Source: a virus
Length of the DNA stretch: 64,000 nucleotides
Reading direction: 5' to 3' (one strand)
IMG/VR virus record: IMGVR_UViG_3300044859_001080
Location: 1 to 64,000 of that record
Part shown: positions 1 to 64,000 of the stretch, piece by piece
Position numbering within the stretch: the first letter of the stretch is position 1
How the letters are laid out: every line of letters starts with the position of its first letter
Made by a program: the position numbers and the translations under genes
Notes under the pieces: generated by a model
Told to the model about the DNA's origin: nothing
Database searches by the model: none
Seen by the model: only the letters and a program-made list of their open reading frames with translations

Positions 1-975
1 AGTAATATTGATGCTATTAAGGATAAGTTTTCTACAAAAACAAAGTATAAGCCTGAAGATTATTATTCTTGTGGTGATGCTTTTTATAATGCTTGTGGTG
101 TACCTGGTCCTGTTATGGGGGGTATAAGTATGTTTTTGGGACATTCCAATACAAGTAAGACAACTGCTATGATATTGGCTGCTGCTGACGCCCAGAAGAA
201 GGGTCATTTACCTATTTTTATTATCACAGAAAAGAAATGGAATTGGGCACATGCTGTTGAATTGGGGTTGAATGCTGAAATTAATGAAGATGGTGAGTGG
301 GATGGTGATTTCATTTTTAATGATTCATTTGATTACATTGAGCAGATGACAGAATTTATAAATGAAATTTTGGATGCACAAGAGAAAGGAGATTTACCTT
401 ATTCTGTTTTATTTTTGATTGATAGTATTGGTTCAATACCTTGTAAGATGACCTTTGATGGAAAGGGGGGTAAGATGCACAATGCTGCTGTTCTTGCTGA
501 CAAGGTTGGAATGGGTTTACATTCAAGGATTTCAAAATCAAAGAAAGAAGATTACCCCTACCATAATACCTTGGTTGTTATCAATCAACCTTGGGTTGAA
601 TTACCAGATTCTCCATTTGGTCAGCCAACAATTAAAGCAAAAGGTGGTGAGGCTCTTTGGTTGGCATCTTCTTTAATATTCTTATTTGGTAATCAGAAGA
701 ATTCAGGCATTAACCATATAACAGCAACAAAGAACGGCAGAACAGTTTCTTATGCTATTAGAACAAAGATTTCAATATTGAAAAACCACGTTACTGGTAT
801 TGCATATAAAGATGGTAAGATATTAGCCGTACCTCAAGGATATTTGCCAGATACAAAAGAGGCAATTGAAAAGTATAAAAAAGAATATTCCCAATATTGG
901 AATGGTATTTTGTCTGGTGATGGTGATATTACCTTTTCAGAAAAAGATGAAGAAGACGCTATAATTTTTGAATAA
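1..975 (+). CDS. uvsX: UvsX/RecA-like recombinase (5' end outside window)
   Basis: The reading frame is open from base 1, so the start lies upstream; at least 324 residues are visible. It has a RecA-type ATPase core: a P-loop variant GHSNTSKTT at about nt 139-165 and a Walker B strand ending LFLIDSIGS at about nt 405-433. The P-loop resembles T4 UvsX in having Ser/Asn where RecA has Gly. In T4-like phages this strand-exchange protein coats ssDNA and drives recombination-dependent replication. The downstream flap nuclease and helicase fit that module. The C-terminus is acidic, as in many UvsX proteins. The stop is separated by one base from the next gene's ATG, suggesting translational coupling. 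RecA-like ATPase is near certain; UvsX rather than host RecA is inferred from context and the P-loop. Confidence 0.85.
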   Translation, partial: SNIDAIKDKFSTKTKYKPEDYYSCGDAFYNACGVPGPVMGGISMFLGHSNTSKTTAMILAAADAQKKGHLPIFIITEKKWNWAHAVELGLNAEINEDGEWDGDFIFNDSFDYIEQMTEFINEILDAQEKGDLPYSVLFLIDSIGSIPCKMTFDGKGGKMHNAAVLADKVGMGLHSRISKSKKEDYPYHNTLVVINQPWVELPDSPFGQPTIKAKGGEALWLASSLIFLFGNQKNSGINHITATKNGRTVSYAIRTKISILKNHVTGIAYKDGKILAVPQGYLPDTKEAIEKYKKEYSQYWNGILSGDGDITFSEKDEEDAIIFE

Positions 976-976
976 G

Positions 977-1966
977 ATGAAGAAAACCCTACTAATTGAT
1001 GGCAACAACCTATTTACAATAGGTTTCCACGGAGTAAGAGAATTCTATGCCGATGGTAAGCACATTGGTGGGGTTTTCCATTTTTTAAACACAATTAGGT
1101 TATTTCTTGAAAAACATAATCATGATAAGGTTGTTGTATTTTGGGATGGGAATGAGAACTCATTAATAAGAAAACAAATATATCCAAAATATAAGGAGAA
1201 TCGCAAGATTTCAATGGATGAACATAAGTATGAATCTTATTTATATCAGAGGGAACGAGTTAAGGATTATCTTGAAGAAGTTTTTGTTAGACAATGCCAG
1301 GTGAATCAGAATGAGGCTGATGATTTGATTGCTTATTATACACAAATAGCTAAAGGTGAAAAGATGATTATTTTTTCAGCAGATAAAGATTTAACTCAAT
1401 TGATTGGGGAAAATGTTACAGTGTATTCACCAAGTTCAAAGACATATAGTAAGAATGGGGATTTGATTCATTTCAAGGATATTGACATACCCCATAATAA
1501 TGTCTATATTTATAAAGTAATTGTGGGGGATACTTCTGATAATATTGATGGGATATCTAATTTTGGGGAAAAGAAATTAAAAACATTCTTTCCTAATTTT
1601 GAGAAGAGAGATTACCAGTTGGATGAAATATTAAATGAAGCAAAAGTTTTGCTTGAAGAAAAAAAGAATAAATCTCTGGATAATTTGGTGTTAGGTATTA
1701 GCAAATCTGGTTTTGCTGGAGAAGAGTTTTTTGATAAAATTGGTAGAATAATTGATTTAAAAAATCCATTAATAACTGATAACGGAAAGGAAATGGTTAA
1801 TGAGATTTGCAACGATAAACTTGACCCAACAGATAGGAGTTATAAGAATTTAATGAAATTAATGAATGAGGATGGGTTCTTTAAGTTCCTTCCAAAGAGG
1901 GATGATGCGTGGGTTGATTTTGTTAGACCATTTATGAAATTGAGTAGAAAAGAAAGAAAAAATTAA
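977..1966 (+). CDS. 5'-3' exonuclease / flap endonuclease (T4 RNase H-like)
   Basis: This 329-residue protein has the PIN/FEN layout. The N-terminal LLIDGNNL supplies the first metal Asp, FWDGNENSLIRK lies near residue 57, and an acidic pair sits in NEADDLIAYY near residue 111, followed by SADKDLTQL. A helix-3-turn-helix region contains GDTSDNIDGI near residue 177. The T4 relative removes RNA primers and flaps from lagging-strand fragments. I chose ATG at 977 over an in-frame TTG at 968 because it follows the uvsX stop by one base and gives a compact N-terminus. The C-terminal third is lysine-rich and may contact DNA. It is placed between recombinase and helicase, as in a T4-type replication operon. 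Confidence 0.85.
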   Translation: MKKTLLIDGNNLFTIGFHGVREFYADGKHIGGVFHFLNTIRLFLEKHNHDKVVVFWDGNENSLIRKQIYPKYKENRKISMDEHKYESYLYQRERVKDYLEEVFVRQCQVNQNEADDLIAYYTQIAKGEKMIIFSADKDLTQLIGENVTVYSPSSKTYSKNGDLIHFKDIDIPHNNVYIYKVIVGDTSDNIDGISNFGEKKLKTFFPNFEKRDYQLDEILNEAKVLLEEKKNKSLDNLVLGISKSGFAGEEFFDKIGRIIDLKNPLITDNGKEMVNEICNDKLDPTDRSYKNLMKLMNEDGFFKFLPKRDDAWVDFVRPFMKLSRKERKN

Positions 1967-1983
1967 TAATTAAACAACATTTT

Positions 1984-2442
1984 ATGAAACAGAATGAAAC
2001 AACAAAGGTGGAATTTTTATTGACATTGAACAACAACATTATTGTTCAGAGGTTTTTAAACATTAAAAATATTAATCCAGATGCAAAAGATTCGGTAGAA
2101 TTGTATGATTTTGTTAAGTATTTTTCAGAAGATTTGGAGAAGTATTTAAAGATGAAATCAATTGGCTATTTGGTGGACAACAAAGATAATATTTTGTATG
2201 ACCCCACAATAATGGAGACGTCATCAACAGATGAGGCTGAATTTTTTAATATTTATGTTAAAATTTCTGACCAAGTTATTTCTCACAGGATAATTGATGG
2301 CAAGCTTTATCCACCAAAGGTAAGATACACAGTTGATATTCGTAATTTTATTAAGGAAACATTAAAAGAATTAACAAACATTTTAATTAGTGAAAATTTA
2401 ACACACGAGTATTTAGAAAAGAATTTATTGTCTAACTATTAA
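1984..2442 (+). CDS. Hypothetical protein in replication operon
   Basis: This 152-residue acidic protein has no motif I recognise. It lies 17 nt after the flap nuclease and 10 nt before the helicase, so it is almost certainly co-transcribed with them. The sequence alternates predicted strands and helices (LTLNNNIIVQRFLNI at the N-terminus, a charged helix at the C-terminus) and has no membrane segment. Its position would suit a small replication accessory such as a helicase loader or ssDNA-binding factor, but nothing in the sequence proves this. Confidence 0.7.
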   Translation: MKQNETTKVEFLLTLNNNIIVQRFLNIKNINPDAKDSVELYDFVKYFSEDLEKYLKMKSIGYLVDNKDNILYDPTIMETSSTDEAEFFNIYVKISDQVISHRIIDGKLYPPKVRYTVDIRNFIKETLKELTNILISENLTHEYLEKNLLSNY

Positions 2443-2452
2443 TAATTTTTTT

Positions 2453-3826
2453 ATGTCAAAGAATTTTGATTATTTGGGGCAGACGTTCCAACTACAATTA
2501 ATCAATCAGATTATATTAGATAAGGAATTTGCTAGGGCAATATTGGACTTTATTAAGATATCTTATTTTGAGAATAAGTATTTCAAATTAATCATTCAAA
2601 TGATTAAGGAGTATCATAAGAAATATGATGCTGCCCCCAACTTTCAAACATTGGAAGTTGTTGCAAAGTCTGAAATATCACAAGAATTGGCTTTAAAAAT
2701 TGTTATTGATACCATAAGTAAGATTAGTTCAGCACCACTTGATGGTGTTGAACTTGTCCAAGAAAAGGCACTTAAATTCTGCAAACAAGAAGAGGTTAAG
2801 ATTGTCTTGGAAAGAGCACAAAAAGTTATCAATGAGGGTGATTTTGAATCTTATGACCAACTTGAAGAATTATTAAGATATGCACTTCAGGTTGGGGTTA
2901 AAGAAACAAATGGTTTTGAAGTTTTCAATGATTTGATTGGTGTATTAGATGAGGATTATAGACACCCCATACCAATGGGCGTGAAGGGTATAGACGTTCT
3001 CTTAAAGGGGGGTTTAGCCAAGGGTGAGGTTGGTATTATATTTGCAGGTCCAGGTATTGGCAAATCAACTCTATTGACCTTGGTTGCAAACACAGCTTTC
3101 AATAATAACTATAATGTTTTGCATATATTCTTTGAGGATAATCCCAAGATTATACAAAGAAAGCATTTGACTCTTTGGACTAAAATATCCCCAGATGAAC
3201 TGCCTAATAACAAAGAAATAGTATTAGAAACTGTTAATAATATAAAAGAAACCCACACAAATAAATTAATATTAAAGAAATTGCCATCTGATACTTTAAC
3301 AATGAATCAGATTAAGAATCAAATTAGAAAGGTTATTGCTGATGGTATTAAACTTGATTTGGTTGTTTTGGATTATATTGATTGTGTTGTACCTGATAGA
3401 CAAGGTAATGATGAGTGGAAAAATGAGGGATCTGTTATACGTCATTTTGAGGCAATGTGCCATGAGTTAAATATTGCTGGATGGCTTGGTACACAAGGAA
3501 ATCGGTCTTCAATTTCTGCAAATGTGGTAACAAACGACCAGATGGGGGGTTCAATTAAGAAAGCCCAGGTTGGACACGTTATTATTAGTATTGCAAAAAG
3601 TCTTCAGCAAAAGGAGATGAATTTGGCCACAGTTGCCATTACCAAATCAAGGATTGGAAAAGATGGTATAGTATTTGAGAATTGCAAGTTTGATAATGAA
3701 ATGCTTGAAATTGATACAGATACAACCGCAACATTCCTTGGATTTGAAGAACAACAAGTTGAACGTAAGAAAGAAAGGATTAAGGAGTTATTGGTTAAGA
3801 AAAATAGCAATGATAATTTTTTATAA
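2453..3826 (+). CDS. Replicative DNA helicase (DnaB/T4 gp41 family)
   Basis: This 457-residue protein has an N-terminal helical domain (about 1-160) like the DnaB N-domain and a RecA-like motor. The P-loop is GPGIGKST near residue 200, Walker B is LDLVVLDYIDC near residue 301, and GTQGNRSS near residue 346 corresponds to the sensor region (motif 3/4). SIAKSLQQKEMN and a basic KSRIGKDG loop follow, as in gp41 and DnaB, where the loop contacts DNA. It unwinds the fork as a hexamer and pairs with the primase encoded at 51.1 kb. Length matches T4 gp41 (475). The C-terminus is lysine-rich. Confidence 0.9.
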   Translation: MSKNFDYLGQTFQLQLINQIILDKEFARAILDFIKISYFENKYFKLIIQMIKEYHKKYDAAPNFQTLEVVAKSEISQELALKIVIDTISKISSAPLDGVELVQEKALKFCKQEEVKIVLERAQKVINEGDFESYDQLEELLRYALQVGVKETNGFEVFNDLIGVLDEDYRHPIPMGVKGIDVLLKGGLAKGEVGIIFAGPGIGKSTLLTLVANTAFNNNYNVLHIFFEDNPKIIQRKHLTLWTKISPDELPNNKEIVLETVNNIKETHTNKLILKKLPSDTLTMNQIKNQIRKVIADGIKLDLVVLDYIDCVVPDRQGNDEWKNEGSVIRHFEAMCHELNIAGWLGTQGNRSSISANVVTNDQMGGSIKKAQVGHVIISIAKSLQQKEMNLATVAITKSRIGKDGIVFENCKFDNEMLEIDTDTTATFLGFEEQQVERKKERIKELLVKKNSNDNFL

Positions 3827-3874
3827 AAATTTGATTTTATAATTAAAATTGAATACTTTTATTTTCTGGTTTTA

Positions 3875-3882
3875 TATTTATC
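3875..3882 (+). promoter_or_regulatory. TATTTATC element upstream of nrdB
   Basis: TATTTATC lies 22 nt before the nrdB ATG, in the only non-coding gap (78 nt) of the 1-6.5 kb block. It matches the recurrent TATTTATA element at 7 of 8 bases. It could start an nrdB-nrdA transcript. The region is very AT-rich, so a chance match is possible. Confidence 0.35.
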
Positions 3883-3904
3883 TTAACCAAATAAAAAAAG
3901 GAAT

Positions 3905-4882
3905 ATGAAGAACATTTTTGAAAAGAGGGTAAATATTTTGCCTTATGAATATCCATCTTTATTAGCATATAAGGATGCTATAAGACATGCTTACTGGTTG
4001 CACAGTGAATTTAATTTCACAACTGATATTGATGACTATAAAACAAAAATATCAAATGAGGAGAGGGAAGTTATTAAAAGGTCAATGTTGGCTATTGCAC
4101 AAATTGAGGTGAATGTCAAAACATTCTGGGCTGACTTATACAAGAGAATGCCAATAACTGAAATTGGTGATGTTGGTATGACGTTCTCCGAAAGCGAAGT
4201 TCGACACAAGGATGCTTATGCACAATTATTACGAATTCTTGGATTAGAAGATGAGTTTAAATCAGTTATTGAAATCCCTGCCATAAAGAATAGAATTAGT
4301 TATCTATCAAAATATTTGGATGGTACAAGGAGTAAGGAGAATAAAATGTACACAAAGTCTATATTGTTGTTCTCATTATTTATTGAACATGTGAGTTTAT
4401 TTAGCCAGTTTTTAATTATGATGTCCTTTAACAAGGAGAAAAATCTATTCAAGGGTATTTCAAATGTGGTTGAGGCAACCTCAAAGGAGGAAGAAATTCA
4501 TGGTAATTTTGGTTCAGAACTTATCAATATTATCAAGGAAGAAAACCCAGAATGGTTTGATGCTGAATTTGAGGAATTGATTGTTTCTGCTTGTCATAAA
4601 GCATATGCTGCTGAATGTGGAATACTAGATTGGATATTTGAAAATGGTGAATTAAGTTTCTTATCAAAAGATACAATTAAACATTTCATTCAGAATAGAT
4701 TTAACAACTCATTAAGTAGAATTGGAATGAAGCCAGTATTTGAGGTTGATTTTACAGAGATTGAGAAGACGTTATGGTTTGATGTGGAGATTTTATCAAC
4801 AAAGGAGGGGGATTTCTTCTATAAGAAATCGGTGGATTATAATAAAAAAAGCAAGAGCATAACAGAAGATGATTTATTTTAA
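3905..4882 (+). CDS. nrdB: Ribonucleotide reductase small subunit (class Ia, beta)
   Basis: This 325-residue ferritin-like protein builds the tyrosyl radical for ribonucleotide reduction. Visible metal ligands are E98-x-x-H101 (in SESEVRHKDAY), E161 (FIEHVS) and E196-x-x-H199 (KEEEIHG). The radical tyrosine is Y105, four residues after H101, exactly as Y122 follows H118 in E. coli NrdB. The equivalent of the first Asp ligand appears to be E68 in QIEVNV. It lies 12 nt upstream of nrdA, so alpha and beta are made together. Phage NrdAB supplies dNTPs for a large AT-rich genome. Confidence 0.93.
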   Translation: MKNIFEKRVNILPYEYPSLLAYKDAIRHAYWLHSEFNFTTDIDDYKTKISNEEREVIKRSMLAIAQIEVNVKTFWADLYKRMPITEIGDVGMTFSESEVRHKDAYAQLLRILGLEDEFKSVIEIPAIKNRISYLSKYLDGTRSKENKMYTKSILLFSLFIEHVSLFSQFLIMMSFNKEKNLFKGISNVVEATSKEEEIHGNFGSELINIIKEENPEWFDAEFEELIVSACHKAYAAECGILDWIFENGELSFLSKDTIKHFIQNRFNNSLSRIGMKPVFEVDFTEIEKTLWFDVEILSTKEGDFFYKKSVDYNKKSKSITEDDLF

Positions 4883-4894
4883 AAAACAAATATA

Positions 4895-6520
4895 ATGAAT
4901 AAAGAAAAATATTATTGGTTAAATGATGAGAGTAGGCTTTTCTTATCAAGGGGGTATATAAATGAAACCCCCGAGCAAAGGATTAAAGATATTGCTAATA
5001 AAGCAGAGGGGTATTTAAAAATTGATGGGTTTGCTGTTAAATTTGAGGAATATATGGCAAGGGGTTTTTATAGCCTTTCTACACCAGTATGGATTAATTT
5101 TGGTAAAGAAAAGGGGTTGCCTATATCCTGTTATGGATCCAATATTGATGACACATTAGATAGCATTTTAAATGCTGGAAGAGAGATTGGTATGATGTCA
5201 AAATATGGTGGTGGAACTAGTGCTTATTTAGGTAATATTAGAGCAAGGGGAACTAAAATATCAACAGGTGGTACAGCAGATGGACCAGTTCATTATGCAA
5301 GGGTGTATGACACAGTAGTTGATGTATGCAAACAATCAGAGGCAAGAAGGGGTGCATGTGCAGTTTGGTTGCCAGTTGAACATGAGGATATTATGGAGTT
5401 TCTTGATATTGGATCAGAGGGCAATCCAATCCAGAATTTACAATATGGTGTTACTGTTACAGATAATTGGATTAATGATATGAAGGGGGGAGACCCAAGC
5501 AAGAGAAAGATATGGGCAAAAATTATTCAAAGACGTAATGAGTTTGGTTTTCCATATATTATGTTTAAGGATAACTCAAACAATAATTCCCCCTACAAAG
5601 AGTTGGGTATGGAGATAACTGCAAGTAACTTGTGTTCCGAAATTCAATTGCCGACAGATTCATTAAACTCATTTGTTTGTTGTTTAGGTTCATTGAATTT
5701 ACTTCATTGGGATGAGATAGTTGAGACTGATGCAATTGAGGTTTACACAATGTTCTTAAATGCAGTTATGGATGAATTTATATTGAAGTCAGGTAAAATG
5801 GCTGGTATGAAAAGGGCTAATAGATTTGCATCACAGCATAGAGCAATTGGTTTGGGTGTTTTAGGATATCATTCATTATTTCAATCCAAGTTAATACCAT
5901 TTGAATCTTTGATGGCAAAACAATTAAATCATCAAATATTTAAAATAATTAAAGAGAAATCAGAATTGGCTTCAAAATATTTATATGAAGAGAAGGGATA
6001 TAAATGTTTAAGAGAGGGTTATGCCAACACAACATTAATTGCTATTGCCCCAACCAAGTCAAGTTCATTTATTTTAGGGCAAGTAAGTATGGGTATTGAG
6101 CCAATCAAATCAAATTATTTTATTAAAGATTTGGCTAAATCAAAAACAATTTATAAGAATCCATTTTTGGATATTGAATTGGATAAGTATGGTTTAAATA
6201 CGCCAGAAACCTGGGAGAGTATTTTGAAGAAAGATGGATCAGTTCAGCATTTGGATTTTCCCACAAAAGAGGTGTTTAAATCATTTATTGAAATATCACC
6301 AAAAGAATTGATATTACAAGCAGCACAGAGGCAAAAATTTATTGACCAATCACAGTCATTAAATTTGATGATACATCCATCAGTTCCAGCAAAGGATATA
6401 AATCAATTATATCTATATGCTCATGAAGAGGGGGTTAAGACGCTTTACTATCAGTTTAGCCAAAGTTCAGCACAATCATTTGCAAGAAATATTAATGAGT
6501 GTGTGAGTTGTGAATCGTAG
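4895..6520 (+). CDS. nrdA: Ribonucleotide reductase large subunit (class Ia, alpha), compact form
   Basis: This 541-residue protein is much shorter than E. coli NrdA (about 760). It begins directly in the catalytic barrel, with no N-terminal ATP-cone, so allosteric overall-activity control is probably absent. The active site shows N245-L-C247-S-E249 (the N-x-C-x-E finger loop), C79 in PISCYG as one redox cysteine and C262/C263 in VCCLG as the partner. GVKTLYYQ near residue 519 supplies the paired tyrosines of the radical path. The C-terminal ECVSC provides the mobile cysteine pair re-reduced by thioredoxin or glutaredoxin. All catalytic residues are present, so it looks functional. A strong terminator follows. 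Confidence 0.93.
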   Translation: MNKEKYYWLNDESRLFLSRGYINETPEQRIKDIANKAEGYLKIDGFAVKFEEYMARGFYSLSTPVWINFGKEKGLPISCYGSNIDDTLDSILNAGREIGMMSKYGGGTSAYLGNIRARGTKISTGGTADGPVHYARVYDTVVDVCKQSEARRGACAVWLPVEHEDIMEFLDIGSEGNPIQNLQYGVTVTDNWINDMKGGDPSKRKIWAKIIQRRNEFGFPYIMFKDNSNNNSPYKELGMEITASNLCSEIQLPTDSLNSFVCCLGSLNLLHWDEIVETDAIEVYTMFLNAVMDEFILKSGKMAGMKRANRFASQHRAIGLGVLGYHSLFQSKLIPFESLMAKQLNHQIFKIIKEKSELASKYLYEEKGYKCLREGYANTTLIAIAPTKSSSFILGQVSMGIEPIKSNYFIKDLAKSKTIYKNPFLDIELDKYGLNTPETWESILKKDGSVQHLDFPTKEVFKSFIEISPKELILQAAQRQKFIDQSQSLNLMIHPSVPAKDINQLYLYAHEEGVKTLYYQFSQSSAQSFARNINECVSCES

Positions 6521-6542
6521 ATTTGATACAATTTGTTAAATA

Positions 6543-6581
6543 AAAAACCCCCAGCCTATTAGTTTAGATTTGGGGGTTTTT
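6543..6581. terminator. Bidirectional intrinsic terminator between nrdA and a convergent gene
   Basis: A perfect 11-bp inverted repeat (AAAAACCCCCA at 6543-6553, TGGGGGTTTTT at 6571-6581) encloses a 17-nt loop. It is A-flanked on the left and T-flanked on the right, so it can work in both directions. It sits between the nrdA stop and the stop of the minus-strand gene. Confidence 0.88.
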
Positions 6582-6602
6582 AATATTAGTATTGATTTAA
6601 AC

Positions 6603-6863
6603 TTATTTGCCACTCAATGTATCATAAAAATCTTCAAGTTTTGATAAATCAGATTTACTAAATGCAAAATTAGTATTCTCAAATTTATCTTTCATTGTTG
6701 AAAGTTTATCCATAATTTTGTTAATCATAGATATTGCTTTTTTACCAGTTGTTGCTTTACTTTCTTTATGGTAGTCCATAAAAAGGCCTTCACTTCCTTT
6801 ATCTTCAACAATTCTTTTAACTAGTTTATTTAAACCAGCTTCTGTTAATCTTATTGTTCTCAT
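6603..6863 (-). CDS. Small protein with RLTE..L..LVKRI N-terminal motif
   Basis: This 86-residue protein begins MRTIRLTEAGLNKLVKRIV. As I recall, N-termini of this kind recur in small, otherwise unrelated proteins of marine and gut phages of Bacteroidetes. The rest is charged and helical, with no membrane segment. The ATG at 6863 is preferred over an upstream in-frame TTG because it starts the recognisable motif and is preceded by a TATTTATA element on the same strand. It is one of only two minus-strand genes in the window. Function unknown. Confidence 0.7.
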   Translation of the reverse strand: MRTIRLTEAGLNKLVKRIVEDKGSEGLFMDYHKESKATTGKKAISMINKIMDKLSTMKDKFENTNFAFSKSDLSKLEDFYDTLSGK

Positions 6864-6874
6864 AATTTTTTTTA

Positions 6875-6882
6875 TATAAATA
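6875..6882 (-). promoter_or_regulatory. TATTTATA element upstream of the minus-strand small gene
   Basis: Read on the minus strand, TATTTATA ends 11 nt before the ATG at 6863. This is the only copy serving a minus-strand gene, and its correct orientation supports the element being directional. Confidence 0.5.
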
Positions 6883-6923
6883 TACAATAAATTAAAATAG
6901 TTTACAAATTTGTGAAAAAGATA

Positions 6924-6931
6924 TATTTATA
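6924..6931 (+). promoter_or_regulatory. TATTTATA element upstream of baseplate operon
   Basis: TATTTATA ends 15 nt before the ATG of the gp25-like gene, the first gene of a long structural block. It is about 40 bp from the divergent copy for the minus-strand gene, making a compact divergent promoter region. Confidence 0.55.
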
Positions 6932-6946
6932 TTTAAATGAGTTATA

Positions 6947-7423
6947 ATGGCTGAAGGTTTTACATATGGTGTTGATTTCCCTTTTGATACATCTTTAAGG
7001 GGTGATGCATTAAAGATGACAGAATATATTGGTGATGAGATAAGAGCGTCATTATTACATTTGTTATTAACAAGAAAGGGTAGTAGATATTATTTACCAG
7101 ATTTTGGAACAAGGCTATATGAATTTTTATTTGAACCTTTGGATATTGTTTCATTTGATGTTATTGAGGCAGATATTAGAGATTCTGTTGCCAAATACAT
7201 ACCAAATTTAACTATAATAAATATTGTTATTGAACCTTTGGATGTTAGTGAAGAGGTTAATACATCAAAATTAAATATTGATGATTTTGGTTTAAAACCA
7301 TCTGACAAGATATATAGATCACCGGGTAATGGTACTTATCAAAATACAGCAAAAATAAAAATTGAATTCACATCAAACACAAATGCGTTTGCTGGGAGTG
7401 ATTTTGTGGTTATAAATATATAA
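6947..7423 (+). CDS. Baseplate wedge protein, gp25-like
   Basis: This 158-residue protein has the GPW/gp25 fold signature: a helix in TEYIGDEIRASLLHLLLT, then RKGSRYYLPDFGTRLYEFLF, matching the family pattern of a Pro-Asp-Phe-Gly turn followed by LFEP. Gp25 links the sheath to the baseplate wedge in contractile tails and related injection systems. It is followed after one base (TAA-T-ATG) by the gp6-like gene, the usual order in contractile-tail modules. This is the strongest single evidence for a myovirus-type particle. Confidence 0.9.
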   Translation: MAEGFTYGVDFPFDTSLRGDALKMTEYIGDEIRASLLHLLLTRKGSRYYLPDFGTRLYEFLFEPLDIVSFDVIEADIRDSVAKYIPNLTIINIVIEPLDVSEEVNTSKLNIDDFGLKPSDKIYRSPGNGTYQNTAKIKIEFTSNTNAFAGSDFVVINI

Positions 7424-7424
7424 T

Positions 7425-9257
7425 ATGGCAGATAGACAAATTTCATATGGCGTTAGAGATTTTCAAGGAATAAGAGCAGAATTATTAAATTATGTTAAAA
7501 CTTATTATCCTGATTTAATAAATGATTTTAATGATGCATCAATATTTTCAGTATTTCTTGATTTAAATGCTGCGGTTGCTGATAATTTACATTATCATAT
7601 TGATAGAAGTTTACAAGAAACTGTTTTACAATATGCACAACAGAAATCATCAATATATAATATAGCAAGAACATATGGATTAAAATTGCCTGGGCAAAGG
7701 CCATCTTTAACTTTGTGTGATTTTTCCATAACTGTTCCGGTATCAAGTGATAAGCCAGATGGAAAGTTTGCTGGTCTTCTTCAAAGAGGGGCGCAAGTTT
7801 TGGGTAATGGAGTTATATTTGAAACAATTAATGATATTGATTTTTCATCTGACTATGATGCACAAGGTAATAAGAATAGAACGGTTATACCAAATTCATT
7901 AAATAGTAATATAATTAACTATACGTTAACAAAAAGAGAACCTGTAATTAATGGTGTGACAAAAGTATTTAAAAGGGTTATTACCTCATCTGATGTTAGA
8001 CCATTTTTTGAATTGTTTTTACCAGAGAAGAATGTTTTGGGTATTACTAGTGTGATAACAAGAGATGGGCAAATTGGAACAGTCCCCCCAAATTCAGAAT
8101 TTATTGGTGATACTAATAAATGGTATGAAGTAGATTCATTGGCAGAAGATAGGGTATTTATTGTTGATACAACAAAAAACACGGGATCCTCCCCTATTAA
8201 AGTTGGTAAATATATTCAAACAGAAAATAGATTTGTATCAGAATTTACTCCAGAAGGATATAAAAAAATTACATTTGGTAATGGGGTTAATACAGCATTG
8301 GAACAATTGAATCAATTTACAACAACAGGGCAATTTCCAACATTGCAGAATTATTTAAATAATTTTTCATTAGGAAGAACATTAAAGCCAAATACAACTT
8401 TATTTATTCAATATAGAGTTGGGGGTGGGTTAAATACAAATTTGGGGCCAAACACCATTAATCAAGTTGGTGTTAATACATTTTCTATTACTAATGGTAG
8501 TCCATCACAACAATCAGCAGTCATTAATTCATTGAGGGTTAACAATGCTTTCCCTGCAATTGGGGGTGCTGGTTTGCCAAGTGTTGAAGAGGTTAGAAAT
8601 TTTGTTTCATTTAATTTTGCGGCACAAAAACGTGCGGTAACAATAAGAGACTATGAATCAATCATAAGAAATATGCCCCCACAATTTGGTGCACCAGCAA
8701 AGGTTTCAGTTCAAGAAGTTGATAATAAAATCCAAATTCTTGTTTTGTCATATGATAATAATGGGAAATTGATTAGTGATAATTCAAGATTTTTAACAGA
8801 TAACATTGCCAATTATGTTTCAAATTATAGGATGATTAATGACTATGTTGTTGTTTCATCAGCAAAGATACTTGATGTTAGTATTGATGCCAATATCATA
8901 GTTGTTCAAGGGTTTGACACCAAAAGCATTGTTGAATCTGTCATATCTACCATTAACACCTATTTCTCACCACAGAATATGCAATTGGGTAAAGATATTA
9001 ATTTATCTGAATTAAAAGGTAATATTCAAAAATTGACAGGGGTTGTGACAATTTCAAATCTTACAATTAAAAATGAGATTGGGGGTGATTATTCTGGGGA
9101 TTTTGCAACAACAAGATTGGTTCCTGGGGCATCAAGAGTGATGGTTCCAACTGATGAGATAATTTTTGCTCAACCATCAGAAATATATCACATTAGATAT
9201 CCAGAGAGAGATATAAGGATTAGTGTTAAAACAAACTCAGGAGTTACAATAGGATAA
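7425..9257 (+). CDS. Baseplate wedge protein, gp6/J-like
   Basis: This 610-residue protein begins with a domain about folding onto the wedge (YPDLINDFNDASIFSVFLDL, AAVADNLHYHID) and has a central region typical of the baseplate J / T4 gp6 family. The FNFAAQKRAVTIRDYESIIRN-type segment is split here around residues 400-425 and is a family hallmark preceding the C-terminal repeats. Gp6 dimers form the inner ring of the baseplate. Its direct coupling to the gp25-like gene supports the call. No signal peptide or membrane segment is present. Confidence 0.82.
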   Translation: MADRQISYGVRDFQGIRAELLNYVKTYYPDLINDFNDASIFSVFLDLNAAVADNLHYHIDRSLQETVLQYAQQKSSIYNIARTYGLKLPGQRPSLTLCDFSITVPVSSDKPDGKFAGLLQRGAQVLGNGVIFETINDIDFSSDYDAQGNKNRTVIPNSLNSNIINYTLTKREPVINGVTKVFKRVITSSDVRPFFELFLPEKNVLGITSVITRDGQIGTVPPNSEFIGDTNKWYEVDSLAEDRVFIVDTTKNTGSSPIKVGKYIQTENRFVSEFTPEGYKKITFGNGVNTALEQLNQFTTTGQFPTLQNYLNNFSLGRTLKPNTTLFIQYRVGGGLNTNLGPNTINQVGVNTFSITNGSPSQQSAVINSLRVNNAFPAIGGAGLPSVEEVRNFVSFNFAAQKRAVTIRDYESIIRNMPPQFGAPAKVSVQEVDNKIQILVLSYDNNGKLISDNSRFLTDNIANYVSNYRMINDYVVVSSAKILDVSIDANIIVVQGFDTKSIVESVISTINTYFSPQNMQLGKDINLSELKGNIQKLTGVVTISNLTIKNEIGGDYSGDFATTRLVPGASRVMVPTDEIIFAQPSEIYHIRYPERDIRISVKTNSGVTIG

Positions 9258-9302
9258 TTCATTTATTTTACGTGTTTAGTCTTTATATTATATACAATAA
9301 AA

Positions 9303-9310
9303 TATTTACT
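9303..9310 (+). promoter_or_regulatory. TATTTACT element upstream of the 1,700-residue gene
   Basis: TATTTACT, a 6-of-8 match to TATTTATA, ends 14 nt before the preferred ATG, the same spacing as the better copies. It lies in a 67-nt gap. Weak on its own. Confidence 0.3.
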
Positions 9311-9324
9311 TAAAAAAAGGCTTG

Positions 9325-12300
9325 ATGCAAAATACATATAGAATAAAAACCAATATTGGACAAGATAATTTTGTTAATTTTCAGTTAGACCAAAATATTG
9401 AATTTCTTGAAATTTTATCATTTAAAGTTAGACAATCTGATATCTATACATTGGATTGTGCCAATTATGGGGTTGTTGCAGGTAGGATTACAGCAAATAA
9501 TGGTTTTGGATTGGCAAATGCTAGGGTATCAGTATTTATTCCACTATCAACAGAGGATGAAGATAATGCATTAATCAACTCAATTTACCCATATAAATCT
9601 ATTGGTGATAAAAATGAGGAGGGATATAGATATAATTTATTACCATATGAACCATCTTATGAAGGTCATGTTGCCACAGGTAATTTTCCATCATTGAATG
9701 ATGTTTTGGCAAAAAACCAATATATTGAAGTTTATGAGAAATATTATAAATTCACTGTAAAGACAAATGATAGTGGTGATTATATGATATTTGGAGTTCC
9801 AATTGGGGGACATACAGTTTTTATGGATTTGGATTTATCTGACATTGGGGCATTTTCATTAACTCCCCAAGATTTGATAAGGATGGGCAGAGCAGCAGAG
9901 GGTCAATTTAAGGGAAATTCATTTCAAGCATCAACAGATTTGGAATCATTGCCACAAATTGTTTCATTATCTAAAGGGATAGAAGTTTCACCATTCTGGG
10001 GGGATCCAGAAACTTGTGATTCAACAATTAATAGAGTTGATTTTGATTTAAGAACAGATGCTAGTATTGATATTCAACCAACATCAATCTTTATTGGGTC
10101 AATATTTGGAACAAATAACATAGATAGCGTTAAACTTAATTGTGGGGTTAAAGAATCTTTGGGGAATTTATGTTTGCTTGAAACTGGTCCAGGACTAATT
10201 CAATCAATTAGACAAACAAAAAGTATTGATTCAGATGGTTTGCCCATTCTTGAATTTTATGAATTGGATAATGGGGGTAGAGTTATTGATGGGGATGGTA
10301 CTTGGGTTGTTGAAATGCCAATGAATTTGGATTATATCATAACTGATGAGAATGGAAATTTGCAAATAACAGAAGATGAAACAATAGGTATTCCAACAAG
10401 GGGAAAATATAGATTTAACATAAAATGGGAAGATTCTATTAGTTTAACAAACACAACAAGAAAAGCCAATTTTTTGGTGCCAAATATTAAAGAATATGGG
10501 TGGACAGAAGGGGGTGGTAATCCATCAAGTTCTGGGAGTAATGATGAAGCCAAAAAGGCACAAAGTGGTTCATATTATTTTGGACTTGATTGGAAAAAAT
10601 ATACAAACAAGATTGCTGCAATTAATTGTGAAGATACATTTTATGAATTTGAATATAATAAAGTATATACTGTTTCTGGATTGGTTGATCAATATCAGGG
10701 TGGGACAAATAAAGGCAAATTTATTGGAATTAAAGAAATTGGGGATAGAAGTTGTGAGCAAGTAATAAATAAATACCCAGTTAATGATGGTGTGAAAAAC
10801 TTTGATTTGTTTTATTACTTATTTTCAATAATATTGCAAATTATTCAGTTTATTAATATTCCATTAATATTTGGATATCATTTGATTTCTTTTTTGTGGA
10901 ATTTTATGGCTGTAATATTATTACCAGCAATAATTGTACTTTTGGGTTTTTTCATTAAAAATTATATATCTAATGTAATTAAAAATTATGCAATATCTGT
11001 TGCTTTATTTTCAGCAGGGATTATACCAACATTACCAACATTTGCATCATTTTTATTATTCCAAATTAGTAAAGATTTATTACTATTAGGCCCAATTTTA
11101 TTTTTACTTGTTTATTTGACAATTAATTTTAAAAAAATAGTTAAGAAAAAATTAAAATTAATTCATTTGCCAAATATAACTTACCCAAATTGTGAGTTTT
11201 GCATTTGTGATATGGAAGAAGTTGATGTTGATTTAGGTAGTGGAATACAAAACAATGGAGTATTATCTCAGGTATCCAATTATACATTATATTATGATAA
11301 GTTATCACAAAATTTTGATTGGAAATTAATGGGTAATATTATTGAGAATAATACTAGTGATAATATAAATTATAAAGATAGTTTTAATTATGAAGATGAT
11401 AAGCCATTATTATTATTTACTATTGCTCAATCAATTGGGGGTAGGACAGACAACTCATCTGGAATAAATCCTAAAAAAATTGGTGAGACAGATATTAAAA
11501 TGCCTAGGTCAGATGAATTTCAATTAATACAAATTGATAAAAAAATTAGTATATATAGTGAAACATTGCCTATTGGTGAAAGAATTAATTATTTTAATTT
11601 AAGGGAGAATTATTTTTATGAAAAAAATAAGGTTAAAGTTACTTTTGCTAATGATATTATTGAAAATAGAAATAAATTTCATTATGACAATGTAATTGTT
11701 TTATTATCTGAAGCCTATTTTGATTCTGGGGATATATTAAGTTTTGTTAATAATTCATTATCAAAAGATCCTAATTTTTTGGTCACCGGAACAACAATTG
11801 AAGGTGAGATTATATATGGAGTTAATGGAACAACTAAAATAACAAATACAAATAACATTATAAATGTTAAATATGCAAATACTCAAGATACAGAAGGTAG
11901 TCAAACATATAAATTACCATTTATAACAGGAGCAACAAGCACATCGTATTATGCTTCGGATATTGAGTATTTCCAAGTTATTACTGGTATAACATATTCA
12001 GATTATATAAAATTATCAGATACAAATACTAAAGGTTATTTACCTAGTGTTTTAACTTCACCTGCTGTACTTAGAGTTAAAATTGGTGGTCAAGGTACAC
12101 CCGGGGATGAGTTGGTGGTAGATAACCCAATCCAATATTTCAATGGTATTGAAAATCAATATGTTTTAATATTACAAAGAGGAGTTGATCCATATTCTCC
12201 AGAATATGATAATAAGTATGATTTGAGTAAAATATTTGGATATGAATTTGGCAATATAATTATAAATAGTGCTACCAAATTAAATATACCAATTCAAAAG

Positions 12301-14427
12301 TTGAATGAATATGCTGGCAATATTAGGCTTTTAGGTAAAGGAGGTAACTCATCAGACTTTATAACAACACAAACATTAACAAATCAAGAAGATATTTTCT
12401 TTGAATCTTACAGTTTTCAACCAGGAATTGAATTTAGACCATATGAATCAGATTCTGTTTCATATTATTCTGGTATATTTGGTCGTAATTCACCAATAAC
12501 TAAACCTTTTATTATTAAATTAGGCCTTATTCCTACATTAATTAAGTATATAAAAAATTGGGTAAGTGCTGAACCTATTGATTCTGATAATAATTTTTTT
12601 ATTGTCAATAGTGAACGTGCGGGGAGGGAAAAGGATTATCCAAAGAAGACCCCTATCCAATGGATTGATTCAAAATATAGCAATTCAAAATTGGATTTTA
12701 ATGGTGGTACATATATGGTTGGTAAAGGTGATGTTGTGGCAAATAATAAATATGATATTAATCCATTTGAATTTGATAATTTCATGTTATACTATTCATA
12801 TAGTTCGCATTTAGAATTAAAGAATAGAAAGTTATCTCATTCTAATAGTAACAAAATTATTTTAAGAACAGATAGGCTACCAACATCAGATGGTTTAGAT
12901 GGTAAAAATTGGTATAGTAATGGGGTTGGTATATTACAACAAAATAACTCTTTTACAATATATAAATATCCTAAAAAATCAACAGGAGAAAATTCACCCT
13001 TATATATTAATGCTGGTTTTGATGCTGATATTTTGGCAAATGATTTAGAGGGGCTACCAGGGTATGCAAGTGTAAATACATCATTTAATTCTTGTAAAGA
13101 TTTAGTTCCCCTATCTTGTTATGAAAATAAAAATGATTCAGAAACATTATCTATAACTGAAAAATGTAAGTCAACTAAAAGACAATCTATATATATTAAG
13201 GATGGTTGTTACCAATTAGTTAGACGACCTATACTTGATTTATTGCCAGACATTGATGCATTCCGTGAATGGGCTTTTAGGTTTAAATTAAATTATGGTT
13301 TATGTAGAGGTATTGTATCAGAAACATTTGTTAATAACTGGGTTAATGGATCTTTGTTTATGCCATCATTTAAATCAAACACTATTGGTGCATATAGAAA
13401 TAATCCACAATATTGCAAGGATATTGTTTATTATGATAATACAACTTCAAACTTTTATTATAGAAGTTCCCCTTATTATAGTGGAACAACTATGGGGCAA
13501 TTTGTTGGCAACCAGAATAATTATATTGCAAACAAGTTAAATTATTATAATTTAATGTATCCAACAACCATAATTAATTTGGGTATTAAAAATAAGTTAT
13601 TAATTGGGTCAAGGGGATTTGATACTTATGGATATATGGTAAATCAAATAAATTATACAAGTTATTCAGATAATTCTGATTTAATTAACATGTTTGTTAT
13701 GAGTAGGGTTTTGGATTCTAGTATATTGAAAAATCTTAATAAGAATACTAATATAACAATAAATTCATTTTTTAGTAGAAATGGTAAAAAGGTAGATGGT
13801 GATTTGGCACAATTAATGTCTATTAATTCAGAATTTGGCGTTGTGAAGTTTTCATCAGAATTTTATTCTTTCACCAATAATAATTCACCATCTTTAATTT
13901 TTAGAGAAAAGGGTAGAAATTATATGGGGGTATTTTATTCATCATTGCAAGATGATTTAACCTATAAAGATTATATATCACCTGGTAGGATTGGTTTTAG
14001 AGATAGTATTACAAATTCATTAATCCCAAGATATTTTGATATTAGATCACAAGAGGTTCCATTTTATTCTTGGGAATTGGCAGAAAATTCTAATAGCATT
14101 TTTGGAACAGACAAGAATAATTGGGGAACACAAAAAGTTGATATTGTTGCAAAAAAGTATCAATCTCTTGAAAGAATTAAACCCAGAAATAATGATACAG
14201 CAAAGTTTAGTGAATATGATAGCACAGATTATTTTGTTTCAGACAATTCAGATATAGCATATAATTCACATAGGGGTTATATATATTCTGATATAAATGG
14301 TAAATATAATAAAACTAAACAAGAAAATACAAAATTTGTTGTTGGTGCACCATTTCATTTTTATTTTGGAATAAAGAAAGGATTTTCATCTTTGGATAAA
14401 TTTAAAACAAAATATTTGAATGAATAA
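9325..14427 (+). CDS. Very large virion-associated protein with internal membrane-like segment
   Basis: This protein has 1,700 residues from ATG 9325 (a TTG precedes it directly). The N-terminus (about 45-165) resembles a carboxypeptidase-regulatory-like beta domain: VVAGRITANNGFGLANARVSV, then a hinge ending SGDYMIFGVPIGGHTV. About residues 493-612 (nt 10801-11160) are strongly hydrophobic, with about four candidate membrane helices (FYYLFSIILQIIQF, FMAVILLPAIIVLLGFF, a third near IIPTLPTFASFLLF, a fourth near LLLLGPILFLLVYL) and a basic end KKIVKKKLK. A CEFCICD cysteine cluster follows. The rest is beta-rich and Asn/Ser-rich, like tail proteins. Its position between wedge genes and tail-tip genes suggests a tail or baseplate component, perhaps inserted into the host membrane during ejection. 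I cannot name a family. Confidence 0.7.
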   Translation: MQNTYRIKTNIGQDNFVNFQLDQNIEFLEILSFKVRQSDIYTLDCANYGVVAGRITANNGFGLANARVSVFIPLSTEDEDNALINSIYPYKSIGDKNEEGYRYNLLPYEPSYEGHVATGNFPSLNDVLAKNQYIEVYEKYYKFTVKTNDSGDYMIFGVPIGGHTVFMDLDLSDIGAFSLTPQDLIRMGRAAEGQFKGNSFQASTDLESLPQIVSLSKGIEVSPFWGDPETCDSTINRVDFDLRTDASIDIQPTSIFIGSIFGTNNIDSVKLNCGVKESLGNLCLLETGPGLIQSIRQTKSIDSDGLPILEFYELDNGGRVIDGDGTWVVEMPMNLDYIITDENGNLQITEDETIGIPTRGKYRFNIKWEDSISLTNTTRKANFLVPNIKEYGWTEGGGNPSSSGSNDEAKKAQSGSYYFGLDWKKYTNKIAAINCEDTFYEFEYNKVYTVSGLVDQYQGGTNKGKFIGIKEIGDRSCEQVINKYPVNDGVKNFDLFYYLFSIILQIIQFINIPLIFGYHLISFLWNFMAVILLPAIIVLLGFFIKNYISNVIKNYAISVALFSAGIIPTLPTFASFLLFQISKDLLLLGPILFLLVYLTINFKKIVKKKLKLIHLPNITYPNCEFCICDMEEVDVDLGSGIQNNGVLSQVSNYTLYYDKLSQNFDWKLMGNIIENNTSDNINYKDSFNYEDDKPLLLFTIAQSIGGRTDNSSGINPKKIGETDIKMPRSDEFQLIQIDKKISIYSETLPIGERINYFNLRENYFYEKNKVKVTFANDIIENRNKFHYDNVIVLLSEAYFDSGDILSFVNNSLSKDPNFLVTGTTIEGEIIYGVNGTTKITNTNNIINVKYANTQDTEGSQTYKLPFITGATSTSYYASDIEYFQVITGITYSDYIKLSDTNTKGYLPSVLTSPAVLRVKIGGQGTPGDELVVDNPIQYFNGIENQYVLILQRGVDPYSPEYDNKYDLSKIFGYEFGNIIINSATKLNIPIQKLNEYAGNIRLLGKGGNSSDFITTQTLTNQEDIFFESYSFQPGIEFRPYESDSVSYYSGIFGRNSPITKPFIIKLGLIPTLIKYIKNWVSAEPIDSDNNFFIVNSERAGREKDYPKKTPIQWIDSKYSNSKLDFNGGTYMVGKGDVVANNKYDINPFEFDNFMLYYSYSSHLELKNRKLSHSNSNKIILRTDRLPTSDGLDGKNWYSNGVGILQQNNSFTIYKYPKKSTGENSPLYINAGFDADILANDLEGLPGYASVNTSFNSCKDLVPLSCYENKNDSETLSITEKCKSTKRQSIYIKDGCYQLVRRPILDLLPDIDAFREWAFRFKLNYGLCRGIVSETFVNNWVNGSLFMPSFKSNTIGAYRNNPQYCKDIVYYDNTTSNFYYRSSPYYSGTTMGQFVGNQNNYIANKLNYYNLMYPTTIINLGIKNKLLIGSRGFDTYGYMVNQINYTSYSDNSDLINMFVMSRVLDSSILKNLNKNTNITINSFFSRNGKKVDGDLAQLMSINSEFGVVKFSSEFYSFTNNNSPSLIFREKGRNYMGVFYSSLQDDLTYKDYISPGRIGFRDSITNSLIPRYFDIRSQEVPFYSWELAENSNSIFGTDKNNWGTQKVDIVAKKYQSLERIKPRNNDTAKFSEYDSTDYFVSDNSDIAYNSHRGYIYSDINGKYNKTKQENTKFVVGAPFHFYFGIKKGFSSLDKFKTKYLNE

Positions 14428-16081
14428 CTATATTATAGTACCAAGCATTTATAGAAATAAGATTGGGGATGAAATTGATTCACAAATATCAGTTGACCTT
14501 GTTAATTCATCCAAAGAATTAATTGAATTTGATAGAAGTGTTAACATAGATTTAAAGGAATTGTATGAGAAGGAGAAGAGTGCATCATTTAAGATACGAC
14601 CAGTTTATAACATAAGTTATTTATATAATAATATATATTCTGGAACAACAACAACCAAATATGAAGATGAATTAATTTATCCATTAAAATCTTCATTAAT
14701 CATTCAATCTAAAAATGTTAGAAAGGGGTTATTACAATCTTATGAGTTTGATTTTTTTAGACCAAAAACAACAACTGCTTTTGGTTTTGAAAGCATTAGT
14801 GCATTTACATATAATTGGAATTATTATTTAACTTATCCATCTTCTGAAGATAATAAAAAGATATTAAATATTGGTTTTAAGGGAAAAGATTTTGAATGGG
14901 TTGCTGGTGATGGCATTCCATTTGTTTCTGAAAATATAACAATTAATGGTTTTAATGTGACAAAAATTATTTGTGGATTAAATCATAATTTGAATTTAGG
15001 GGAGAGTGTGATGATTAAAATTGGTAATAATGAATCTTTGCATAATATATTATCATTTGGTGATGGTTCTTTTAATTCTGAAAAGACTATAATTAACATC
15101 ATTAACATTAATGATAAAATAAAAGGAAATGTATATGGAACATTAAGGCGTGTTACAAATAGTGCCAATAGCGGTGAAACCATTTCAAAATATTATATTA
15201 GAAAACACAAAGTTATAAAAGGGGGTGATAGAGTTGTTGCCACAAAAGCAGGATTTCAATCTGGTATTTATGATGGGATAGAAACATTAAGTTATGATGA
15301 TAATAATAATAAATTCCCAACAAAAAGAATAGGTTCAAATAAATCATATAATTTTACCATACAGGATGAAATTGATATTGAAGGAATTGTTGATAATAGA
15401 AACAGACCTTTAACTGAATTATATTTAACAATTTTATTTAAAGGGTATTCTGGGTTTTTTGCATCAAAAAATAAACCAATGAAACAAGGCTGGGATTTTA
15501 ATAGAAGTGAGTCAGTTAGTGATTGGTGGGATGATAGCAACACATTATCCAATAGCAATATTATGGCAATATCATATTCAGATGACGCAAAATCAAATTT
15601 TTATTATTACAATCCCCCCAATGAATTTGATGGTGATTTTTGTGAATATAATGAATATAATCAAGAGGAGATTGTTATTTCAGATTTTTATTATAAAATA
15701 AAACATAATGAAAGTGTTTTTAGGGTTGCTGGTTATGATAATAATAAGTCAGGATATTATTATAAGCCACATAATAGAATGACATTAAAGGTATTTTCAA
15801 ATTATGTTGAATCAGTTGGTTTAACATCAAAAGATAACATCCCAAGCTATGCATTCTATTCAAAATTTGATGCCCAATTTAGGTGGAGAGATATTTATAG
15901 TGTTGGTTTTTTTGATGAGAATTCAAATGGGGTTAATTACCCATATGTTAATGATACATTTTATCCATTTTCAGATGTAATATTCAAATTAATACCAGAT
16001 ACTTCTGGGTATGATTTTAATTCATTATTAAATGATGGGAGCGGTGTTGTTGTAAAACCTATTATTGATGAGTGTGAATAA
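14420..16081 (+). CDS. Putative structural protein of the tail block
   Basis: This 553-residue protein overlaps the previous gene by 8 nt. It is rich in Asn, Tyr, Ser and Ile and looks beta-rich throughout, with no cysteine motif, signal peptide or membrane helix. A segment near residues 275-320 ([20 protein letters not shown]) precedes a more regular strand pattern. Composition and position match the neighbouring virion genes. No family is recognised; baseplate or tail-tip component is inferred from context. Confidence 0.65.
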
Positions 16082-16628
16082 ATATAAATTAAGATTACCA
16101 AATGTTAATGATTTAACCATAAGCATTCCTGTTAGTATTAATGTGGAAAATTTAGGTCAAGATGATGTTATTGAACAATATGAAGATACAATAATTAGCA
16201 ATGCAATAAATGATAAGATAGATTACGAGATAGTTAGATTTCAACATAAGGGATATTTTCCTCCAATTCCAGTGTCAGCATCGCCAACACCAACACCAAC
16301 CCCAACACCAACCCCAACTATGACCTCTACTGTAACACCAACCAATACGACAACACCAACATATACACCAACACCATCAGTTACACCAACTATACAACCA
16401 TCAGCATCTGCTACACCAACATTTACACCAACCCCATCAATAACACCAACTATAACACCAACAACTTCAATAACACCATCAATAACACCAACCATAACAC
16501 CAACAACTTCAATAACACCAACAAATACAACAACTCCAACAATGACGCCAACACCATCAGCAACGGAATTAAGATATTATTCATCAAATAATCTAATAGT
16601 ATTCAATCAAAATTGTAATTCAAATTAA
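16068..16628 (+). CDS. Small protein with long Pro/Thr linker
   Basis: This 186-residue protein starts at ATG 16068, overlapping the previous gene by 14 nt. The first 70 residues form an ordered domain ([20 protein letters not shown]). About residues 72-166 are nearly all Pro, Thr, Ser and Ile in TPTPT, SITPTI and TTTPT patterns. A short tail ends [11 protein letters not shown]. Such linkers are extended and are common O-glycosylation substrates in adhesins. The short globular head and tail suggest a connector that tethers one virion part to another. Repetitive codons here (aca cca) may permit slippage. Confidence 0.65.
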
Positions 16629-16629
16629 T

Positions 16630-17535
16630 ATGAGTGAATTTAACGTATATGCGCCAACACCTGGTAGTGGATGTTCAAGTTGGTTTAATCATGCAACTAG
16701 TGGTGATGCTTGTAATTCAATATTTTGCACAACAATACCAACAACTTGTGTGGGGGATTGTGATAAGTTATATGTGACAAACCAAAGAACTCCACAGAGA
16801 ATAGAGATTAATGATATTATTTACATTGGGACAGATACTGGTTATGAGATATTACCTGAAGGTTGGTATGTTAGCAGTACAAAGGGTACGGTATTCAATA
16901 TTAATTCAAGTGGTGTTTTGATAAGTGTCAATACTTGTTCTGGTACAACTTATGTTACAGATTTGGATGGGAATTATTATGGTACAGCTACCATTGGAAC
17001 ACAAACTTGGTTTACAGAAAATTTAAGAACAACAAGGTATAATAATGGTGCTGATATTCCAAATGTAACTAATAGTACAACTTGGAGTAATTTAACAATT
17101 GGTGCTTATTGTGCATATAATAATAATAATATTGATAATTGTTTTGGGTATTTGTATAATTTTTATGCAACAACTAATCTATGTCCAACCGAGTATAGAG
17201 TTCCCACATTGGCTGACTATGCAACTTTATCCACATATCTGGGGGGTAATAGTATTTCAGGTGGGAAGATGAAAACAGAAGGAGTTGTATGGTGGGATAG
17301 CCCAAATGATGGGGCAACAAATACTAGTGGATTTAGTGGTTATCCAGCAGGTAGAAGAGTGTATAATGGTAATTTTAATTTCTTTGGGGAAACGGGTACT
17401 TTTTGGACTAATACAACAACTGGATGTATTGTTAATTTTGCCAAAATAATTCAATTAAAATATAATAATAATAATTTGGATTTCCAATGTGATGATAAAA
17501 ACAATGGGTATTCGGTTAGATGTATAAAAAATTAA
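16630..17535 (+). CDS. FISUMP-domain virion protein
   Basis: This 301-residue protein starts 1 nt after the previous stop. Residues about 108-301 match the Fibrobacter succinogenes major paralogous domain (FISUMP): TDLDGNYYGTATIGTQTWF, then ENLRTTRYNNG, GYLYNFYA, YRVPTLADYATL, GYPAGRR and the closing YSVRCIKN. The domain is common in Bacteroidetes surface lipoproteins and is thought to have a carbohydrate-binding-like (C-type-lectin-like) fold. Its presence in a tail block supports a Bacteroidetes host and a role in surface binding. Residues 1-105 are cysteine-rich and unassigned. There is no signal peptide, consistent with a virion part. A second FISUMP gene lies at 46.1 kb. Confidence 0.8.
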   Translation: MSEFNVYAPTPGSGCSSWFNHATSGDACNSIFCTTIPTTCVGDCDKLYVTNQRTPQRIEINDIIYIGTDTGYEILPEGWYVSSTKGTVFNINSSGVLISVNTCSGTTYVTDLDGNYYGTATIGTQTWFTENLRTTRYNNGADIPNVTNSTTWSNLTIGAYCAYNNNNIDNCFGYLYNFYATTNLCPTEYRVPTLADYATLSTYLGGNSISGGKMKTEGVVWWDSPNDGATNTSGFSGYPAGRRVYNGNFNFFGETGTFWTNTTTGCIVNFAKIIQLKYNNNNLDFQCDDKNNGYSVRCIKN

Positions 17536-17539
17536 TATA

Positions 17540-18130
17540 ATGGCAACAGATTATAGTTTAAATATAAAATTTAATTTTTTACAAGGAATTGATATTACCA
17601 ATAATATAAATTGGAAGACAACGTATTTGACCCCAAATAATGGATATATTGAAAATGATGTAAGATTTAATACAAATAGTTTTAATAATTCATTTTTCAA
17701 ATTAGATTATTATGACACCCCTTTTAGTAAATCGCAAAAATTATATTTTACAACTATATTACAAGCCAGCAATGGAATTCAATCAAATAATTTAATAATT
17801 CCAGAGTATTATTTGGATCACGACATTAATACAGAGGGTTTTTATATTTATTGGTTAAGGGATAAGACAATATTTAATCTTGATACTTTTTATGTTAGTG
17901 CAACATTTTTCAATGGTAAAACTGGAATGGTTAAAAGAATGTCAAATATTTGCCAAGGGGATTCAAATTTGAGTGATAGATATAATTTAAATGAAGTTTT
18001 TGATTTTCATTATAAATTAAAATTGGATTATGATAATAAGACATATGAATATTTTGATATTAAAAAAGATAATAGGATTGGTATTTCTGGATCACCAATT
18101 TTATGGTATGAATATATAAGCAGAAAATGA
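17540..18130 (+). CDS. Putative structural protein
   Basis: This 196-residue, Asn/Tyr/Phe-rich, probably beta-strand protein has no recognised domain. It starts 4 nt after the FISUMP gene and its stop overlaps the next start (ATGA), so the three genes are translationally coupled. There is no signal peptide or membrane helix. Structural role is inferred from context only. Confidence 0.6.
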   Translation: MATDYSLNIKFNFLQGIDITNNINWKTTYLTPNNGYIENDVRFNTNSFNNSFFKLDYYDTPFSKSQKLYFTTILQASNGIQSNNLIIPEYYLDHDINTEGFYIYWLRDKTIFNLDTFYVSATFFNGKTGMVKRMSNICQGDSNLSDRYNLNEVFDFHYKLKLDYDNKTYEYFDIKKDNRIGISGSPILWYEYISRK

Positions 18131-19158
18131 TATATAAAATTAAAATATCCCCTGAGTCGGTATCATCATTAATTAAATACTTTGATTATAGTGGTAAGAC
18201 AATTGGCGTTTATACTGGTATGACAAATATTTTATCAGGTGGGACAAATGGGGCATCAACATTAACAGGATTAACAATTCCTATTTTGTTAACGCAAGAT
18301 ATTGTTGATATGGGGTATTATTCAGAATTTGATGGTGCAATAACACAAAAAGATGTTGCAACAAACTTTGTATTTTCTGGGGAAAATGATAGTAGAATTT
18401 GTGTTTCAAATACCTCAATAGTTAAGACATCAACATTGGATTCTACTTATTTGATAGATTGGGGTGATGGGCAAATTGAACAAATGATATCTCCTAAATT
18501 GTGCCATACTTATACCAAATCAGATGGGGAATTTACTTTAACATTAACACAAAGAAATAATTTTGGTTCAAACATTGTCAGTAAGACAATAAAAAAACCA
18601 TTTAAATTAGCTACCATATCAAATCCATTTGGCACAACATCATATATACCAAATGCTGGTCCTTGGAAGAATACTAATATAAATTATGATTATATCTTCA
18701 CAGGGGATACTGGATTAAAAAAATATTCATACAATGATGTTAGTTCAGTTGATGTGTCTGGTTATACAAAATCAAGATTAAATGATTTGGCTATTTATGG
18801 TAAAGATGAATTTAAAGTTGGTAAGTTGGTAAATAAAAATGGTTTTGAGGGAAAATTAACAGAAATTAAAGAAACCATTTTCACAGCATATACCATTAGC
18901 AATATTGATTATATTGATTATCAAAATGGAATAACAATATTTAAAACAAATATTAAAAAAGAGCCAATATACCCAAGTCCAATTGTTAAAAATGATTTAT
19001 TAATGAAGAGCGTTTCTGATGTTCAAATTTTTTCAAATGTTTTTATTGAGAGGGGGAAAAATTCTGGATATGAAAGAGTTCAAAGACTTGGTGAGGTGAG
19101 AACTTTGTTAGATATGGAAAAATATGGATATGGATATTTTAATTTAACAAATAAATAA
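18127..19158 (+). CDS. PKD-like-domain structural protein
   Basis: This 343-residue protein contains, near residues 105-155, a PKD-type immunoglobulin-like domain: YLIDWGDGQIEQM, then CHTYTKSDGEFTLTLTQ, matching the family pattern of WGDG followed by H-x-Y and a beta strand. PKD domains are spacer or adhesive modules in surface proteins and phage tails. The flanks are unassigned and beta-rich. It follows its neighbour by ATGA overlap and is followed by a gap containing a TATTTATA element. Confidence 0.68.
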   Translation: MIYKIKISPESVSSLIKYFDYSGKTIGVYTGMTNILSGGTNGASTLTGLTIPILLTQDIVDMGYYSEFDGAITQKDVATNFVFSGENDSRICVSNTSIVKTSTLDSTYLIDWGDGQIEQMISPKLCHTYTKSDGEFTLTLTQRNNFGSNIVSKTIKKPFKLATISNPFGTTSYIPNAGPWKNTNINYDYIFTGDTGLKKYSYNDVSSVDVSGYTKSRLNDLAIYGKDEFKVGKLVNKNGFEGKLTEIKETIFTAYTISNIDYIDYQNGITIFKTNIKKEPIYPSPIVKNDLLMKSVSDVQIFSNVFIERGKNSGYERVQRLGEVRTLLDMEKYGYGYFNLTNK

Positions 19159-19167
19159 AGAATAAAC

Positions 19168-19175
19168 TATTTATA
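19168..19175 (+). promoter_or_regulatory. TATTTATA element
   Basis: A perfect TATTTATA ends 18 nt before the ATG at 19194, inside a 35-nt intergenic gap. It would start a transcript for the next tail genes. Confidence 0.5.
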
Positions 19176-19193
19176 TTAATATAAAAAAAAATT

Positions 19194-20087
19194 ATGGCAA
19201 TTGGTACATATGGCACGGTTAGACCTAGTGATGTAAATCCTGAAGATGTTGAGATTATAATGGTTTACTCCCCAACCAGGGATCAGAGTGAAACAATTGT
19301 GCAAAAAAAATTATCAGCAACTGATATTTTGACCCCTTATTTTGAGGATGCAAATAATGTTGAATTATTGGGGGGTTTATATAAGTTAACATTACCAGCA
19401 ACAGAATTTAATGCATTGGGTTATTATACTGTTTATTTAAGACCAGCACAAATTAGAACAAAAATTACTGATTGTGGGGTGTTAAGTGCTCTTCCTAATG
19501 TTAAGGGGATTGTTATCAATTTGGATAATGTTCCAGCAGACTTTAGAAATAAATTTGCATCACCCCAAGAGTTGGTTGGGTATCGTGTTGAATATTTAAA
19601 TAATAAACAAAAAGTTCCAAATTTCTTTAGAATAGTTACATCATCTTTTTTTTGTGAACCCATAGTGACAAATGAAGTAAATACTAGTGTAAAATCAATT
19701 AGATATAGATATGTTGATAATGACACTAATTTGGTGTTTTTAACATTATCACCAAGTAGTTCACCTTCAAACAAAACCAATGCAGTTCCATTTATTGGGC
19801 AGCCAAATCAAGAAATTATTATAACAAATAGTTATTTCAACCCCACAACGCTTGAAATTGAAATGGTTGAACATGATATATCCACATTGGCAATTGGTTT
19901 ATTTGGCAACCAAACTAAATCAGTTGAAGATGGTATCTATACTTTATATGATACAGCAAATAATATTTACAAACAATATAATTTATTTGAAGTTAGAAAC
20001 CAATTTACTAATTTATTATATGAAGTTAGACAAGATAGGGGGGATGATGTTGACATAAGTAAAAATTTAGATAATATACTAGAATAA
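19194..20087 (+). CDS. Putative tail/baseplate structural protein
   Basis: This 297-residue protein has a beta-rich N-terminal region (SDVNPEDVEIIMVYSPT) and shares its final A with the next gene's ATG (TAATG). I do not recognise a family. Its place immediately before a large tail protein, behind its own promoter-like element, suggests a structural component made in quantity. No signal peptide or membrane helix. Confidence 0.62.
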   Translation: MAIGTYGTVRPSDVNPEDVEIIMVYSPTRDQSETIVQKKLSATDILTPYFEDANNVELLGGLYKLTLPATEFNALGYYTVYLRPAQIRTKITDCGVLSALPNVKGIVINLDNVPADFRNKFASPQELVGYRVEYLNNKQKVPNFFRIVTSSFFCEPIVTNEVNTSVKSIRYRYVDNDTNLVFLTLSPSSSPSNKTNAVPFIGQPNQEIIITNSYFNPTTLEIEMVEHDISTLAIGLFGNQTKSVEDGIYTLYDTANNIYKQYNLFEVRNQFTNLLYEVRQDRGDDVDISKNLDNILE

Positions 20088-23053
20088 TGCCAAAAATAAT
20101 TATAACAGATTCACCTGGTAGTGGGGTTGGAGTTTTTGATAATATTGTTGGACTTCAAGTTACTGAAGGAGGGGGGTTAACGCTTGGAACTTTTGAGTTT
20201 AGGTCATCCATAACAGATGATGCCCCTATTACTTTATATGTTAATTCATTTAGTAATCCAATAACTCTTGAATCTTTAAGTATTGATAATAATAGTAGTT
20301 TTAGGGAATTAGTTTCAAAGGAATTAAATGTTTACCCCAACTATGATTTGACCCAAGTTATGGGGTTTACCTTATATGGATCATTGGCAAAAAGATTTTC
20401 AGTATCTATAACAAAAATAATAAATTATTATCCAGCATCAATTGATATAAATTTATATGATATTAATTTTAGTACAGGATATACAGCAACAAATATTTTA
20501 TATGACCAAGTTTTAAATGAAACTGAATTTGATATAAATATTGAAAAAATATATAACCCATTTGGAATTGATTTTTCTAAAAATGCTGAAACTAATATAA
20601 AATCTAGGGAAATTGCTATTTCAGAATATAGAAATTTATCAAAATTTTATTTGGATTATGATTTGCAATTAAATGGGGTAAATTATCCCTTGTTAAATTT
20701 GGATAAATCAAATAATCTTAATACTGGGGTGTTAAAGATTATTGTTGAAGGTAATCCATTTTCTGGGGGTTCTCAATCAGTTGATTCTTATATCATCAAG
20801 CCAAATGATTATTTGTATAATTTGGTATTAAAAACTGATTTTGATGAGATTGAGCAATATATGCTAAATACCATATCCATACCAAAATATACTATGACTT
20901 TACAAGTCCCAGAAGAAAATATCAATGGGGAATTTTTGGTATATAATAGGGATATTACATTTCCATTAGATGGTATTTGGAATATTGACATTTCAAGTTC
21001 AAGTTTCACCAATTATATAAATGAATTACAAGAAATTGCAGAATACTTTGATAGTGTTAGGACAAATTTAATTTCAAGATTTTTGGTTTCAGACTCTTTG
21101 AAAGAATTTGATACATTTGACAGAAGGGTTGAAAGTGTTTTACAGATATATGGTAGAAGTTTTGATGAAGTTAAGAAGTTTATTGATTCTCTTGCTTTTA
21201 TGAATTCTGTTAATTATACCCCAAAAAATGATATACCATCACAATTATTATCAAATTTGGCAAATACATTAGGTTGGGCAGAGAATTTCCAATTTATAAC
21301 GGATCAGACTTTAGTTGAATCTTTATTTGGAAATAATAGTGATTTTAAATTTCCAGCATATAATCGTTCACAAACTCCATTAGAATTAAACTATTCTTTT
21401 TATAGAAATTTGGTTATAAATTCATTTTACCTTTTCAAATCCAAGGGGACAAGAAAATCCATTGAGTTTATTCTTAAATTATTTGGCATACCAGATGCAT
21501 TAATAGAATTTAATGAACATATTTATTTGGCTGACCAAAAAATAAATTTAGATAAATTTAATTCTGAATTAGTTAAAATTAATACTGGGTCATATATTGA
21601 TAATGATCCAATTGTATTAAGTACAACATATCCACTTTCAGGTAGAACATATAGTGCATTTACAGCAAATACCAGAATTGTAAATACCACTAAAGTTAAT
21701 TACCCCCTTGATGTGACAACAGGTTATCCACAGATAAAAGAAACAGATGATTTTTTCTTTCAGATGGGGGCAGGTTGGTATCAATTAACTCCTGAACATA
21801 GAAGTTTACAAGTTAATACCAGAAGGCAAGTTGGGACTGAAATAACTTATGGGGTTGAATTTGAGAAATTAACGTATGGTGAAAAATATTTGGATAGGTT
21901 AAGGAAATTTCCATACATTGATGAGGGGTTTAGTTTGGAGAAAGTTATTGATAATAAAAAATCTTGGAATAGTTCTAATTTATTATTAAGAAATTCATCT
22001 GATGGGGATTATAATGCTTATTATACTTTACCAGATGAGAGATTATTGTTAAATGTAAAAAATGTTAGTTTATTTTTAAATCCAGCACAAGGATTGCTTT
22101 ATGATATATGGGTTCAATCAAGAGAAAAGGATTACCCAATTCCGCAATCTGGATTAACATATCCTTATCCTACAACTGGGGGAACAGATTCAACCATAAT
22201 TAATCCACAACCAAAATCAAAATCATTTTTTGAATTTGCTCAAACTTTTGCAAATGATATGATTAATGTTAGGAATAGGTTATACATCACAGATGGTAAA
22301 ACCGGGGGATATCCAGTATTACAATCCATATTTTGGAAATATATTGAAGCAAAGATAACTAATAATATTGATACCAATCAATATACTTATGATAAATTAA
22401 TTGAATATGTGAATGGGATTAACCCAAATTGGATTAATCTTGTTGAACAAATGATTCCAGCAACAACATTATGGATGGGGGGTGTTAAATATGAGAATTC
22501 ACCATTTCATAGACAAAAATATGCATATAAAAGATTTAGTATAACTGGAGGAACATCACCACAAGTGATAACAACAGGCAATGGTGTTGTGGTATTTGGT
22601 TTAACATCAATTGCAGATGGAGACGAGTATATCACTTCACCAATATTTAAAGATATATGCGATAAAAATAATATTAATCTTCTAGTTTATCCATCAAAAT
22701 CATTTAATGATATTTTGGGTGATAGTATTTCAGAGGCAAAACTTGATTTTAGTGATACATGTTCTAGTGATAATGTATTGACAACTTGGTATGTTGAAAT
22801 AATATTAAATAATACAATAGTATCCAAAGTTGAGTTTTATAATGGTTTGGGTAGTGATGATGTTCCTACTAGTTCTGCTTGGAATTCAGCAGTTTTAACA
22901 GGATTAGAAGGGGTGACCAAATATGATATAAATTATTCTTTACCAAACAATAACAATGTTACTTTTGTTGATTTTGCTTGCAACAATGAAAATACATATG
23001 ATAGTACATTGGTGATAAACGTTGGTATTGATATAACTTTAATTTGCGAATAA
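20087..23053 (+). CDS. Large tail protein with gpI-like segment
   Basis: This 988-residue protein has a central region (about 330-500) with helices EYFDSVRTNLISRFLVSD, FIDSLAFMNSVNYTPKND and YLFKSKGTRKSIEFILKLFG. The last segment resembles the core of P2 gpI-like tail proteins, which fix fibres to the baseplate edge. The N-terminal 300 residues and C-terminal 450 are beta-rich and unassigned; the end carries Ig-like strands before CE. By position it may be the baseplate platform on which the downstream adhesins sit. The gpI comparison is from pattern memory and is moderate. Confidence 0.62.
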   Translation: MPKIIITDSPGSGVGVFDNIVGLQVTEGGGLTLGTFEFRSSITDDAPITLYVNSFSNPITLESLSIDNNSSFRELVSKELNVYPNYDLTQVMGFTLYGSLAKRFSVSITKIINYYPASIDINLYDINFSTGYTATNILYDQVLNETEFDINIEKIYNPFGIDFSKNAETNIKSREIAISEYRNLSKFYLDYDLQLNGVNYPLLNLDKSNNLNTGVLKIIVEGNPFSGGSQSVDSYIIKPNDYLYNLVLKTDFDEIEQYMLNTISIPKYTMTLQVPEENINGEFLVYNRDITFPLDGIWNIDISSSSFTNYINELQEIAEYFDSVRTNLISRFLVSDSLKEFDTFDRRVESVLQIYGRSFDEVKKFIDSLAFMNSVNYTPKNDIPSQLLSNLANTLGWAENFQFITDQTLVESLFGNNSDFKFPAYNRSQTPLELNYSFYRNLVINSFYLFKSKGTRKSIEFILKLFGIPDALIEFNEHIYLADQKINLDKFNSELVKINTGSYIDNDPIVLSTTYPLSGRTYSAFTANTRIVNTTKVNYPLDVTTGYPQIKETDDFFFQMGAGWYQLTPEHRSLQVNTRRQVGTEITYGVEFEKLTYGEKYLDRLRKFPYIDEGFSLEKVIDNKKSWNSSNLLLRNSSDGDYNAYYTLPDERLLLNVKNVSLFLNPAQGLLYDIWVQSREKDYPIPQSGLTYPYPTTGGTDSTIINPQPKSKSFFEFAQTFANDMINVRNRLYITDGKTGGYPVLQSIFWKYIEAKITNNIDTNQYTYDKLIEYVNGINPNWINLVEQMIPATTLWMGGVKYENSPFHRQKYAYKRFSITGGTSPQVITTGNGVVVFGLTSIADGDEYITSPIFKDICDKNNINLLVYPSKSFNDILGDSISEAKLDFSDTCSSDNVLTTWYVEIILNNTIVSKVEFYNGLGSDDVPTSSAWNSAVLTGLEGVTKYDINYSLPNNNNVTFVDFACNNENTYDSTLVINVGIDITLICE

Positions 23054-25242
23054 TGGCAGCATTTGATTATTTTTTGAGTTTAACAGGCGACTGCACTAAT
23101 ACAAATTCTGGTGCAATACTTCTTGAATTAAGTGGAGGAACGCCACCTTATAGTATTGAATTTATTAATCCATATATTGATAGTACCCCTTATATAACAA
23201 TAACTGAACCAGTATTAATTACAAGTTTATCAGCAACAACTTATGGGGTTAGAGTGAATGATTCAACTGCTCCAGATAATTTAGAATTTTATTTAAATAT
23301 TCCAATATCTAGTGGAGTTTGTACCTCAATATTGTCAACAATCAATTCAACATGTGGGGATTCAAATGGTTCAGTAACTGGAACAACAACATCTCTATTT
23401 TCAACAACAGATTGTTATTTATATACTAGTGGAAATACCTTAATATCAAACAATATTTTTAATTCGGAGGAAATTATTTTTGAAAATTTAAGTGCAGACA
23501 CTTATTATATTTATGTTGAAGATATTGGGGGTTGTACAGCAAAAACAGAAAATTTTATAATAAAAAATTCCACATCATTTGATTATGGTTATTTTATTGT
23601 TAAAAATTCACCTTGCTTTACTGGATCAACAGGTGCAATATACATAACAGGTCAAACAAATCCTGGGCCTTATAGTTATTTTTGGAACAATGGAGCAACT
23701 GGGAATACAATCACAAATTTACCCACAGATTCTTATTCTGTTAGTGTTACAGATGGTCAAGGCTGTGTTAACACCAAAATAATTATAGTTGAAGAGGCAG
23801 AATCTATGGGATTATTACAGATAATTCCCACACAACCATCATGCTTTACTGCAACAGGTTCTTTAGACGTTACCATTAGTGGAGGTACTGCGCCATATTA
23901 TTTTTCAGCAAGTACAGGATTTTATGATATAACATATAGTAATAACATTGTGATTACTGGATTAACATCTGGTACTTATGACATAAGGGTTATAGATGGT
24001 GCATTATGTTCACTTGATATTACAACAAGTTTAGTTAGTGAAAATTCTGTTTCAAGCGTTGAATTTATTGGAACAAATTCATTATGTGGCTCATCTAATG
24101 GGATTATATCAATTAATATATTGGGGGGAACTGGACCATATACTTATGGGTTAATTCAACCAAGTGGGGATACAATAACAAATACCACAACTTCAACAAA
24201 TTATTTATTTACCAATTTAGGAACTGGTACATATACAGTTTATATGCAAGATTCTTCAGGTTGTTACTATGATGAAGAAGTGACAATTATTGCTGAAGAT
24301 AAATTTGAATTAAATTATTCATTAACTGGGACAACTTGTAATTCAAACAATGGTACTCTTTTTGCATATATTACAACAGGGGGCACACCCCCATACGATT
24401 TTTATTTGGATGATGTAAATAGCATTTTAGATACAAATTTAACAGGATATACTTTTACAAATTTAAGAGATGGGAATAAGACTTTAAGAGTTATTGATTC
24501 AACTGGTTGTGAGCAGATAAAAGTATTAACAATACCCACAAGTAATTATTTGGATTTTTCATTATATCCAACATCATGTGTGAATGGTAATGATGGTACA
24601 ATAACAGCTTTGATAACTGATGGGTTGCCACCTTTTACATACACTTGGTCAAGTAATGTATCTGGTAATCCACAATCAATATCAGCAACTGGGTTAACTA
24701 GTGGTGATTATTCATTAACAATTGTGGATAATAATGGTTGTTCATTAACCAGAGATGTAAGTATAAGTTGTTTTAGTACAGTAAAGTCGTATCAAACATA
24801 CATTGTTGATTCAAAAGTATTTGGGATAAATTCAATAAATAAATTTGGATTATTAGATTTCTTGAATGAGGGCTTTAGTGATTTGGTGAATATGGAGTTT
24901 AGTGGATCAACCACTATAATCGATCCAAAATGTAATTTAAACTCAGCAATCTTCACAACAGAATATACGTTAGAACCAAGTGGTATCACAAGTGGAAATA
25001 CATTCTACACAGGATATACAAGAACAGATGTTCCAACAGATTCGGTTTATGCAGAATCCATAGTTGATTTGTTGGCTGGTAATACCCTAAAAGGATTACT
25101 TGGAATCCCAGGAATACAGAGTGTGTCTTATGACTTAATAACAAATACAATAAACATCATAGCAGAACCAGGAGATAGTATAACCTCACAAGTATTAACC
25201 ATAAAATTGAAAATAGATTATGATATATCTTGTAAATTATGA
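23053..25242 (+). CDS. SprB-repeat adhesin-like virion protein
   Basis: This 729-residue protein starts at ATG 23053, overlapping the previous stop by one base. It carries about six to seven copies of an approximately 75-90-residue module with the SprB-repeat pattern: C followed by SNGSV or NDGTI, then GGTPPY or GGTGPYTY, then a YTV/VTDxxGC ending. SprB repeats occur in the gliding-motility adhesin SprB and other flavobacterial surface proteins. The regular cysteines (two per module) suggest disulfides outside the cell. The last 150 residues differ and probably form an assembly domain. No signal peptide, so it is likely virion-borne rather than secreted. Confidence 0.78.
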   Translation: MAAFDYFLSLTGDCTNTNSGAILLELSGGTPPYSIEFINPYIDSTPYITITEPVLITSLSATTYGVRVNDSTAPDNLEFYLNIPISSGVCTSILSTINSTCGDSNGSVTGTTTSLFSTTDCYLYTSGNTLISNNIFNSEEIIFENLSADTYYIYVEDIGGCTAKTENFIIKNSTSFDYGYFIVKNSPCFTGSTGAIYITGQTNPGPYSYFWNNGATGNTITNLPTDSYSVSVTDGQGCVNTKIIIVEEAESMGLLQIIPTQPSCFTATGSLDVTISGGTAPYYFSASTGFYDITYSNNIVITGLTSGTYDIRVIDGALCSLDITTSLVSENSVSSVEFIGTNSLCGSSNGIISINILGGTGPYTYGLIQPSGDTITNTTTSTNYLFTNLGTGTYTVYMQDSSGCYYDEEVTIIAEDKFELNYSLTGTTCNSNNGTLFAYITTGGTPPYDFYLDDVNSILDTNLTGYTFTNLRDGNKTLRVIDSTGCEQIKVLTIPTSNYLDFSLYPTSCVNGNDGTITALITDGLPPFTYTWSSNVSGNPQSISATGLTSGDYSLTIVDNNGCSLTRDVSISCFSTVKSYQTYIVDSKVFGINSINKFGLLDFLNEGFSDLVNMEFSGSTTIIDPKCNLNSAIFTTEYTLEPSGITSGNTFYTGYTRTDVPTDSVYAESIVDLLAGNTLKGLLGIPGIQSVSYDLITNTINIIAEPGDSITSQVLTIKLKIDYDISCKL

Positions 25243-25790
25243 CAAACATTATTATTTCAAGTATAAGTGGGGCAACTCCTTTAAATATATATGTATCTGA
25301 TGCATTTGGGGGGAATGAAAACTATCTGGGTCAAGTAACAACATTACCTTTGGTGGTTGATATAACATATGAATTACCTATTATATTTAATTCAGCTCCC
25401 CAAGTTACCATTATTATTGAGGATAGTGAAGGATGCAGAACAACAAAGAAATTAAATTGTTATATTAATTGTGATATTGTTTATAGTATAACTGATATTA
25501 CATCAATTACTCCAACTCCAACTCCAACCCCATCTTCAACTCCAGGGTATATTCCAATTGCCTCATCAAATAATAAAATAACATTAACATCTATAATAGG
25601 AACTCCACCATTTGGTATTTATATATCAGACATAAATAGGAATTATGAAACTTATATTACAACAATAACAAATACTGGAATATTACCACTTACCATTGAT
25701 GTCCCCAATAGATTTTCTGGGTCAAATCAAGTTATTGTTACCATAAAAGATATAAATTCTTGTAGTTATTTTAAAATAATAGATTGTTAA
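25239..25790 (+). CDS. Two-module adhesin-like protein with Pro/Thr linker
   Basis: This 183-residue protein overlaps the previous stop as ATGA. Two related domains (about 1-85 and 105-183), each with the pattern I-x-G-x-PP/TP-x-x-IYxSD and a C-terminal ITIxDxxxC, are joined by a short [12 protein letters not shown] linker. The same domain occurs once in the 75-residue product at 44227, so it is a mobile building block of this phage. Beta-rich and probably extracellular-type, without a signal peptide. Confidence 0.65.
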   Translation: MTNIIISSISGATPLNIYVSDAFGGNENYLGQVTTLPLVVDITYELPIIFNSAPQVTIIIEDSEGCRTTKKLNCYINCDIVYSITDITSITPTPTPTPSSTPGYIPIASSNNKITLTSIIGTPPFGIYISDINRNYETYITTITNTGILPLTIDVPNRFSGSNQVIVTIKDINSCSYFKIIDC

Positions 25791-27236
25791 ATGGCAACAT
25801 ATAAATTAATTGTAGTAAATATTGATCCAATATGTGAGAATAGCATAGAGAATGAGATAACAGGGGTTACTGCTTGTTCAAGGTATTTCTTACAATTAAA
25901 TCCCTCATCTCACTCAAAAGGTCCATTTAATTTTTATATTGATACAATTGATAGTGAGCCAATATATAGCAATATAACAAGAGAGCAATTTTTGGCTGGA
26001 ATAACTCTTGAGATTTTATGCACAACCCCAACTCCAACACCATCTATAACACCAACCCCAAGTATAACACCATCTATAACACAGACGCCAACAAAGACGC
26101 CAACACAGACGCCAACACCATCTGTAACATCAACAAACACTCCAACACCAACAAATACCCCAACAAAGACAAATACTCCAACACCAACCATAACTCCAAC
26201 AGTTACCCCAACAACACCGGAAGAGTATGAGGCTTATTTATTTATTGAGCCAGTTAGTATGAATGTGGAGTTCAATTCTTGGATGTCATCTGGTGGTAGT
26301 TTATTTAGGGGATTTTCAAATGGTATTGCTCCATCAATAAGTGCAGCAACATTTAATGACCAGATTAATAGGTATATATCCTTTTCAGGTTGGGGAGCAA
26401 ATGCACCACAAGTAAGAACAACAAAGATACGCCAAAATAGTGGTGGATTTGATGAATATGGTAATTTAATTCAAGCTTATTTATTCAAGACGCATGAAGT
26501 TCCAGCATATTTGACAACAGGTTATTCTTGGTATACTTGGGTTATACCAAATATGGACACAAATAGAAATCTTGTTAGCAACATTGGGGTTAATGAATAT
26601 GGGGATTCAACATCATTAGTCCCGGTTAATACAAATTTATTATATGCAGAATTAACGGTAATATATAGTGGCTTCACAATTCCACAAAATTATTATCATA
26701 TATATACAACATTTAGCAATACAAATTTCAGATTAAATAATGATAACAAAATATATTTTAAGGGAAATTCCTTAATACCAGATTTAAATGGTTGCAATTG
26801 TTTTGATGTTTATTTGGATCCGTCAACCCCATCAGTATTATCTTGTTATGATGTTTGTAGGGAGGTTGCAAATACCAGAATATGTGGAAAAACAACAACA
26901 TTTAATGGTGCAAATGGTCAGAAATATTATATTGATTTTCAATCATGTATAAACAATGACGATAGCAGTTGGAATGGGGCAAAGAATTTTAGCATAAACG
27001 GATATTGCTATTCAACTGATTCAGTTGGGGTTATTACTGGTTCAACAATATGCCCATCACCAACTCCAACACCAACAAATACATTAACACCAACACCAAC
27101 TATAACTATGACTCAAACTAAAACCCCTACCCCAACAAGGACAATTACTCCTACTAACACAAAGACGCCAACAAATACAGCAACTCCTACACCAACAAAC
27201 ACATTAACTCCAACACCAACTCCTACACCAATTTAA
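25791..27236 (+). CDS. Adhesin-like protein with two Pro/Thr-rich tracts
   Basis: This 481-residue protein starts immediately after the previous stop (TAA-ATG). It has a short N-terminal domain (1-80), a TPTPS/TPTKTPTQ tract (about 80-143), a globular domain (about 145-420) rich in Tyr, Asn and Ser with several cysteines (CNCFDVY, SCYDVC), and a C-terminal tract of TPTPT repeats ending at the stop. A free Pro/Thr tail is unusual and could be an extended, modifiable filament. No signal peptide is visible. A 93-nt gap with a promoter-like element follows. Confidence 0.65.
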   Translation: MATYKLIVVNIDPICENSIENEITGVTACSRYFLQLNPSSHSKGPFNFYIDTIDSEPIYSNITREQFLAGITLEILCTTPTPTPSITPTPSITPSITQTPTKTPTQTPTPSVTSTNTPTPTNTPTKTNTPTPTITPTVTPTTPEEYEAYLFIEPVSMNVEFNSWMSSGGSLFRGFSNGIAPSISAATFNDQINRYISFSGWGANAPQVRTTKIRQNSGGFDEYGNLIQAYLFKTHEVPAYLTTGYSWYTWVIPNMDTNRNLVSNIGVNEYGDSTSLVPVNTNLLYAELTVIYSGFTIPQNYYHIYTTFSNTNFRLNNDNKIYFKGNSLIPDLNGCNCFDVYLDPSTPSVLSCYDVCREVANTRICGKTTTFNGANGQKYYIDFQSCINNDDSSWNGAKNFSINGYCYSTDSVGVITGSTICPSPTPTPTNTLTPTPTITMTQTKTPTPTRTITPTNTKTPTNTATPTPTNTLTPTPTPTPI

Positions 27237-27302
27237 TTTCAACACCAACAAATAGAATAACATTTACAACCATTTAAGTTATGGTTAAAATGTAATTTTA
27301 TA

Positions 27303-27310
27303 TATTTATA
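27303..27310 (+). promoter_or_regulatory. TATTTATA element upstream of fibre gene
   Basis: TATTTATA ends 19 nt before the ATG at 27330, in a 93-nt AT-rich gap with no other clear signal. It is one of the best-placed copies. Confidence 0.55.
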
Positions 27311-27329
27311 AAAAATAATAAATTAGTTA

Positions 27330-29837
27330 ATGAGTTTTAATTATAAAAATCCTAAATCATCAGTTGTACTATCTGGGCCAAATTCAGTTAGGACAGATTC
27401 AAATACCGGAAGCAATTTTAGTTCATTCCAAGTTGGTGGTTTTTACGAGGTTTTTAAATTAAGTGATTTAAATTTTAACATACCAAGTGGTGCAACAGGG
27501 ACAATATTATATTCAGGAAATACCATTCCCATTGATTTTAGTTATAATGCACCAAACAATTTTCCAAATGTAGTCAATTTATATTCAGATGGGATTTCTT
27601 CTGGAAGGAGAAAACTTGGTATGATTGCTTATGTTTATGAGAATAATAAGACATATCAATACCAAATACCAAACTATGAAACATTATTTAATAATGCTAT
27701 AAATGTTGGTTCTGTTGTAAATATTGATTTTGGTTATCAGATATATGATAATACAGATGAAGGTAAATTATTGTTAAATGCTTGGACAGGGTCAACCATT
27801 GAAGGCATAAGTGGAGTAACAAGAGGGGATGCAAGATGGGTTGAGTTCAATCCAGAGATTTATATCACAGGTGGAACATATAGTTCAGGAGATACCACAT
27901 TATATTTATATGATAGTTCAGGGAATACAATACCAATATCAGGGTTTAGCATTAGTATTAGTGGGGGAACAACGGGGACATCTGGAACAAGTGGTACATC
28001 TGGTGGTTTAGCAGGAACATCTGGAACAAGTGGCTCATCTGGTGATCCATTAACTGAATTAGAAATAACAGGAGTTCAGAATAATTCTAATAGAACATTT
28101 ACAATATCTGAATCTGTTGATATAAGTAATCATTTATTTTTTTATAATGGGCAATTGCAACAATATGGTGTAGATTATACCATATTATCAGGCACAACTT
28201 TAGTAATTGATAATGCTAATCCGCCACCAACACCAAATTGTATATTAAAGATATATGGTAGTGTTGTTATTGGTTTTAATGGAACATCTGGAACATCTGG
28301 AACAAGTGGTTCAAGTGGTTCATCTGGAACAAGTGGTTCATCTGGTAATCCATTAACTGAATTAGAAATAACAGGAGTTCAGAATAATTCTAATAGAACA
28401 TTTACAATATCTGAATCTGTTGATATAGGTAATCATTTATTTTTTTATAATGGGCAATTGCAACAATATGATGTAGATTATACCATATTGTCAGGTACAA
28501 CTTTAGTAATCAATAATGCTAATCCACCACCAACACCAAATTGTATATTAAAGATATATGGTGGTGTTGTTATTGGTGTTAATGGTACATCAGGTACAAG
28601 TGGGAGTAATGGAACATCTGGAACAAGTGGTTCATCTGGCAGTTCAGGAACATCAGGCACAGAGGGAACAAGTGGTTCATCTGGAAGCAGCGGAACATCA
28701 GGTATAGATGGGACAAGTGGTTCATCTGGAAGCAGCGGAACATCAGGTATAGATGGAACATCAGGCACGTCAGGAACAAGTGGTACGTCAGGTAGTAGTG
28801 GGTTACAAGGTATAAGTGCAGGTCAAGTTTATTATTTCAATGAAAGCCAAAATTCAGATGTTAATGGGTATAAAGCCCTATCAATTACTCCACTTGACAC
28901 ACCACAACAAAGTGTTGTTATATTAGTTCCAGGTAATTCAACAGGGACATTAGTTTCAGATTATATAACGCCTGAATTAGGTTTTTCTGTAATACCAGGT
29001 GGGACACAAAAATTTCATTTACATTTCTTAAAAACAAATCAAAATGATTTGATGGATGTTTATGTTGAGATACAATTGGCTAATTTTAGTGGACAAACAA
29101 TTGGACCAATAATAACATCAAATGTTAGTCTTATAAATTGGTTAGATGGGTCAACACCAGTTGAGGCAAATGTTGATATAACTTTACCAACAACAACAAT
29201 CAATCCAACTAATAGGATGATTGTTAGAATATATCTTAATAATCAACAAGGTTCATCAAAAAATGTTACATATTATACAGAAGGGAATAGTAATTATTCA
29301 TTTGTTTTAACATCTACTGGTGCAATAGGAGGAACAAGTGGTATTTCAGGTTCTAGTGGCTCATCAGGGACAAGTGGTTCATCTGGGAGTAGCGGTACAT
29401 CTGGAACAAGTGGTTCATCTGGAACAAGTGTAGCACTTTATTTACTTGAAGCATATGCAGACGTTGTTTATACTTTACCAGGTAGTTTTACTAATGATAC
29501 TTGTAGATATAGTATTGTGAATAATAGTGTAAATGTATCAAGTGCATGGTTTAATACTTCAACTTATACCTTTACACCACTAAAAGCAGGTTATTGGGAA
29601 ATTGCGGCTAGTTATGATGTCTATAGAAATGGAGAAGCTAATATGGGAATACAAAAAAATGGCAGTACTATAGGAATAGCGGGTTCAATATCTTCAATAA
29701 TACAACAAGTAAGAAAAATTTTATATCTAAATGGCTCAACTGACTATGTAAATATTATTAATAATGGTTCTAATGCAAATGCAAGAACACAAGAAGTAAC
29801 TAGGTCTTGGTTTCAAGCAATATGGTTAGGAGAATAA
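27330..29837 (+). CDS. Collagen-like (GTSG) tail fibre with C1q-like head
   Basis: This 835-residue protein has a 210-residue N-terminal domain, then short GTSGTSGSSG shafts separating globular modules. A module with the core NRTFTISESVDI occurs twice, about 95% alike by eye, and a diverged copy is in the next fibre gene. A beta domain (about 490-665) and another GTSG shaft follow. The final 130 residues look like a C1q/TNF-type jelly roll (YTFTPLKAGYWEIAASY, IQKNGSTIG, ending SWFQAIWLGE). The architecture of shaft plus trimeric head fits a receptor-binding fibre. GTSG is not a true Gly-x-y collagen triplet, so the shaft fold is uncertain. Confidence 0.75.
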   Translation: MSFNYKNPKSSVVLSGPNSVRTDSNTGSNFSSFQVGGFYEVFKLSDLNFNIPSGATGTILYSGNTIPIDFSYNAPNNFPNVVNLYSDGISSGRRKLGMIAYVYENNKTYQYQIPNYETLFNNAINVGSVVNIDFGYQIYDNTDEGKLLLNAWTGSTIEGISGVTRGDARWVEFNPEIYITGGTYSSGDTTLYLYDSSGNTIPISGFSISISGGTTGTSGTSGTSGGLAGTSGTSGSSGDPLTELEITGVQNNSNRTFTISESVDISNHLFFYNGQLQQYGVDYTILSGTTLVIDNANPPPTPNCILKIYGSVVIGFNGTSGTSGTSGSSGSSGTSGSSGNPLTELEITGVQNNSNRTFTISESVDIGNHLFFYNGQLQQYDVDYTILSGTTLVINNANPPPTPNCILKIYGGVVIGVNGTSGTSGSNGTSGTSGSSGSSGTSGTEGTSGSSGSSGTSGIDGTSGSSGSSGTSGIDGTSGTSGTSGTSGSSGLQGISAGQVYYFNESQNSDVNGYKALSITPLDTPQQSVVILVPGNSTGTLVSDYITPELGFSVIPGGTQKFHLHFLKTNQNDLMDVYVEIQLANFSGQTIGPIITSNVSLINWLDGSTPVEANVDITLPTTTINPTNRMIVRIYLNNQQGSSKNVTYYTEGNSNYSFVLTSTGAIGGTSGISGSSGSSGTSGSSGSSGTSGTSGSSGTSVALYLLEAYADVVYTLPGSFTNDTCRYSIVNNSVNVSSAWFNTSTYTFTPLKAGYWEIAASYDVYRNGEANMGIQKNGSTIGIAGSISSIIQQVRKILYLNGSTDYVNIINNGSNANARTQEVTRSWFQAIWLGE
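28041..28586 (+). repeat. 303-bp direct duplication encoding a fibre module
   Basis: Two nearly identical copies, about 28041-28283 and 28344-28586, have a 303-bp period, so the frame is kept. They differ at only a few bases (for example GATATAAGT versus GATATAGGT). They encode the module with core NRTFTISESVDI. The low divergence indicates a recent in-frame duplication or gene conversion. Confidence 0.85.
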
Positions 29838-29949
29838 TATTTAAAGATATAGAATACTATTTTTTATAAAGTAAGTGTTTTAGTATATATGTTTTTTTTA
29901 TAAAGTATATAATAATTTTATATTTTAGGTTTTTTTTAAAACCTTAAAG

Positions 29950-29957
29950 TATTTATG
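29950..29957 (+). promoter_or_regulatory. TATTTATG element upstream of the long fibre gene
   Basis: TATTTATG (7 of 8) ends 21 nt before the ATG. The surrounding gap 29838-29978 (141 nt) is very AT-rich and also holds a weak hairpin (AGGTTTT at 29927-29933 with AAAACCT at 29938-29944) that could end the previous transcript. No gene is seen in this gap. Confidence 0.4.
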
Positions 29958-29978
29958 TATAAGTAAAAAAATAATAAT

Positions 29979-32900
29979 ATGCCAACTAGATTAAATATTT
30001 ATGGTCAGGCCATTTCAACAACGAAGAAAAGGCCGTGTATTGTTGCAACAACAGGTCATATAGTACTATCTGGAGCAACAACACCAACATCAATTGATGG
30101 GATTAATATTGATGTTAATGATAGAATACTGGTGTGGCAACAAAATTCGCCACAAAATAATGGAATATACAAATTAGAAACATCAGAATTATTAAGCCGT
30201 GATTATGATTTTAATATCAGTGACGATGTTTATACTGGTGTTGAGGTTTTGGTATTATCAGGATTAACATATTCTGGTAAAACATTTTATTTAACAACAA
30301 CAGATGAGATAACAATTGGAAGTAGTTTATTAACATTTGATATTCTTGCTGGTCAAAATGGAACAAGCGGAAGTTCAGGAACAAGTGGTTCATCAGGAAC
30401 AAGTGGCTCATCTGGAACAAGCGGAAGTTCAGGAACAAGTGGCTCATCTGGAACAAGTGGAAGTTCAGGAACAAGTGGCTCATCAGGAACAAGTGGAAGT
30501 TCAGGAACAAGTGGAAGTTCAGGAACAAGTGGTTCATCTGGAACAAGTGGCTCATCAGGAACAAGTGGAAGTTCAGGAACAAGTGGAAGTTCAGGTACAA
30601 GTGGTTCATCAGGTACAAGCGGAAGTTCAGGAACAAGTGGCTCATCAGGAACAAGTGGAAGTTCAGGAACAAGTGGAAGTTCAGGAACAAGTGGAAGTTC
30701 AGGTACAAGCGGAAGTTCAGGAACAAGTGGTTCATCAGGAACAAGTGGAAGTTCAGGAACAAGTGGAAGTTCAGGAACAAGTGGAAGTTCAGGAACAAGT
30801 GGTTCATCTGGAACAAGTGGAAGTTCAGGAACAAGTGGTTCATCAGGTACAAGCGGAAGTTCAGGAACAAGTGGTTCATCTGGAACAAGCGGTTCATCTG
30901 GAACAAGCGGAAGTTCAGGTACAAGTGGAAGTTCTGGAACAAGTGGAAGTTCAGGTACAAGCGGAAGTTCAGGAACAAGTGGTTCATCTGGAACAAGCGG
31001 TTCATCTGGAACAAGCGGAAGTTCAGGTACAAGTGGAAGTTCTGGAACAAGTGGAAGTTCAGGAACAAGTGGTTCATCAGGTACAAGTGGCTCATCTGGA
31101 ACAAGCGGTTCATCAGGTACAAGTGGTTCATCTGGAACAAGCGGAAGTTCAGGAACAAGTGGAAGTTCAGGAACAAGTGGAAGTTCAGGAACAAGTGGAA
31201 GTTCAGGAACAAGTGGAAGTTCAGGAACAAGTGGCTCATCAGGTACAAGTGGCTCATCAGGTACAAGTGGCTCATCTGGAACAAGCGGAAGTTCAGGAAC
31301 AAGTGGAAGTTCAGGAACAAGTGGAAGTTCAGGAACAAGTGGAAGTTCAGGAACAAGTGGCTCATCAGGTACAAGTGGCTCATCTGGAACAAGCGGAAGT
31401 TCAGGTACAAGTGGAAGTTCAGGAACAAGTGGAAGTTCAGGAACAAGTGGCTCATCAGGTACAAGCGGTTCATCAGGTACAAGCGGAAGTTCAGGAACAA
31501 GTGGCTCATCAGGAACAAGTGGCTCATCTGGAACAAGCGGAAGTTCAGGAACAAGCGGAAGTTCAGGTACAAGTGGAAGTTCAGGAACAAGTGGCTCATC
31601 TGGAACAAGTGGCTCATCTGGAACAAGCGGTTCATCAGGTACAAGTGGTTCATCTGGAACAAGCGGAAGTTCAGGAACAAGTGGTTCATCTGGAACAAGC
31701 GGAAGTTCAGGAACAAGTGGTTCATCTGGAACAAGCGGAAGTTCAGGAACAAGTGGTTCATCTGGAACAAGTGGTACTGATGGAACAAGTGGCTCATCTG
31801 GAACAAGTGGCTCATCTGGAACAAGTGGCTCATCTGGAACAAGCGGTTCATCAGGTACAAGCGGAAGTTCAGGAACAAGTGGTTCATCTGGAACAAGTGG
31901 TACTGATGGAACAAGTGGCTCATCTGGAACAAGTGGAAGTTCAGGAACAAGTGGCTCATCTGGAACAAGTGGCTCATCTGGAACAAGCGGTTCATCAGGT
32001 ACAAGTGGTTCATCTGGAACAAGCGGAAGTTCAGGAACAAGTGGTTCATCTGGAACAAGTGGTACTGATGGAACAAGTGGCTCATCTGGAACAAGTGGAA
32101 GTTCAGGAACAAGTGGCTCATCTGGAACAAGCGGAAGTTCAGGAACAAGTGGAAGTTCAGGAACAAGTGGTTCATCTGGAACAAGCGGAAGTTCAGGTAC
32201 AAGTGGAACAGCAGGAACAAGTGGAACAAGTCCATCAATAGTAGAATTATCTATTTCAGGTGCAACAAATGGGTCAAATAGAACATTTACCATTTCTCAA
32301 GAAATTGACCAAGAGGCTAGTTTATTCTTTGTTAATGGTCAATTACAACAATATGGTGATGATTATACCATTGCTGGAAATCAATTAACAATTGACTCAG
32401 AAAACCCAGCACCAACATCAACATACATATTAAAATTATTTGGCGGTGGTATTCTTTTTGGTATCAATGGAACAAGTGGAACATCAGCCTTTATTACCTC
32501 ATCAGCATCAACACCATCACCAATAGATGCAAATTCAATGTGTTTTTGGTTTGACACAGTAAATTTAGAGCCAATGGTTTCTTATTGTGGGTATAGTGGA
32601 GCAGCTTCATGGTCAGCAGGGGGTGCATTGATAACAGGAAACCAGCAATTTGCAGGAGCAGGAACACAGAATGAAGGACTTGTATTTGGAGGTACTGGTC
32701 CTGTATCTTGCACTGAAGAATATAATGGCACATCTTGGTCAACAGGTGGTGCATTAGCAACAGCAAGATGTGGTTTAGCAGGAGCAGGAACACAAAATGT
32801 AGGACTTGCTTTTGGTGGACATAGTTCATATGGTTCTTGCACAGAAGAATATAATGGTACATCTTGGTCAGCAGGAGGTGCATTAGCAACAGCAAGACGA

Positions 32901-33929
32901 TTTTTAGCAGGAGCAGGAACACAGAATGCAGCGCTTGCAGCAGGAGGTACTTATCCAATAACGTCTTGCACAGAAGAATACAATGGTACATCTTGGTCAG
33001 AAGGAGGTGCATTAGCAACAGCAAGATGTGGTTTAGCAGGAGCAGGATCACAGAATGCAGGACTTGCATTTGGAGGTAATGGTCCTTTATCTTGCACAGA
33101 AGAATATAATGGTACATCTTGGTCAGCAGGTGGTGTATTAATAGTTGCAAGAAGATTATTAGCAGGAGCAGGAACACAAAACGCAGGACTTGCATTTGGA
33201 GGAACTCCATCAGGATCTTGCACAGAAGAATACAATGGCACATTATGGTCAGCAGGAGGTGCACTGATAACAGGAAGACAAAATTTGGCTGGAGCAGGAA
33301 TACAGAATGCAGCGCTTGCAGCAGGAGGTGGTTATGGATCATTAACTTGCACCGAAGAATACTCAGCACCAATAGTTTTGATTGATAGTTCAGGTACAGG
33401 AACACCAGGTGCAAGTGGAAGTTCAGGAACAAGTGGTGCAGCAGGAAGTAGTGGCACATCAGGTGCATCTGGAACAAGTGGTTCGTCTGGAACAAGTGGT
33501 TCTAATGCTGGAATAACATCATATACAAACCCAGTTGATAATAGGGTATTAACCTCAGTATCATCAACGTCAATAAATGCTGAAGCCAACTTAACTTTTG
33601 ATGGTAGTGTTTTAACTGTTACAGGAACTATAACAGAAACATCAACAGAAAAAGTAAAAGAAAATATAGAAGAAATTAGTAATCCTTTAGAGATTGTGAA
33701 AAAATTAAGAGGAGTAGAATATAACAAAATAGGTAATTCTATAAAAGAAATTGGTTTAATTGCAGAGGAAGTAGATAAAGTGCTACCACAAGTGGTAATA
33801 AAAGATTATGAAGGTAAACCAGCATCTGTCTCATATTCAAGAATAACAGCAATATTAATTGAAGCAATAAAAATACAGAATAAACAAATTGAAAATTTAA
33901 CAAAAAGGATTGAAGTATTAGAAAAATAA
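29979..33929 (+). CDS. Giant tail fibre: adaptor, GTSGSS shaft, kelch-like propeller, S74 chaperone
   Basis: This protein has 1,316 residues. Residues 1-127 match the common fibre-attachment domain (VATTGHIVLSG, DRILVWQQ, NGIYKLETS). Residues about 128-751 are a near-perfect GTSGSS repeat. Residues about 755-835 are the NRTFTIS module shared with the previous fibre. Residues about 870-1131 are six kelch-type repeats (pattern R-x-x-LAGAGTQNAGLAFGG-x-CTEEYNGTSW), fitting a six-bladed beta-propeller. A short second GTSG shaft follows, then an S74 intramolecular chaperone (about 1222-1316). The S74 dyad is S1222 and K1227, five apart as in endosialidase, so self-cleavage before S1222 is expected. 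The C-terminal coiled coil would trimerise the fibre. It is probably the main host-recognition fibre. Confidence 0.85.
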   Translation: MPTRLNIYGQAISTTKKRPCIVATTGHIVLSGATTPTSIDGINIDVNDRILVWQQNSPQNNGIYKLETSELLSRDYDFNISDDVYTGVEVLVLSGLTYSGKTFYLTTTDEITIGSSLLTFDILAGQNGTSGSSGTSGSSGTSGSSGTSGSSGTSGSSGTSGSSGTSGSSGTSGSSGTSGSSGTSGSSGTSGSSGTSGSSGTSGSSGTSGSSGTSGSSGTSGSSGTSGSSGTSGSSGTSGSSGTSGSSGTSGSSGTSGSSGTSGSSGTSGSSGTSGSSGTSGSSGTSGSSGTSGSSGTSGSSGTSGSSGTSGSSGTSGSSGTSGSSGTSGSSGTSGSSGTSGSSGTSGSSGTSGSSGTSGSSGTSGSSGTSGSSGTSGSSGTSGSSGTSGSSGTSGSSGTSGSSGTSGSSGTSGSSGTSGSSGTSGSSGTSGSSGTSGSSGTSGSSGTSGSSGTSGSSGTSGSSGTSGSSGTSGSSGTSGSSGTSGSSGTSGSSGTSGSSGTSGSSGTSGSSGTSGSSGTSGSSGTSGSSGTSGSSGTSGSSGTSGSSGTSGSSGTSGSSGTSGSSGTSGSSGTSGSSGTSGSSGTSGSSGTSGSSGTSGTDGTSGSSGTSGSSGTSGSSGTSGSSGTSGSSGTSGSSGTSGTDGTSGSSGTSGSSGTSGSSGTSGSSGTSGSSGTSGSSGTSGSSGTSGSSGTSGTDGTSGSSGTSGSSGTSGSSGTSGSSGTSGSSGTSGSSGTSGSSGTSGTAGTSGTSPSIVELSISGATNGSNRTFTISQEIDQEASLFFVNGQLQQYGDDYTIAGNQLTIDSENPAPTSTYILKLFGGGILFGINGTSGTSAFITSSASTPSPIDANSMCFWFDTVNLEPMVSYCGYSGAASWSAGGALITGNQQFAGAGTQNEGLVFGGTGPVSCTEEYNGTSWSTGGALATARCGLAGAGTQNVGLAFGGHSSYGSCTEEYNGTSWSAGGALATARRFLAGAGTQNAALAAGGTYPITSCTEEYNGTSWSEGGALATARCGLAGAGSQNAGLAFGGNGPLSCTEEYNGTSWSAGGVLIVARRLLAGAGTQNAGLAFGGTPSGSCTEEYNGTLWSAGGALITGRQNLAGAGIQNAALAAGGGYGSLTCTEEYSAPIVLIDSSGTGTPGASGSSGTSGAAGSSGTSGASGTSGSSGTSGSNAGITSYTNPVDNRVLTSVSSTSINAEANLTFDGSVLTVTGTITETSTEKVKENIEEISNPLEIVKKLRGVEYNKIGNSIKEIGLIAEEVDKVLPQVVIKDYEGKPASVSYSRITAILIEAIKIQNKQIENLTKRIEVLEK
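30360..32232 (+). repeat. About 104 tandem 18-bp units encoding (GTSGSS)n
   Basis: About 1.87 kb of in-frame 18-bp repeats. The protein is almost invariant (only rare GTD or GTA units), while the third codon positions and the AGT/TCA serine choice vary, giving several unit types. Longer identical blocks recur with a 108-bp period (for example starting at 30846 and 30954), showing segmental duplication on top of the basic unit. It is coding, not a CRISPR array: there are no spacers. Confidence 0.95.
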
Positions 33930-33934
33930 TACTA

Positions 33935-33942
33935 TATTTATA
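33935..33942 (+). promoter_or_regulatory. TATTTATA element
   Basis: A perfect TATTTATA lies in the 28-nt gap after the giant fibre and ends 15 nt before the next ATG. It would begin a transcript covering the small gene, the oxygenases and the sulfotransferase. Confidence 0.5.
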
Positions 33943-33957
33943 TTAAATCAAAAAAAC

Positions 33958-34200
33958 ATGAAAAAGTATTATCAAGTAGAAAATTATGGACATGGGTTTA
34001 TTACCCACCAAGAAAATGAAACTGCACATATTGCTGGTTATCCTGGCAACATTTGGGTTACAGAAAACACAACATGGGCACAAAGAGTGAGTGCTGTTGA
34101 AAAGACAAAAGAGCAGGCTCAAGTAATTGTTGATGCTGCTGTTGCATCTTCATATACACCACCTAATAGCACAACTCCACCACCAATAATTTTACCTTAA
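33958..34200 (+). CDS. Small fibre-associated protein
   Basis: This 80-residue protein has a compact N-terminal part (YYQVENYGHGFITHQENETA) and a helix KTKEQAQVIVDAAVAS, then a Pro-rich tail ending PPPIILP. Small genes of this type often sit behind tail-fibre genes and may be fibre-assembly or decorating proteins, but no function can be assigned. It is preceded by a TATTTATA element. Confidence 0.65.
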   Translation: MKKYYQVENYGHGFITHQENETAHIAGYPGNIWVTENTTWAQRVSAVEKTKEQAQVIVDAAVASSYTPPNSTTPPPIILP

Positions 34201-34211
34201 AAAAAAAGTAC

Positions 34212-34892
34212 ATGAATAAAGAATTGCAAATCACAGAAGATTTAAGAGAAATTATTAGTGTTTTAAATGATGAGGACGCACAAACCATTTTATCATTAAA
34301 AGATGAATTAATGGATAATTGGCAAAAAAAACAAATATTTAGAACTGAAACCGAAATGAGAGTTTCGGTTCTAAATGATGCCAAACATCCAACAAATGCT
34401 TCAAAGTATTGGCAATCAGTTAGGGAAATGTCAGCACATTTTGATGCCTTAATGAATTTAAGTTTTGATTTAAGAAAAAACACAGTTGATAAATTAAGAC
34501 TTGATAAGAAGGTTCAAGATTTGTTAGAGGATGAAGAACTTAATAGATTTGATATTATGGAAGCAAACATTGATTTGGACCGCAACATCTATGATAGAAA
34601 TTGTATGTTGCAAGTTTCCAAGGATAGAGTTAGAGAGTTAAGTACGTGGAGTAAGATTAAATCTGAATTAGACAACGAAACTTTTGACACTAAAAATGTT
34701 AATACTCATCAAGCAGAATCGCTTCACAGGTATTTTGAGAATAGGGTTAAATCATTAAATGATGCATCAGCTCCAGGAGAAATAATGAATGCTATGGGTC
34801 CATATTTATCATTCAATAGAATGAAGAATGAGGAAGGTACATTATTAAATTTTTTAGGAGAAGTTCCAGAAGACAAGAAGAAATTAAATTAA
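34212..34892 (+). CDS. Conserved helical phage protein upstream of oxygenases
   Basis: This 226-residue, highly charged, almost entirely helical protein has patterns such as FRTETEMRVSVLND, KYWQSVREMSAHFDAL and LSFDLRKNTV. I recall very similar proteins in marine cyanophage-type myoviruses, next to tail-fibre and 2OG-oxygenase genes, with no known function. It sits 3 nt before the first oxygenase gene, so it may act with it. The coiled-coil character suggests a scaffold or adaptor. No catalytic motif is visible. Confidence 0.7.
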   Translation: MNKELQITEDLREIISVLNDEDAQTILSLKDELMDNWQKKQIFRTETEMRVSVLNDAKHPTNASKYWQSVREMSAHFDALMNLSFDLRKNTVDKLRLDKKVQDLLEDEELNRFDIMEANIDLDRNIYDRNCMLQVSKDRVRELSTWSKIKSELDNETFDTKNVNTHQAESLHRYFENRVKSLNDASAPGEIMNAMGPYLSFNRMKNEEGTLLNFLGEVPEDKKKLN

Positions 34893-34895
34893 TTT

Positions 34896-35480
34896 ATGAC
34901 TAATTTTATTTACACAAAAAACAATGCACTATCAGGAAATGTTTGCCTTAATTTAATAAAGGCTTTTGAAGAATCTGATTTAAAACAACCAGGTGTTCTT
35001 TATGGCCCAGAGGGTATTTCATCTGATAGTGATAAGAAATCAACCGACATCACATTTGATCCCTCTTTTATGAATAAAGAACCTTGGTCTTTATTATTGG
35101 AGGATGTTATTGTTTCAGTTAAAACTGGTGTGTTAGATTATTTAAATAGGCATTCAACTGCAATGTCAAAAATGGATCCTATTGATTTATATACATATTT
35201 TAATATGCAAAAATATGAACCAAATGAAGGGTTTTTTGGTTGGCATTGTGAGAGAGCTGGTATAAAGCATTCTGACAGATTATTGGTTTGGATGGTTTAT
35301 TTAAATACTTTGACAGATAGAGGTGAAACTGAATTTTTTTATCAGCAACACTTTGAAAGACCAGAGAGAGGGAAACTTGTCATTTGGCCATCAGATTGGT
35401 CTCATTTGCATAGAGGTGTTCCATCACCTACTGAAACTAAATACATCCTAACTGGGTGGTTCACACATATAAAGAATTAA
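34896..35480 (+). CDS. 2-oxoglutarate/Fe(II)-dependent oxygenase (prolyl-hydroxylase-like)
   Basis: This 194-residue protein has the double-stranded beta-helix motif set: YFNMQKYEPNEGFFGWHCE gives H117-x-E119 (Glu replacing the usual Asp), and HLHRGVPSP gives the distal H172. K182 in ETKYILTGW is the likely 2-oxoglutarate anchor. The family hydroxylates protein side chains or small molecules using O2 and 2-oxoglutarate. It is first of three consecutive oxygenase genes in a tail-fibre region, so a virion protein is a plausible substrate (inference). The catalytic set appears complete. Confidence 0.8.
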   Translation: MTNFIYTKNNALSGNVCLNLIKAFEESDLKQPGVLYGPEGISSDSDKKSTDITFDPSFMNKEPWSLLLEDVIVSVKTGVLDYLNRHSTAMSKMDPIDLYTYFNMQKYEPNEGFFGWHCERAGIKHSDRLLVWMVYLNTLTDRGETEFFYQQHFERPERGKLVIWPSDWSHLHRGVPSPTETKYILTGWFTHIKN

Positions 35481-35483
35481 TTT

Positions 35484-36086
35484 ATGGATTTTTCTATACA
35501 TGAGGAGACATGGTTTTCCACACCTATATGGGAGGCAGAAGTTAAGAACATTGATAATAATGAAATAAAGGATTATTGTTTGTGGTTAAGGGATAACACA
35601 AAAGGTGCATTCATCTCAAATAGAGGTGGTTGGCATAGTAGTGAGATTGTTTTACCATTACCAAATGAATTAATGTCATTATTTAATAATCTTGAATTAT
35701 TTGCTAATGAACAATGCTACAAACATCTAGGTGTGGGAAACTTAAAATTGGGTAATTTTTGGGTTAACATAAACACCAATGGGTCATACAATCTTTTGCA
35801 TGACCATCAAAATAGTATATTATCTGGTGTATATTATGTTTCTGTTCCATATGATAATATGGGAGACTTGGTATTACATAGAGGTGATACAGCAGAATAT
35901 TTTTTGAAGTCAGATGTTGAGAGGGTTAGCACAAAGACAAATTCTTTTGTTGCAGTAAAGAAGCCCATTGAATCTTTATTTTACATTTTTCCTAGTTGGG
36001 TTAGACATCATGTTGAATCAAACTATTCAGATGGTGAGAGAATATCAATTGCATTTAATTTTATACAAGACAAGAAGAAAATATGA
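35484..36086 (+). CDS. 2OG-Fe(II) oxygenase family protein (TIGR02466-like)
   Basis: This 200-residue protein contains LLHDHQNSILSGVYYVSVP (H106, D107, H108), the family's first metal-binding strand, and IFPSWVRHHVESN with the distal His (H175/H176), followed by GERISIAFNF where R187 likely holds 2-oxoglutarate. It is paralogous to the following gene. It starts 3 nt after the first oxygenase and overlaps the next by ATGA. Substrate unknown. Confidence 0.8.
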   Translation: MDFSIHEETWFSTPIWEAEVKNIDNNEIKDYCLWLRDNTKGAFISNRGGWHSSEIVLPLPNELMSLFNNLELFANEQCYKHLGVGNLKLGNFWVNINTNGSYNLLHDHQNSILSGVYYVSVPYDNMGDLVLHRGDTAEYFLKSDVERVSTKTNSFVAVKKPIESLFYIFPSWVRHHVESNYSDGERISIAFNFIQDKKKI

Positions 36087-36721
36087 AAGCACAAGTATTT
36101 GCAATATTCCCAACACCTTTATATGTGGCAAATTATGAGGGTGATTTAAAAGAGGTTATTGAATATTTTGATAGGAATGAAATGCAAGACACCAAAGCAG
36201 GGTATGGTATGATTTCAAACAATAGTTATATATTGGATAATCCAATATGTGATGAGGTGAATAAGTTTTTTATGGAATCCTTTAAAGATTTTGCAACAAA
36301 TGTAATGAGATATAGATATGAGGATTTGCAATTTGCACAATCCTGGTTGACATATAAAGCACCAAAACAATTCCATAAAGCACATACCCATCCAAACACC
36401 TTATTGGCTGGTGTTTTTTATTATGATGCACAAGAGGATGATGCTGCCATTTGTTTTTCAAAAGATGTTAAATCATTTAATAGATCATACTTTGAGCCAT
36501 CATTACTAGATGATTATCAAAATCATTCATTCTCACAAGAGGAGATATATTATAAACCAAAGAAAAATGATTTTTTAATATTCCCCTCTTGGTTAACACA
36601 TGGTGTTCCACCAAACAATACAAATAGGGTGAGAAAAGCATTAGGTGTCAATGCTTTAACAAAAGGCACATTAGGTGATAAAGAAACCATTTCAGAAATT
36701 ATATTTGGAAGATACAAATGA
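36083..36721 (+). CDS. 2OG-Fe(II) oxygenase family protein (TIGR02466-like)
   Basis: This 212-residue paralogue of the previous gene has FHKAHTHPNTLLAGVFYYDA (H101-x-H103) as the first metal-binding strand, LIFPSWLTHGVPPNN with H173 as the distal ligand, and R182/R184 as candidate 2-oxoglutarate contacts. Its start overlaps the previous stop (ATGA), and its stop overlaps the sulfotransferase start the same way, so the four enzymes form one tightly coupled operon. Families of this kind are frequent in marine myophages, with substrates unknown. Confidence 0.8.
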   Translation: MKAQVFAIFPTPLYVANYEGDLKEVIEYFDRNEMQDTKAGYGMISNNSYILDNPICDEVNKFFMESFKDFATNVMRYRYEDLQFAQSWLTYKAPKQFHKAHTHPNTLLAGVFYYDAQEDDAAICFSKDVKSFNRSYFEPSLLDDYQNHSFSQEEIYYKPKKNDFLIFPSWLTHGVPPNNTNRVRKALGVNALTKGTLGDKETISEIIFGRYK

Positions 36722-37536
36722 AACAAAAGATATTTTTTAATTCAACGTTACCAAGGAGTGGTAGCACTTTATTACAAAACATAATGGGACAAAATCCTGA
36801 ATTTCATGTAACACCAACATCAGGTCTAATTGATTTGATGTTAGGAGCAAGAATAGGATACAATCAAAACCATGAATCAAAGGCTGGTGATACAGAAATG
36901 TGGAAAGAGGGTTTCTATAATTTCTGTAAAGAAGGTATAAAAGCATATGTTTCATCACAAACATCAAAACCATATTATTTGGATAAGAATAGGGTATGGG
37001 CGTTTTATTATAACCTATTATCAAATGTGGTAGAAAATCCAAAAGTAATATATATGGTTAGGGATTTACCATCCATATTTGCATCAATGGAGAAGAAGTT
37101 TAGAATGAATCCTGATAAAGATGATGGCACAATGGATAATATCAAAATGAAAGGGACAACAACACATAAGAGAGTTGAACTATGGGCGCAAACAGTTCCT
37201 GTAGGTTATTCATTGGAAAAATTACAACAAACATTATTGGATGGTACAGCAAAGAACTTTCTATTCATTAAATATGAAGACCTATGCAGTAATCCAGAAA
37301 TGGTGATGAGAAACATTTATAAATATTTAGAAGTAGATGATTTCAAACATAATTTTCAACATATAAGTCAAGTCACAGTAGAAAATGATGCAATACATGG
37401 GATATATGGTGATCATATTATAAGGAATAGTTTGAATATGTTACCAAATGATTCAAAAAATGTGCTAGGTCAATATACAGTTGATTCCATAAAGACATCC
37501 TATAAGTGGTACAATGATTTCTTTGGGTATAAATAA
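36718..37536 (+). CDS. Sulfotransferase (PAPS-dependent)
   Basis: This 272-residue protein has an N-terminal PAPS 5'-phosphosulfate loop, LPRSGSTLLQNIMGQNP (about residues 10-26), and a 3'-phosphate site VIYMVRDLPSIFASM (about 104-118), which define the sulfotransferase fold. It transfers sulfate from PAPS to a hydroxyl or amine, commonly on a sugar or tyrosine. It is last in the oxygenase operon (ATGA overlap) and just before the propeller genes. A fibre glycan or host surface glycan is a plausible acceptor (inference). No signal peptide, so it acts in the cytoplasm. Confidence 0.85.
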   Translation: MKQKIFFNSTLPRSGSTLLQNIMGQNPEFHVTPTSGLIDLMLGARIGYNQNHESKAGDTEMWKEGFYNFCKEGIKAYVSSQTSKPYYLDKNRVWAFYYNLLSNVVENPKVIYMVRDLPSIFASMEKKFRMNPDKDDGTMDNIKMKGTTTHKRVELWAQTVPVGYSLEKLQQTLLDGTAKNFLFIKYEDLCSNPEMVMRNIYKYLEVDDFKHNFQHISQVTVENDAIHGIYGDHIIRNSLNMLPNDSKNVLGQYTVDSIKTSYKWYNDFFGYK

Positions 37537-37549
37537 AGTTAGGAGATGA

Positions 37550-37557
37550 TATTTATA
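37550..37557 (+). promoter_or_regulatory. TATTTATA element upstream of the propeller genes
   Basis: A perfect TATTTATA ends 13 nt before the ATG of the first propeller gene, in a 34-nt gap. It would drive all three tandem paralogues. Confidence 0.55.
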
Positions 37558-37570
37558 ATAAAAAAAGAAT

Positions 37571-38521
37571 ATGGCAAAATTACAAAGTACAGAAATAATA
37601 GGAGTTGCAAATAGACCTGCAACAATATGTTCAAATACGATGTGCATTTGGTTTGATACAGTTAATTTAAAACCAGTCATTTCATATTGTGGATATAGTC
37701 CTCCTTGGTCAGTAGGTGGCGCAATGATAACAGCAAGATGTGGTTTAGCAGGAGCAGGAACGCAAGATGCAGGTCTTGTGTTTGGAGGCTTTGCTAGTTT
37801 TTCTCCAAAATCTTGTACAGAAGAATACGATGGTGCATCTTGGTCAGCAGGTGGTGCATTATCAATAGCAAGACTTGGTTTAGCAGGAGCAGGAACACAG
37901 AATGAAGGACTTGCTTTTGGGGGAGGCGCTAGTTATTCTCCAATATCTTGTACAGAAGAATATAATGGCACATCGTGGTCATCAGGCGGTGCATTGATAG
38001 AAGCAAGGAGTTCTTTAGCAGGAGTAGGAACACAAAATGCAGGACTTGCATTAGGAGGTTATGCTAGTTATTCTCCATCATCTTGCACAGAAGAATATGA
38101 TGGTACAACTTGGGCAACAGGAGGTGCATTGATAGAAGCAAGGAGTTCTTTAGCAGGAGCAGGAACACAGAATGCAGGACTTGCTTTTGGAGGAACTCCA
38201 TCAGGATCTTGCACAGAAGAATACAATGGTACATCTTGGTCAGCAGGAGGTGCGTTGATAACAGCAAAATGTGGCTTAGCAGGAGCAGGAACACAGAATG
38301 CAGGACTTGCTTTTGGTGGTAACTCTTTTGCTGTGCCTGATACACAAGAATATAACGGCAGTTCTTGGGTGGCAGGCGGCAAATTATTATCAGTGAGATG
38401 TTCTTTAGCAGGAGCAGGGACGCAAAGTGCAGGACTTGCTATGGGTGGGTATAATGGTTCATGTGTTTCTTGTACAGAAGAATACATTAAAACAATCGCA
38501 ATAATAGATTCAATACGATAA
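37571..38521 (+). CDS. Kelch-like six-repeat propeller protein, copy 1
   Basis: This 316-residue protein has an N-terminal 45-residue cap (MAKLQSTEIIGVANRPA, then CIWFDTVNLKPVISYCGYS) followed by six repeats of about 43 residues. Each repeat reads ITAR-x-x-LAGAGTQNAGLAFGG, a variable 4-10 residue loop, then SCTEEYNGTSW-S-x-GGAL. The Arg, GG doublet, Tyr and Trp spacing matches kelch repeats, and six repeats fit a closed six-bladed propeller. It closely resembles the propeller of the giant fibre at 32.6-33.4 kb, including the cap, but lacks shaft and chaperone. It may be a separate adhesin or an exchangeable fibre head. Confidence 0.75.
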   Translation: MAKLQSTEIIGVANRPATICSNTMCIWFDTVNLKPVISYCGYSPPWSVGGAMITARCGLAGAGTQDAGLVFGGFASFSPKSCTEEYDGASWSAGGALSIARLGLAGAGTQNEGLAFGGGASYSPISCTEEYNGTSWSSGGALIEARSSLAGVGTQNAGLALGGYASYSPSSCTEEYDGTTWATGGALIEARSSLAGAGTQNAGLAFGGTPSGSCTEEYNGTSWSAGGALITAKCGLAGAGTQNAGLAFGGNSFAVPDTQEYNGSSWVAGGKLLSVRCSLAGAGTQSAGLAMGGYNGSCVSCTEEYIKTIAIIDSIR

Positions 38522-38522
38522 T

Positions 38523-39470
38523 ATGGCAAAATTACAAAGTACAGAAATAATAGGAGTTGCAAATAGACCAGCAGTAATATGCGCTGATACTGTATGTTTA
38601 TGGTTTAATACAACAATTAAACAGTTAGTTTTCTCATATTCCGGTTTTTCAGGATCCTGGTCGGCAGGGAATGCATTGATAACAGCAAGAGGTTATTTAG
38701 CAGGAGCAGGGACGCAGAATGCAGGACTTGCTATAGGCGGGTATAATGGTAGTATTCTTTCTTGCACGGAAGAATACGATGGTACATCATGGTCAGCAGG
38801 CGGAGCATTATCAATAGCAAGATATCGGTTAGGAGGAGCAGGGACACAGAGTGTAGGACTTGTGTTTGGAGGCCGTAATCCGGGCGCTCTTTCTTGTACA
38901 GAAGAATACGATGGGACATCTTGGTTAGCAGGCGGAGCATTGATAATAGCGAGGTTTGGACCAGCAAGTGCAGGTACACAGGACGCAGGACTTGCATTTG
39001 GAGGTTTTGTAAATAATAGTAGTACCTGCACTGAAGAGTACAATGGTACATCTTGGTCAACAGGTGGCGCATTGATTAGTTCAAGACATAATTTAGCAGG
39101 AGCAGGAACACAGAATGCAGGACTTGCTTTTGGGGGAACATTTCCAAATGGTGATTGCACTGAAGAATACAACGGCACAACTTGGTTAACAGGTGGTGCA
39201 TTGATAATAGGAAGAGAAGGTACAGGGACAGGAACACAGAATGAAGGACTTTTTATAGGAGGCATAGTAACAAATACTGGTGTTTCTTGTACAGAAGAAT
39301 ATGATGGCGCATCTTGGTCAGTAGGTGGGGCAATGATAGTAGCAAGGCACACACTAGCAGGTGCAGGAACACAAAGCGCAGGACTTGCTATAGGTGGGTA
39401 TATGAATAATGGAGTTTCTTGTACAGAAGAGTACACTAAAACAATAACAATAGTAGATTCAATACGATAA
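38523..39470 (+). CDS. Kelch-like six-repeat propeller protein, copy 2
   Basis: This 315-residue paralogue begins one base after copy 1 (TAA-T-ATG). Its first 50 bases are almost identical to copies 1 and 3, then the cap diverges (CLWFNTTIKQLVFSYSGFS). It has six repeats with the same Arg/GG/Tyr/Trp frame. Repeat 5 is degenerate (REGTGTGTQNEGLFIGG, with the LAGAG stretch shortened), and repeat 3 has GPASAGTQ. Loops between FGG and CTEEY differ from copies 1 and 3, while the framework is conserved, the pattern expected if the loops form the binding face. Confidence 0.75.
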   Translation: MAKLQSTEIIGVANRPAVICADTVCLWFNTTIKQLVFSYSGFSGSWSAGNALITARGYLAGAGTQNAGLAIGGYNGSILSCTEEYDGTSWSAGGALSIARYRLGGAGTQSVGLVFGGRNPGALSCTEEYDGTSWLAGGALIIARFGPASAGTQDAGLAFGGFVNNSSTCTEEYNGTSWSTGGALISSRHNLAGAGTQNAGLAFGGTFPNGDCTEEYNGTTWLTGGALIIGREGTGTGTQNEGLFIGGIVTNTGVSCTEEYDGASWSVGGAMIVARHTLAGAGTQSAGLAIGGYMNNGVSCTEEYTKTITIVDSIR

Positions 39471-39471
39471 T

Positions 39472-40416
39472 ATGGCAAAATTACAAAGTACAGAAATAAT
39501 AGGAGTTGCAAATAGACCAGCAGTAATATGCACTGATACTGTATGTTTATGGTTTGATACAACAAATTTGAAATCAATGGCATCATATTGCACTTTTTTA
39601 GGATCCTGGTCTGCAGGAGGTGCATTGATAACAGCAAGACTTGGTTTAGCAGGAGCAGGAACACAGAATGAAGGACTTGCTTTTGGAGGATATTGTAATG
39701 AAGGTTTATCATGTACAGAAGAATATAATGGCACAAGTTGGTCAGCAGGGGGTGCATTAATAACAGCAAGACATTTTTTAGCAGGAGCAGGAACAGAAAA
39801 CGCAGGACTTGCTTTTGGTGGTAGTTATTCAGGTTCATGTACCGAAGAATATAATGGTACGGCTTGGTCAGCAGGGGGTGCATTGATAGAAGCAAGGAGT
39901 TCTTTAGCAGGAGTAGGAACACAGAATGCAGGACTTGCTATGGGGGGCGGTGGTTATTCTCCAATATCTTGTACAGAAGAATATGATGGTATATCGTGGT
40001 CATCAGGCGGTGCATTGATAGAAGCAAGGAGTTCTTTAGCAGGAGTAGGAACACAAAATGCAGGACTTGCATTAGGAGGTGGTGGTTATGGACCAACATC
40101 TTATACAGAAGAATACAATGGCACAACTTGGACAACAGGAGGTGCATTGATAGAAGGAAGGGGTTCTTTAGCAGGAGCAGGCTCACAGAATGCAGGACTT
40201 GCTTTTGGTGGTGCTGCTAGTTATTCTCCAAAATCTTGTACAGAAGAATATAATGGCACATCTTGGTCATCACGCGGAGCATTATTAATAGCAAGGTGTT
40301 CTTTAGCAGGAGCAGGAACACAAAGCGTAGGGCTTGCTTTTGGAGGAACTCCATCAGGATCTTGTACAGAAGAATATGATGGAGATATTTTAATAATAAG
40401 AGACATTATTTTATAA
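39472..40416 (+). CDS. Kelch-like six-repeat propeller protein, copy 3
   Basis: This 314-residue paralogue begins one base after copy 2. The N-terminus is MAKLQSTEIIGVANRPAVI, then CLWFDTTNLKSMASYCTFL. Six repeats follow; repeats 3-5 share ALIEARSSLAGVGTQNAG with copy 1, indicating gene conversion between the copies. One repeat has SYTEEY instead of SCTEEY. The end differs from copies 1 and 2: EEYDGDILIIRDIIL rather than EEYxKTIxIxDSIR. A terminal 71-nt gap follows. Confidence 0.75.
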   Translation: MAKLQSTEIIGVANRPAVICTDTVCLWFDTTNLKSMASYCTFLGSWSAGGALITARLGLAGAGTQNEGLAFGGYCNEGLSCTEEYNGTSWSAGGALITARHFLAGAGTENAGLAFGGSYSGSCTEEYNGTAWSAGGALIEARSSLAGVGTQNAGLAMGGGGYSPISCTEEYDGISWSSGGALIEARSSLAGVGTQNAGLALGGGGYGPTSYTEEYNGTTWTTGGALIEGRGSLAGAGSQNAGLAFGGAASYSPKSCTEEYNGTSWSSRGALLIARCSLAGAGTQSVGLAFGGTPSGSCTEEYDGDILIIRDIIL

Positions 40417-40487
40417 ATGTTTTAAAAATCATCATACACAATAGTAGATTGCGTCTTATAATTATAAAACCTATAAATAAAAAATTA

Positions 40488-41375
40488 ATGGATTTAACAA
40501 CAGAAAAAATTTTAGTATGGCACATTCAAGGTGGATTAGGAAAGAATGTTGCAGCTACATCATTACCAAAGACAATAAAAGAAATTTATCCAGATAGACA
40601 ACTTATAATGGTTGTATCATATCCTGAAGTTTTTCTAAATAATCCTTATGTTGATAGGGTGTATCCATTAGGTAATTGCCCCTACTTTTACCAGGATTTT
40701 GTAGAGAACAAGGATACTCTTGTTTTTAGACATGAGCCGTATCATCAAACGGGTCATATACATAAGGAGAAGCATCTGGTAAGTAACTGGTGTGATTTGC
40801 TTAATATAGAGTATAGCAATCAGATACCCCAACTTTTCCCAAATTACGCAGAGAAGGTTAATGCAAAGAAATGGTTTAGGGATAAACCAGTGGTGGTATT
40901 ACAAACATCTGGTGGTGATTTAGAATCAAAGAATATATATTCTTGGTGTAGGGATATGCCACAAGATATTGCACAATTGATTGTTGACAAGTACAAGGAC
41001 AGCCACCATATATTCCATATAACAAGGAAAGGTGGTTATGTTTTGAATGATACAGAGAGGCTTGATGTTAAGTTATCTAATATGGAGTTGTTTAGTATAT
41101 TGACAGTTTCGTCCAAGAGATTTTTAATAGATTCTTCTTTGCAACATGCGGCAGTTGCTATTAATTTGCGGTCAACTGTGTTTTGGATTGGAACATCACC
41201 CAAGGTTTTTGGGTATGACTTGCACAATAATATTGTTGCAAATCAGCCCAAAAACAAGAACCAATTAATTGGTTCATACTTGTTTGACTATCAGTTTGAT
41301 TTTAATGTACATGAGTGTCCGTATAGCACATTGGATGAAATGTTTGATATGGATTTTGTTATATCAAATATTTAA
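40488..41375 (+). CDS. GT9/heptosyltransferase-like glycosyltransferase
   Basis: This protein has 295 residues from ATG 40488; an upstream in-frame TTG at 40449 is less likely. The N-terminus, ILVWHIQGGLGKNVAATSLP, followed by YPDRQLIMVVSYPEVFLNNPYVDRVY, is the GT-B Rossmann start of the ADP-heptose transferase (GT9) type. The C-terminal half contains FLIDSSLQHAAVAINLRS and VFWIGTSPKVFGY, corresponding to the nucleotide-sugar binding end with the conserved HAA. It is convergent with the TibC-like gene and overlaps its 3' end by 12 bp. Likely donor is a heptose or related sugar; acceptor unknown. A strong terminator lies 21 nt after its stop. Confidence 0.7.
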   Translation: MDLTTEKILVWHIQGGLGKNVAATSLPKTIKEIYPDRQLIMVVSYPEVFLNNPYVDRVYPLGNCPYFYQDFVENKDTLVFRHEPYHQTGHIHKEKHLVSNWCDLLNIEYSNQIPQLFPNYAEKVNAKKWFRDKPVVVLQTSGGDLESKNIYSWCRDMPQDIAQLIVDKYKDSHHIFHITRKGGYVLNDTERLDVKLSNMELFSILTVSSKRFLIDSSLQHAAVAINLRSTVFWIGTSPKVFGYDLHNNIVANQPKNKNQLIGSYLFDYQFDFNVHECPYSTLDEMFDMDFVISNI

Positions 41376-44087
41376 ATTTGTATGCTGTTTCAAATTAAGT
41401 ATAACATCTTCGGGTGTTATACTTTTTTGGCATTCGTGTTGTCTGGATGTTCCTTTATGTATTGGGCACCAGTTCCAATCTCCTTTATCAAATTTGAAGT
41501 TTGGGTTTGTCCAACAAGAGTTGCATACATTATGATTATATATTCTTGTTGTATTTGTTGTGAATTCATGATTTAAATCAGTGAAATTGTTAATCATAAC
41601 CACATGTTTATTAATTGCCCAACTTAACCAACTCAAGCCACTTCCCAGACCAATGAATATTTCAGAATGGTGAATATAATTCATAATGTTATTTATGTCA
41701 TAATTGTTTGGAGTTATGGCATTTTTGATATTATTTCCTTCTTTTGAAATGTTTATAACGGTATATCCTTTGCTATTTAAAAATTCTGTTAGTTCATCCC
41801 ATCCATTTGGGTATAGCCAGAATTTTAAGGCTGATGTGGAGTGGGTTGCAATTGTTATGTATTTTTCTTTTATGGGTCTTTTCTTTGGTATGAAATCAAT
41901 GGTTGGTTTTATTTCGGTATAATCTAGGCCAAGGATATTTGTTGCTGTCATTTGTAATGGTATTATATTTGGTAATATTGGTTCCATTTGATTATTATAG
42001 AACCAACCAAGGGTATATTTTGCATGTATATTTTGGGCAACTTGACCAGGTATAATGAACTCAATGTTTGGATATGTTTTTTCAAAGAAGTTATTCCAGA
42101 AGGTTGATGCAACAACCTTGCAATTATGTTTTTTTGAGAATTCATCAATGTAAGGCATCCATGCAACGGAATCACCAAGAGATTTTGAATCAATGGCAAT
42201 ATAAACCCTTTTATTGGTTAAATCCATATTAAAGACATGTTTCCCTTTTTGGTTGCTAACAGTGATTTCCCAATCAACAAAATATTTTATGGATGATTTT
42301 GTCCAATTGTTTCTCCCAATATTTGATTTGTATTCAATTTTGTTTGTTTTTTTATTTTTGAATGTAATATCATATCTTATGTTTGGACCACCAGTTATTT
42401 CAACAAATGGACCATCAATAAAATTAATATTAATATTTGGTTCAATATCAGTTGTTTTTAATTCATATATGTCAAAACTTGAAAATTGGTTATGAACACC
42501 TTCCAAGTCTGTTGTTACTTTATCAGTTAAGCATTTTTCAACAACATTAAACTTATAATCTTTGATTAAATCATACATTTTTTCCTCAAACTTCTTGAAG
42601 TTGATATAAAATATTAATTTTGTTTTGTAATAGTTAAATAACTCCAATAATGGGGTTATGTTGCCAGAAAAGAAATTGGTTTTATATCCATCATTTTTAT
42701 CTATGTTATTATTGTAATATAAAATTAAATCCTTTGAATTAAGCTGTTTATAATTATCATTTAATGTGTCAGAATATATTAATGTATCATAATTTACAAT
42801 ATGTATTTTCTTTTTGTTTAATTTATCTGCAAAGTTGACACCCTGCTTTATTAAGTTATAAACTCCAAAACTATGTTCAAAAGGCATTGAAGTACTTGTT
42901 TTTTCCCCTTTTGCATTTATCTTCCAATATTCAAATATAACATTATGTTCTTCATATTCATCTTTATCCAATAATTGATTATCTTTTGAATATAATACAT
43001 AATCACATAATGATTGGGTTTCTTCATCAACTGGTTTATTGCATGATAATATGATTTCTGTATTGATGGTTGACAAACATCTTTTTAGCATATTTTTTCT
43101 AAATAAGTTATTTGTGTGAGCCAATACAATGGTTACTTCATCTTCATTTCTTTTTTTATCTTCATTCAATAGATTGATTAATAATTTCTTATTCTCTTCT
43201 GGGTTATCTGTGGAATATACTGCCTTATTATCATAATAATTTTCATATGTATGTAAGTTTTTTGTTATAATTTTAAGACCAAAGGATGATGCTTCTTTTA
43301 ATGATAAGGGATTCAATTCATATATTGATGGGAAATAGAATAAATCAGACGCTTCATAATAATTCAATGGGTTTTCTTGTTCCCCGTGTATAACGCAATT
43401 CTTTGGTAAATCATCCAATATTGGTTTCCAATATTCATAGAAGTTTCCAGCCATATTTCCAACAAAATGAAATATTATTTTCTCATCTTGGCACAATCTA
43501 GCGACTTCAATTATTTCCTTTTGGTTTTTACCTTGTGTAAATAATCCAACATGTAGGACATGTTTATAAGAGGGGTCAAATCCAAGGAGTTCTTGTTTTT
43601 GCTTTTTCTTTGGTATTTTCTTTGGAATGTGGTATTCCCATATGGTTAATGGAACTCCTGTTTTTACAAATTGCTTCTTGCTCCATTCTGATACTAAGAT
43701 ATATTTATCTGGATGAAATTTTATATCATTTGGATTTGTCCATGATCCATGTGTGGTGACAAATATCTTATAACCTTGGTCACGTTGAAATATCTTGAAA
43801 AGGATATCATCTGACAAATTGAATTCAGGTACTTCTTGAAAATGAATAATGTCAGGACTAATGTTATTTATGTGTGTTAATATTTCAGATTTATCATCCC
43901 CAAGTGTAATAACATTTACAAGTTCTTTAATCTTATTCTTTTGTACAACATAATCACCGCTTACATTTGCTATTTCAATGACATAAATATTATATACAGG
44001 AAGAAATTCTTCAATTTGTTTGAGAAGATATTGCGGTAAACCCCCAGTTGATAAATGCGGTGTTACAAATAATAATTTTTCTTTCAT
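41364..44087 (-). CDS. Three-domain glycosyltransferase with TibC-like autotransporter O-heptosyltransferase domain
   Basis: This protein has 907 residues. Residues 1-315 form a GT-B/GT4 domain (TPHLSTGGLPQYL at the start; E257-x7-E265 motif in YELNPLSLKE). Residues about 316-525 resemble a second, GT-A-like domain (TIVLAHTNNLFRK, then DYVLYSKDNQLL). Residues about 565-907 match the bacterial autotransporter heptosyltransferase (BAHT) family: WEITVSNQKGKHVF, then SLGDSVAWMPYIDEF, GLGSGLSWLSWA at 813-824 and GDWNWCP near 869. The four cysteines C855, C858, C874 and C886 form the metal finger seen in TibC. BAHTs add heptose to Ser of strand-loop-strand autotransporter repeats. Here the likely acceptor is the phage's own Ser-rich fibre (inference). 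Transcribed against its neighbours; the 139-nt upstream gap shows no clear promoter on this strand. Confidence 0.88.
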   Translation of the reverse strand: MKEKLLFVTPHLSTGGLPQYLLKQIEEFLPVYNIYVIEIANVSGDYVVQKNKIKELVNVITLGDDKSEILTHINNISPDIIHFQEVPEFNLSDDILFKIFQRDQGYKIFVTTHGSWTNPNDIKFHPDKYILVSEWSKKQFVKTGVPLTIWEYHIPKKIPKKKQKQELLGFDPSYKHVLHVGLFTQGKNQKEIIEVARLCQDEKIIFHFVGNMAGNFYEYWKPILDDLPKNCVIHGEQENPLNYYEASDLFYFPSIYELNPLSLKEASSFGLKIITKNLHTYENYYDNKAVYSTDNPEENKKLLINLLNEDKKRNEDEVTIVLAHTNNLFRKNMLKRCLSTINTEIILSCNKPVDEETQSLCDYVLYSKDNQLLDKDEYEEHNVIFEYWKINAKGEKTSTSMPFEHSFGVYNLIKQGVNFADKLNKKKIHIVNYDTLIYSDTLNDNYKQLNSKDLILYYNNNIDKNDGYKTNFFSGNITPLLELFNYYKTKLIFYINFKKFEEKMYDLIKDYKFNVVEKCLTDKVTTDLEGVHNQFSSFDIYELKTTDIEPNININFIDGPFVEITGGPNIRYDITFKNKKTNKIEYKSNIGRNNWTKSSIKYFVDWEITVSNQKGKHVFNMDLTNKRVYIAIDSKSLGDSVAWMPYIDEFSKKHNCKVVASTFWNNFFEKTYPNIEFIIPGQVAQNIHAKYTLGWFYNNQMEPILPNIIPLQMTATNILGLDYTEIKPTIDFIPKKRPIKEKYITIATHSTSALKFWLYPNGWDELTEFLNSKGYTVINISKEGNNIKNAITPNNYDINNIMNYIHHSEIFIGLGSGLSWLSWAINKHVVMINNFTDLNHEFTTNTTRIYNHNVCNSCWTNPNFKFDKGDWNWCPIHKGTSRQHECQKSITPEDVILNLKQHTNLNI
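41397..41428 (+). terminator. UUCG-tetraloop intrinsic terminator
   Basis: A 12-bp stem (AAGTATAACATC at 41397-41408 with GGTGTTATACTT at 41413-41424, one G-U pair) is closed by a C(UUCG)G tetraloop and followed by T residues to 41428. On the plus strand it ends the GT9-like gene. It lies inside the 3' end of the minus-strand glycosyltransferase coding sequence. On the minus strand no T-run follows, so it should act in one direction only. Confidence 0.88.
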
Positions 44088-44200
44088 TTTTTTATTTTTT
44101 TATTTTTAAAATAATATAATTTTCATACAAATCAATATTTTAATATGTAAAATTATTAATTTTAATTTATATTTTTATATGGATATTATACATTACTTAA

Positions 44201-44208
44201 TATTTATA
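44201..44208 (+). promoter_or_regulatory. TATTTATA element upstream of second adhesin block
   Basis: A perfect TATTTATA ends 18 nt before the ATG at 44227, within the 139-nt AT-rich gap 44088-44226 that separates the minus-strand glycosyltransferase from the plus-strand adhesin genes. The rest of the gap shows no gene. Confidence 0.52.
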
Positions 44209-44226
44209 TCTTAAATACTATTTTAC

Positions 44227-44454
44227 ATGACAAATATAAGTGTTAACATTTTTGGTATAACTGGGCAAAGCCCTTATGATATTTATATTTGTCAACCATC
44301 TATAAATGATTGTATTTATATAAATACCATTTCTGGAACCACATATTCTTTTGATTTACCAAAACCAATAGATAATAATATCCAATACCTTGTTAAGATT
44401 ATTGATAATAATAATAGATTAATAACAAGTGTGGTAAATGTTTCAAACAACTAA
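44227..44454 (+). CDS. Single-module adhesin-like small protein
   Basis: This 75-residue protein corresponds to one of the two modules in the product at 25239: VNIFGITGQSPYDIYICQ aligns with IISSISGATPLNIYVSD, and the ends are both VKIIDxxN/ITIIEDSE. It lacks the linker and second module. It lies behind its own TATTTATA element and 6 nt before the next gene. Beta-rich, function unknown. Confidence 0.62.
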   Translation: MTNISVNIFGITGQSPYDIYICQPSINDCIYINTISGTTYSFDLPKPIDNNIQYLVKIIDNNNRLITSVVNVSNN

Positions 44455-44460
44455 TTTAAT

Positions 44461-46107
44461 ATGGGGGTAACTTTATTCAAAGATTGTGCGGGGGATTATA
44501 AGTTTAGATTTAATTTGAAGGCTGTAAATCCAAATGTAGGGGATGTTTTTAGTATAGATGGCATTTATTTTAGTGGATTTGCAAGTGTTATTGAATATGC
44601 TGAAATTGGTGATTTGTTTGATTCAGATGGTACATTATTTGTTCAACAGAGGCAGTGTCCAGAAGTGATTGAGGAAATTCAAGAGGTTTTTGTGCATAAA
44701 ATAATTGAGGAGGTTGAAGAGATTATTGAACCAGAAGTGGTTGAGGAAGTTCAAGAGGTTGTTGAGCCAGAAGTGATTGAGGAAGTTCAAGAGATTTTTG
44801 TGTATAAAATAATTGAGGAAGTTGAAGAGATTGTTGAACCTGAAGTAATTGAGGAAATTCAAGAGGTTTTTGTGCATGAAATAATTGAGGAAGTTGAAGA
44901 GGTTGTTGAGCCAGAAGTGGTTGAGGTATTCCAAGTGCCTTTTAACCCCGGTGTATCCCCAGGTGATGCCATACAAGATTTTTGTGTATCGCCAACTTAT
45001 TCTATTTTGGGTACAAATGTTGGTAATTTTTCTGTTGCTGATGTTTTATATGATGATTATGTTTATTATACTGGTGAAACAAGTGGTGTCATTTATTTTA
45101 ATACAGATTTGGAACAATGGTGTTTAAGTGGTTCTTTGGGTGGTTCTTGTTTATTAACTGGTAAATCACCTTGTTATGGGGAACTTAATCCTGATTTATA
45201 TGAGGGTATTGTGTTTAGTGGAAATTGTCCAACACCAACCCCAAGCCCAGCATCTTGTGATATTGTTGATTTTTCTGCATATTTTAATTGTGAGTTATCT
45301 GCTTCAACAACTCCAACCCCAACTATTACCCCAACTCCAACTATAACCCCAACAATGACAATAACACCATCTTCAACTGGGGGATTGGCAGTTAATGTGG
45401 GGATGTCAGCATATACTTATGCATATCCAAGTTCTACCCCATCAATGACCCCTTCTGTAACAGCAACAAATGATAGATTGATTGGTGGAAGTTTGAATTA
45501 TGAGATGATGAGTAGAGTGTTTAGTTTTAAAGGTGTTAGGGTATTGGTTGATTGTAATACAAATGAGGAAGTGTATACAACACAAGATTTGATTTTAAGT
45601 GGGGTTCCAATTAAAGTGGGGGACATTATCAGAACATCAAACAATGGTGTCCAGAGGTGCTTCACATATGATAGGAATGAATCTACTGGTAGTTCAAATA
45701 TTAGCATTCAAACAATATTGAATGTTTATACTGGAACAACGTGTTCAAGTTGTGCAATAACACCAACACCAACACCAACTATGACAATGACCCCAAGCGT
45801 AACAATTACACCAAGTATTACATTAACACCATCTCCAACATCAAATCTTTTACATGTATTTGAGAGTTGCATTCCTTTGGATGGAAATACAATTAATTCA
45901 CAATTAATTCAGAATATTGGAATTGGTATTCCTATTGGTTTTGTTATTAAGGATTCTGATAATAATTGTTGGACATATTTGGGTGCATTTGATAAATCAT
46001 ATACTCCAGTTGGTAATATAAATTATTTCACATATACGGGAAATTATTTTGATACAAATGGGGGAACATTCATTGATTGTGTGAATTGTTTAAATAATTT
46101 GAGTTAA
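44461..46107 (+). CDS. Adhesin-like protein with Glu/Val repeats and Pro/Thr linkers
   Basis: This protein has 548 residues. Residues 1-65 are a small domain. About 66-155 are a repeated acidic stretch of units such as EVIEEVQEVVEPEV, extended or coiled and strongly negative. About 160-275 are a Cys-containing domain (PCYGELNPDLYEG). Several TPTPT/TITPT linkers (near 285-305 and 440-460) separate two further domains that share the CNTNEEVYT, CIPLDGN and C-terminal CVNCLNN pattern. Linkers resemble those at 16.3, 26.1 and 27.1 kb. Probably an elongated virion adhesin; no catalytic motif is seen. Confidence 0.62.
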   Translation: MGVTLFKDCAGDYKFRFNLKAVNPNVGDVFSIDGIYFSGFASVIEYAEIGDLFDSDGTLFVQQRQCPEVIEEIQEVFVHKIIEEVEEIIEPEVVEEVQEVVEPEVIEEVQEIFVYKIIEEVEEIVEPEVIEEIQEVFVHEIIEEVEEVVEPEVVEVFQVPFNPGVSPGDAIQDFCVSPTYSILGTNVGNFSVADVLYDDYVYYTGETSGVIYFNTDLEQWCLSGSLGGSCLLTGKSPCYGELNPDLYEGIVFSGNCPTPTPSPASCDIVDFSAYFNCELSASTTPTPTITPTPTITPTMTITPSSTGGLAVNVGMSAYTYAYPSSTPSMTPSVTATNDRLIGGSLNYEMMSRVFSFKGVRVLVDCNTNEEVYTTQDLILSGVPIKVGDIIRTSNNGVQRCFTYDRNESTGSSNISIQTILNVYTGTTCSSCAITPTPTPTMTMTPSVTITPSITLTPSPTSNLLHVFESCIPLDGNTINSQLIQNIGIGIPIGFVIKDSDNNCWTYLGAFDKSYTPVGNINYFTYTGNYFDTNGGTFIDCVNCLNNLS

Positions 46108-46118
46108 ATATATTATAT

Positions 46119-47249
46119 ATGGCAGAAGATATTATTACAATATACCCATTAAGCGTTGATGTGAATGTTAAAAAAACATCTGGTATTGGTAGAAAGGATG
46201 GGTCGCTTGAAATATTAGTATCAGGTGGGTTAGGTGGGTATATTATAAATGTTAATGGTAAATTAAATACAGGAAATATATTAACAGGTCTGGCATCTGG
46301 AGATTATATTATATTGGTTAATAATCCAGATTCTGGTCAGAGCATTAGTTTAACAAAAATTATTGAGGATCCAGTTGAACCAACTTATTGTACAAGATTT
46401 TTCCCGTTTCGTAATTTTTTAAATGATACTGGTAACACAACTTGTGATTATATATGTTCATCAAGCACATTAAGTCTTACCTTTTTTGTATATGCAAGAG
46501 GTAATACATTTGGTGAATTAAATAGTACATTATATAGGGGGTCAAGTAGTGCAGATTCAAAATCAAAATGTGAGGCTGGAATTAATATTTGGCCATCAGG
46601 GGATACAAGTTATAGGAAATTAAAATATAATAATTTTTGCCATTCAATTAGTGATTTAGGTGTTGTTACAGGGAGAACAAAATGTTTAGATATTGTTACA
46701 GCATCTGGTGGTACTTGGGCAATAGAAAATTTGAAAGTAACAACATTTAGAGATGGGACAGATATACCATTTGTTGCATCAACAACAGACTTAAATAATA
46801 TTTCAGGACCAGCATATACCTATTATAATTTCAATTCAGGGCTTGGGGATATTTATGGTTATCTATATAATTATGCTGCTATTACAGATGCAAGAAATTT
46901 GGCACCAAATGGATACCATATACCAACAAAAACTGAGTGGGATAATATATTTTTGGCATCAGAAATTAATGGTGTGAGTGGTGGTGGTAAATTAAAAGAA
47001 CGCAATTTATGGTTTGAACCAAATTTGGGTGCAGAAGACTTATATAATTTCTCATTGGTTGGTGGTGGTGGTTTGATAAATAATAATTTCATAAATAATA
47101 AAATTAATGGATATTATTGGACAACTACCAATACTGGTTTTGCAAATAAAAATTATATTGGATTGTTTTCATATAATGAATTATCAATGAGTTATATTGA
47201 AAATGTTGGGTTGAATTCATTTTATTCTGTTAGATTAAAAAAAGATTAA
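46119..47249 (+). CDS. SprB-like plus FISUMP-domain virion protein
   Basis: This protein has 376 residues. Residues about 10-70 resemble one SprB-type repeat (SGIGRKDGSLEILVSGG-x-GGYIINVNG). About 195-376 form a FISUMP domain (TWAIENLKVTTFRDGTDIP, then GYLYNYAAI, GYHIPTKTEWDNIF, YYWTTTNTG and a C-terminal FYSVRLKKD). It is a diverged paralogue of the FISUMP gene at 16.6 kb. The central stretch carries a cysteine pair. This modular mix is typical of flavobacterial surface proteins, so likely host-derived (inference). Confidence 0.72.
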   Translation: MAEDIITIYPLSVDVNVKKTSGIGRKDGSLEILVSGGLGGYIINVNGKLNTGNILTGLASGDYIILVNNPDSGQSISLTKIIEDPVEPTYCTRFFPFRNFLNDTGNTTCDYICSSSTLSLTFFVYARGNTFGELNSTLYRGSSSADSKSKCEAGINIWPSGDTSYRKLKYNNFCHSISDLGVVTGRTKCLDIVTASGGTWAIENLKVTTFRDGTDIPFVASTTDLNNISGPAYTYYNFNSGLGDIYGYLYNYAAITDARNLAPNGYHIPTKTEWDNIFLASEINGVSGGGKLKERNLWFEPNLGAEDLYNFSLVGGGGLINNNFINNKINGYYWTTTNTGFANKNYIGLFSYNELSMSYIENVGLNSFYSVRLKKD

Positions 47250-47252
47250 TAT

Positions 47253-48308
47253 ATGGCAATTAATGATTTGTGTTTGAATGTTTATTTTGAGAATGATATT
47301 ATAGGTCCATATAATTTTCAATATAGTGGAATAACAAATGGCAAAAATTATTGGCATTCAACAGGAAGTTCAATGACAATAATTTGGAATTTAAGTAATA
47401 AATATTGGGAAGTTTTAAATTGGACAGGAGTTACAAATACAGCATTAAGAAGTGTAAATTCAAGTGATATACCAACAAGTGATTGGAAAATAAGGGGTGT
47501 TGCACCAAAGAATGATGTTTTGGTTACATATGGTGAATGTGATGGATATTCACCCATTTTATTAAGGTCAAAAATAACAAACAATAGTTGTGTTGGAAAT
47601 TGTGATGGTGTTATTGTGGCATCATCTTTAGGGGGCATTAAGCCTTATGTATATTCAATAAATAATGGTCAAACATATTCAAGTTCACCAATTTTTAAGG
47701 GTATTTGTGAAGGCCAATATAATTTATATGTTTCAGGTCAAACAGGTGGTGTAGCTTCAATTGTTTCAAATGTTTCTTCAGAAAATGAATTATCAAGATA
47801 TGAAATTAATTTATCAAATATTTCAGAGCAATTTATATCAGATGATACAATTCAAACAACATGGAAATTAAATATTAATCCAGAGTTAAAGGCTGGACAT
47901 GTATTAACATTAACAATGAATGCAAATCTTGAAACTTCATTATACCAACCAGGTTCAGCAAGTACAAACAATATTATTTCAGTTTATAAAAATAATTCTT
48001 TGTTAACTCCAAACATAATATCAAATTCATTGGCAACAAACAGACCATATTGTTCGCCAAATTTGATTAATACCACATATTCAGCATTAACTTATTCAAC
48101 AACAATAATTAGTGGAGATACATTAACAGGGACAACAACATCCATTATAAATAATAATGGTTATCAAGTGGATTCAAATGGTTGCTCAACAAAGGTGGAA
48201 CAAAAAAATACAATAAGAATTGATTCAGCCAAGATAAATACTTGCAGATGTTGTGAGATAATATTTAATTCTCAAAATTATGTTGGAATAAATTCACATA
48301 TTAAATAA
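47253..48308 (+). CDS. SprB-like adhesin/structural protein
   Basis: This 351-residue protein starts 3 nt after the previous stop. Residues about 105-175 match one SprB-type repeat (KITNNSCVGNCDGVIV, then GGIKPYVYSINNG and GQYNLYVSG). The C-terminal half is beta-rich and ends in a cysteine cluster (NTCRCCEII). The N-terminal 100 residues are unassigned. It probably belongs to the same adhesin group as its neighbours. Confidence 0.65.
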   Translation: MAINDLCLNVYFENDIIGPYNFQYSGITNGKNYWHSTGSSMTIIWNLSNKYWEVLNWTGVTNTALRSVNSSDIPTSDWKIRGVAPKNDVLVTYGECDGYSPILLRSKITNNSCVGNCDGVIVASSLGGIKPYVYSINNGQTYSSSPIFKGICEGQYNLYVSGQTGGVASIVSNVSSENELSRYEINLSNISEQFISDDTIQTTWKLNINPELKAGHVLTLTMNANLETSLYQPGSASTNNIISVYKNNSLLTPNIISNSLATNRPYCSPNLINTTYSALTYSTTIISGDTLTGTTTSIINNNGYQVDSNGCSTKVEQKNTIRIDSAKINTCRCCEIIFNSQNYVGINSHIK

Positions 48309-48324
48309 TTATATATAAAAGATA

Positions 48325-50514
48325 ATGAGTTATATTTTAAAAAATACATCTGGAAAAATAATTACAAGAATAACTGATGTTGGTAGGAAGGCAATATCAA
48401 AGGGGTTGTTCAATATTTCTTATTTCCAAGTTGGAGATAGTGAGATTGATTATATTGGAGATAATATTACAAATAATAATGTATTAATGCCAGCTTTTTG
48501 CGAGCATAATGATAATGCTGGTGGGTATAATGTTAACAAACAAAATGTAAAATATCCCTACTTTCTAAATGGTGCAATTGGTACAACATATGGAATTCCA
48601 TTTAATGAGTCAACAATAAAGGAATTTTATAATTTGGCAACAGATAAGGGATTTTTTGTTAGTGGAGTTACAACATATTCAGCCCAGACAACATCAGCAT
48701 ATACGGTTTCATCAAATTATATTGCAAGTATGCCAACAATAACTGGTCAAACAAGTTTATTGTTATCAGCAAATACATGTTCAGCAACAACTGGTGTTCC
48801 AAAAGTTGGTGATTTTCTTACCATTATTTTAGATGGTGTTGGGGATTGTGGTAGCATAAGAAATTCTTTTCCAATATTGACTTATAAGATTAGTGCATCA
48901 ACAATAAGTGGTAGTAATTATATTGTTGGATTGGATAGAAACCTACCAATATATTCAGCAAAGACAAGTGGAGGTGAGATAGCAAGATGTTTAATTTATC
49001 CATCAGGGATGACTGCGTTATATGATAGTGTTACACCAATGCCAAATTGGTCAAATGATGTTTTTAATTATGAAACGATTTGTGATACATCAGCAACAGT
49101 AGATACAAGAGTTTGGAATATGAATATTCCTTGGTCGCAAACTGTGGCAGGAATAACAGGGGATACTTATGAGGATTATACAAAATATGGATCACAATCA
49201 TATTTGGGAACAAAAGAATATTTGTATTCAAATTCTGGGCAAACATTATCAAGTGATAATGGTGCAGTTTATTATTATGATTCAAGATTGAATAAAATTA
49301 TTGTTGAATCAAAAAATCAAAAAGCAGTTGCAGTAATTCATTATACAAATCAATCTATTGATAATGTTTATGGGGAAAAATTTGCAACAATGCCATTTGA
49401 TGTTGCTGACCCAAAGGATACTAATGATTTGGCAAGAAAATTTAAATTAACAATTCCAACATTGATGTGGCATAAGTCTGATGGTTCAAGTATTGGGCAA
49501 AGTTTTTATATTGATCCCCCAAATGAACCAGGTAAATCTATTCCATATTATATCAAATCAACAAAGAATTCTGATATGAATCAGCCGGGCATTCGTTTCT
49601 TTAATTTATGGGATACAAATGAAAATTCAAAAAATGAGTTAAATAGAGTAGGAAGGGTTTTTCCTGATAGTAAAATTGTGGTTATTGATGATGATGAATT
49701 GGTTGCGGCATTGTCATATAAATCAAATAGGAATTGGACATTACCTGCACCAGAAGTTAGTTTAATAACACCAAATTTATTTGATACAGATACATCAAAT
49801 GATATTGGTGTTTTGACTGGGGATGGAAAAACTTTATGGGTTACATATCGTTTGGATTCAACAGGGTTTACAAATTCATTACATTGCAATTATTATCAAA
49901 ATATTGTTGGTCCTGATACTGGTTGTACAATAACAGCTCAGAATGTTGCGGTTAAATTTGGGGAAGAATTTCCATTTTTATATACAAATAATAGTTTGTC
50001 AGGTTTTTCAGCAAATGAAATTAAAATTTTGGCACAAAGAACAAATACAAATAGTTTGCCAGAACCAAACCAATGGAGAATAATTGATTTTACAAGCCAG
50101 ATTGCTTCAACAAAAATAAATGGATATATCCCAGAATCAGGTTTAACTAAAACAACATTTGTTATTACAGAATCAAATTACACAGCTGCAACAATATATG
50201 ATTTGGCAAAATTCATTGATGTTCCTTTAAATAGTCAACCAACAAAGTTAAATTTTGGGGATGAATATTATTTTTATGGAAACATTCAAACTGGAATTGT
50301 GGCAACAATATATGAAATGAAATATGCTGTTAATCTTGTTATAACACAATTTTCAACAACAACAAATCCAACTTATGTAACTGGTAAGAATAAGTATATT
50401 ACTGAAATTGGACTTTACAATTCCAACAAAGAACTTATGGTTATATCAAAATTAAGTTCACCTATTGAGAGAGTTTTGGGGGATCAACAATTTAACATAA
50501 GTTTAGATTTTTAA
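48325..50514 (+). CDS. Putative tail/structural protein
   Basis: This 729-residue protein has an N-terminus (SYILKNTSGKIITRITDVGRK, then ISKGLFNISYFQVGDSEID) recalling the start of phage tail or baseplate-fibre proteins that pass from a helix into beta domains. The rest is Asn/Thr/Ser-rich and beta-rich, ending in a segment VTGKNKYITEIGLYNSNKEL and an acidic, strand-like tail. Its stop shares a base with the RuvC-like start. Family not identified; structural role by context. Confidence 0.62.
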   Translation: MSYILKNTSGKIITRITDVGRKAISKGLFNISYFQVGDSEIDYIGDNITNNNVLMPAFCEHNDNAGGYNVNKQNVKYPYFLNGAIGTTYGIPFNESTIKEFYNLATDKGFFVSGVTTYSAQTTSAYTVSSNYIASMPTITGQTSLLLSANTCSATTGVPKVGDFLTIILDGVGDCGSIRNSFPILTYKISASTISGSNYIVGLDRNLPIYSAKTSGGEIARCLIYPSGMTALYDSVTPMPNWSNDVFNYETICDTSATVDTRVWNMNIPWSQTVAGITGDTYEDYTKYGSQSYLGTKEYLYSNSGQTLSSDNGAVYYYDSRLNKIIVESKNQKAVAVIHYTNQSIDNVYGEKFATMPFDVADPKDTNDLARKFKLTIPTLMWHKSDGSSIGQSFYIDPPNEPGKSIPYYIKSTKNSDMNQPGIRFFNLWDTNENSKNELNRVGRVFPDSKIVVIDDDELVAALSYKSNRNWTLPAPEVSLITPNLFDTDTSNDIGVLTGDGKTLWVTYRLDSTGFTNSLHCNYYQNIVGPDTGCTITAQNVAVKFGEEFPFLYTNNSLSGFSANEIKILAQRTNTNSLPEPNQWRIIDFTSQIASTKINGYIPESGLTKTTFVITESNYTAATIYDLAKFIDVPLNSQPTKLNFGDEYYFYGNIQTGIVATIYEMKYAVNLVITQFSTTTNPTYVTGKNKYITEIGLYNSNKELMVISKLSSPIERVLGDQQFNISLDF

Positions 50515-51116
50515 TGGTAAATAAAATAGATATTAATTCGCCCAAAGTATTGGGACTTGATGTGTCAACAAAGACAATTGGAATTGCTTTGTTTGATACT
50601 AATTCTGAAAAATTATTGGAATTAACACATTTGTCGCCAATTCCAAAATCAGAAATGAATTCAAAGATAGAAGAACTTATTGTTAAGTCAACTTTATTCA
50701 AATTAAAATTGGAAGATTATAAAAATCTTGGAATAACAAAAGTAATTATAGAAGAACCATTATTAACTTCAAACAATGTAAATACTGTTGGTATATTAAT
50801 GAGGTTTAATACATTAGTTTGTAAAGAAGTTTTTGATGTATTGAATATTATGCCAGAATTTATTTCAACATACAATGCAAGAAAGTTTGCTTATCCAGAA
50901 TTAACTCAAAAGAATAAAAACGGTAAAGAAGTTTTGTTTGGGGGGTTGGACAAATCAATGGATAAGAAAAAATTAATATTGGATTTGGTTGCAGTGAAAG
51001 AACCCCAAATCACTTGGCATTACGACAAGAAGGGAAATTTGAAAAAAGAAAATTTTGACCAAACTGATGCTTATACAGCAGTCCTTGGATATATGAAGAT
51101 GAAAAACATTTGGTAA
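50514..51116 (+). CDS. RuvC-like Holliday junction resolvase
   Basis: This 200-residue protein has an RNase H-fold nuclease pattern: VLGLDVSTKTIGIAL near residue 12 with the first metal Asp, KVIIEEPLL near residue 79 with the acidic second position, and FDQTDAYTAVLGY near residue 182 with the terminal Asp pair. This fits RuvC-type resolvases of phages, which cut branched DNA before packaging. It overlaps the previous gene by one base (TAATG). The catalytic acids look complete. It could instead be a related crossover nuclease of the same fold. Confidence 0.75.
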   Translation: MVNKIDINSPKVLGLDVSTKTIGIALFDTNSEKLLELTHLSPIPKSEMNSKIEELIVKSTLFKLKLEDYKNLGITKVIIEEPLLTSNNVNTVGILMRFNTLVCKEVFDVLNIMPEFISTYNARKFAYPELTQKNKNGKEVLFGGLDKSMDKKKLILDLVAVKEPQITWHYDKKGNLKKENFDQTDAYTAVLGYMKMKNIW

Positions 51117-51140
51117 TTCGCAAATTCTTACATATATTTG
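51109..51140 (+). promoter_or_regulatory. Bacteroidetes-type promoter directly before the primase
   Basis: TTTG at 51109-51112, 20 nt, then TATATTTG at 51133-51140 match the TTTG-N19-21-TAnnTTTG consensus. The ATG follows 4 nt after the -7 box, so transcription would start at or beside the A of ATG, giving a leaderless mRNA. Confidence 0.6.
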
Positions 51141-51144
51141 CGAA
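51117..51144. promoter_or_regulatory. Palindrome overlapping primase promoter and start
   Basis: A perfect 9-bp inverted repeat, TTCGCAAAT at 51117-51125 and ATTTGCGAA at 51136-51144, has a 10-nt spacer. Its right arm covers the end of the -7 box and abuts the ATG. It could be an operator or an RNA hairpin between the RuvC-like stop and the primase start. No T-run follows, so it is not a standard terminator. Confidence 0.55.
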
Positions 51145-52053
51145 ATGGAGAATCAAGATAAAGAAATAGAAGTTATATTGGGTTTGATAAGTGATGTGAT
51201 TGGTGAACCAGTCAAATCATTTACCACAAAACACCAATACACATATAATTGCCCCCTTTGCGATGAAGGGGAGAATAAAGGCAATCTTGAAGTATCACTA
51301 TTAAAACATTTATATCATTGTTGGAGCTGTGGTGATGATTCTGAAAAGACACATGGTCCACTTGGCAAGTTATTTGATGTATTTGGCACAAAGAAGCAAA
51401 AGAGATTATATGATTTGGTTAAACCTGAGAACTTAAAGGTTAATGATATTTTTTATCCAAAATTAAGATTACCAGAGGGGTTTGTTACCTTTGAAGATTC
51501 TCATCCATTGCATATCCCTAGGAAAGAAGCATACAATTATTTGCTTGATAGGGGAATAACAGATGATATGATAAAAAAATATAACATTGGTTATACTGTA
51601 AAAGGGGATTTTGCTTATAGAATAATAATTCCATCGTATGATAAGGGTGGGGTATTAAATTATTTCTTGGGGAGATCATGGGTTAAGAGAAAGATTAAAT
51701 ATAAGAATGCCAATGCCCCAAAAGATGAGATTATATTTAATGAACATTTAATTAATTGGTCAGAAGATATATATTTGACTGAAGGGGTTTTTGATAGTAT
51801 ATTTCTACCCAATCCAATTCCATTATTGGGCAAGCATCTTAGTAATAAGTTATTTACTTTATTGTATGAAAAGGCAGAGAAGGATATTATTCTTTGTCTG
51901 GATGGGGATGCTTATAAGGATTCATTAAGATTATATAATGAGTTAAATGGGGGAAATTTATATGATAGAATAAAGATGGTTAAATTACCTTATGACAAAG
52001 ATGTTTGTGAGTTAAGGGGGGATATTGATAAATATTATATTAAAATTAAGTAA
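51145..52053 (+). CDS. DNA primase (DnaG/gp61-like)
   Basis: This 302-residue protein has an N-terminal zinc ribbon, C36-x2-C39 and C59-x2-C62 (CPLC and CWSC), then a TOPRIM domain with ITDDMIKKYNIGY ahead of DIYLTEGVFDS (catalytic Glu) and ILCLDGDAYKDS (acidic pair). It makes RNA primers for the gp41-like helicase encoded at 2.4 kb. The length is close to T4 gp61 (342) and it has no helicase domain. Its 3' end is followed by 1 nt before the next gene's ATG. Confidence 0.87.
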   Translation: MENQDKEIEVILGLISDVIGEPVKSFTTKHQYTYNCPLCDEGENKGNLEVSLLKHLYHCWSCGDDSEKTHGPLGKLFDVFGTKKQKRLYDLVKPENLKVNDIFYPKLRLPEGFVTFEDSHPLHIPRKEAYNYLLDRGITDDMIKKYNIGYTVKGDFAYRIIIPSYDKGGVLNYFLGRSWVKRKIKYKNANAPKDEIIFNEHLINWSEDIYLTEGVFDSIFLPNPIPLLGKHLSNKLFTLLYEKAEKDIILCLDGDAYKDSLRLYNELNGGNLYDRIKMVKLPYDKDVCELRGDIDKYYIKIK

Positions 52054-52054
52054 A

Positions 52055-52879
52055 ATGAATTTACATGAGGTTGCAAAAGATATTAGAGATATTATTGCTA
52101 AAAGACAAGAAGAATTAAATTTGACATTTATTGAGGAGGATCACATATATCATATGAATGGTAAAAGTGATTATCCTTCTGTATCAAAAATAATTAAAAA
52201 ATATTACAAGGAATTTCCAGGAGAAGAAATTGCTCACAGAAAAGCAAAGGGGGATGAGGTTAAAGCACAAAAGTATTTGACTGAATGGGCAGAAAGTGCA
52301 AACTATGCAGCAAACCTTGGTTCTAGTGTCCATTTCTTTTTGGAGCAAAGACTAATTCATATGTATGGTGATTATAAGAAAATTAGGCAACCTGTTTTTG
52401 AGTGTGATTTAACACAAGAGATTATGTCTGATAGAATGATATCAGCTGGTTTTGCTTATCTTAATCTTATGCATGATAGAGGTGCTGTTCTTATTGACAC
52501 AGAAATGGTATTGGGGGATCCCGACCTTGGGTATGTTGGCCAGCCAGATAAGGTATGGTTAATCCCAAATAAGGAAAAGACAGATTATGGAATTGTTATT
52601 ACAGACTGGAAGACAAACAAGGAGAAAAGTTTCCAGGTTTCCACCTTCACAGAGAATATGTTTAAACCCTTTGAGAAGTATTCCAGCACAGCCCTAGCGC
52701 ATTATTATATACAATTACCACTCTATGGTAGGCTGCTACTTAAAATGCTCTCACAATCAAAATATGAGGGAATTAACTTTTATGGTTCAGTTATTTGTCA
52801 TCTAAAATCAGAGGGGGGTTATGCAGAATATAAAGTTCCAAAAGAGGTGAATGAGATTGTTTTTAATCTAAAAATATAG
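52055..52879 (+). CDS. PD-(D/E)XK nuclease (Cas4/RecB-like)
   Basis: This protein has 274 residues from ATG 52055. The active-site core is visible: SSVHFFLEQ near residue 91, LGYVGQPDKVWLI with the metal Asp near residue 160, IVITDWKTNKEK with D-x-K near residue 180 and YIQLPLYGRLL near residue 220 as the QxxxY motif, all typical of RecB/Cas4-family exonucleases. It lies after the primase, so it is probably a DNA-processing nuclease for recombination or host DNA degradation. No iron-sulfur cysteine set is visible, unlike true Cas4. Confidence 0.8.
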   Translation: MNLHEVAKDIRDIIAKRQEELNLTFIEEDHIYHMNGKSDYPSVSKIIKKYYKEFPGEEIAHRKAKGDEVKAQKYLTEWAESANYAANLGSSVHFFLEQRLIHMYGDYKKIRQPVFECDLTQEIMSDRMISAGFAYLNLMHDRGAVLIDTEMVLGDPDLGYVGQPDKVWLIPNKEKTDYGIVITDWKTNKEKSFQVSTFTENMFKPFEKYSSTALAHYYIQLPLYGRLLLKMLSQSKYEGINFYGSVICHLKSEGGYAEYKVPKEVNEIVFNLKI

Positions 52880-52900
52880 TTAGAAATATTTTCACAGAAG

Positions 52901-52932
52901 TTTGGTTTGTTTGAATATTGTTCTTATCTTTG
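52901..52932 (+). promoter_or_regulatory. Bacteroidetes-type promoter (TTTG-N20-TATCTTTG)
   Basis: TTTG at 52901-52904 is followed after 20 nt by TATCTTTG at 52925-52932, a full match to the Bacteroidetes primary-sigma consensus. The expected start near 52938 gives a short leader of about 18 nt to the ATG at 52956. Probably read by host polymerase early in infection. Confidence 0.8.
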
Positions 52933-52955
52933 CAACCTAATCAAAACAAAACAAC

Positions 52956-53750
52956 ATGACAACCAACCAATTCAAGTATGTGGGACAAGGAATTAAGCCA
53001 GAAAACTTTATATATGTTGGCTATTACACCTCATTTACAGTACCAAATGGTGAGGATGGGTATGACACCGAGACCGAGTTTGAGGTTGATTTTGATAAGA
53101 TTGGCGTGGATGACCCAAAAGGTTGGATGGGTAATTTTGACCCAAAGGGCAACAAATGTTCTTGTTGCAACCATGCCATAAAGAGGGGGTCATTCTTCTT
53201 GAATCAAGAAACCTCTGATTTAATTTATGTTGGGTTTGATTGTACCAACAACATTATGAAATATACCTTTGATGTTGAAGGTATTACCAAGCAAACTATG
53301 GCTCAACGCAAGAGAAGGTTGAAGCAGATTGAAATAGCCAAGATATTAACATCTAATGAAGGTTTGGAGGAAACATTATCTGTTAATGATGTTAAAATTA
53401 GAGAGATTGCAAGCAAGTTCTTCAGTTCAGGCAAGATTTCAGAGAAACAAATAGAATTTATTAAAGTTTTAGCAGAGAGAAGAAGGCAGTTGGAATTAGT
53501 TGCAAATGAGGTTGTTGTGGGAAGGTATAAAAGTTTATTCAGAGTTATTTCCTGCAAAGGTATTGTTGACTCCTACACTGGTTCAGTTAAATACAAGTTG
53601 TTGATTGAGAATATTGAAGGTAAATGGAAGGCCTATGGTAATGTAGGTAGCCTTATTGGGCTTGGTGAGGAAATTACTGCTACTGCAACATTCAAAAAAT
53701 CAGATAATGACCCATTATTTGGTTATTTCAGCAGAATTAAAGTTTGGTAG
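52956..53750 (+). CDS. Zinc-ribbon-like hypothetical protein
   Basis: This 264-residue protein has a C-x-C-C cluster (KCSCCNHAIKRG) and a later GFDCTNN, which could bind zinc. The N-terminal 60 residues are acidic (DGYDTETEFEVDFD). A charged helical middle (LKQIEIAKILTS, then EKQIEFIKVLAERRRQ) and a beta C-terminus (VISCKGIVDSYTG, ending GYFSRIKVW) follow. I do not recognise the family. It has a strong host-type promoter, which suggests early expression, perhaps to alter host functions (inference). Confidence 0.68.
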   Translation: MTTNQFKYVGQGIKPENFIYVGYYTSFTVPNGEDGYDTETEFEVDFDKIGVDDPKGWMGNFDPKGNKCSCCNHAIKRGSFFLNQETSDLIYVGFDCTNNIMKYTFDVEGITKQTMAQRKRRLKQIEIAKILTSNEGLEETLSVNDVKIREIASKFFSSGKISEKQIEFIKVLAERRRQLELVANEVVVGRYKSLFRVISCKGIVDSYTGSVKYKLLIENIEGKWKAYGNVGSLIGLGEEITATATFKKSDNDPLFGYFSRIKVW

Positions 53751-53808
53751 ATTCACCCCTTATTATTTATTATATACATTTCATTAACAAATTAAAATAT
53801 AAAATAAT

Positions 53809-54039
53809 ATGGACTTTACATTAGGCGTGCTTTTAAAATCAAAATCATTTGGTTTGTTTGCAAATGCAATAGGTGAATATTGTACAGTTAGCACTTTTTA
53901 TGTAAAAAATACAAAAAAAATTCAAGTAATTTTTGCAAAACCAGGAGAAATAGCAAAAAGACCTGCAATTAATACAATTTCTGAAAATAAAGTAAAAAAA
54001 TTACTTATAAATGAAGGTTTCCAATTAGTGGAAAAATAA
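53809..54039 (+). CDS. Small hypothetical protein
   Basis: This 76-residue basic protein starts LGVLLKSKSFGLFANAIGEY, with lysine-rich strands after it and an ending KKLLINEGFQLVEK that looks like a helix-turn. No motif is recognised. It stands between two gaps. The upstream 58 nt contain only a diverged TATTTATT (53764-53771), which I do not count. Confidence 0.6.
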   Translation: MDFTLGVLLKSKSFGLFANAIGEYCTVSTFYVKNTKKIQVIFAKPGEIAKRPAINTISENKVKKLLINEGFQLVEK

Positions 54040-54067
54040 TATTGGCAATATATTGATAGAATGATTT

Positions 54068-54075
54068 TATTTATC
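54068..54075 (+). promoter_or_regulatory. TATTTATC element upstream of gp47
   Basis: TATTTATC (7 of 8) ends 20 nt before the ATG of the gp47-like gene, in a 56-nt gap. It could start the gp47-gp46 transcript. Weak because the region is AT-rich. Confidence 0.35.
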
Positions 54076-54095
54076 TATGTTTACAAAAAAACAAT

Positions 54096-54875
54096 ATGAT
54101 AAATAAAATCATTCATTTTTCTGATTTACATATTAGGTTATATAAGGATCATAATTTGTTTAGGGAAATATTATCTGAAGCATTTAGCCAATGGGTAGAA
54201 CTAAAACCAGACAGAATTGTTTTTACAGGAGATTTGGTACATAGCAAGAACCAGATGACTCCTGAACTTGTAGAGTTTATTGTCTGGGTTCTTGAGGAGT
54301 GTGCAAAGATTAGTAAGACCATTATCATAATTGGCAATCATGATTTCCTAGAAACAAATATGGATAGATTAGATGCTATTACTCCAATTGTAGATTCAAT
54401 AAAAAATCCAAAAATTAGTTATCTTAAAGATCGGGGGGTTTATGTTGATGAGAACATTAACTGGTGTGTATATTCGTTAATGCAACATAATATCCCCCCA
54501 GACATCCCAAGTTCCGAATCATTTAATATTGGCTTATTTCATGGTCCAGTTAATGGATTGAAAACTGATTTAGGTTTTAGTATTGAAGATGGTTATGAAA
54601 CTGATATATTTAAGGGTTGTGATATTGTTTTTTGTGGTGATATTCACAAACGTGCAATATTTGATATTCCTGGGGGTAAAAAAGCAATAATGGTTGGTAG
54701 CACAATTCAACATAATATGGGGGAAACCATATCAAATCATGGATATGGAATATATACAATTGATGATGATAAATATGAATTTGTTGATTTGGATAACCCC
54801 CAGCCATATTTAAGTTTTAAGATAACTTCATATGATGATATAAAAAATAATAATGAAATTTTAACAAACAAATAA
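54096..54875 (+). CDS. Recombination endonuclease subunit gp47/SbcD-like
   Basis: This 259-residue metallophosphoesterase has D10-x-H12 in HFSDLHIRL, G45-D46 in FTGDLVHS, G80-N-H-D83 in IIGNHDFLE and a late CGDIHKR, the canonical dinuclear metal site of Mre11/SbcD/gp47. With gp46 it forms a nuclease that resects DNA ends for recombination-dependent replication. It is shorter than T4 gp47 (339), lacking most of the C-terminal capping region. The next gene starts one base after its stop. Confidence 0.88.
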   Translation: MINKIIHFSDLHIRLYKDHNLFREILSEAFSQWVELKPDRIVFTGDLVHSKNQMTPELVEFIVWVLEECAKISKTIIIIGNHDFLETNMDRLDAITPIVDSIKNPKISYLKDRGVYVDENINWCVYSLMQHNIPPDIPSSESFNIGLFHGPVNGLKTDLGFSIEDGYETDIFKGCDIVFCGDIHKRAIFDIPGGKKAIMVGSTIQHNMGETISNHGYGIYTIDDDKYEFVDLDNPQPYLSFKITSYDDIKNNNEILTNK

Positions 54876-54876
54876 T

Positions 54877-55467
54877 ATGAAAACACAGATTATAACAAAT
54901 GATGCTTTCTTTATTGATATCATCAGATATTGTGAGGTAAATAATATTCCAGATATTGATGATTTCGTATCACAATGTTTGAAGTCAGGATTTTATATTG
55001 AGAAGTATGGGGTATTAGGTCATAATGTTGAAAGCCAACCCAAAGAAATTATCAGAGAGGTTGAAAAGATTGTTGAAGTCACAGTTGATAGAATTGTTGA
55101 AAAGATTGTGGAGGTTGATAGGATTGTTGAAGTCCCAGTTGATAGGATTGTTGAGATAACAAAAGAAGTCCCCATATATAAAGAAATAATTAAGGAAGTG
55201 CAGACTGGGGGTGTTAGGGTTGAAATCAAAGAGATTGAGGTAATTAAGGAAGTTCCAGTTATCCAAGAAGTTTTTGTTATCAAGGAGGTTCAGATGGAGA
55301 ATACAGAATGTGAAAATGAATTAAGTGATTTCAAGATGAAAGTTAATTCAATGACTGAAGAATTAATAAATAAGAATAGAATTATAGAAGATTATAGAAG
55401 ATTATTTTCTGATATGACAAATCAGTCAGCAAGATATCATAAATCATCAAACATAAAAATTAGATAA
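54877..55467 (+). CDS. Repetitive coiled-coil protein between gp47 and gp46
   Basis: This 196-residue protein has a folded N-terminus (1-50, ending FYIEKYGVLGH) and then about 90 residues of VEKIVEV, VDRIVEV and KEVPIYKEI-type repeats, then a charged helix. The repeats have a beta/coiled periodicity of about seven to twelve residues. Similar valine/glutamate repeats are found in bacterial and phage tether proteins. It is tightly coupled to gp47 and the next gene, so it may link to the nuclease, but this is unproven. Confidence 0.65.
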   Translation: MKTQIITNDAFFIDIIRYCEVNNIPDIDDFVSQCLKSGFYIEKYGVLGHNVESQPKEIIREVEKIVEVTVDRIVEKIVEVDRIVEVPVDRIVEITKEVPIYKEIIKEVQTGGVRVEIKEIEVIKEVPVIQEVFVIKEVQMENTECENELSDFKMKVNSMTEELINKNRIIEDYRRLFSDMTNQSARYHKSSNIKIR

Positions 55468-55468
55468 T

Positions 55469-55807
55469 ATGGACATTTTAATTTGGGTTTTCACAAGCTA
55501 CGGTCTTATGAACATAATGGTTTATGGATCAATATTTTCAGGGTTAAGAGATTTTTTTAACAATACAGGAAAGAGGGATATTTTAATTATATCCCCCATT
55601 TTTAGATTTATTTATGGGATTATATCTTGTCCAATGTGTTTCAGCACTTGGGGTGGATTTTTCTTGGGGGCATTCATTTATTCCCCAACAATGCAATATC
55701 TTGGAAGTTGTTATGAGATGTCTTGGTTTTTTGATGGGATATTTTCATCAGGAGTTGTTTGGGCATTAAATTCAATTATTGAATGGTATGAAAATAAATC
55801 AAACTAA
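55469..55807 (+). CDS. Small membrane protein (DUF1360-like)
   Basis: This 112-residue protein has two or three hydrophobic helices: LIWVFTSYGLMNIMVYGSIF, FIYGIISCPMCFSTWGGFFL and a third near IFSSGVVWALNSII. The motif CPMCFSTWGG resembles the CxxCxGxW signature of DUF1360 membrane proteins. Function unknown. It is inserted between a gp47-associated gene and gp46, with one-base spacing on both sides. Confidence 0.65.
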   Translation: MDILIWVFTSYGLMNIMVYGSIFSGLRDFFNNTGKRDILIISPIFRFIYGIISCPMCFSTWGGFFLGAFIYSPTMQYLGSCYEMSWFFDGIFSSGVVWALNSIIEWYENKSN

Positions 55808-55808
55808 T

Positions 55809-58130
55809 ATGGAAGAAAACAAAACATGGGTTAACCCCAATATTAGGGTTATCTGGGAGGATCATCCAGAGAATATTACCCAAGATAAGATTAAAGATGT
55901 TAGGCAATATTTTGCAAGAAAATATGGGACAACAAATGTTAATGTTATTACCAAAGTAAAATATGAAGATAAGGTGTTGCAATCAATTGATGTATCATCA
56001 AATATCTTGGATATTAATTATCAAAATAATTTGATTAGGAATTTGCTTGAAACAAATAGCAATTTGGATTATTATGATAAAATTATGGAAATCAATAATA
56101 TTGTTGAAAACAAATTGGTGCTGGAAAATCAAGAGCCAACACAATTCAATAAATGGTATATTAAGAGAATTAGATTTAGCAATTTCTTATCTTTTGGTGA
56201 AAACCAAGAACTTGATTTTGATAAATTAAATGGGATAACCATTGTTGAATCAACCCCCCAGAACACAGGTGGTAAAACCACTTTGACCATTGACTTATTA
56301 TTATTTTTATTTTTTAATACCACAACAAAGAGCAGCAAGGCAGAAGATATTTTTAATAAATTCACAAACAAAGATACAGTTCAGGTTGTTGGGGATATTG
56401 TTATTGATGGTGAGGAATATATGATATCCAGAAGAATGGATAGGAAAAAGAATAAGACAGAAGAATGGAAAGTAAAAAGTGAATTATCATTTGATAAGAA
56501 ATTAAAAAATGGTGAAATTCAGAATTTGAAGGGGGAGCAAAGAAGGGAAACCGAATTATTTATTAAGAACACAATTGGCAATATGGATGATTTCTTGGCC
56601 ACCATATTAACAACTGGGAACAATCTTGAAGATTTATTGGAATCAAAACCCACAGCCAGGGGTCAATTGTTGGGGAGATTTTTGGGGTTGGAACATTTAA
56701 AGAAAAAGGAGGATTTTGGCAAAGAAGTTTATCAAGAATTTTCAAAACGAATGTTCTCAAACGTTTACAATGTGGAGAAATTAAAGACAGAGAATCTGGA
56801 TTTGGTTGAAGAAGTTAAGGAGTTGGAAATAAATTTGGAAAAATTAAGTAAAGATTTAAAAGATTATGAAGAAAGACTGGAAAAAGGTAATCAGTATAAA
56901 AATGAATTATATACTTCAAAGTATTCTGATATTGATAAGGAATTATTAATTGTAAATGTGCAATCATTGGAAACTGAAATAGCAACAATCAATGCAAATA
57001 ATTTCAGAATAAATGATATGATTAAAGCAATTAATTCTGATAAGCCAGAAAATTTCTATGATGAAGATGAACATGATATCTTGAAGGAAAATATTATGGA
57101 CACCAAATTGAATAAACAATTATTGAAAGCAAAGATTGATGAAATAACAAAATTAATTAAAACTTATGGTAATGGTATTCAATGTGAACATTGCGGATTA
57201 AATCTTATTGATGCAGAATTTACAAAGGCAAAAGTGGATTCCTTGGATATTCACAAGAATGAATATGAAGTTATTTCAAATTTGGTTATTGAATTGGAAG
57301 CAAAACATGAACAACTCAATAAATTAAAAAAAGATTTTGATGCTTATGAAAAAAATAAGTTAATAATTAAAAAACATAACTTATCTTTGGAGGCAAATGT
57401 TATCAAAATAGAAAATTTAGAGAGAACCATTAAAAGATATTTGGAAGTTCAAGAGAAGATTAAAAAGAATAATCAAATAGATACATTAATAATTAAAGCA
57501 AATAGTAAGATAGATGAATTAACTTTTGAAAAAAATAAAATAACAAAAGATATTAGTGGTATTGAGATAAAAATATCAAATTATAAAGAAAAGACTGAAA
57601 AGAATTTAACAATTATTGAAAAAATATACAAAGAACAAGAAGAGGAAAAACAATATAAGATTTATTTGGATTTGTTTGGCAAGAATGGAATTTCTAAAAT
57701 GATAATGAAAACTATGTTGCCAGTTATTAATTCAGAATTGCAAAGATTATTATTAGATGTTTGTTATTTCACATTAGATGTCAAAGTTAATGACAAGAAT
57801 GAGGTTGAATTTGTTATGATTGATAATAACACTGGTGTTGAGAAATTAATGACAACAGGATCTGGATATGAGAAAACAATAGCATCATTGGCATTAAGAG
57901 CAGTATTAAGCAAAGTTTGTTCATTACCAAAACCAAATATCTGGGTTGCAGATGAAGTATTTGGTAAGGTGTCAAATGAAAATTTAGATATGATGGGTGA
58001 ATTTTTTATTCGATTAAAGAGTTATTTTGAAAAAATATTGTTAATTTCGCATAACCCTTTAATCAGCAACTGGGGGGAATCAAAAATAGTTGTTGAAAAG
58101 AAAAATAATGTTTCAAAAGTTTTGATTTAG
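55809..58130 (+). CDS. Recombination ATPase subunit gp46/SbcC-like
   Basis: This protein has 773 residues from ATG 55809. The Walker A region is STPQNTGGKTTLT near residue 150. Long coiled-coil arms flank a CEHC zinc hook near residue 459. The ABC signature MTTGSGYEKT lies near 680, the Walker B VADEVFG near 711, and ILLISHNP provides the His switch near 745. It joins DNA ends with gp47. Residues 1-110 precede the usual RFSNFLSFG start and are extra, with no motif I can name. Longer than T4 gp46 (560) mainly through this extension and longer coiled coils. Confidence 0.9.
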   Translation: MEENKTWVNPNIRVIWEDHPENITQDKIKDVRQYFARKYGTTNVNVITKVKYEDKVLQSIDVSSNILDINYQNNLIRNLLETNSNLDYYDKIMEINNIVENKLVLENQEPTQFNKWYIKRIRFSNFLSFGENQELDFDKLNGITIVESTPQNTGGKTTLTIDLLLFLFFNTTTKSSKAEDIFNKFTNKDTVQVVGDIVIDGEEYMISRRMDRKKNKTEEWKVKSELSFDKKLKNGEIQNLKGEQRRETELFIKNTIGNMDDFLATILTTGNNLEDLLESKPTARGQLLGRFLGLEHLKKKEDFGKEVYQEFSKRMFSNVYNVEKLKTENLDLVEEVKELEINLEKLSKDLKDYEERLEKGNQYKNELYTSKYSDIDKELLIVNVQSLETEIATINANNFRINDMIKAINSDKPENFYDEDEHDILKENIMDTKLNKQLLKAKIDEITKLIKTYGNGIQCEHCGLNLIDAEFTKAKVDSLDIHKNEYEVISNLVIELEAKHEQLNKLKKDFDAYEKNKLIIKKHNLSLEANVIKIENLERTIKRYLEVQEKIKKNNQIDTLIIKANSKIDELTFEKNKITKDISGIEIKISNYKEKTEKNLTIIEKIYKEQEEEKQYKIYLDLFGKNGISKMIMKTMLPVINSELQRLLLDVCYFTLDVKVNDKNEVEFVMIDNNTGVEKLMTTGSGYEKTIASLALRAVLSKVCSLPKPNIWVADEVFGKVSNENLDMMGEFFIRLKSYFEKILLISHNPLISNWGESKIVVEKKNNVSKVLI

Positions 58131-58150
58131 AAAAATAATTGTTAACTTTG
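58121..58150 (+). promoter_or_regulatory. Bacteroidetes-type promoter upstream of the sigma-factor operon
   Basis: TTTG at 58121-58124, 18 nt, then TAACTTTG at 58143-58150. The -33 box overlaps the end of gp46. Expected start near 58156, with the ATG at 58163, giving a leader of under 10 nt. It would let host polymerase make the phage sigma factor. Confidence 0.7.
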
Positions 58151-58162
58151 CAAAAAAATAAA

Positions 58163-58648
58163 ATGAAGAATTACAACTTGACAATTTACAAACCAAAGAA
58201 AAATTTTGTATTAGATTCTTTTATTGATGAGTTTTCTAATATATCTGACACAGAACCATTAATGACAGAGGTTGGTGATTCTATCATTATGATTTTTGGT
58301 TCAGATGTTGACTTGGTTGATTTAGCCACAGTACTATCAAGTATTTTATTTGATACTTGTTATGGTTATACATTAGTTGAGATAGTGAATGATTATGCTG
58401 CATTCTTTCCAATGGAAAACTTTGTAAGTCTGGGACTAAATGATGCACCAAATGAATTTAGCAAAGGGAATAAACCATTCCTTGGTATTTTAAAAAGTGA
58501 TAATTTAACCAAAGTCTACTCAGTTATTAATGAAGGTGAATCAGAAACAGATTTGGATTTAATCCTTGAAAAGATTTCCAGCAAGGGTATTAGTTCATTG
58601 ACATCAATTGAAAAAGAATTATTACAGAATTTCTCTAAACAAAATTAA
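58163..58648 (+). CDS. Hypothetical protein before sigma factor
   Basis: This protein has 161 residues from ATG 58163; an in-frame TTG at 58139 falls before the predicted transcription start and was rejected. It is acidic and globular, with a beta-rich N-terminus (NLTIYKPKKNFVLDSFI), hydrophobic SIIMIFGSDVDLVDLATVLSS and an acidic helical C-terminus. No family recognised. It is 3 nt upstream of the sigma gene, so it may influence sigma activity (for example as an anti-sigma or partner), which is speculation. Confidence 0.65.
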   Translation: MKNYNLTIYKPKKNFVLDSFIDEFSNISDTEPLMTEVGDSIIMIFGSDVDLVDLATVLSSILFDTCYGYTLVEIVNDYAAFFPMENFVSLGLNDAPNEFSKGNKPFLGILKSDNLTKVYSVINEGESETDLDLILEKISSKGISSLTSIEKELLQNFSKQN

Positions 58649-58651
58649 AAA

Positions 58652-59449
58652 ATGAAAGAAAAAAAGTTTCTAATGATTAACCAGTCTGAAATATCATCTT
58701 ACTTAAAAGATGTTAGAAAACACAAAGTTATGAACGCTGAAAGAGAGCGTGAATTGGCTAAAATTATGTTAAATCCCAACACAACTGATGCACAGAAGTC
58801 ATTAGTTAAGAAGGAATTAGTTGAAGGCAATTTAAGGTTTGTTATTAGTGTGTGTAAGCAGTATCAAAACCAGGGGTTGGATTTGTCTGATTTGATTGCA
58901 GAAGGTAATTATGGGTTATTGAAAGCAATTGATAAGTTTGATTGGACCAAGAATTTAAGATTTATTTCTTATGGTGTGTGGTGGATTAAGCAAGCTATTA
59001 TTGAATCCTTAAATGATAATGCTAGAACAATAAGACTGCCTGTTAATATTGTTCAAGAATATCATAAGATTAAAAAGTTCTTAAATGAATTTGATAATAG
59101 TACACCAAGTAAATTGACAAATCTGGCACACACAATTGACTTAGATTCAACTTTAAATGAAGATGGGGATACATTACTTAATGTGATTAAGAATGAGAAT
59201 GCTGACAACCCAGAGGATGTATTTAGCACCAAGCAAATTTTAAGGGAAAAACTTTTGAATATTTTATGCTTGCTCGATTGTAGAGAAAAGGTTATCATTG
59301 AGGATTACTTTGGATTAAATGGCTCAGTTAGGACATTAGAAGAAATTGGTGGCGAGTTTAACCTAACAAAAGAAAGAGTTCGCCAAATAAAAGAAAAAGC
59401 ACTAAAAAAACTCAGAAATGAGTCAAAAGTGTTATTTGAATATATTTAA
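58652..59449 (+). CDS. Sigma70-family RNA polymerase sigma factor
   Basis: This protein has 265 residues. Region 1.2-like (SEISSYLKDVRKHKVMNAE, 12-30) is followed by region 2 (about 55-125: VEGNLRFVISVCKQYQNQGL, FDWTKNLRFISYGVWWIKQAI), a shortened region 3 and region 4 helix-turn-helix (about 207-257: VRTLEEIGGEFNLTKERVRQ). All DNA-contacting parts seem present, unlike T4 gp55, which lacks region 4. It would redirect host polymerase to phage promoters. Candidates are the TATTTATA sites, which lack a -33 box (inference). Confidence 0.88.
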   Translation: MKEKKFLMINQSEISSYLKDVRKHKVMNAERERELAKIMLNPNTTDAQKSLVKKELVEGNLRFVISVCKQYQNQGLDLSDLIAEGNYGLLKAIDKFDWTKNLRFISYGVWWIKQAIIESLNDNARTIRLPVNIVQEYHKIKKFLNEFDNSTPSKLTNLAHTIDLDSTLNEDGDTLLNVIKNENADNPEDVFSTKQILREKLLNILCLLDCREKVIIEDYFGLNGSVRTLEEIGGEFNLTKERVRQIKEKALKKLRNESKVLFEYI

Positions 59450-59469
59450 TAATAATAAAAAACAACAAC

Positions 59470-59754
59470 ATGGAAAATTTTAGAAAATTTTTAGCAAAGA
59501 ATTTTACATTAATTGTATTTATTTTTTTGGTTATTGGCTGGTTTAAAGGATGTGGTGACACAAAAGAAATTGGTAAAATTAACGATGAAATTAAAGCAAT
59601 TAAAGATTCAACTTACACCAAAATGGAATTGGATAAACAATTAAAAATCATGAGTCTTGAAACTGAAAAAAGGTTTATTCAATCTACTGATAGAAAAATA
59701 CTTGATGTAAACAGGCAAGCACAAATAGATTTAGAATTAGAAAAACTTAAATAA
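59470..59754 (+). CDS. Small membrane-anchored coiled-coil protein
   Basis: This 94-residue protein has a single N-terminal membrane helix, FTLIVFIFLVIGWFKGCG (about 12-29), and a charged coiled-coil remainder (IGKINDEIKAIKDS, then LEKLK end). The Cys lies at the helix end but not in a lipobox. It could be a phage lysis accessory or a membrane tether. It abuts the next membrane protein gene directly. Confidence 0.62.
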   Translation: MENFRKFLAKNFTLIVFIFLVIGWFKGCGDTKEIGKINDEIKAIKDSTYTKMELDKQLKIMSLETEKRFIQSTDRKILDVNRQAQIDLELEKLK

Positions 59755-60588
59755 ATGAATATTGTTAGTAAGAATTTAGAAAAAATAGTATATTTTGCAT
59801 TTCTAGTGCCGATTATAACTGTAGCGGTTGTTTCAATATCACACGTTACTAGTTGGTATGGTTTAACTAATAATTCTACTTGGGCAATTTATTTATCTGT
59901 TGGTGTGGAGATTGCTGCTTTGTCAGCCTTGGCAGCAATCTCTGTTCATATGGGAAAGACTGTATATATACCTTTTGGTATAGTTACATTAATTCAATTG
60001 GTTGGAAACGTATTTTATTCCTACCAATACATTGATGAGTCATCAGAAGAATTTAAAGATTGGGTTGAGTTGTCAACTGTTTTCTTTCAATATATTATTG
60101 ATGAAAATGATATTGTTGGGCATAAAAGACTTCTTGCTATTTTCTCTGGTGGACTATTACCAGTTATATCCCTTTCTTTCTTACATATGTTGGTTAAGTT
60201 AAGAGATAAGGAAAAACTTCAAGATGAAGCTACTACACCAATATTAAATGATATTGAGTTAGAAGCGTTAAGTAGAGAGGCAGGTAAAATAGAGGCAAAA
60301 GAGGTTGAAGAAAAATATACCCCAACCAAGGAAGAATTAGGTTTGCTAGAAGTATATCTGGATAATCTAACAAAGGATAAGTCAGACCCAATACAACCCA
60401 AACCAAGAAAGAAAGGCAATAAGCCGGGGGTCACCCCAACTTTATTGGAAGATACATTATTGAGTGATGATTCTGAAATAGAAGTGCCTAAACCTGATAC
60501 AAGTAGAAAGAAGAAATTAGAATTAAATAATAATTCTGAAGATATAAGTAGATTAACATATAGAAAAAGAAATGCTGGAGATAATTAA
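59755..60588 (+). CDS. Multi-spanning membrane protein
   Basis: This 277-residue protein has about four membrane helices in the first 160 residues (VYFAFLVPIITVAVVSI; IYLSVGVEIAALSALAAI; IPFGIVTLIQLVGNVFY; LLAIFSGGLLPVISLSFL), then an acidic/basic cytoplasmic tail with Pro-Lys clusters. It begins immediately after the previous stop. Position next to an endolysin-like gene makes a holin or lysis-control role thinkable, but the long charged tail is not typical of holins. Function not assigned. Confidence 0.6.
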   Translation: MNIVSKNLEKIVYFAFLVPIITVAVVSISHVTSWYGLTNNSTWAIYLSVGVEIAALSALAAISVHMGKTVYIPFGIVTLIQLVGNVFYSYQYIDESSEEFKDWVELSTVFFQYIIDENDIVGHKRLLAIFSGGLLPVISLSFLHMLVKLRDKEKLQDEATTPILNDIELEALSREAGKIEAKEVEEKYTPTKEELGLLEVYLDNLTKDKSDPIQPKPRKKGNKPGVTPTLLEDTLLSDDSEIEVPKPDTSRKKKLELNNNSEDISRLTYRKRNAGDN

Positions 60589-61174
60589 ATATGGTGAATT
60601 TAAACCAATAGGTAAGCAAAAGAATAAAAATAAGATAATATTAATTAATACATTTAGGGATGCCAAGAACTACTTGGTGTCCCTAAAATATAGGCATAAT
60701 GGTGAGTATGATAAAATTCCTAATTATATTATATCTAAAAAAGGTGAGGTTATTAAATTAATGGATGATGGGGGGTATTCTAATTTATTTGATGATAAGT
60801 TAATTAATTTTAATTCAGTTGTTATTGCTATTGAGAATTTGGGTTGGTTGGAAAAAAATCAAACCACAGGATTAAATAATAATTGGATTGGTGATATTTA
60901 TAATGGTCAACCCTATTATAAAAAGTGGAGGGATTATGATTTTTGGGATAATTATACAAATGCTCAAATTAATAGTTTGGCTATGTTGTGTTCTGAACTT
61001 TGTGATAAAATGGGGATTAATAAAAAATTTATAGGTCACAACACTAAAACTGAAATTGGGGTAAAATTTAATGGAATATTGAGTAGGAGTAATATATATA
61101 AAACTTATACAGATATATCACCATCTTTTGATATAAAACTTTTTGAAAAAATTTTAGAAAATGGTAGAAAATAG
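60572..61174 (+). CDS. N-acetylmuramoyl-L-alanine amidase-like endolysin
   Basis: This 200-residue protein resembles amidase_2/AmpD enzymes: IPNYIISKKGEVIKLMDD, then VVIAIENLGWL, FIGHNTKTE with one zinc His, and TDISPSFD with the final Asp. The first zinc His, normally in a strand like I-V-I-H-H, is replaced in IILINTFRD (Asn). It would cut peptidoglycan at lysis if active. It overlaps the previous membrane protein by 17 nt and the next gene by 14 nt. The Asn substitution makes activity uncertain; it may use another ligand. Confidence 0.62.
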   Translation: MLEIIKYGEFKPIGKQKNKNKIILINTFRDAKNYLVSLKYRHNGEYDKIPNYIISKKGEVIKLMDDGGYSNLFDDKLINFNSVVIAIENLGWLEKNQTTGLNNNWIGDIYNGQPYYKKWRDYDFWDNYTNAQINSLAMLCSELCDKMGINKKFIGHNTKTEIGVKFNGILSRSNIYKTYTDISPSFDIKLFEKILENGRK

Positions 61175-61757
61175 TTATGATGAGATGAAATCTCTTTTAA
61201 AGAAATCTAAAATGTTGTTTGAGCAATTCTCAGATTCCGGAAGACTTAATACAGCAGATAGTATATCAAATAAAATACGTAGTAGTGTGGCTATGAGTTC
61301 TGATGATGGGAATCAAGATAATAGAACTATGGGGGGTATGAATAATGGTGAAGAAGAAACTCAAAAGAGTTCAGATCGTCAACAAAAATATAAAATATCT
61401 GGGGGTATATTTGTTTTACATGGAGATTCAAAAGCAGAGGTTGATAATATAACAACTGATGACAAATCATCATTCCAAGAAACAATGGATGAGTTTGTTG
61501 AAGAGGTTTCTGATTTGGTTGATTTTGATGAATTGCATTTGTATAAAAATAGTGTAGAGTGGGGTGGTAAATTGATAGATGATAATATTACTTTCCTATA
61601 TACAATTGGTGAGAATGGTGGTGTTTATATAAGCGCAGATATTGTAAAAATAGATGAGGATTTTTTAAGTATCATAACAAAATTAGAGCAGTATTATCAA
61701 AAATTTAAATCAAAATGGTCAAAAATGTTAGCAATAAGGAAGAAAACACCCAATTAA
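61161..61757 (+). CDS. Hypothetical acidic protein
   Basis: This 198-residue protein has a charged helical N-terminus (NSYDEMKSLLKKSKMLFEQF), a Ser/Asn/Glu-rich disordered middle (NGEEETQKSSDRQQ) and a folded C-terminal half with strands FVLHGDSKAEV and VYISADIVK. It overlaps neighbours on both sides (14 and 43 nt). No family recognised; there is no signal peptide or membrane helix. Confidence 0.55.
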   Translation: MVENSYDEMKSLLKKSKMLFEQFSDSGRLNTADSISNKIRSSVAMSSDDGNQDNRTMGGMNNGEEETQKSSDRQQKYKISGGIFVLHGDSKAEVDNITTDDKSSFQETMDEFVEEVSDLVDFDELHLYKNSVEWGGKLIDDNITFLYTIGENGGVYISADIVKIDEDFLSIITKLEQYYQKFKSKWSKMLAIRKKTPN

Positions 61758-62125
61758 CAGGTAATTTCAATAGTATTCTGGATGGGGTATTGAAATTAAT
61801 TTTAATATTAGGTTTGATATTTTTTGGTATTTGGATGTATAGGAAGACAGAACCCAAAGTTAAGTTAGACGATAAAACAAATCAAAAAATTGTTGAATTG
61901 GATCAATCAAATAAAAGAATTGAGAATAATCAAAAAATTCTGGAAGAAAAGATTGACAAGTACATTTTAGAGATAAATGAAATTGATAGAAATATCAAAG
62001 ACATAAACAATAAAAAAGAAATAGTTAGAAGATTTTATTATGAGAAAGTTATATCTATTGACACTTTCAATATGGTTGCCTTGGATAGTTTTTTCACAAA
62101 CAGATACAGTTTCTATTCAAACTAA
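61715..62125 (+). CDS. Small protein with N-terminal membrane helix and coiled coil
   Basis: This 136-residue protein has residues about 24-42 (VLKLILILGLIFFGIWMYR) as a single membrane helix with the N-terminus inside, then a charged coiled coil to about 110. This is the layout of an inner-membrane spanin subunit. Its 3' end overlaps the next gene by 86 nt in another frame, recalling Rz/Rz1 nesting. Spanin role is a suggestion only. Confidence 0.55.
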   Translation: MVKNVSNKEENTQLTGNFNSILDGVLKLILILGLIFFGIWMYRKTEPKVKLDDKTNQKIVELDQSNKRIENNQKILEEKIDKYILEINEIDRNIKDINNKKEIVRRFYYEKVISIDTFNMVALDSFFTNRYSFYSN

Positions 62126-62453
62126 ATCATTCCCAATAACAATTGTTAAGGAAATAGCAAAAGATTTGATTAGATATGATTCAGTTAAGAATGAATTATT
62201 ACATGTTAACAACCTAATTCTGGAAACAGAAAAGAAAATATATTTAAAAGATTCTTTATTATTCTCATATATTGAAAAAGAACAAAAGTATAAAGATATT
62301 ATAAAAATAAATAATGAAAAGTATCAAGTACTTGAAAGTAATTTTGTGAGTAATCAAAATTTATTAAAGAAAGAAAAAATGAAAAACACAATAAATCAAA
62401 TCCTAATAGGTTTATCCATATTTGGATTCACATATTCTATAATTTTTAAATAA
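62040..62453 (+). CDS. Exported coiled-coil protein with C-terminal membrane helix
   Basis: This 137-residue protein has an N-terminal signal-like segment, MRKLYLLTLSIWLPWIVFSQ, with a likely cut after FSQ; a coiled-coil middle (about 40-110); and a C-terminal hydrophobic helix NQILIGLSIFGFTYSIIF. This topology resembles a unimolecular spanin, but there is no lipobox cysteine. It overlaps the previous gene by 86 nt in another frame. Confidence 0.58.
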   Translation: MRKLYLLTLSIWLPWIVFSQTDTVSIQTKSFPITIVKEIAKDLIRYDSVKNELLHVNNLILETEKKIYLKDSLLFSYIEKEQKYKDIIKINNEKYQVLESNFVSNQNLLKKEKMKNTINQILIGLSIFGFTYSIIFK

Positions 62454-62698
62454 TGGCATTAACACAATCTGAAAAAAAAGAAATTGAAGTTGTTGTTAGA
62501 AAAGAGATTAAAGATTTCTTTGAAAGTAGCACTTTATCCCAATATGAAAATAAGTTAATTGATAAATTACAAAAAGAATTCAGAAGGGGCAAATTTGAAG
62601 GTGAAGTTAAAGACATTACTGTAAAAATGTTTAGAGAGTTTTACCAATTTATGTGGATGAACAGAAGTTATTGGGAGCCTAAATTAAAAAATGCATAA
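62453..62698 (+). CDS. Small hypothetical protein
   Basis: This 81-residue charged helical protein (EKKEIEVVVRKEIKDFFES, then a C-terminal YQFMWMNRSYWEPKL) shares one base with the previous stop (TAATG). It has no membrane helix. It may be a small virion or assembly protein, but nothing decides this. The next gene begins one base after its stop. Confidence 0.6.
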   Translation: MALTQSEKKEIEVVVRKEIKDFFESSTLSQYENKLIDKLQKEFRRGKFEGEVKDITVKMFREFYQFMWMNRSYWEPKLKNA

Positions 62699-62699
62699 T

Positions 62700-64000
62700 A
62701 TGGAAGAACCAAATAAAGTATTTTCAAGTGCAATTGCTAGTGAGTTTGCAAAGAATCCTAGCGCTTATTCATCACAATATGATTATATTAGGATGGTAAA
62801 TAATGAGAATAGTTCAAAGGATAGAACAATTATAAACTTAGTAGATATTGAACGTAAACACAATAAAACAAAAGACTCTACAGAATATATTAATTTCTTG
62901 AAAAAAGAATTGCGTAAAGGCGCTGCTGTTGAGAAAGAACATACAGATAGTGTCAAAATGGCAAGAAAAATAGCCAAAGACCACCTATGGGAAGATCCCC
63001 ACTATTACAATAAATTAAAAAAGATGGAAACAAAAGAGGCCACTGGTTCAGGATCTGCTGGTGGGTATGTTGAGCCATTGTTTCCCAATCTTGAGAGTAT
63101 GAGTGAGGCTTGCTGGAAAGGATATAGGAGAGTAGGGGGTAAAATGAAAAATGGAAAGATGGTTCCAAATTGCGTTCCAATAAAGGAGAGTATATGGACA
63201 GAAGTTAATTTTAAGCCTATATTTAATGAAAGCAAGGTGGAAGCCAAGGAAGCAACATCAACTGCATCTACAGGGTCATATGAGGTTCCTGGAGCATGGG
63301 CTAAATCTACAAAAAAGAAAGATTGGAGAGGTAAATCAAAAACGCAAATACCTGGGGGTAAATTTGTGCAAGTAAGAAAGAAATGTTTAAAATTCCCTTA
63401 CTGTAACCAAGGCGATATAAAGGCATTAAAATTAACAGAACAAAATATGAACAAGAGAGAAATTCCAAACACAGCCCAAGAATTAATTAGGTTGATGCCT
63501 ACTGATTTAAAGAAATTATTTTTTGACCAATGGGGTGCAAAACAATCAACCAAATGGCATCCAGAGGGTAATTCATTAAAGCATATCATTTTGGTATTAA
63601 GGAGGGCATATAACAAATATGGGGATGATCCTAATATGATTATGGCAGCATTATTCCACGATTTAGGTAAAATGGATACTTATGCTATTAACCCAAAAAC
63701 AGGTGAACCAACTGCATATGGACATGATGCAAAATCTGGTGATTATGTAAAGCAATATGCTGATTGGATTTTATCATTTGAGGGAACAAATATTGATGTT
63801 ATTGAATATTTGGTTGTCAATCATATGAAGATGAAGCCATCAACTTGGAGTGTGATGAAACAAGCCAAGAAAGACCCCATAGAGCAGAATCCAGCATTTA
63901 AAAGTTTGCAAGATTTTGAAACAATTGATATTGGGGGGATTAGTGAGGCTTTAATAAACACTCCAAGATATCATATGATTATTAAAAAAGTTGCTAACAA
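62700..64000 (+). CDS. HD-domain phosphohydrolase-like protein (3' end outside window)
   Basis: The frame from ATG 62700 stays open to the window end (433 codons plus two bases). The N-terminal 130 residues are charged and helical. A segment EACWKGYRRVGGK, followed by MVPNCVPIK (about 140-163), matches a short motif I recall from several phage structural or protease-linked proteins. A second Cys-rich stretch KCLKFPYCNQGD (about 229-240) follows. An HD domain is clear at about 286-350: HPEGNSLKHIILVLRRA, MAALFHDLGKMD (HD at 320-321), then a further H in AYGHDAKSGD. HD proteins cleave phosphate esters of nucleotides or nucleic acids. The fusion with virion-like motifs is unusual. Confidence 0.75.
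   Translation, partial: MEEPNKVFSSAIASEFAKNPSAYSSQYDYIRMVNNENSSKDRTIINLVDIERKHNKTKDSTEYINFLKKELRKGAAVEKEHTDSVKMARKIAKDHLWEDPHYYNKLKKMETKEATGSGSAGGYVEPLFPNLESMSEACWKGYRRVGGKMKNGKMVPNCVPIKESIWTEVNFKPIFNESKVEAKEATSTASTGSYEVPGAWAKSTKKKDWRGKSKTQIPGGKFVQVRKKCLKFPYCNQGDIKALKLTEQNMNKREIPNTAQELIRLMPTDLKKLFFDQWGAKQSTKWHPEGNSLKHIILVLRRAYNKYGDDPNMIMAALFHDLGKMDTYAINPKTGEPTAYGHDAKSGDYVKQYADWILSFEGTNIDVIEYLVVNHMKMKPSTWSVMKQAKKDPIEQNPAFKSLQDFETIDIGGISEALINTPRYHMIIKKVAN

Follow-up and report, generated by a model that had tools for sequence, protein, structure and literature searches.

Which sugar a tailed phage would transfer, and to which acceptor, is the question raised by a 907-aa phage protein whose C-terminal domain resembles the bacterial protein glycosyltransferase TibC. 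The window analysed here is a stretch of 64,000 nucleotides (positions 1 to 64,000 of the IMG/VR record IMGVR_UViG_3300044859_001080, which is 85 kb long), and the reading frame of interest, proposed in a first-pass annotation, proved to be real (Table 1). The gene is encoded by a tailed phage. Bacterial misassembly of the contig is unlikely, because an identical protein is found in seven other IMG/VR contigs and because the window also encodes a DnaB helicase, a ribonucleotide reductase and baseplate genes.

Table 1. Coordinates in the window of the 907-aa gene, its parts and the neighbouring features discussed in the text.
Feature	Position	Strand	Basis or remark
Multi-domain glycosyltransferase, 907 aa (GT4 + middle domain + TibC/BAHT-like domain)	41364..44087	-	ATG start
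GT4 domain, residues about 1-320	43124..44087	-	PF00534, PF13692; Foldseek; E-x7-E
Middle domain, residues about 310-548, perhaps GT-A-like	42444..43160	-	no family match; low pLDDT
TibC/BAHT-like catalytic domain, residues 546-907	41364..42452	-	TIGR04414; phmmer to TibC 4rap/4rb4; Foldseek
Asp-639, equivalent of TibC catalytic base Asp-110	42171..42173	-	alignment; role from PMC4358343
Iron-finger-like module, Cys-855/858/874/886	41430..41525	-	spacing as TibC Cys-339/342/358/370
GT9-like protein, 308 aa	40449..41375	+	convergent with the 907-aa gene, 12-bp overlap
Sulfotransferase	36718..37536	+	PF13469, E 4e-19
Three consecutive 2OG-Fe(II) oxygenases	34896..36721	+	PF13640, PF13759; phrog_61, phrog_81
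Collagen-like fibre protein 1, 835 aa, GTSGSS blocks, candidate acceptor	27330..29837	+	sequence, motif count
Collagen-like fibre protein 2, 1316 aa, long GTSGSS repeat, candidate acceptor	29979..33929	+	sequence, motif count

The C-terminal domain had been described as a TibC-type O-heptosyltransferase with the BAHT hallmarks GLGSGLSWLSWA and GDWNWCP and with four cysteines at positions 855, 858, 874 and 886, all of which are present. Residues 547-900 match the TIGR04414 profile with 283 bits (E 2.6e-84), so that the protein passes the curated cut-off of 200 bits, and phmmer aligns the domain with TibC (4rap/4rb4) at an E-value of about 1e-45. The fold agrees as well, TibC being ranked first by Foldseek (TM 0.84, rmsd 2.4 Å) for an AlphaFold model in which the pLDDT across this domain is mostly above 90; this model is alignment-based, and a single-sequence model of the domain had a pLDDT of 34. 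No PHROGs family covers the domain.

The resemblance to the BAHTs TibC and AAH extends to an N-terminal β-strand region and to the catalytic core: TibC residues Asp-110 (the catalytic base; PMC4358343), Thr-226, Lys-230 and Trp-305 correspond to D639, T751, K755 and W820. Three of the cysteines had been credited with the spacing seen in TibC; in fact all four match, the steps of +3, +16 and +12 being common to both proteins, which gives the phage protein a complete set of iron-finger ligands and predicts metal binding. The protein nevertheless lacks two features that BAHTs are described as conserving. The β-hairpin thumb, needed for the TibC dodecamer, is missing, the corresponding segment counting 15 residues versus 25, and Arg-286, which contacts the adenine, is replaced by Ile-801; position 300, Pro in TibC and Ser in AAH, is Gly. 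Unlike TibC and AAH, moreover, the domain is phage-encoded, is fused to a GT4 and a middle domain and is accompanied by no match to the autotransporter acceptor repeat TIGR04415 at E-values up to 10 in its 85-kb, possibly incomplete record.

These alterations recur throughout the viral relatives. Among 46 non-redundant viral and 82 bacterial relatives, the equivalents of Asp110, Thr226, Lys230 and Trp305 and the four cysteines are invariant in all viral sequences, and the cysteines are kept in all bacterial ones too. Arg-286, in contrast, is replaced in every viral relative (by Thr in 41) and is Arg in 79 of the 82 bacterial proteins, while the thumb segment is shortened in 45 of the 46 viral sequences and full-length in 79 bacterial ones. 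Since both features are lost in viruses and kept in bacteria, and since the viral sequences form a separate clade in the tree (support 0.94), the alignments identify the viral domains as a thumb-less sister branch rather than as canonical BAHTs. The original designation thus holds insofar as a virus encodes a TibC-fold domain whose catalytic core is intact, whose iron-finger ligands are complete and which is fused to a GT4 domain; it is not supported in its strict sense, given the missing thumb and Arg-286 and the lack of a TIGR04415 repeat. As the thumb is missing, a dimer or other small assembly would be expected instead of a TibC-like ring.

This is no isolated case: relatives are encoded by at least 172 IMG/VR stretches and by the isolated Microcystis phage Mel-JY01 (WWT39291.1, annotated as 'methyltransferase FkbM'). 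Two further database proteins are of related architecture, namely A0A7S9XE01 from Virus NIOZ-UU157 and UniProt A0A6J5SVC1, which already bears the title 'Glycosyltransferase Aah/TibC [uncultured Caudovirales phage]'; all three are known by annotation only. The initial statement that no phage system of this kind had been described was accordingly too strong as far as databases are concerned, although we found no paper on the function of viral TibC-like proteins. Two loci from bacterial bins deserve mention, one of which (L085) contains a GTSGSS fibre and looks viral, whereas the other (L084) looks chromosomal.

The N-terminal part is a GT4 domain with an E-x7-E motif, as first annotated: PF00534 matches residues 165-314 (E 3e-13), the motif lies at 257-265, and the structural matches are GT4 enzymes (BshA, HepE and PimB'). 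The second GT-A-like domain proposed between the two (about 317-545) was not confirmed: this region has no Pfam family match, no significant PDB sequence match and a low pLDDT in the AlphaFold model. One Asp and one Glu are invariant among 17 viral sequences of the middle domain, and would be compatible with a GT-A site.

The loss of Arg-286 bears directly on the sugar donor. In TibC, the R286A substitution abolishes or largely diminishes activity (PMC4358343), so the presence of Ile here and of Thr in most viral relatives means that the donor may not be ADP-heptose. The change could have altered nucleotide specificity, making the branch a protein glycosyltransferase for another sugar; the gene content of 42 related viral records partly agrees with this, 38 of them having no HldE-kinase-like gene and four having one. 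TIGR02199 matches occur in 12 of these records, not all of which were counted as HldE, because one match (L167) lacks an adjacent kinase. On the other hand, the phosphate and heptose contacts Thr226, Lys230 and Trp305 never vary, and the thumb-less version itself stands beside Hld-like genes in loci L075 and L263-L267. A donor other than ADP-heptose appears to us somewhat unlikely.

On six distinct related contigs the BAHT-like gene adjoins an operon of sulfotransferase, cupin, HAD, HldE-II-like, HldE-I-like and HldD-like genes, in most cases with GT9-like and APS-kinase-like genes as well. The best NCBIfam matches of the L075 Hld-like proteins all belong to the ADP-heptose pathway, at scores below the curated cut-offs (HldE kinase, 138 versus 345 bits; HldE adenylyltransferase, 92 versus 181.5; HldD, 168 versus 274.6). 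The sulfotransferase and the GT9-like gene are all that the window has of the operon's HldE-, HldD-, sulfotransferase- and GT9-like set; both are homologous to their L075 counterparts (E 4e-83 and 3e-69, respectively), and homology to the hld-like genes of L075 revealed none in the window's record. The label 'GT9-like' reflects the look of the sequence, since the 308-aa protein has no NCBIfam match and no significant Pfam match. That a complete ADP-heptose pathway generally accompanies the BAHT-like gene was ruled out, gmhA and SIS_2 being absent from all 42 related records; the known enzymes that the phages encode thus do not suffice to make the donor from sedoheptulose-7-phosphate. Of 30 viral HldD loci, 22 lack a BAHT-like gene at distances up to 10 kb. 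The donor would most likely be ADP-heptose, supplied here by the host and, in some relatives, made in part by the phage.

As to the acceptor, 10 of the 13 records examined have a collagen-like gene close to the BAHT-like one, at a mean distance of 2.6 kb versus 32 kb for random placement (0/2000 draws), and where non-redundant loci have such a gene, the nearest one is downstream and convergent in 24 out of 25. In Mel-JY01, GTSGSS genes are found on both sides. This recurrent association suggests that the phages may glycosylate their own fibres, and the neighbourhood of the genes favours the earlier idea that a phage may glycosylate proteins of its own. However, fibre and BAHT-like genes both belong to the tail-fibre region, so that proximity may reflect the region and not the substrate. 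In the window the nearest GTSGSS gene is 7 kb away from the 907-aa gene, and three repeat proteins are encoded between the sulfotransferase and the latter.

These repeat proteins would be among the candidates if the acceptor were a host protein or a non-collagen virion protein (capsid, tail tube, kelch-like or other fibres). No GTSGSS gene was seen in 20 of 45 non-redundant loci, several of them incomplete; some have other long fibres, such as the GGG/NTASG-repeat protein of L060. Glycans are also borne by the capsid and tail-tube subunits of mycobacteriophage virions (Freeman et al. 2023, as cited by PMC12619734). The recurring convergent adjacency to GTSGSS genes speaks against such acceptors, which we regard as improbable.

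Alternatively, fibre proximity might mark a hypervariable host-recognition region, and the enzyme might remodel the host surface (LPS or O-chain), for example against superinfection. Pelagimyophages, which are aquatic phages, carry glycosyltransferase and rfaE genes next to their tail fibres in such a hypervariable region, for which O-chain modification has been proposed; their main family is GT8, and the available part of that report (PMC7029224) mentions no BAHT domain. The functions of GT9-like and ADP-heptose genes are of the LPS type, and the BAHT-like family is clustered with FkbM and sugar-modifying genes. Yet the nearest non-viral enzymes, TibC and AAH, modify protein, the LPS-heptosyltransferase profile TIGR02193 scores 20 bits versus 283, and the iron finger, through which TibC touches its protein substrate, never varies among the viral relatives; we consider host-surface remodelling fairly unlikely. 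Glycosylation of phage DNA is very improbable: DNA-modifying phage glycosyltransferases are common, judging from literature cited in PMC12619734, and thymidylate-synthase-family genes are carried by 5 of the 24 records with a BAHT-like gene, with one annotated in Mel-JY01, but the window's record lacks such a gene, as do 18 of the other 23, the closest solved fold is a protein-modifying enzyme, and the 907-aa gene is located beside fibre genes.

We therefore return to the phage's own fibres. The 907-aa protein may be the glycosyltransferase hub of a fibre-modification module using ADP-heptose, a reading whose donor and acceptor are both inferred and to which we give an even chance. During infection, the C-terminal domain would transfer heptose to Ser/Thr of the long collagen-like tail fibres with their GTSGSS repeats. 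The GT4 and middle domains would lengthen the glycan, and the sulfotransferase, GT9-like and 2OG-oxygenase neighbours would further modify fibre or glycan; the glycan would aid adsorption, stability or shielding. An analogy, and only that, is offered by the mimivirus collagen glucosyltransferase (PMC9546862): there, too, one virus encodes collagen-like proteins and glycosyltransferases (2OG oxygenases are also found here), whereas the enzymes and sugar are different, the modified residue is hydroxylysine instead of the presumed Ser/Thr, and the virus of the window is a bacterial one. More ambitiously, and doubtfully, environmental tailed phages might widely possess a near-complete O-heptosylation system, in which ADP-heptose synthesis, the thumb-less transferase with its extending glycosyltransferases, and APS kinase with sulfotransferase would decorate collagen-like tail fibres with sulfated heptose glycans.

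A viral branch devoid of thumb and Arg-286 offers a natural test of the roles of both features in TibC, and since Mel-JY01 is an isolated phage carrying the related gene between two collagen-like genes, the idea of fibre glycosylation is testable. If it is true, a mode of protein heptosylation known from bacterial adhesins would have been reused on collagen-like fibres, and many environmental phages would make, by chemical modification, a portion of the surface with which they bind the host. The abundance of glycosyltransferases, sulfotransferases and 2OG oxygenases around the fibre genes of such phages would then also be easier to understand.

Genes for a DnaB helicase, a ribonucleotide reductase and a baseplate wedge are present, and together with distant relatives of the baseplate in Flavobacterium and Microcystis phages they indicate a tailed phage as the source of the window, which covers the initial 64 kb of an IMG/VR virus record 85,297 bp long. 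The glycosyltransferase ORF, surrounded by plus-strand genes, is no assembly accident, since seven further contigs encode the identical 907-aa protein. The first-pass annotation had described a GT4 domain with E-x7-E, a GT-A-like domain and a C-terminal domain related to TibC, a bacterial autotransporter heptosyltransferase (BAHT). The GT4 domain was recovered at residues 165-314 (PF00534, E 3e-13; E-x7-E at 257-265), and the TibC relationship was borne out by TIGR04414 (hepto_Aah_TibC; residues 547-900, 283 bits against a cut-off of 200) and by TibC itself (E about 1e-45). For an alignment-based AlphaFold model (mean pLDDT 82, mostly >90 within both end domains), the first 21 PDB structure matches were TibC chains (best: TM 0.84, rmsd 2.4 Å, 30% identity), with GT4 enzymes ranking next. 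The middle domain is possibly GT-A-like, judging from an Asp and a Glu invariant across 17 sequences, but this region (about 317-545) matched no family and was poorly modelled.

Features of the fibre region and the glycosyltransferase locus in the window
Feature	Position	Strand	Remarks
Fibre gene, 1316 aa	29979-33929		Very long GTSGSS repeat
Three consecutive 2OG-Fe(II) oxygenases	34896-36721		Flanked by genes for a collagen-like fibre and a sulfotransferase
Three tandem paralogues (about 315 aa)	37571-40416		Kelch-like WSAGGAL..GAGTQNAGLAFGG repeats
GT9-like gene	40449-41375	+	Convergent with the 907-aa ORF, 12-bp overlap
Multi-domain glycosyltransferase ORF	41364-44087	-	Encodes 907 residues

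The TibC study (PMC4358343) assigns the role of catalytic base to Asp-110 and donor binding to Thr-226, Lys-230, Trp-305 and Arg-286; iron is coordinated by Cys-339/342/358/370, and the active dodecamer is built through a β-hairpin thumb. With the exception of Arg-286, every one of these residues has an invariant counterpart across the 46 non-redundant viral sequences, and the Cys spacing of the window protein is identical to that of TibC. While the TibC fold and core are kept, two features presented as conserved in BAHTs (PMC4358343) are missing: none of the 46 has Arg at the position of Arg-286 (41 have Thr instead, the window protein Ile) and 45 have a shortened thumb segment, whereas Arg and a full-length thumb segment are each kept in 79 of 82 bacterial relatives. 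The viral sequences, collected with patterns derived from the window protein itself, form one clade (support 0.94). We conclude that they constitute a sister branch of BAHTs that shares the fold and core of TibC but not these two features. The only clade member from a bacterial bin, locus L085, adjoins a GTSGSS collagen-like fibre gene and looks viral.

Both L085 and another locus, L275, have Leu at the Arg-286 position and a thumb segment of intermediate length (L085, about 21 residues; L275, similar), which that of Microcystis phage Mel-JY01 resembles by eye; these domains are perhaps a transitional form. Two loci (L062, 11133-12020; L064, 968-1855) carry, adjoining the main gene, a shorter TibC-like paralogue (295 aa) whose full-length thumb region is dissimilar to the bacterial one. 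A stand-alone thumb-less TibC-like gene (L084, 9953-11158), about 5 kb from a GSSGSS-repeat ORF (3402-4856) on an apparently chromosomal 137-kb Schekmanbacteria MAG contig, may represent a cellular equivalent of the viral branch.

Relatives are encoded by at least 172 IMG/VR stretches. Their architectures include fused GT4-BAHT proteins, stand-alone BAHTs and 1000-1600-aa proteins with extra domains. The 1227-aa version in the deposited Mel-JY01, which has the middle domain in common with the window protein and is flanked on both sides by collagen-like genes, is labelled only as an FkbM methyltransferase. No account of a phage BAHT-like enzyme came up among the open-access papers searched.

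Of 13 records examined, 10 have GTSGSS genes close to the BAHT-like gene, at a mean distance of 2.6 kb versus 32 kb for random positions (0/2000 draws); in the window the nearest is 7 kb away. Among 25 non-redundant loci having one, the nearest is downstream and convergent in 24, and in some the two stop codons touch. This proximity supports an enzyme-substrate pair but is no proof of one, because both gene types occupy the fibre region. Other fibres replace GTSGSS genes at some loci, and the enzyme might act on other virion targets or, much less probably, on DNA. An rfaE gene and glycosyltransferases adjoining phage fibres were known earlier and interpreted as O-chain modification (PMC7029224); host-surface remodelling is accordingly a further alternative to fibre glycosylation.

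Within the 1316-aa fibre gene, the GTSGSS repeat generates spurious long ORFs on both strands (30217-32238, -; 30337-32241, +; 30353-32293, -). The first kelch-like paralogue matches phrog_27227 (unknown function), and a related locus (L082, 14180-17815; record 78179-81815) has some seven tandem paralogues encoding TSLPEGL leucine-rich repeat proteins. By eye, 2OG-oxygenase-like genes adjoin BAHT-like genes in three loci (L038, L053, L059).

Evidence on the donor comes from a virus (L075) whose BAHT-like gene is convergent with an operon of GT9-like, sulfotransferase, FkbM, APS-kinase-like, cupin, HAD, HldE-adenylyltransferase-like, HldE-kinase-like and HldD-like genes. Most of it recurs beside the BAHT-like gene in five loci (L263, L264, L265, L266, L267); L266 yielded no APS-kinase-like gene, and L263, a short contig, stops ahead of the GT9-like gene. 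The best NCBIfam matches of the Hld-like proteins are ADP-heptose families, all below curated cut-offs; of 42 records, none yielded gmhA and only 4 yielded an HldE-kinase-like gene, and a donor other than ADP-heptose is the competing reading. Many viruses (loci L268-L291) have HldD/HldE-like operons with no BAHT-like gene within 10 kb. As the window retains homologues of only the sulfotransferase and GT9-like genes, the ADP-heptose link is direct in one viral subgroup and has to be extrapolated to the window. Donor and acceptor being separate questions, the probabilities of these readings do not total one. The reading we favour, at about an even chance, is that the phage would glycosylate its own collagen-like fibres with ADP-heptose as donor.
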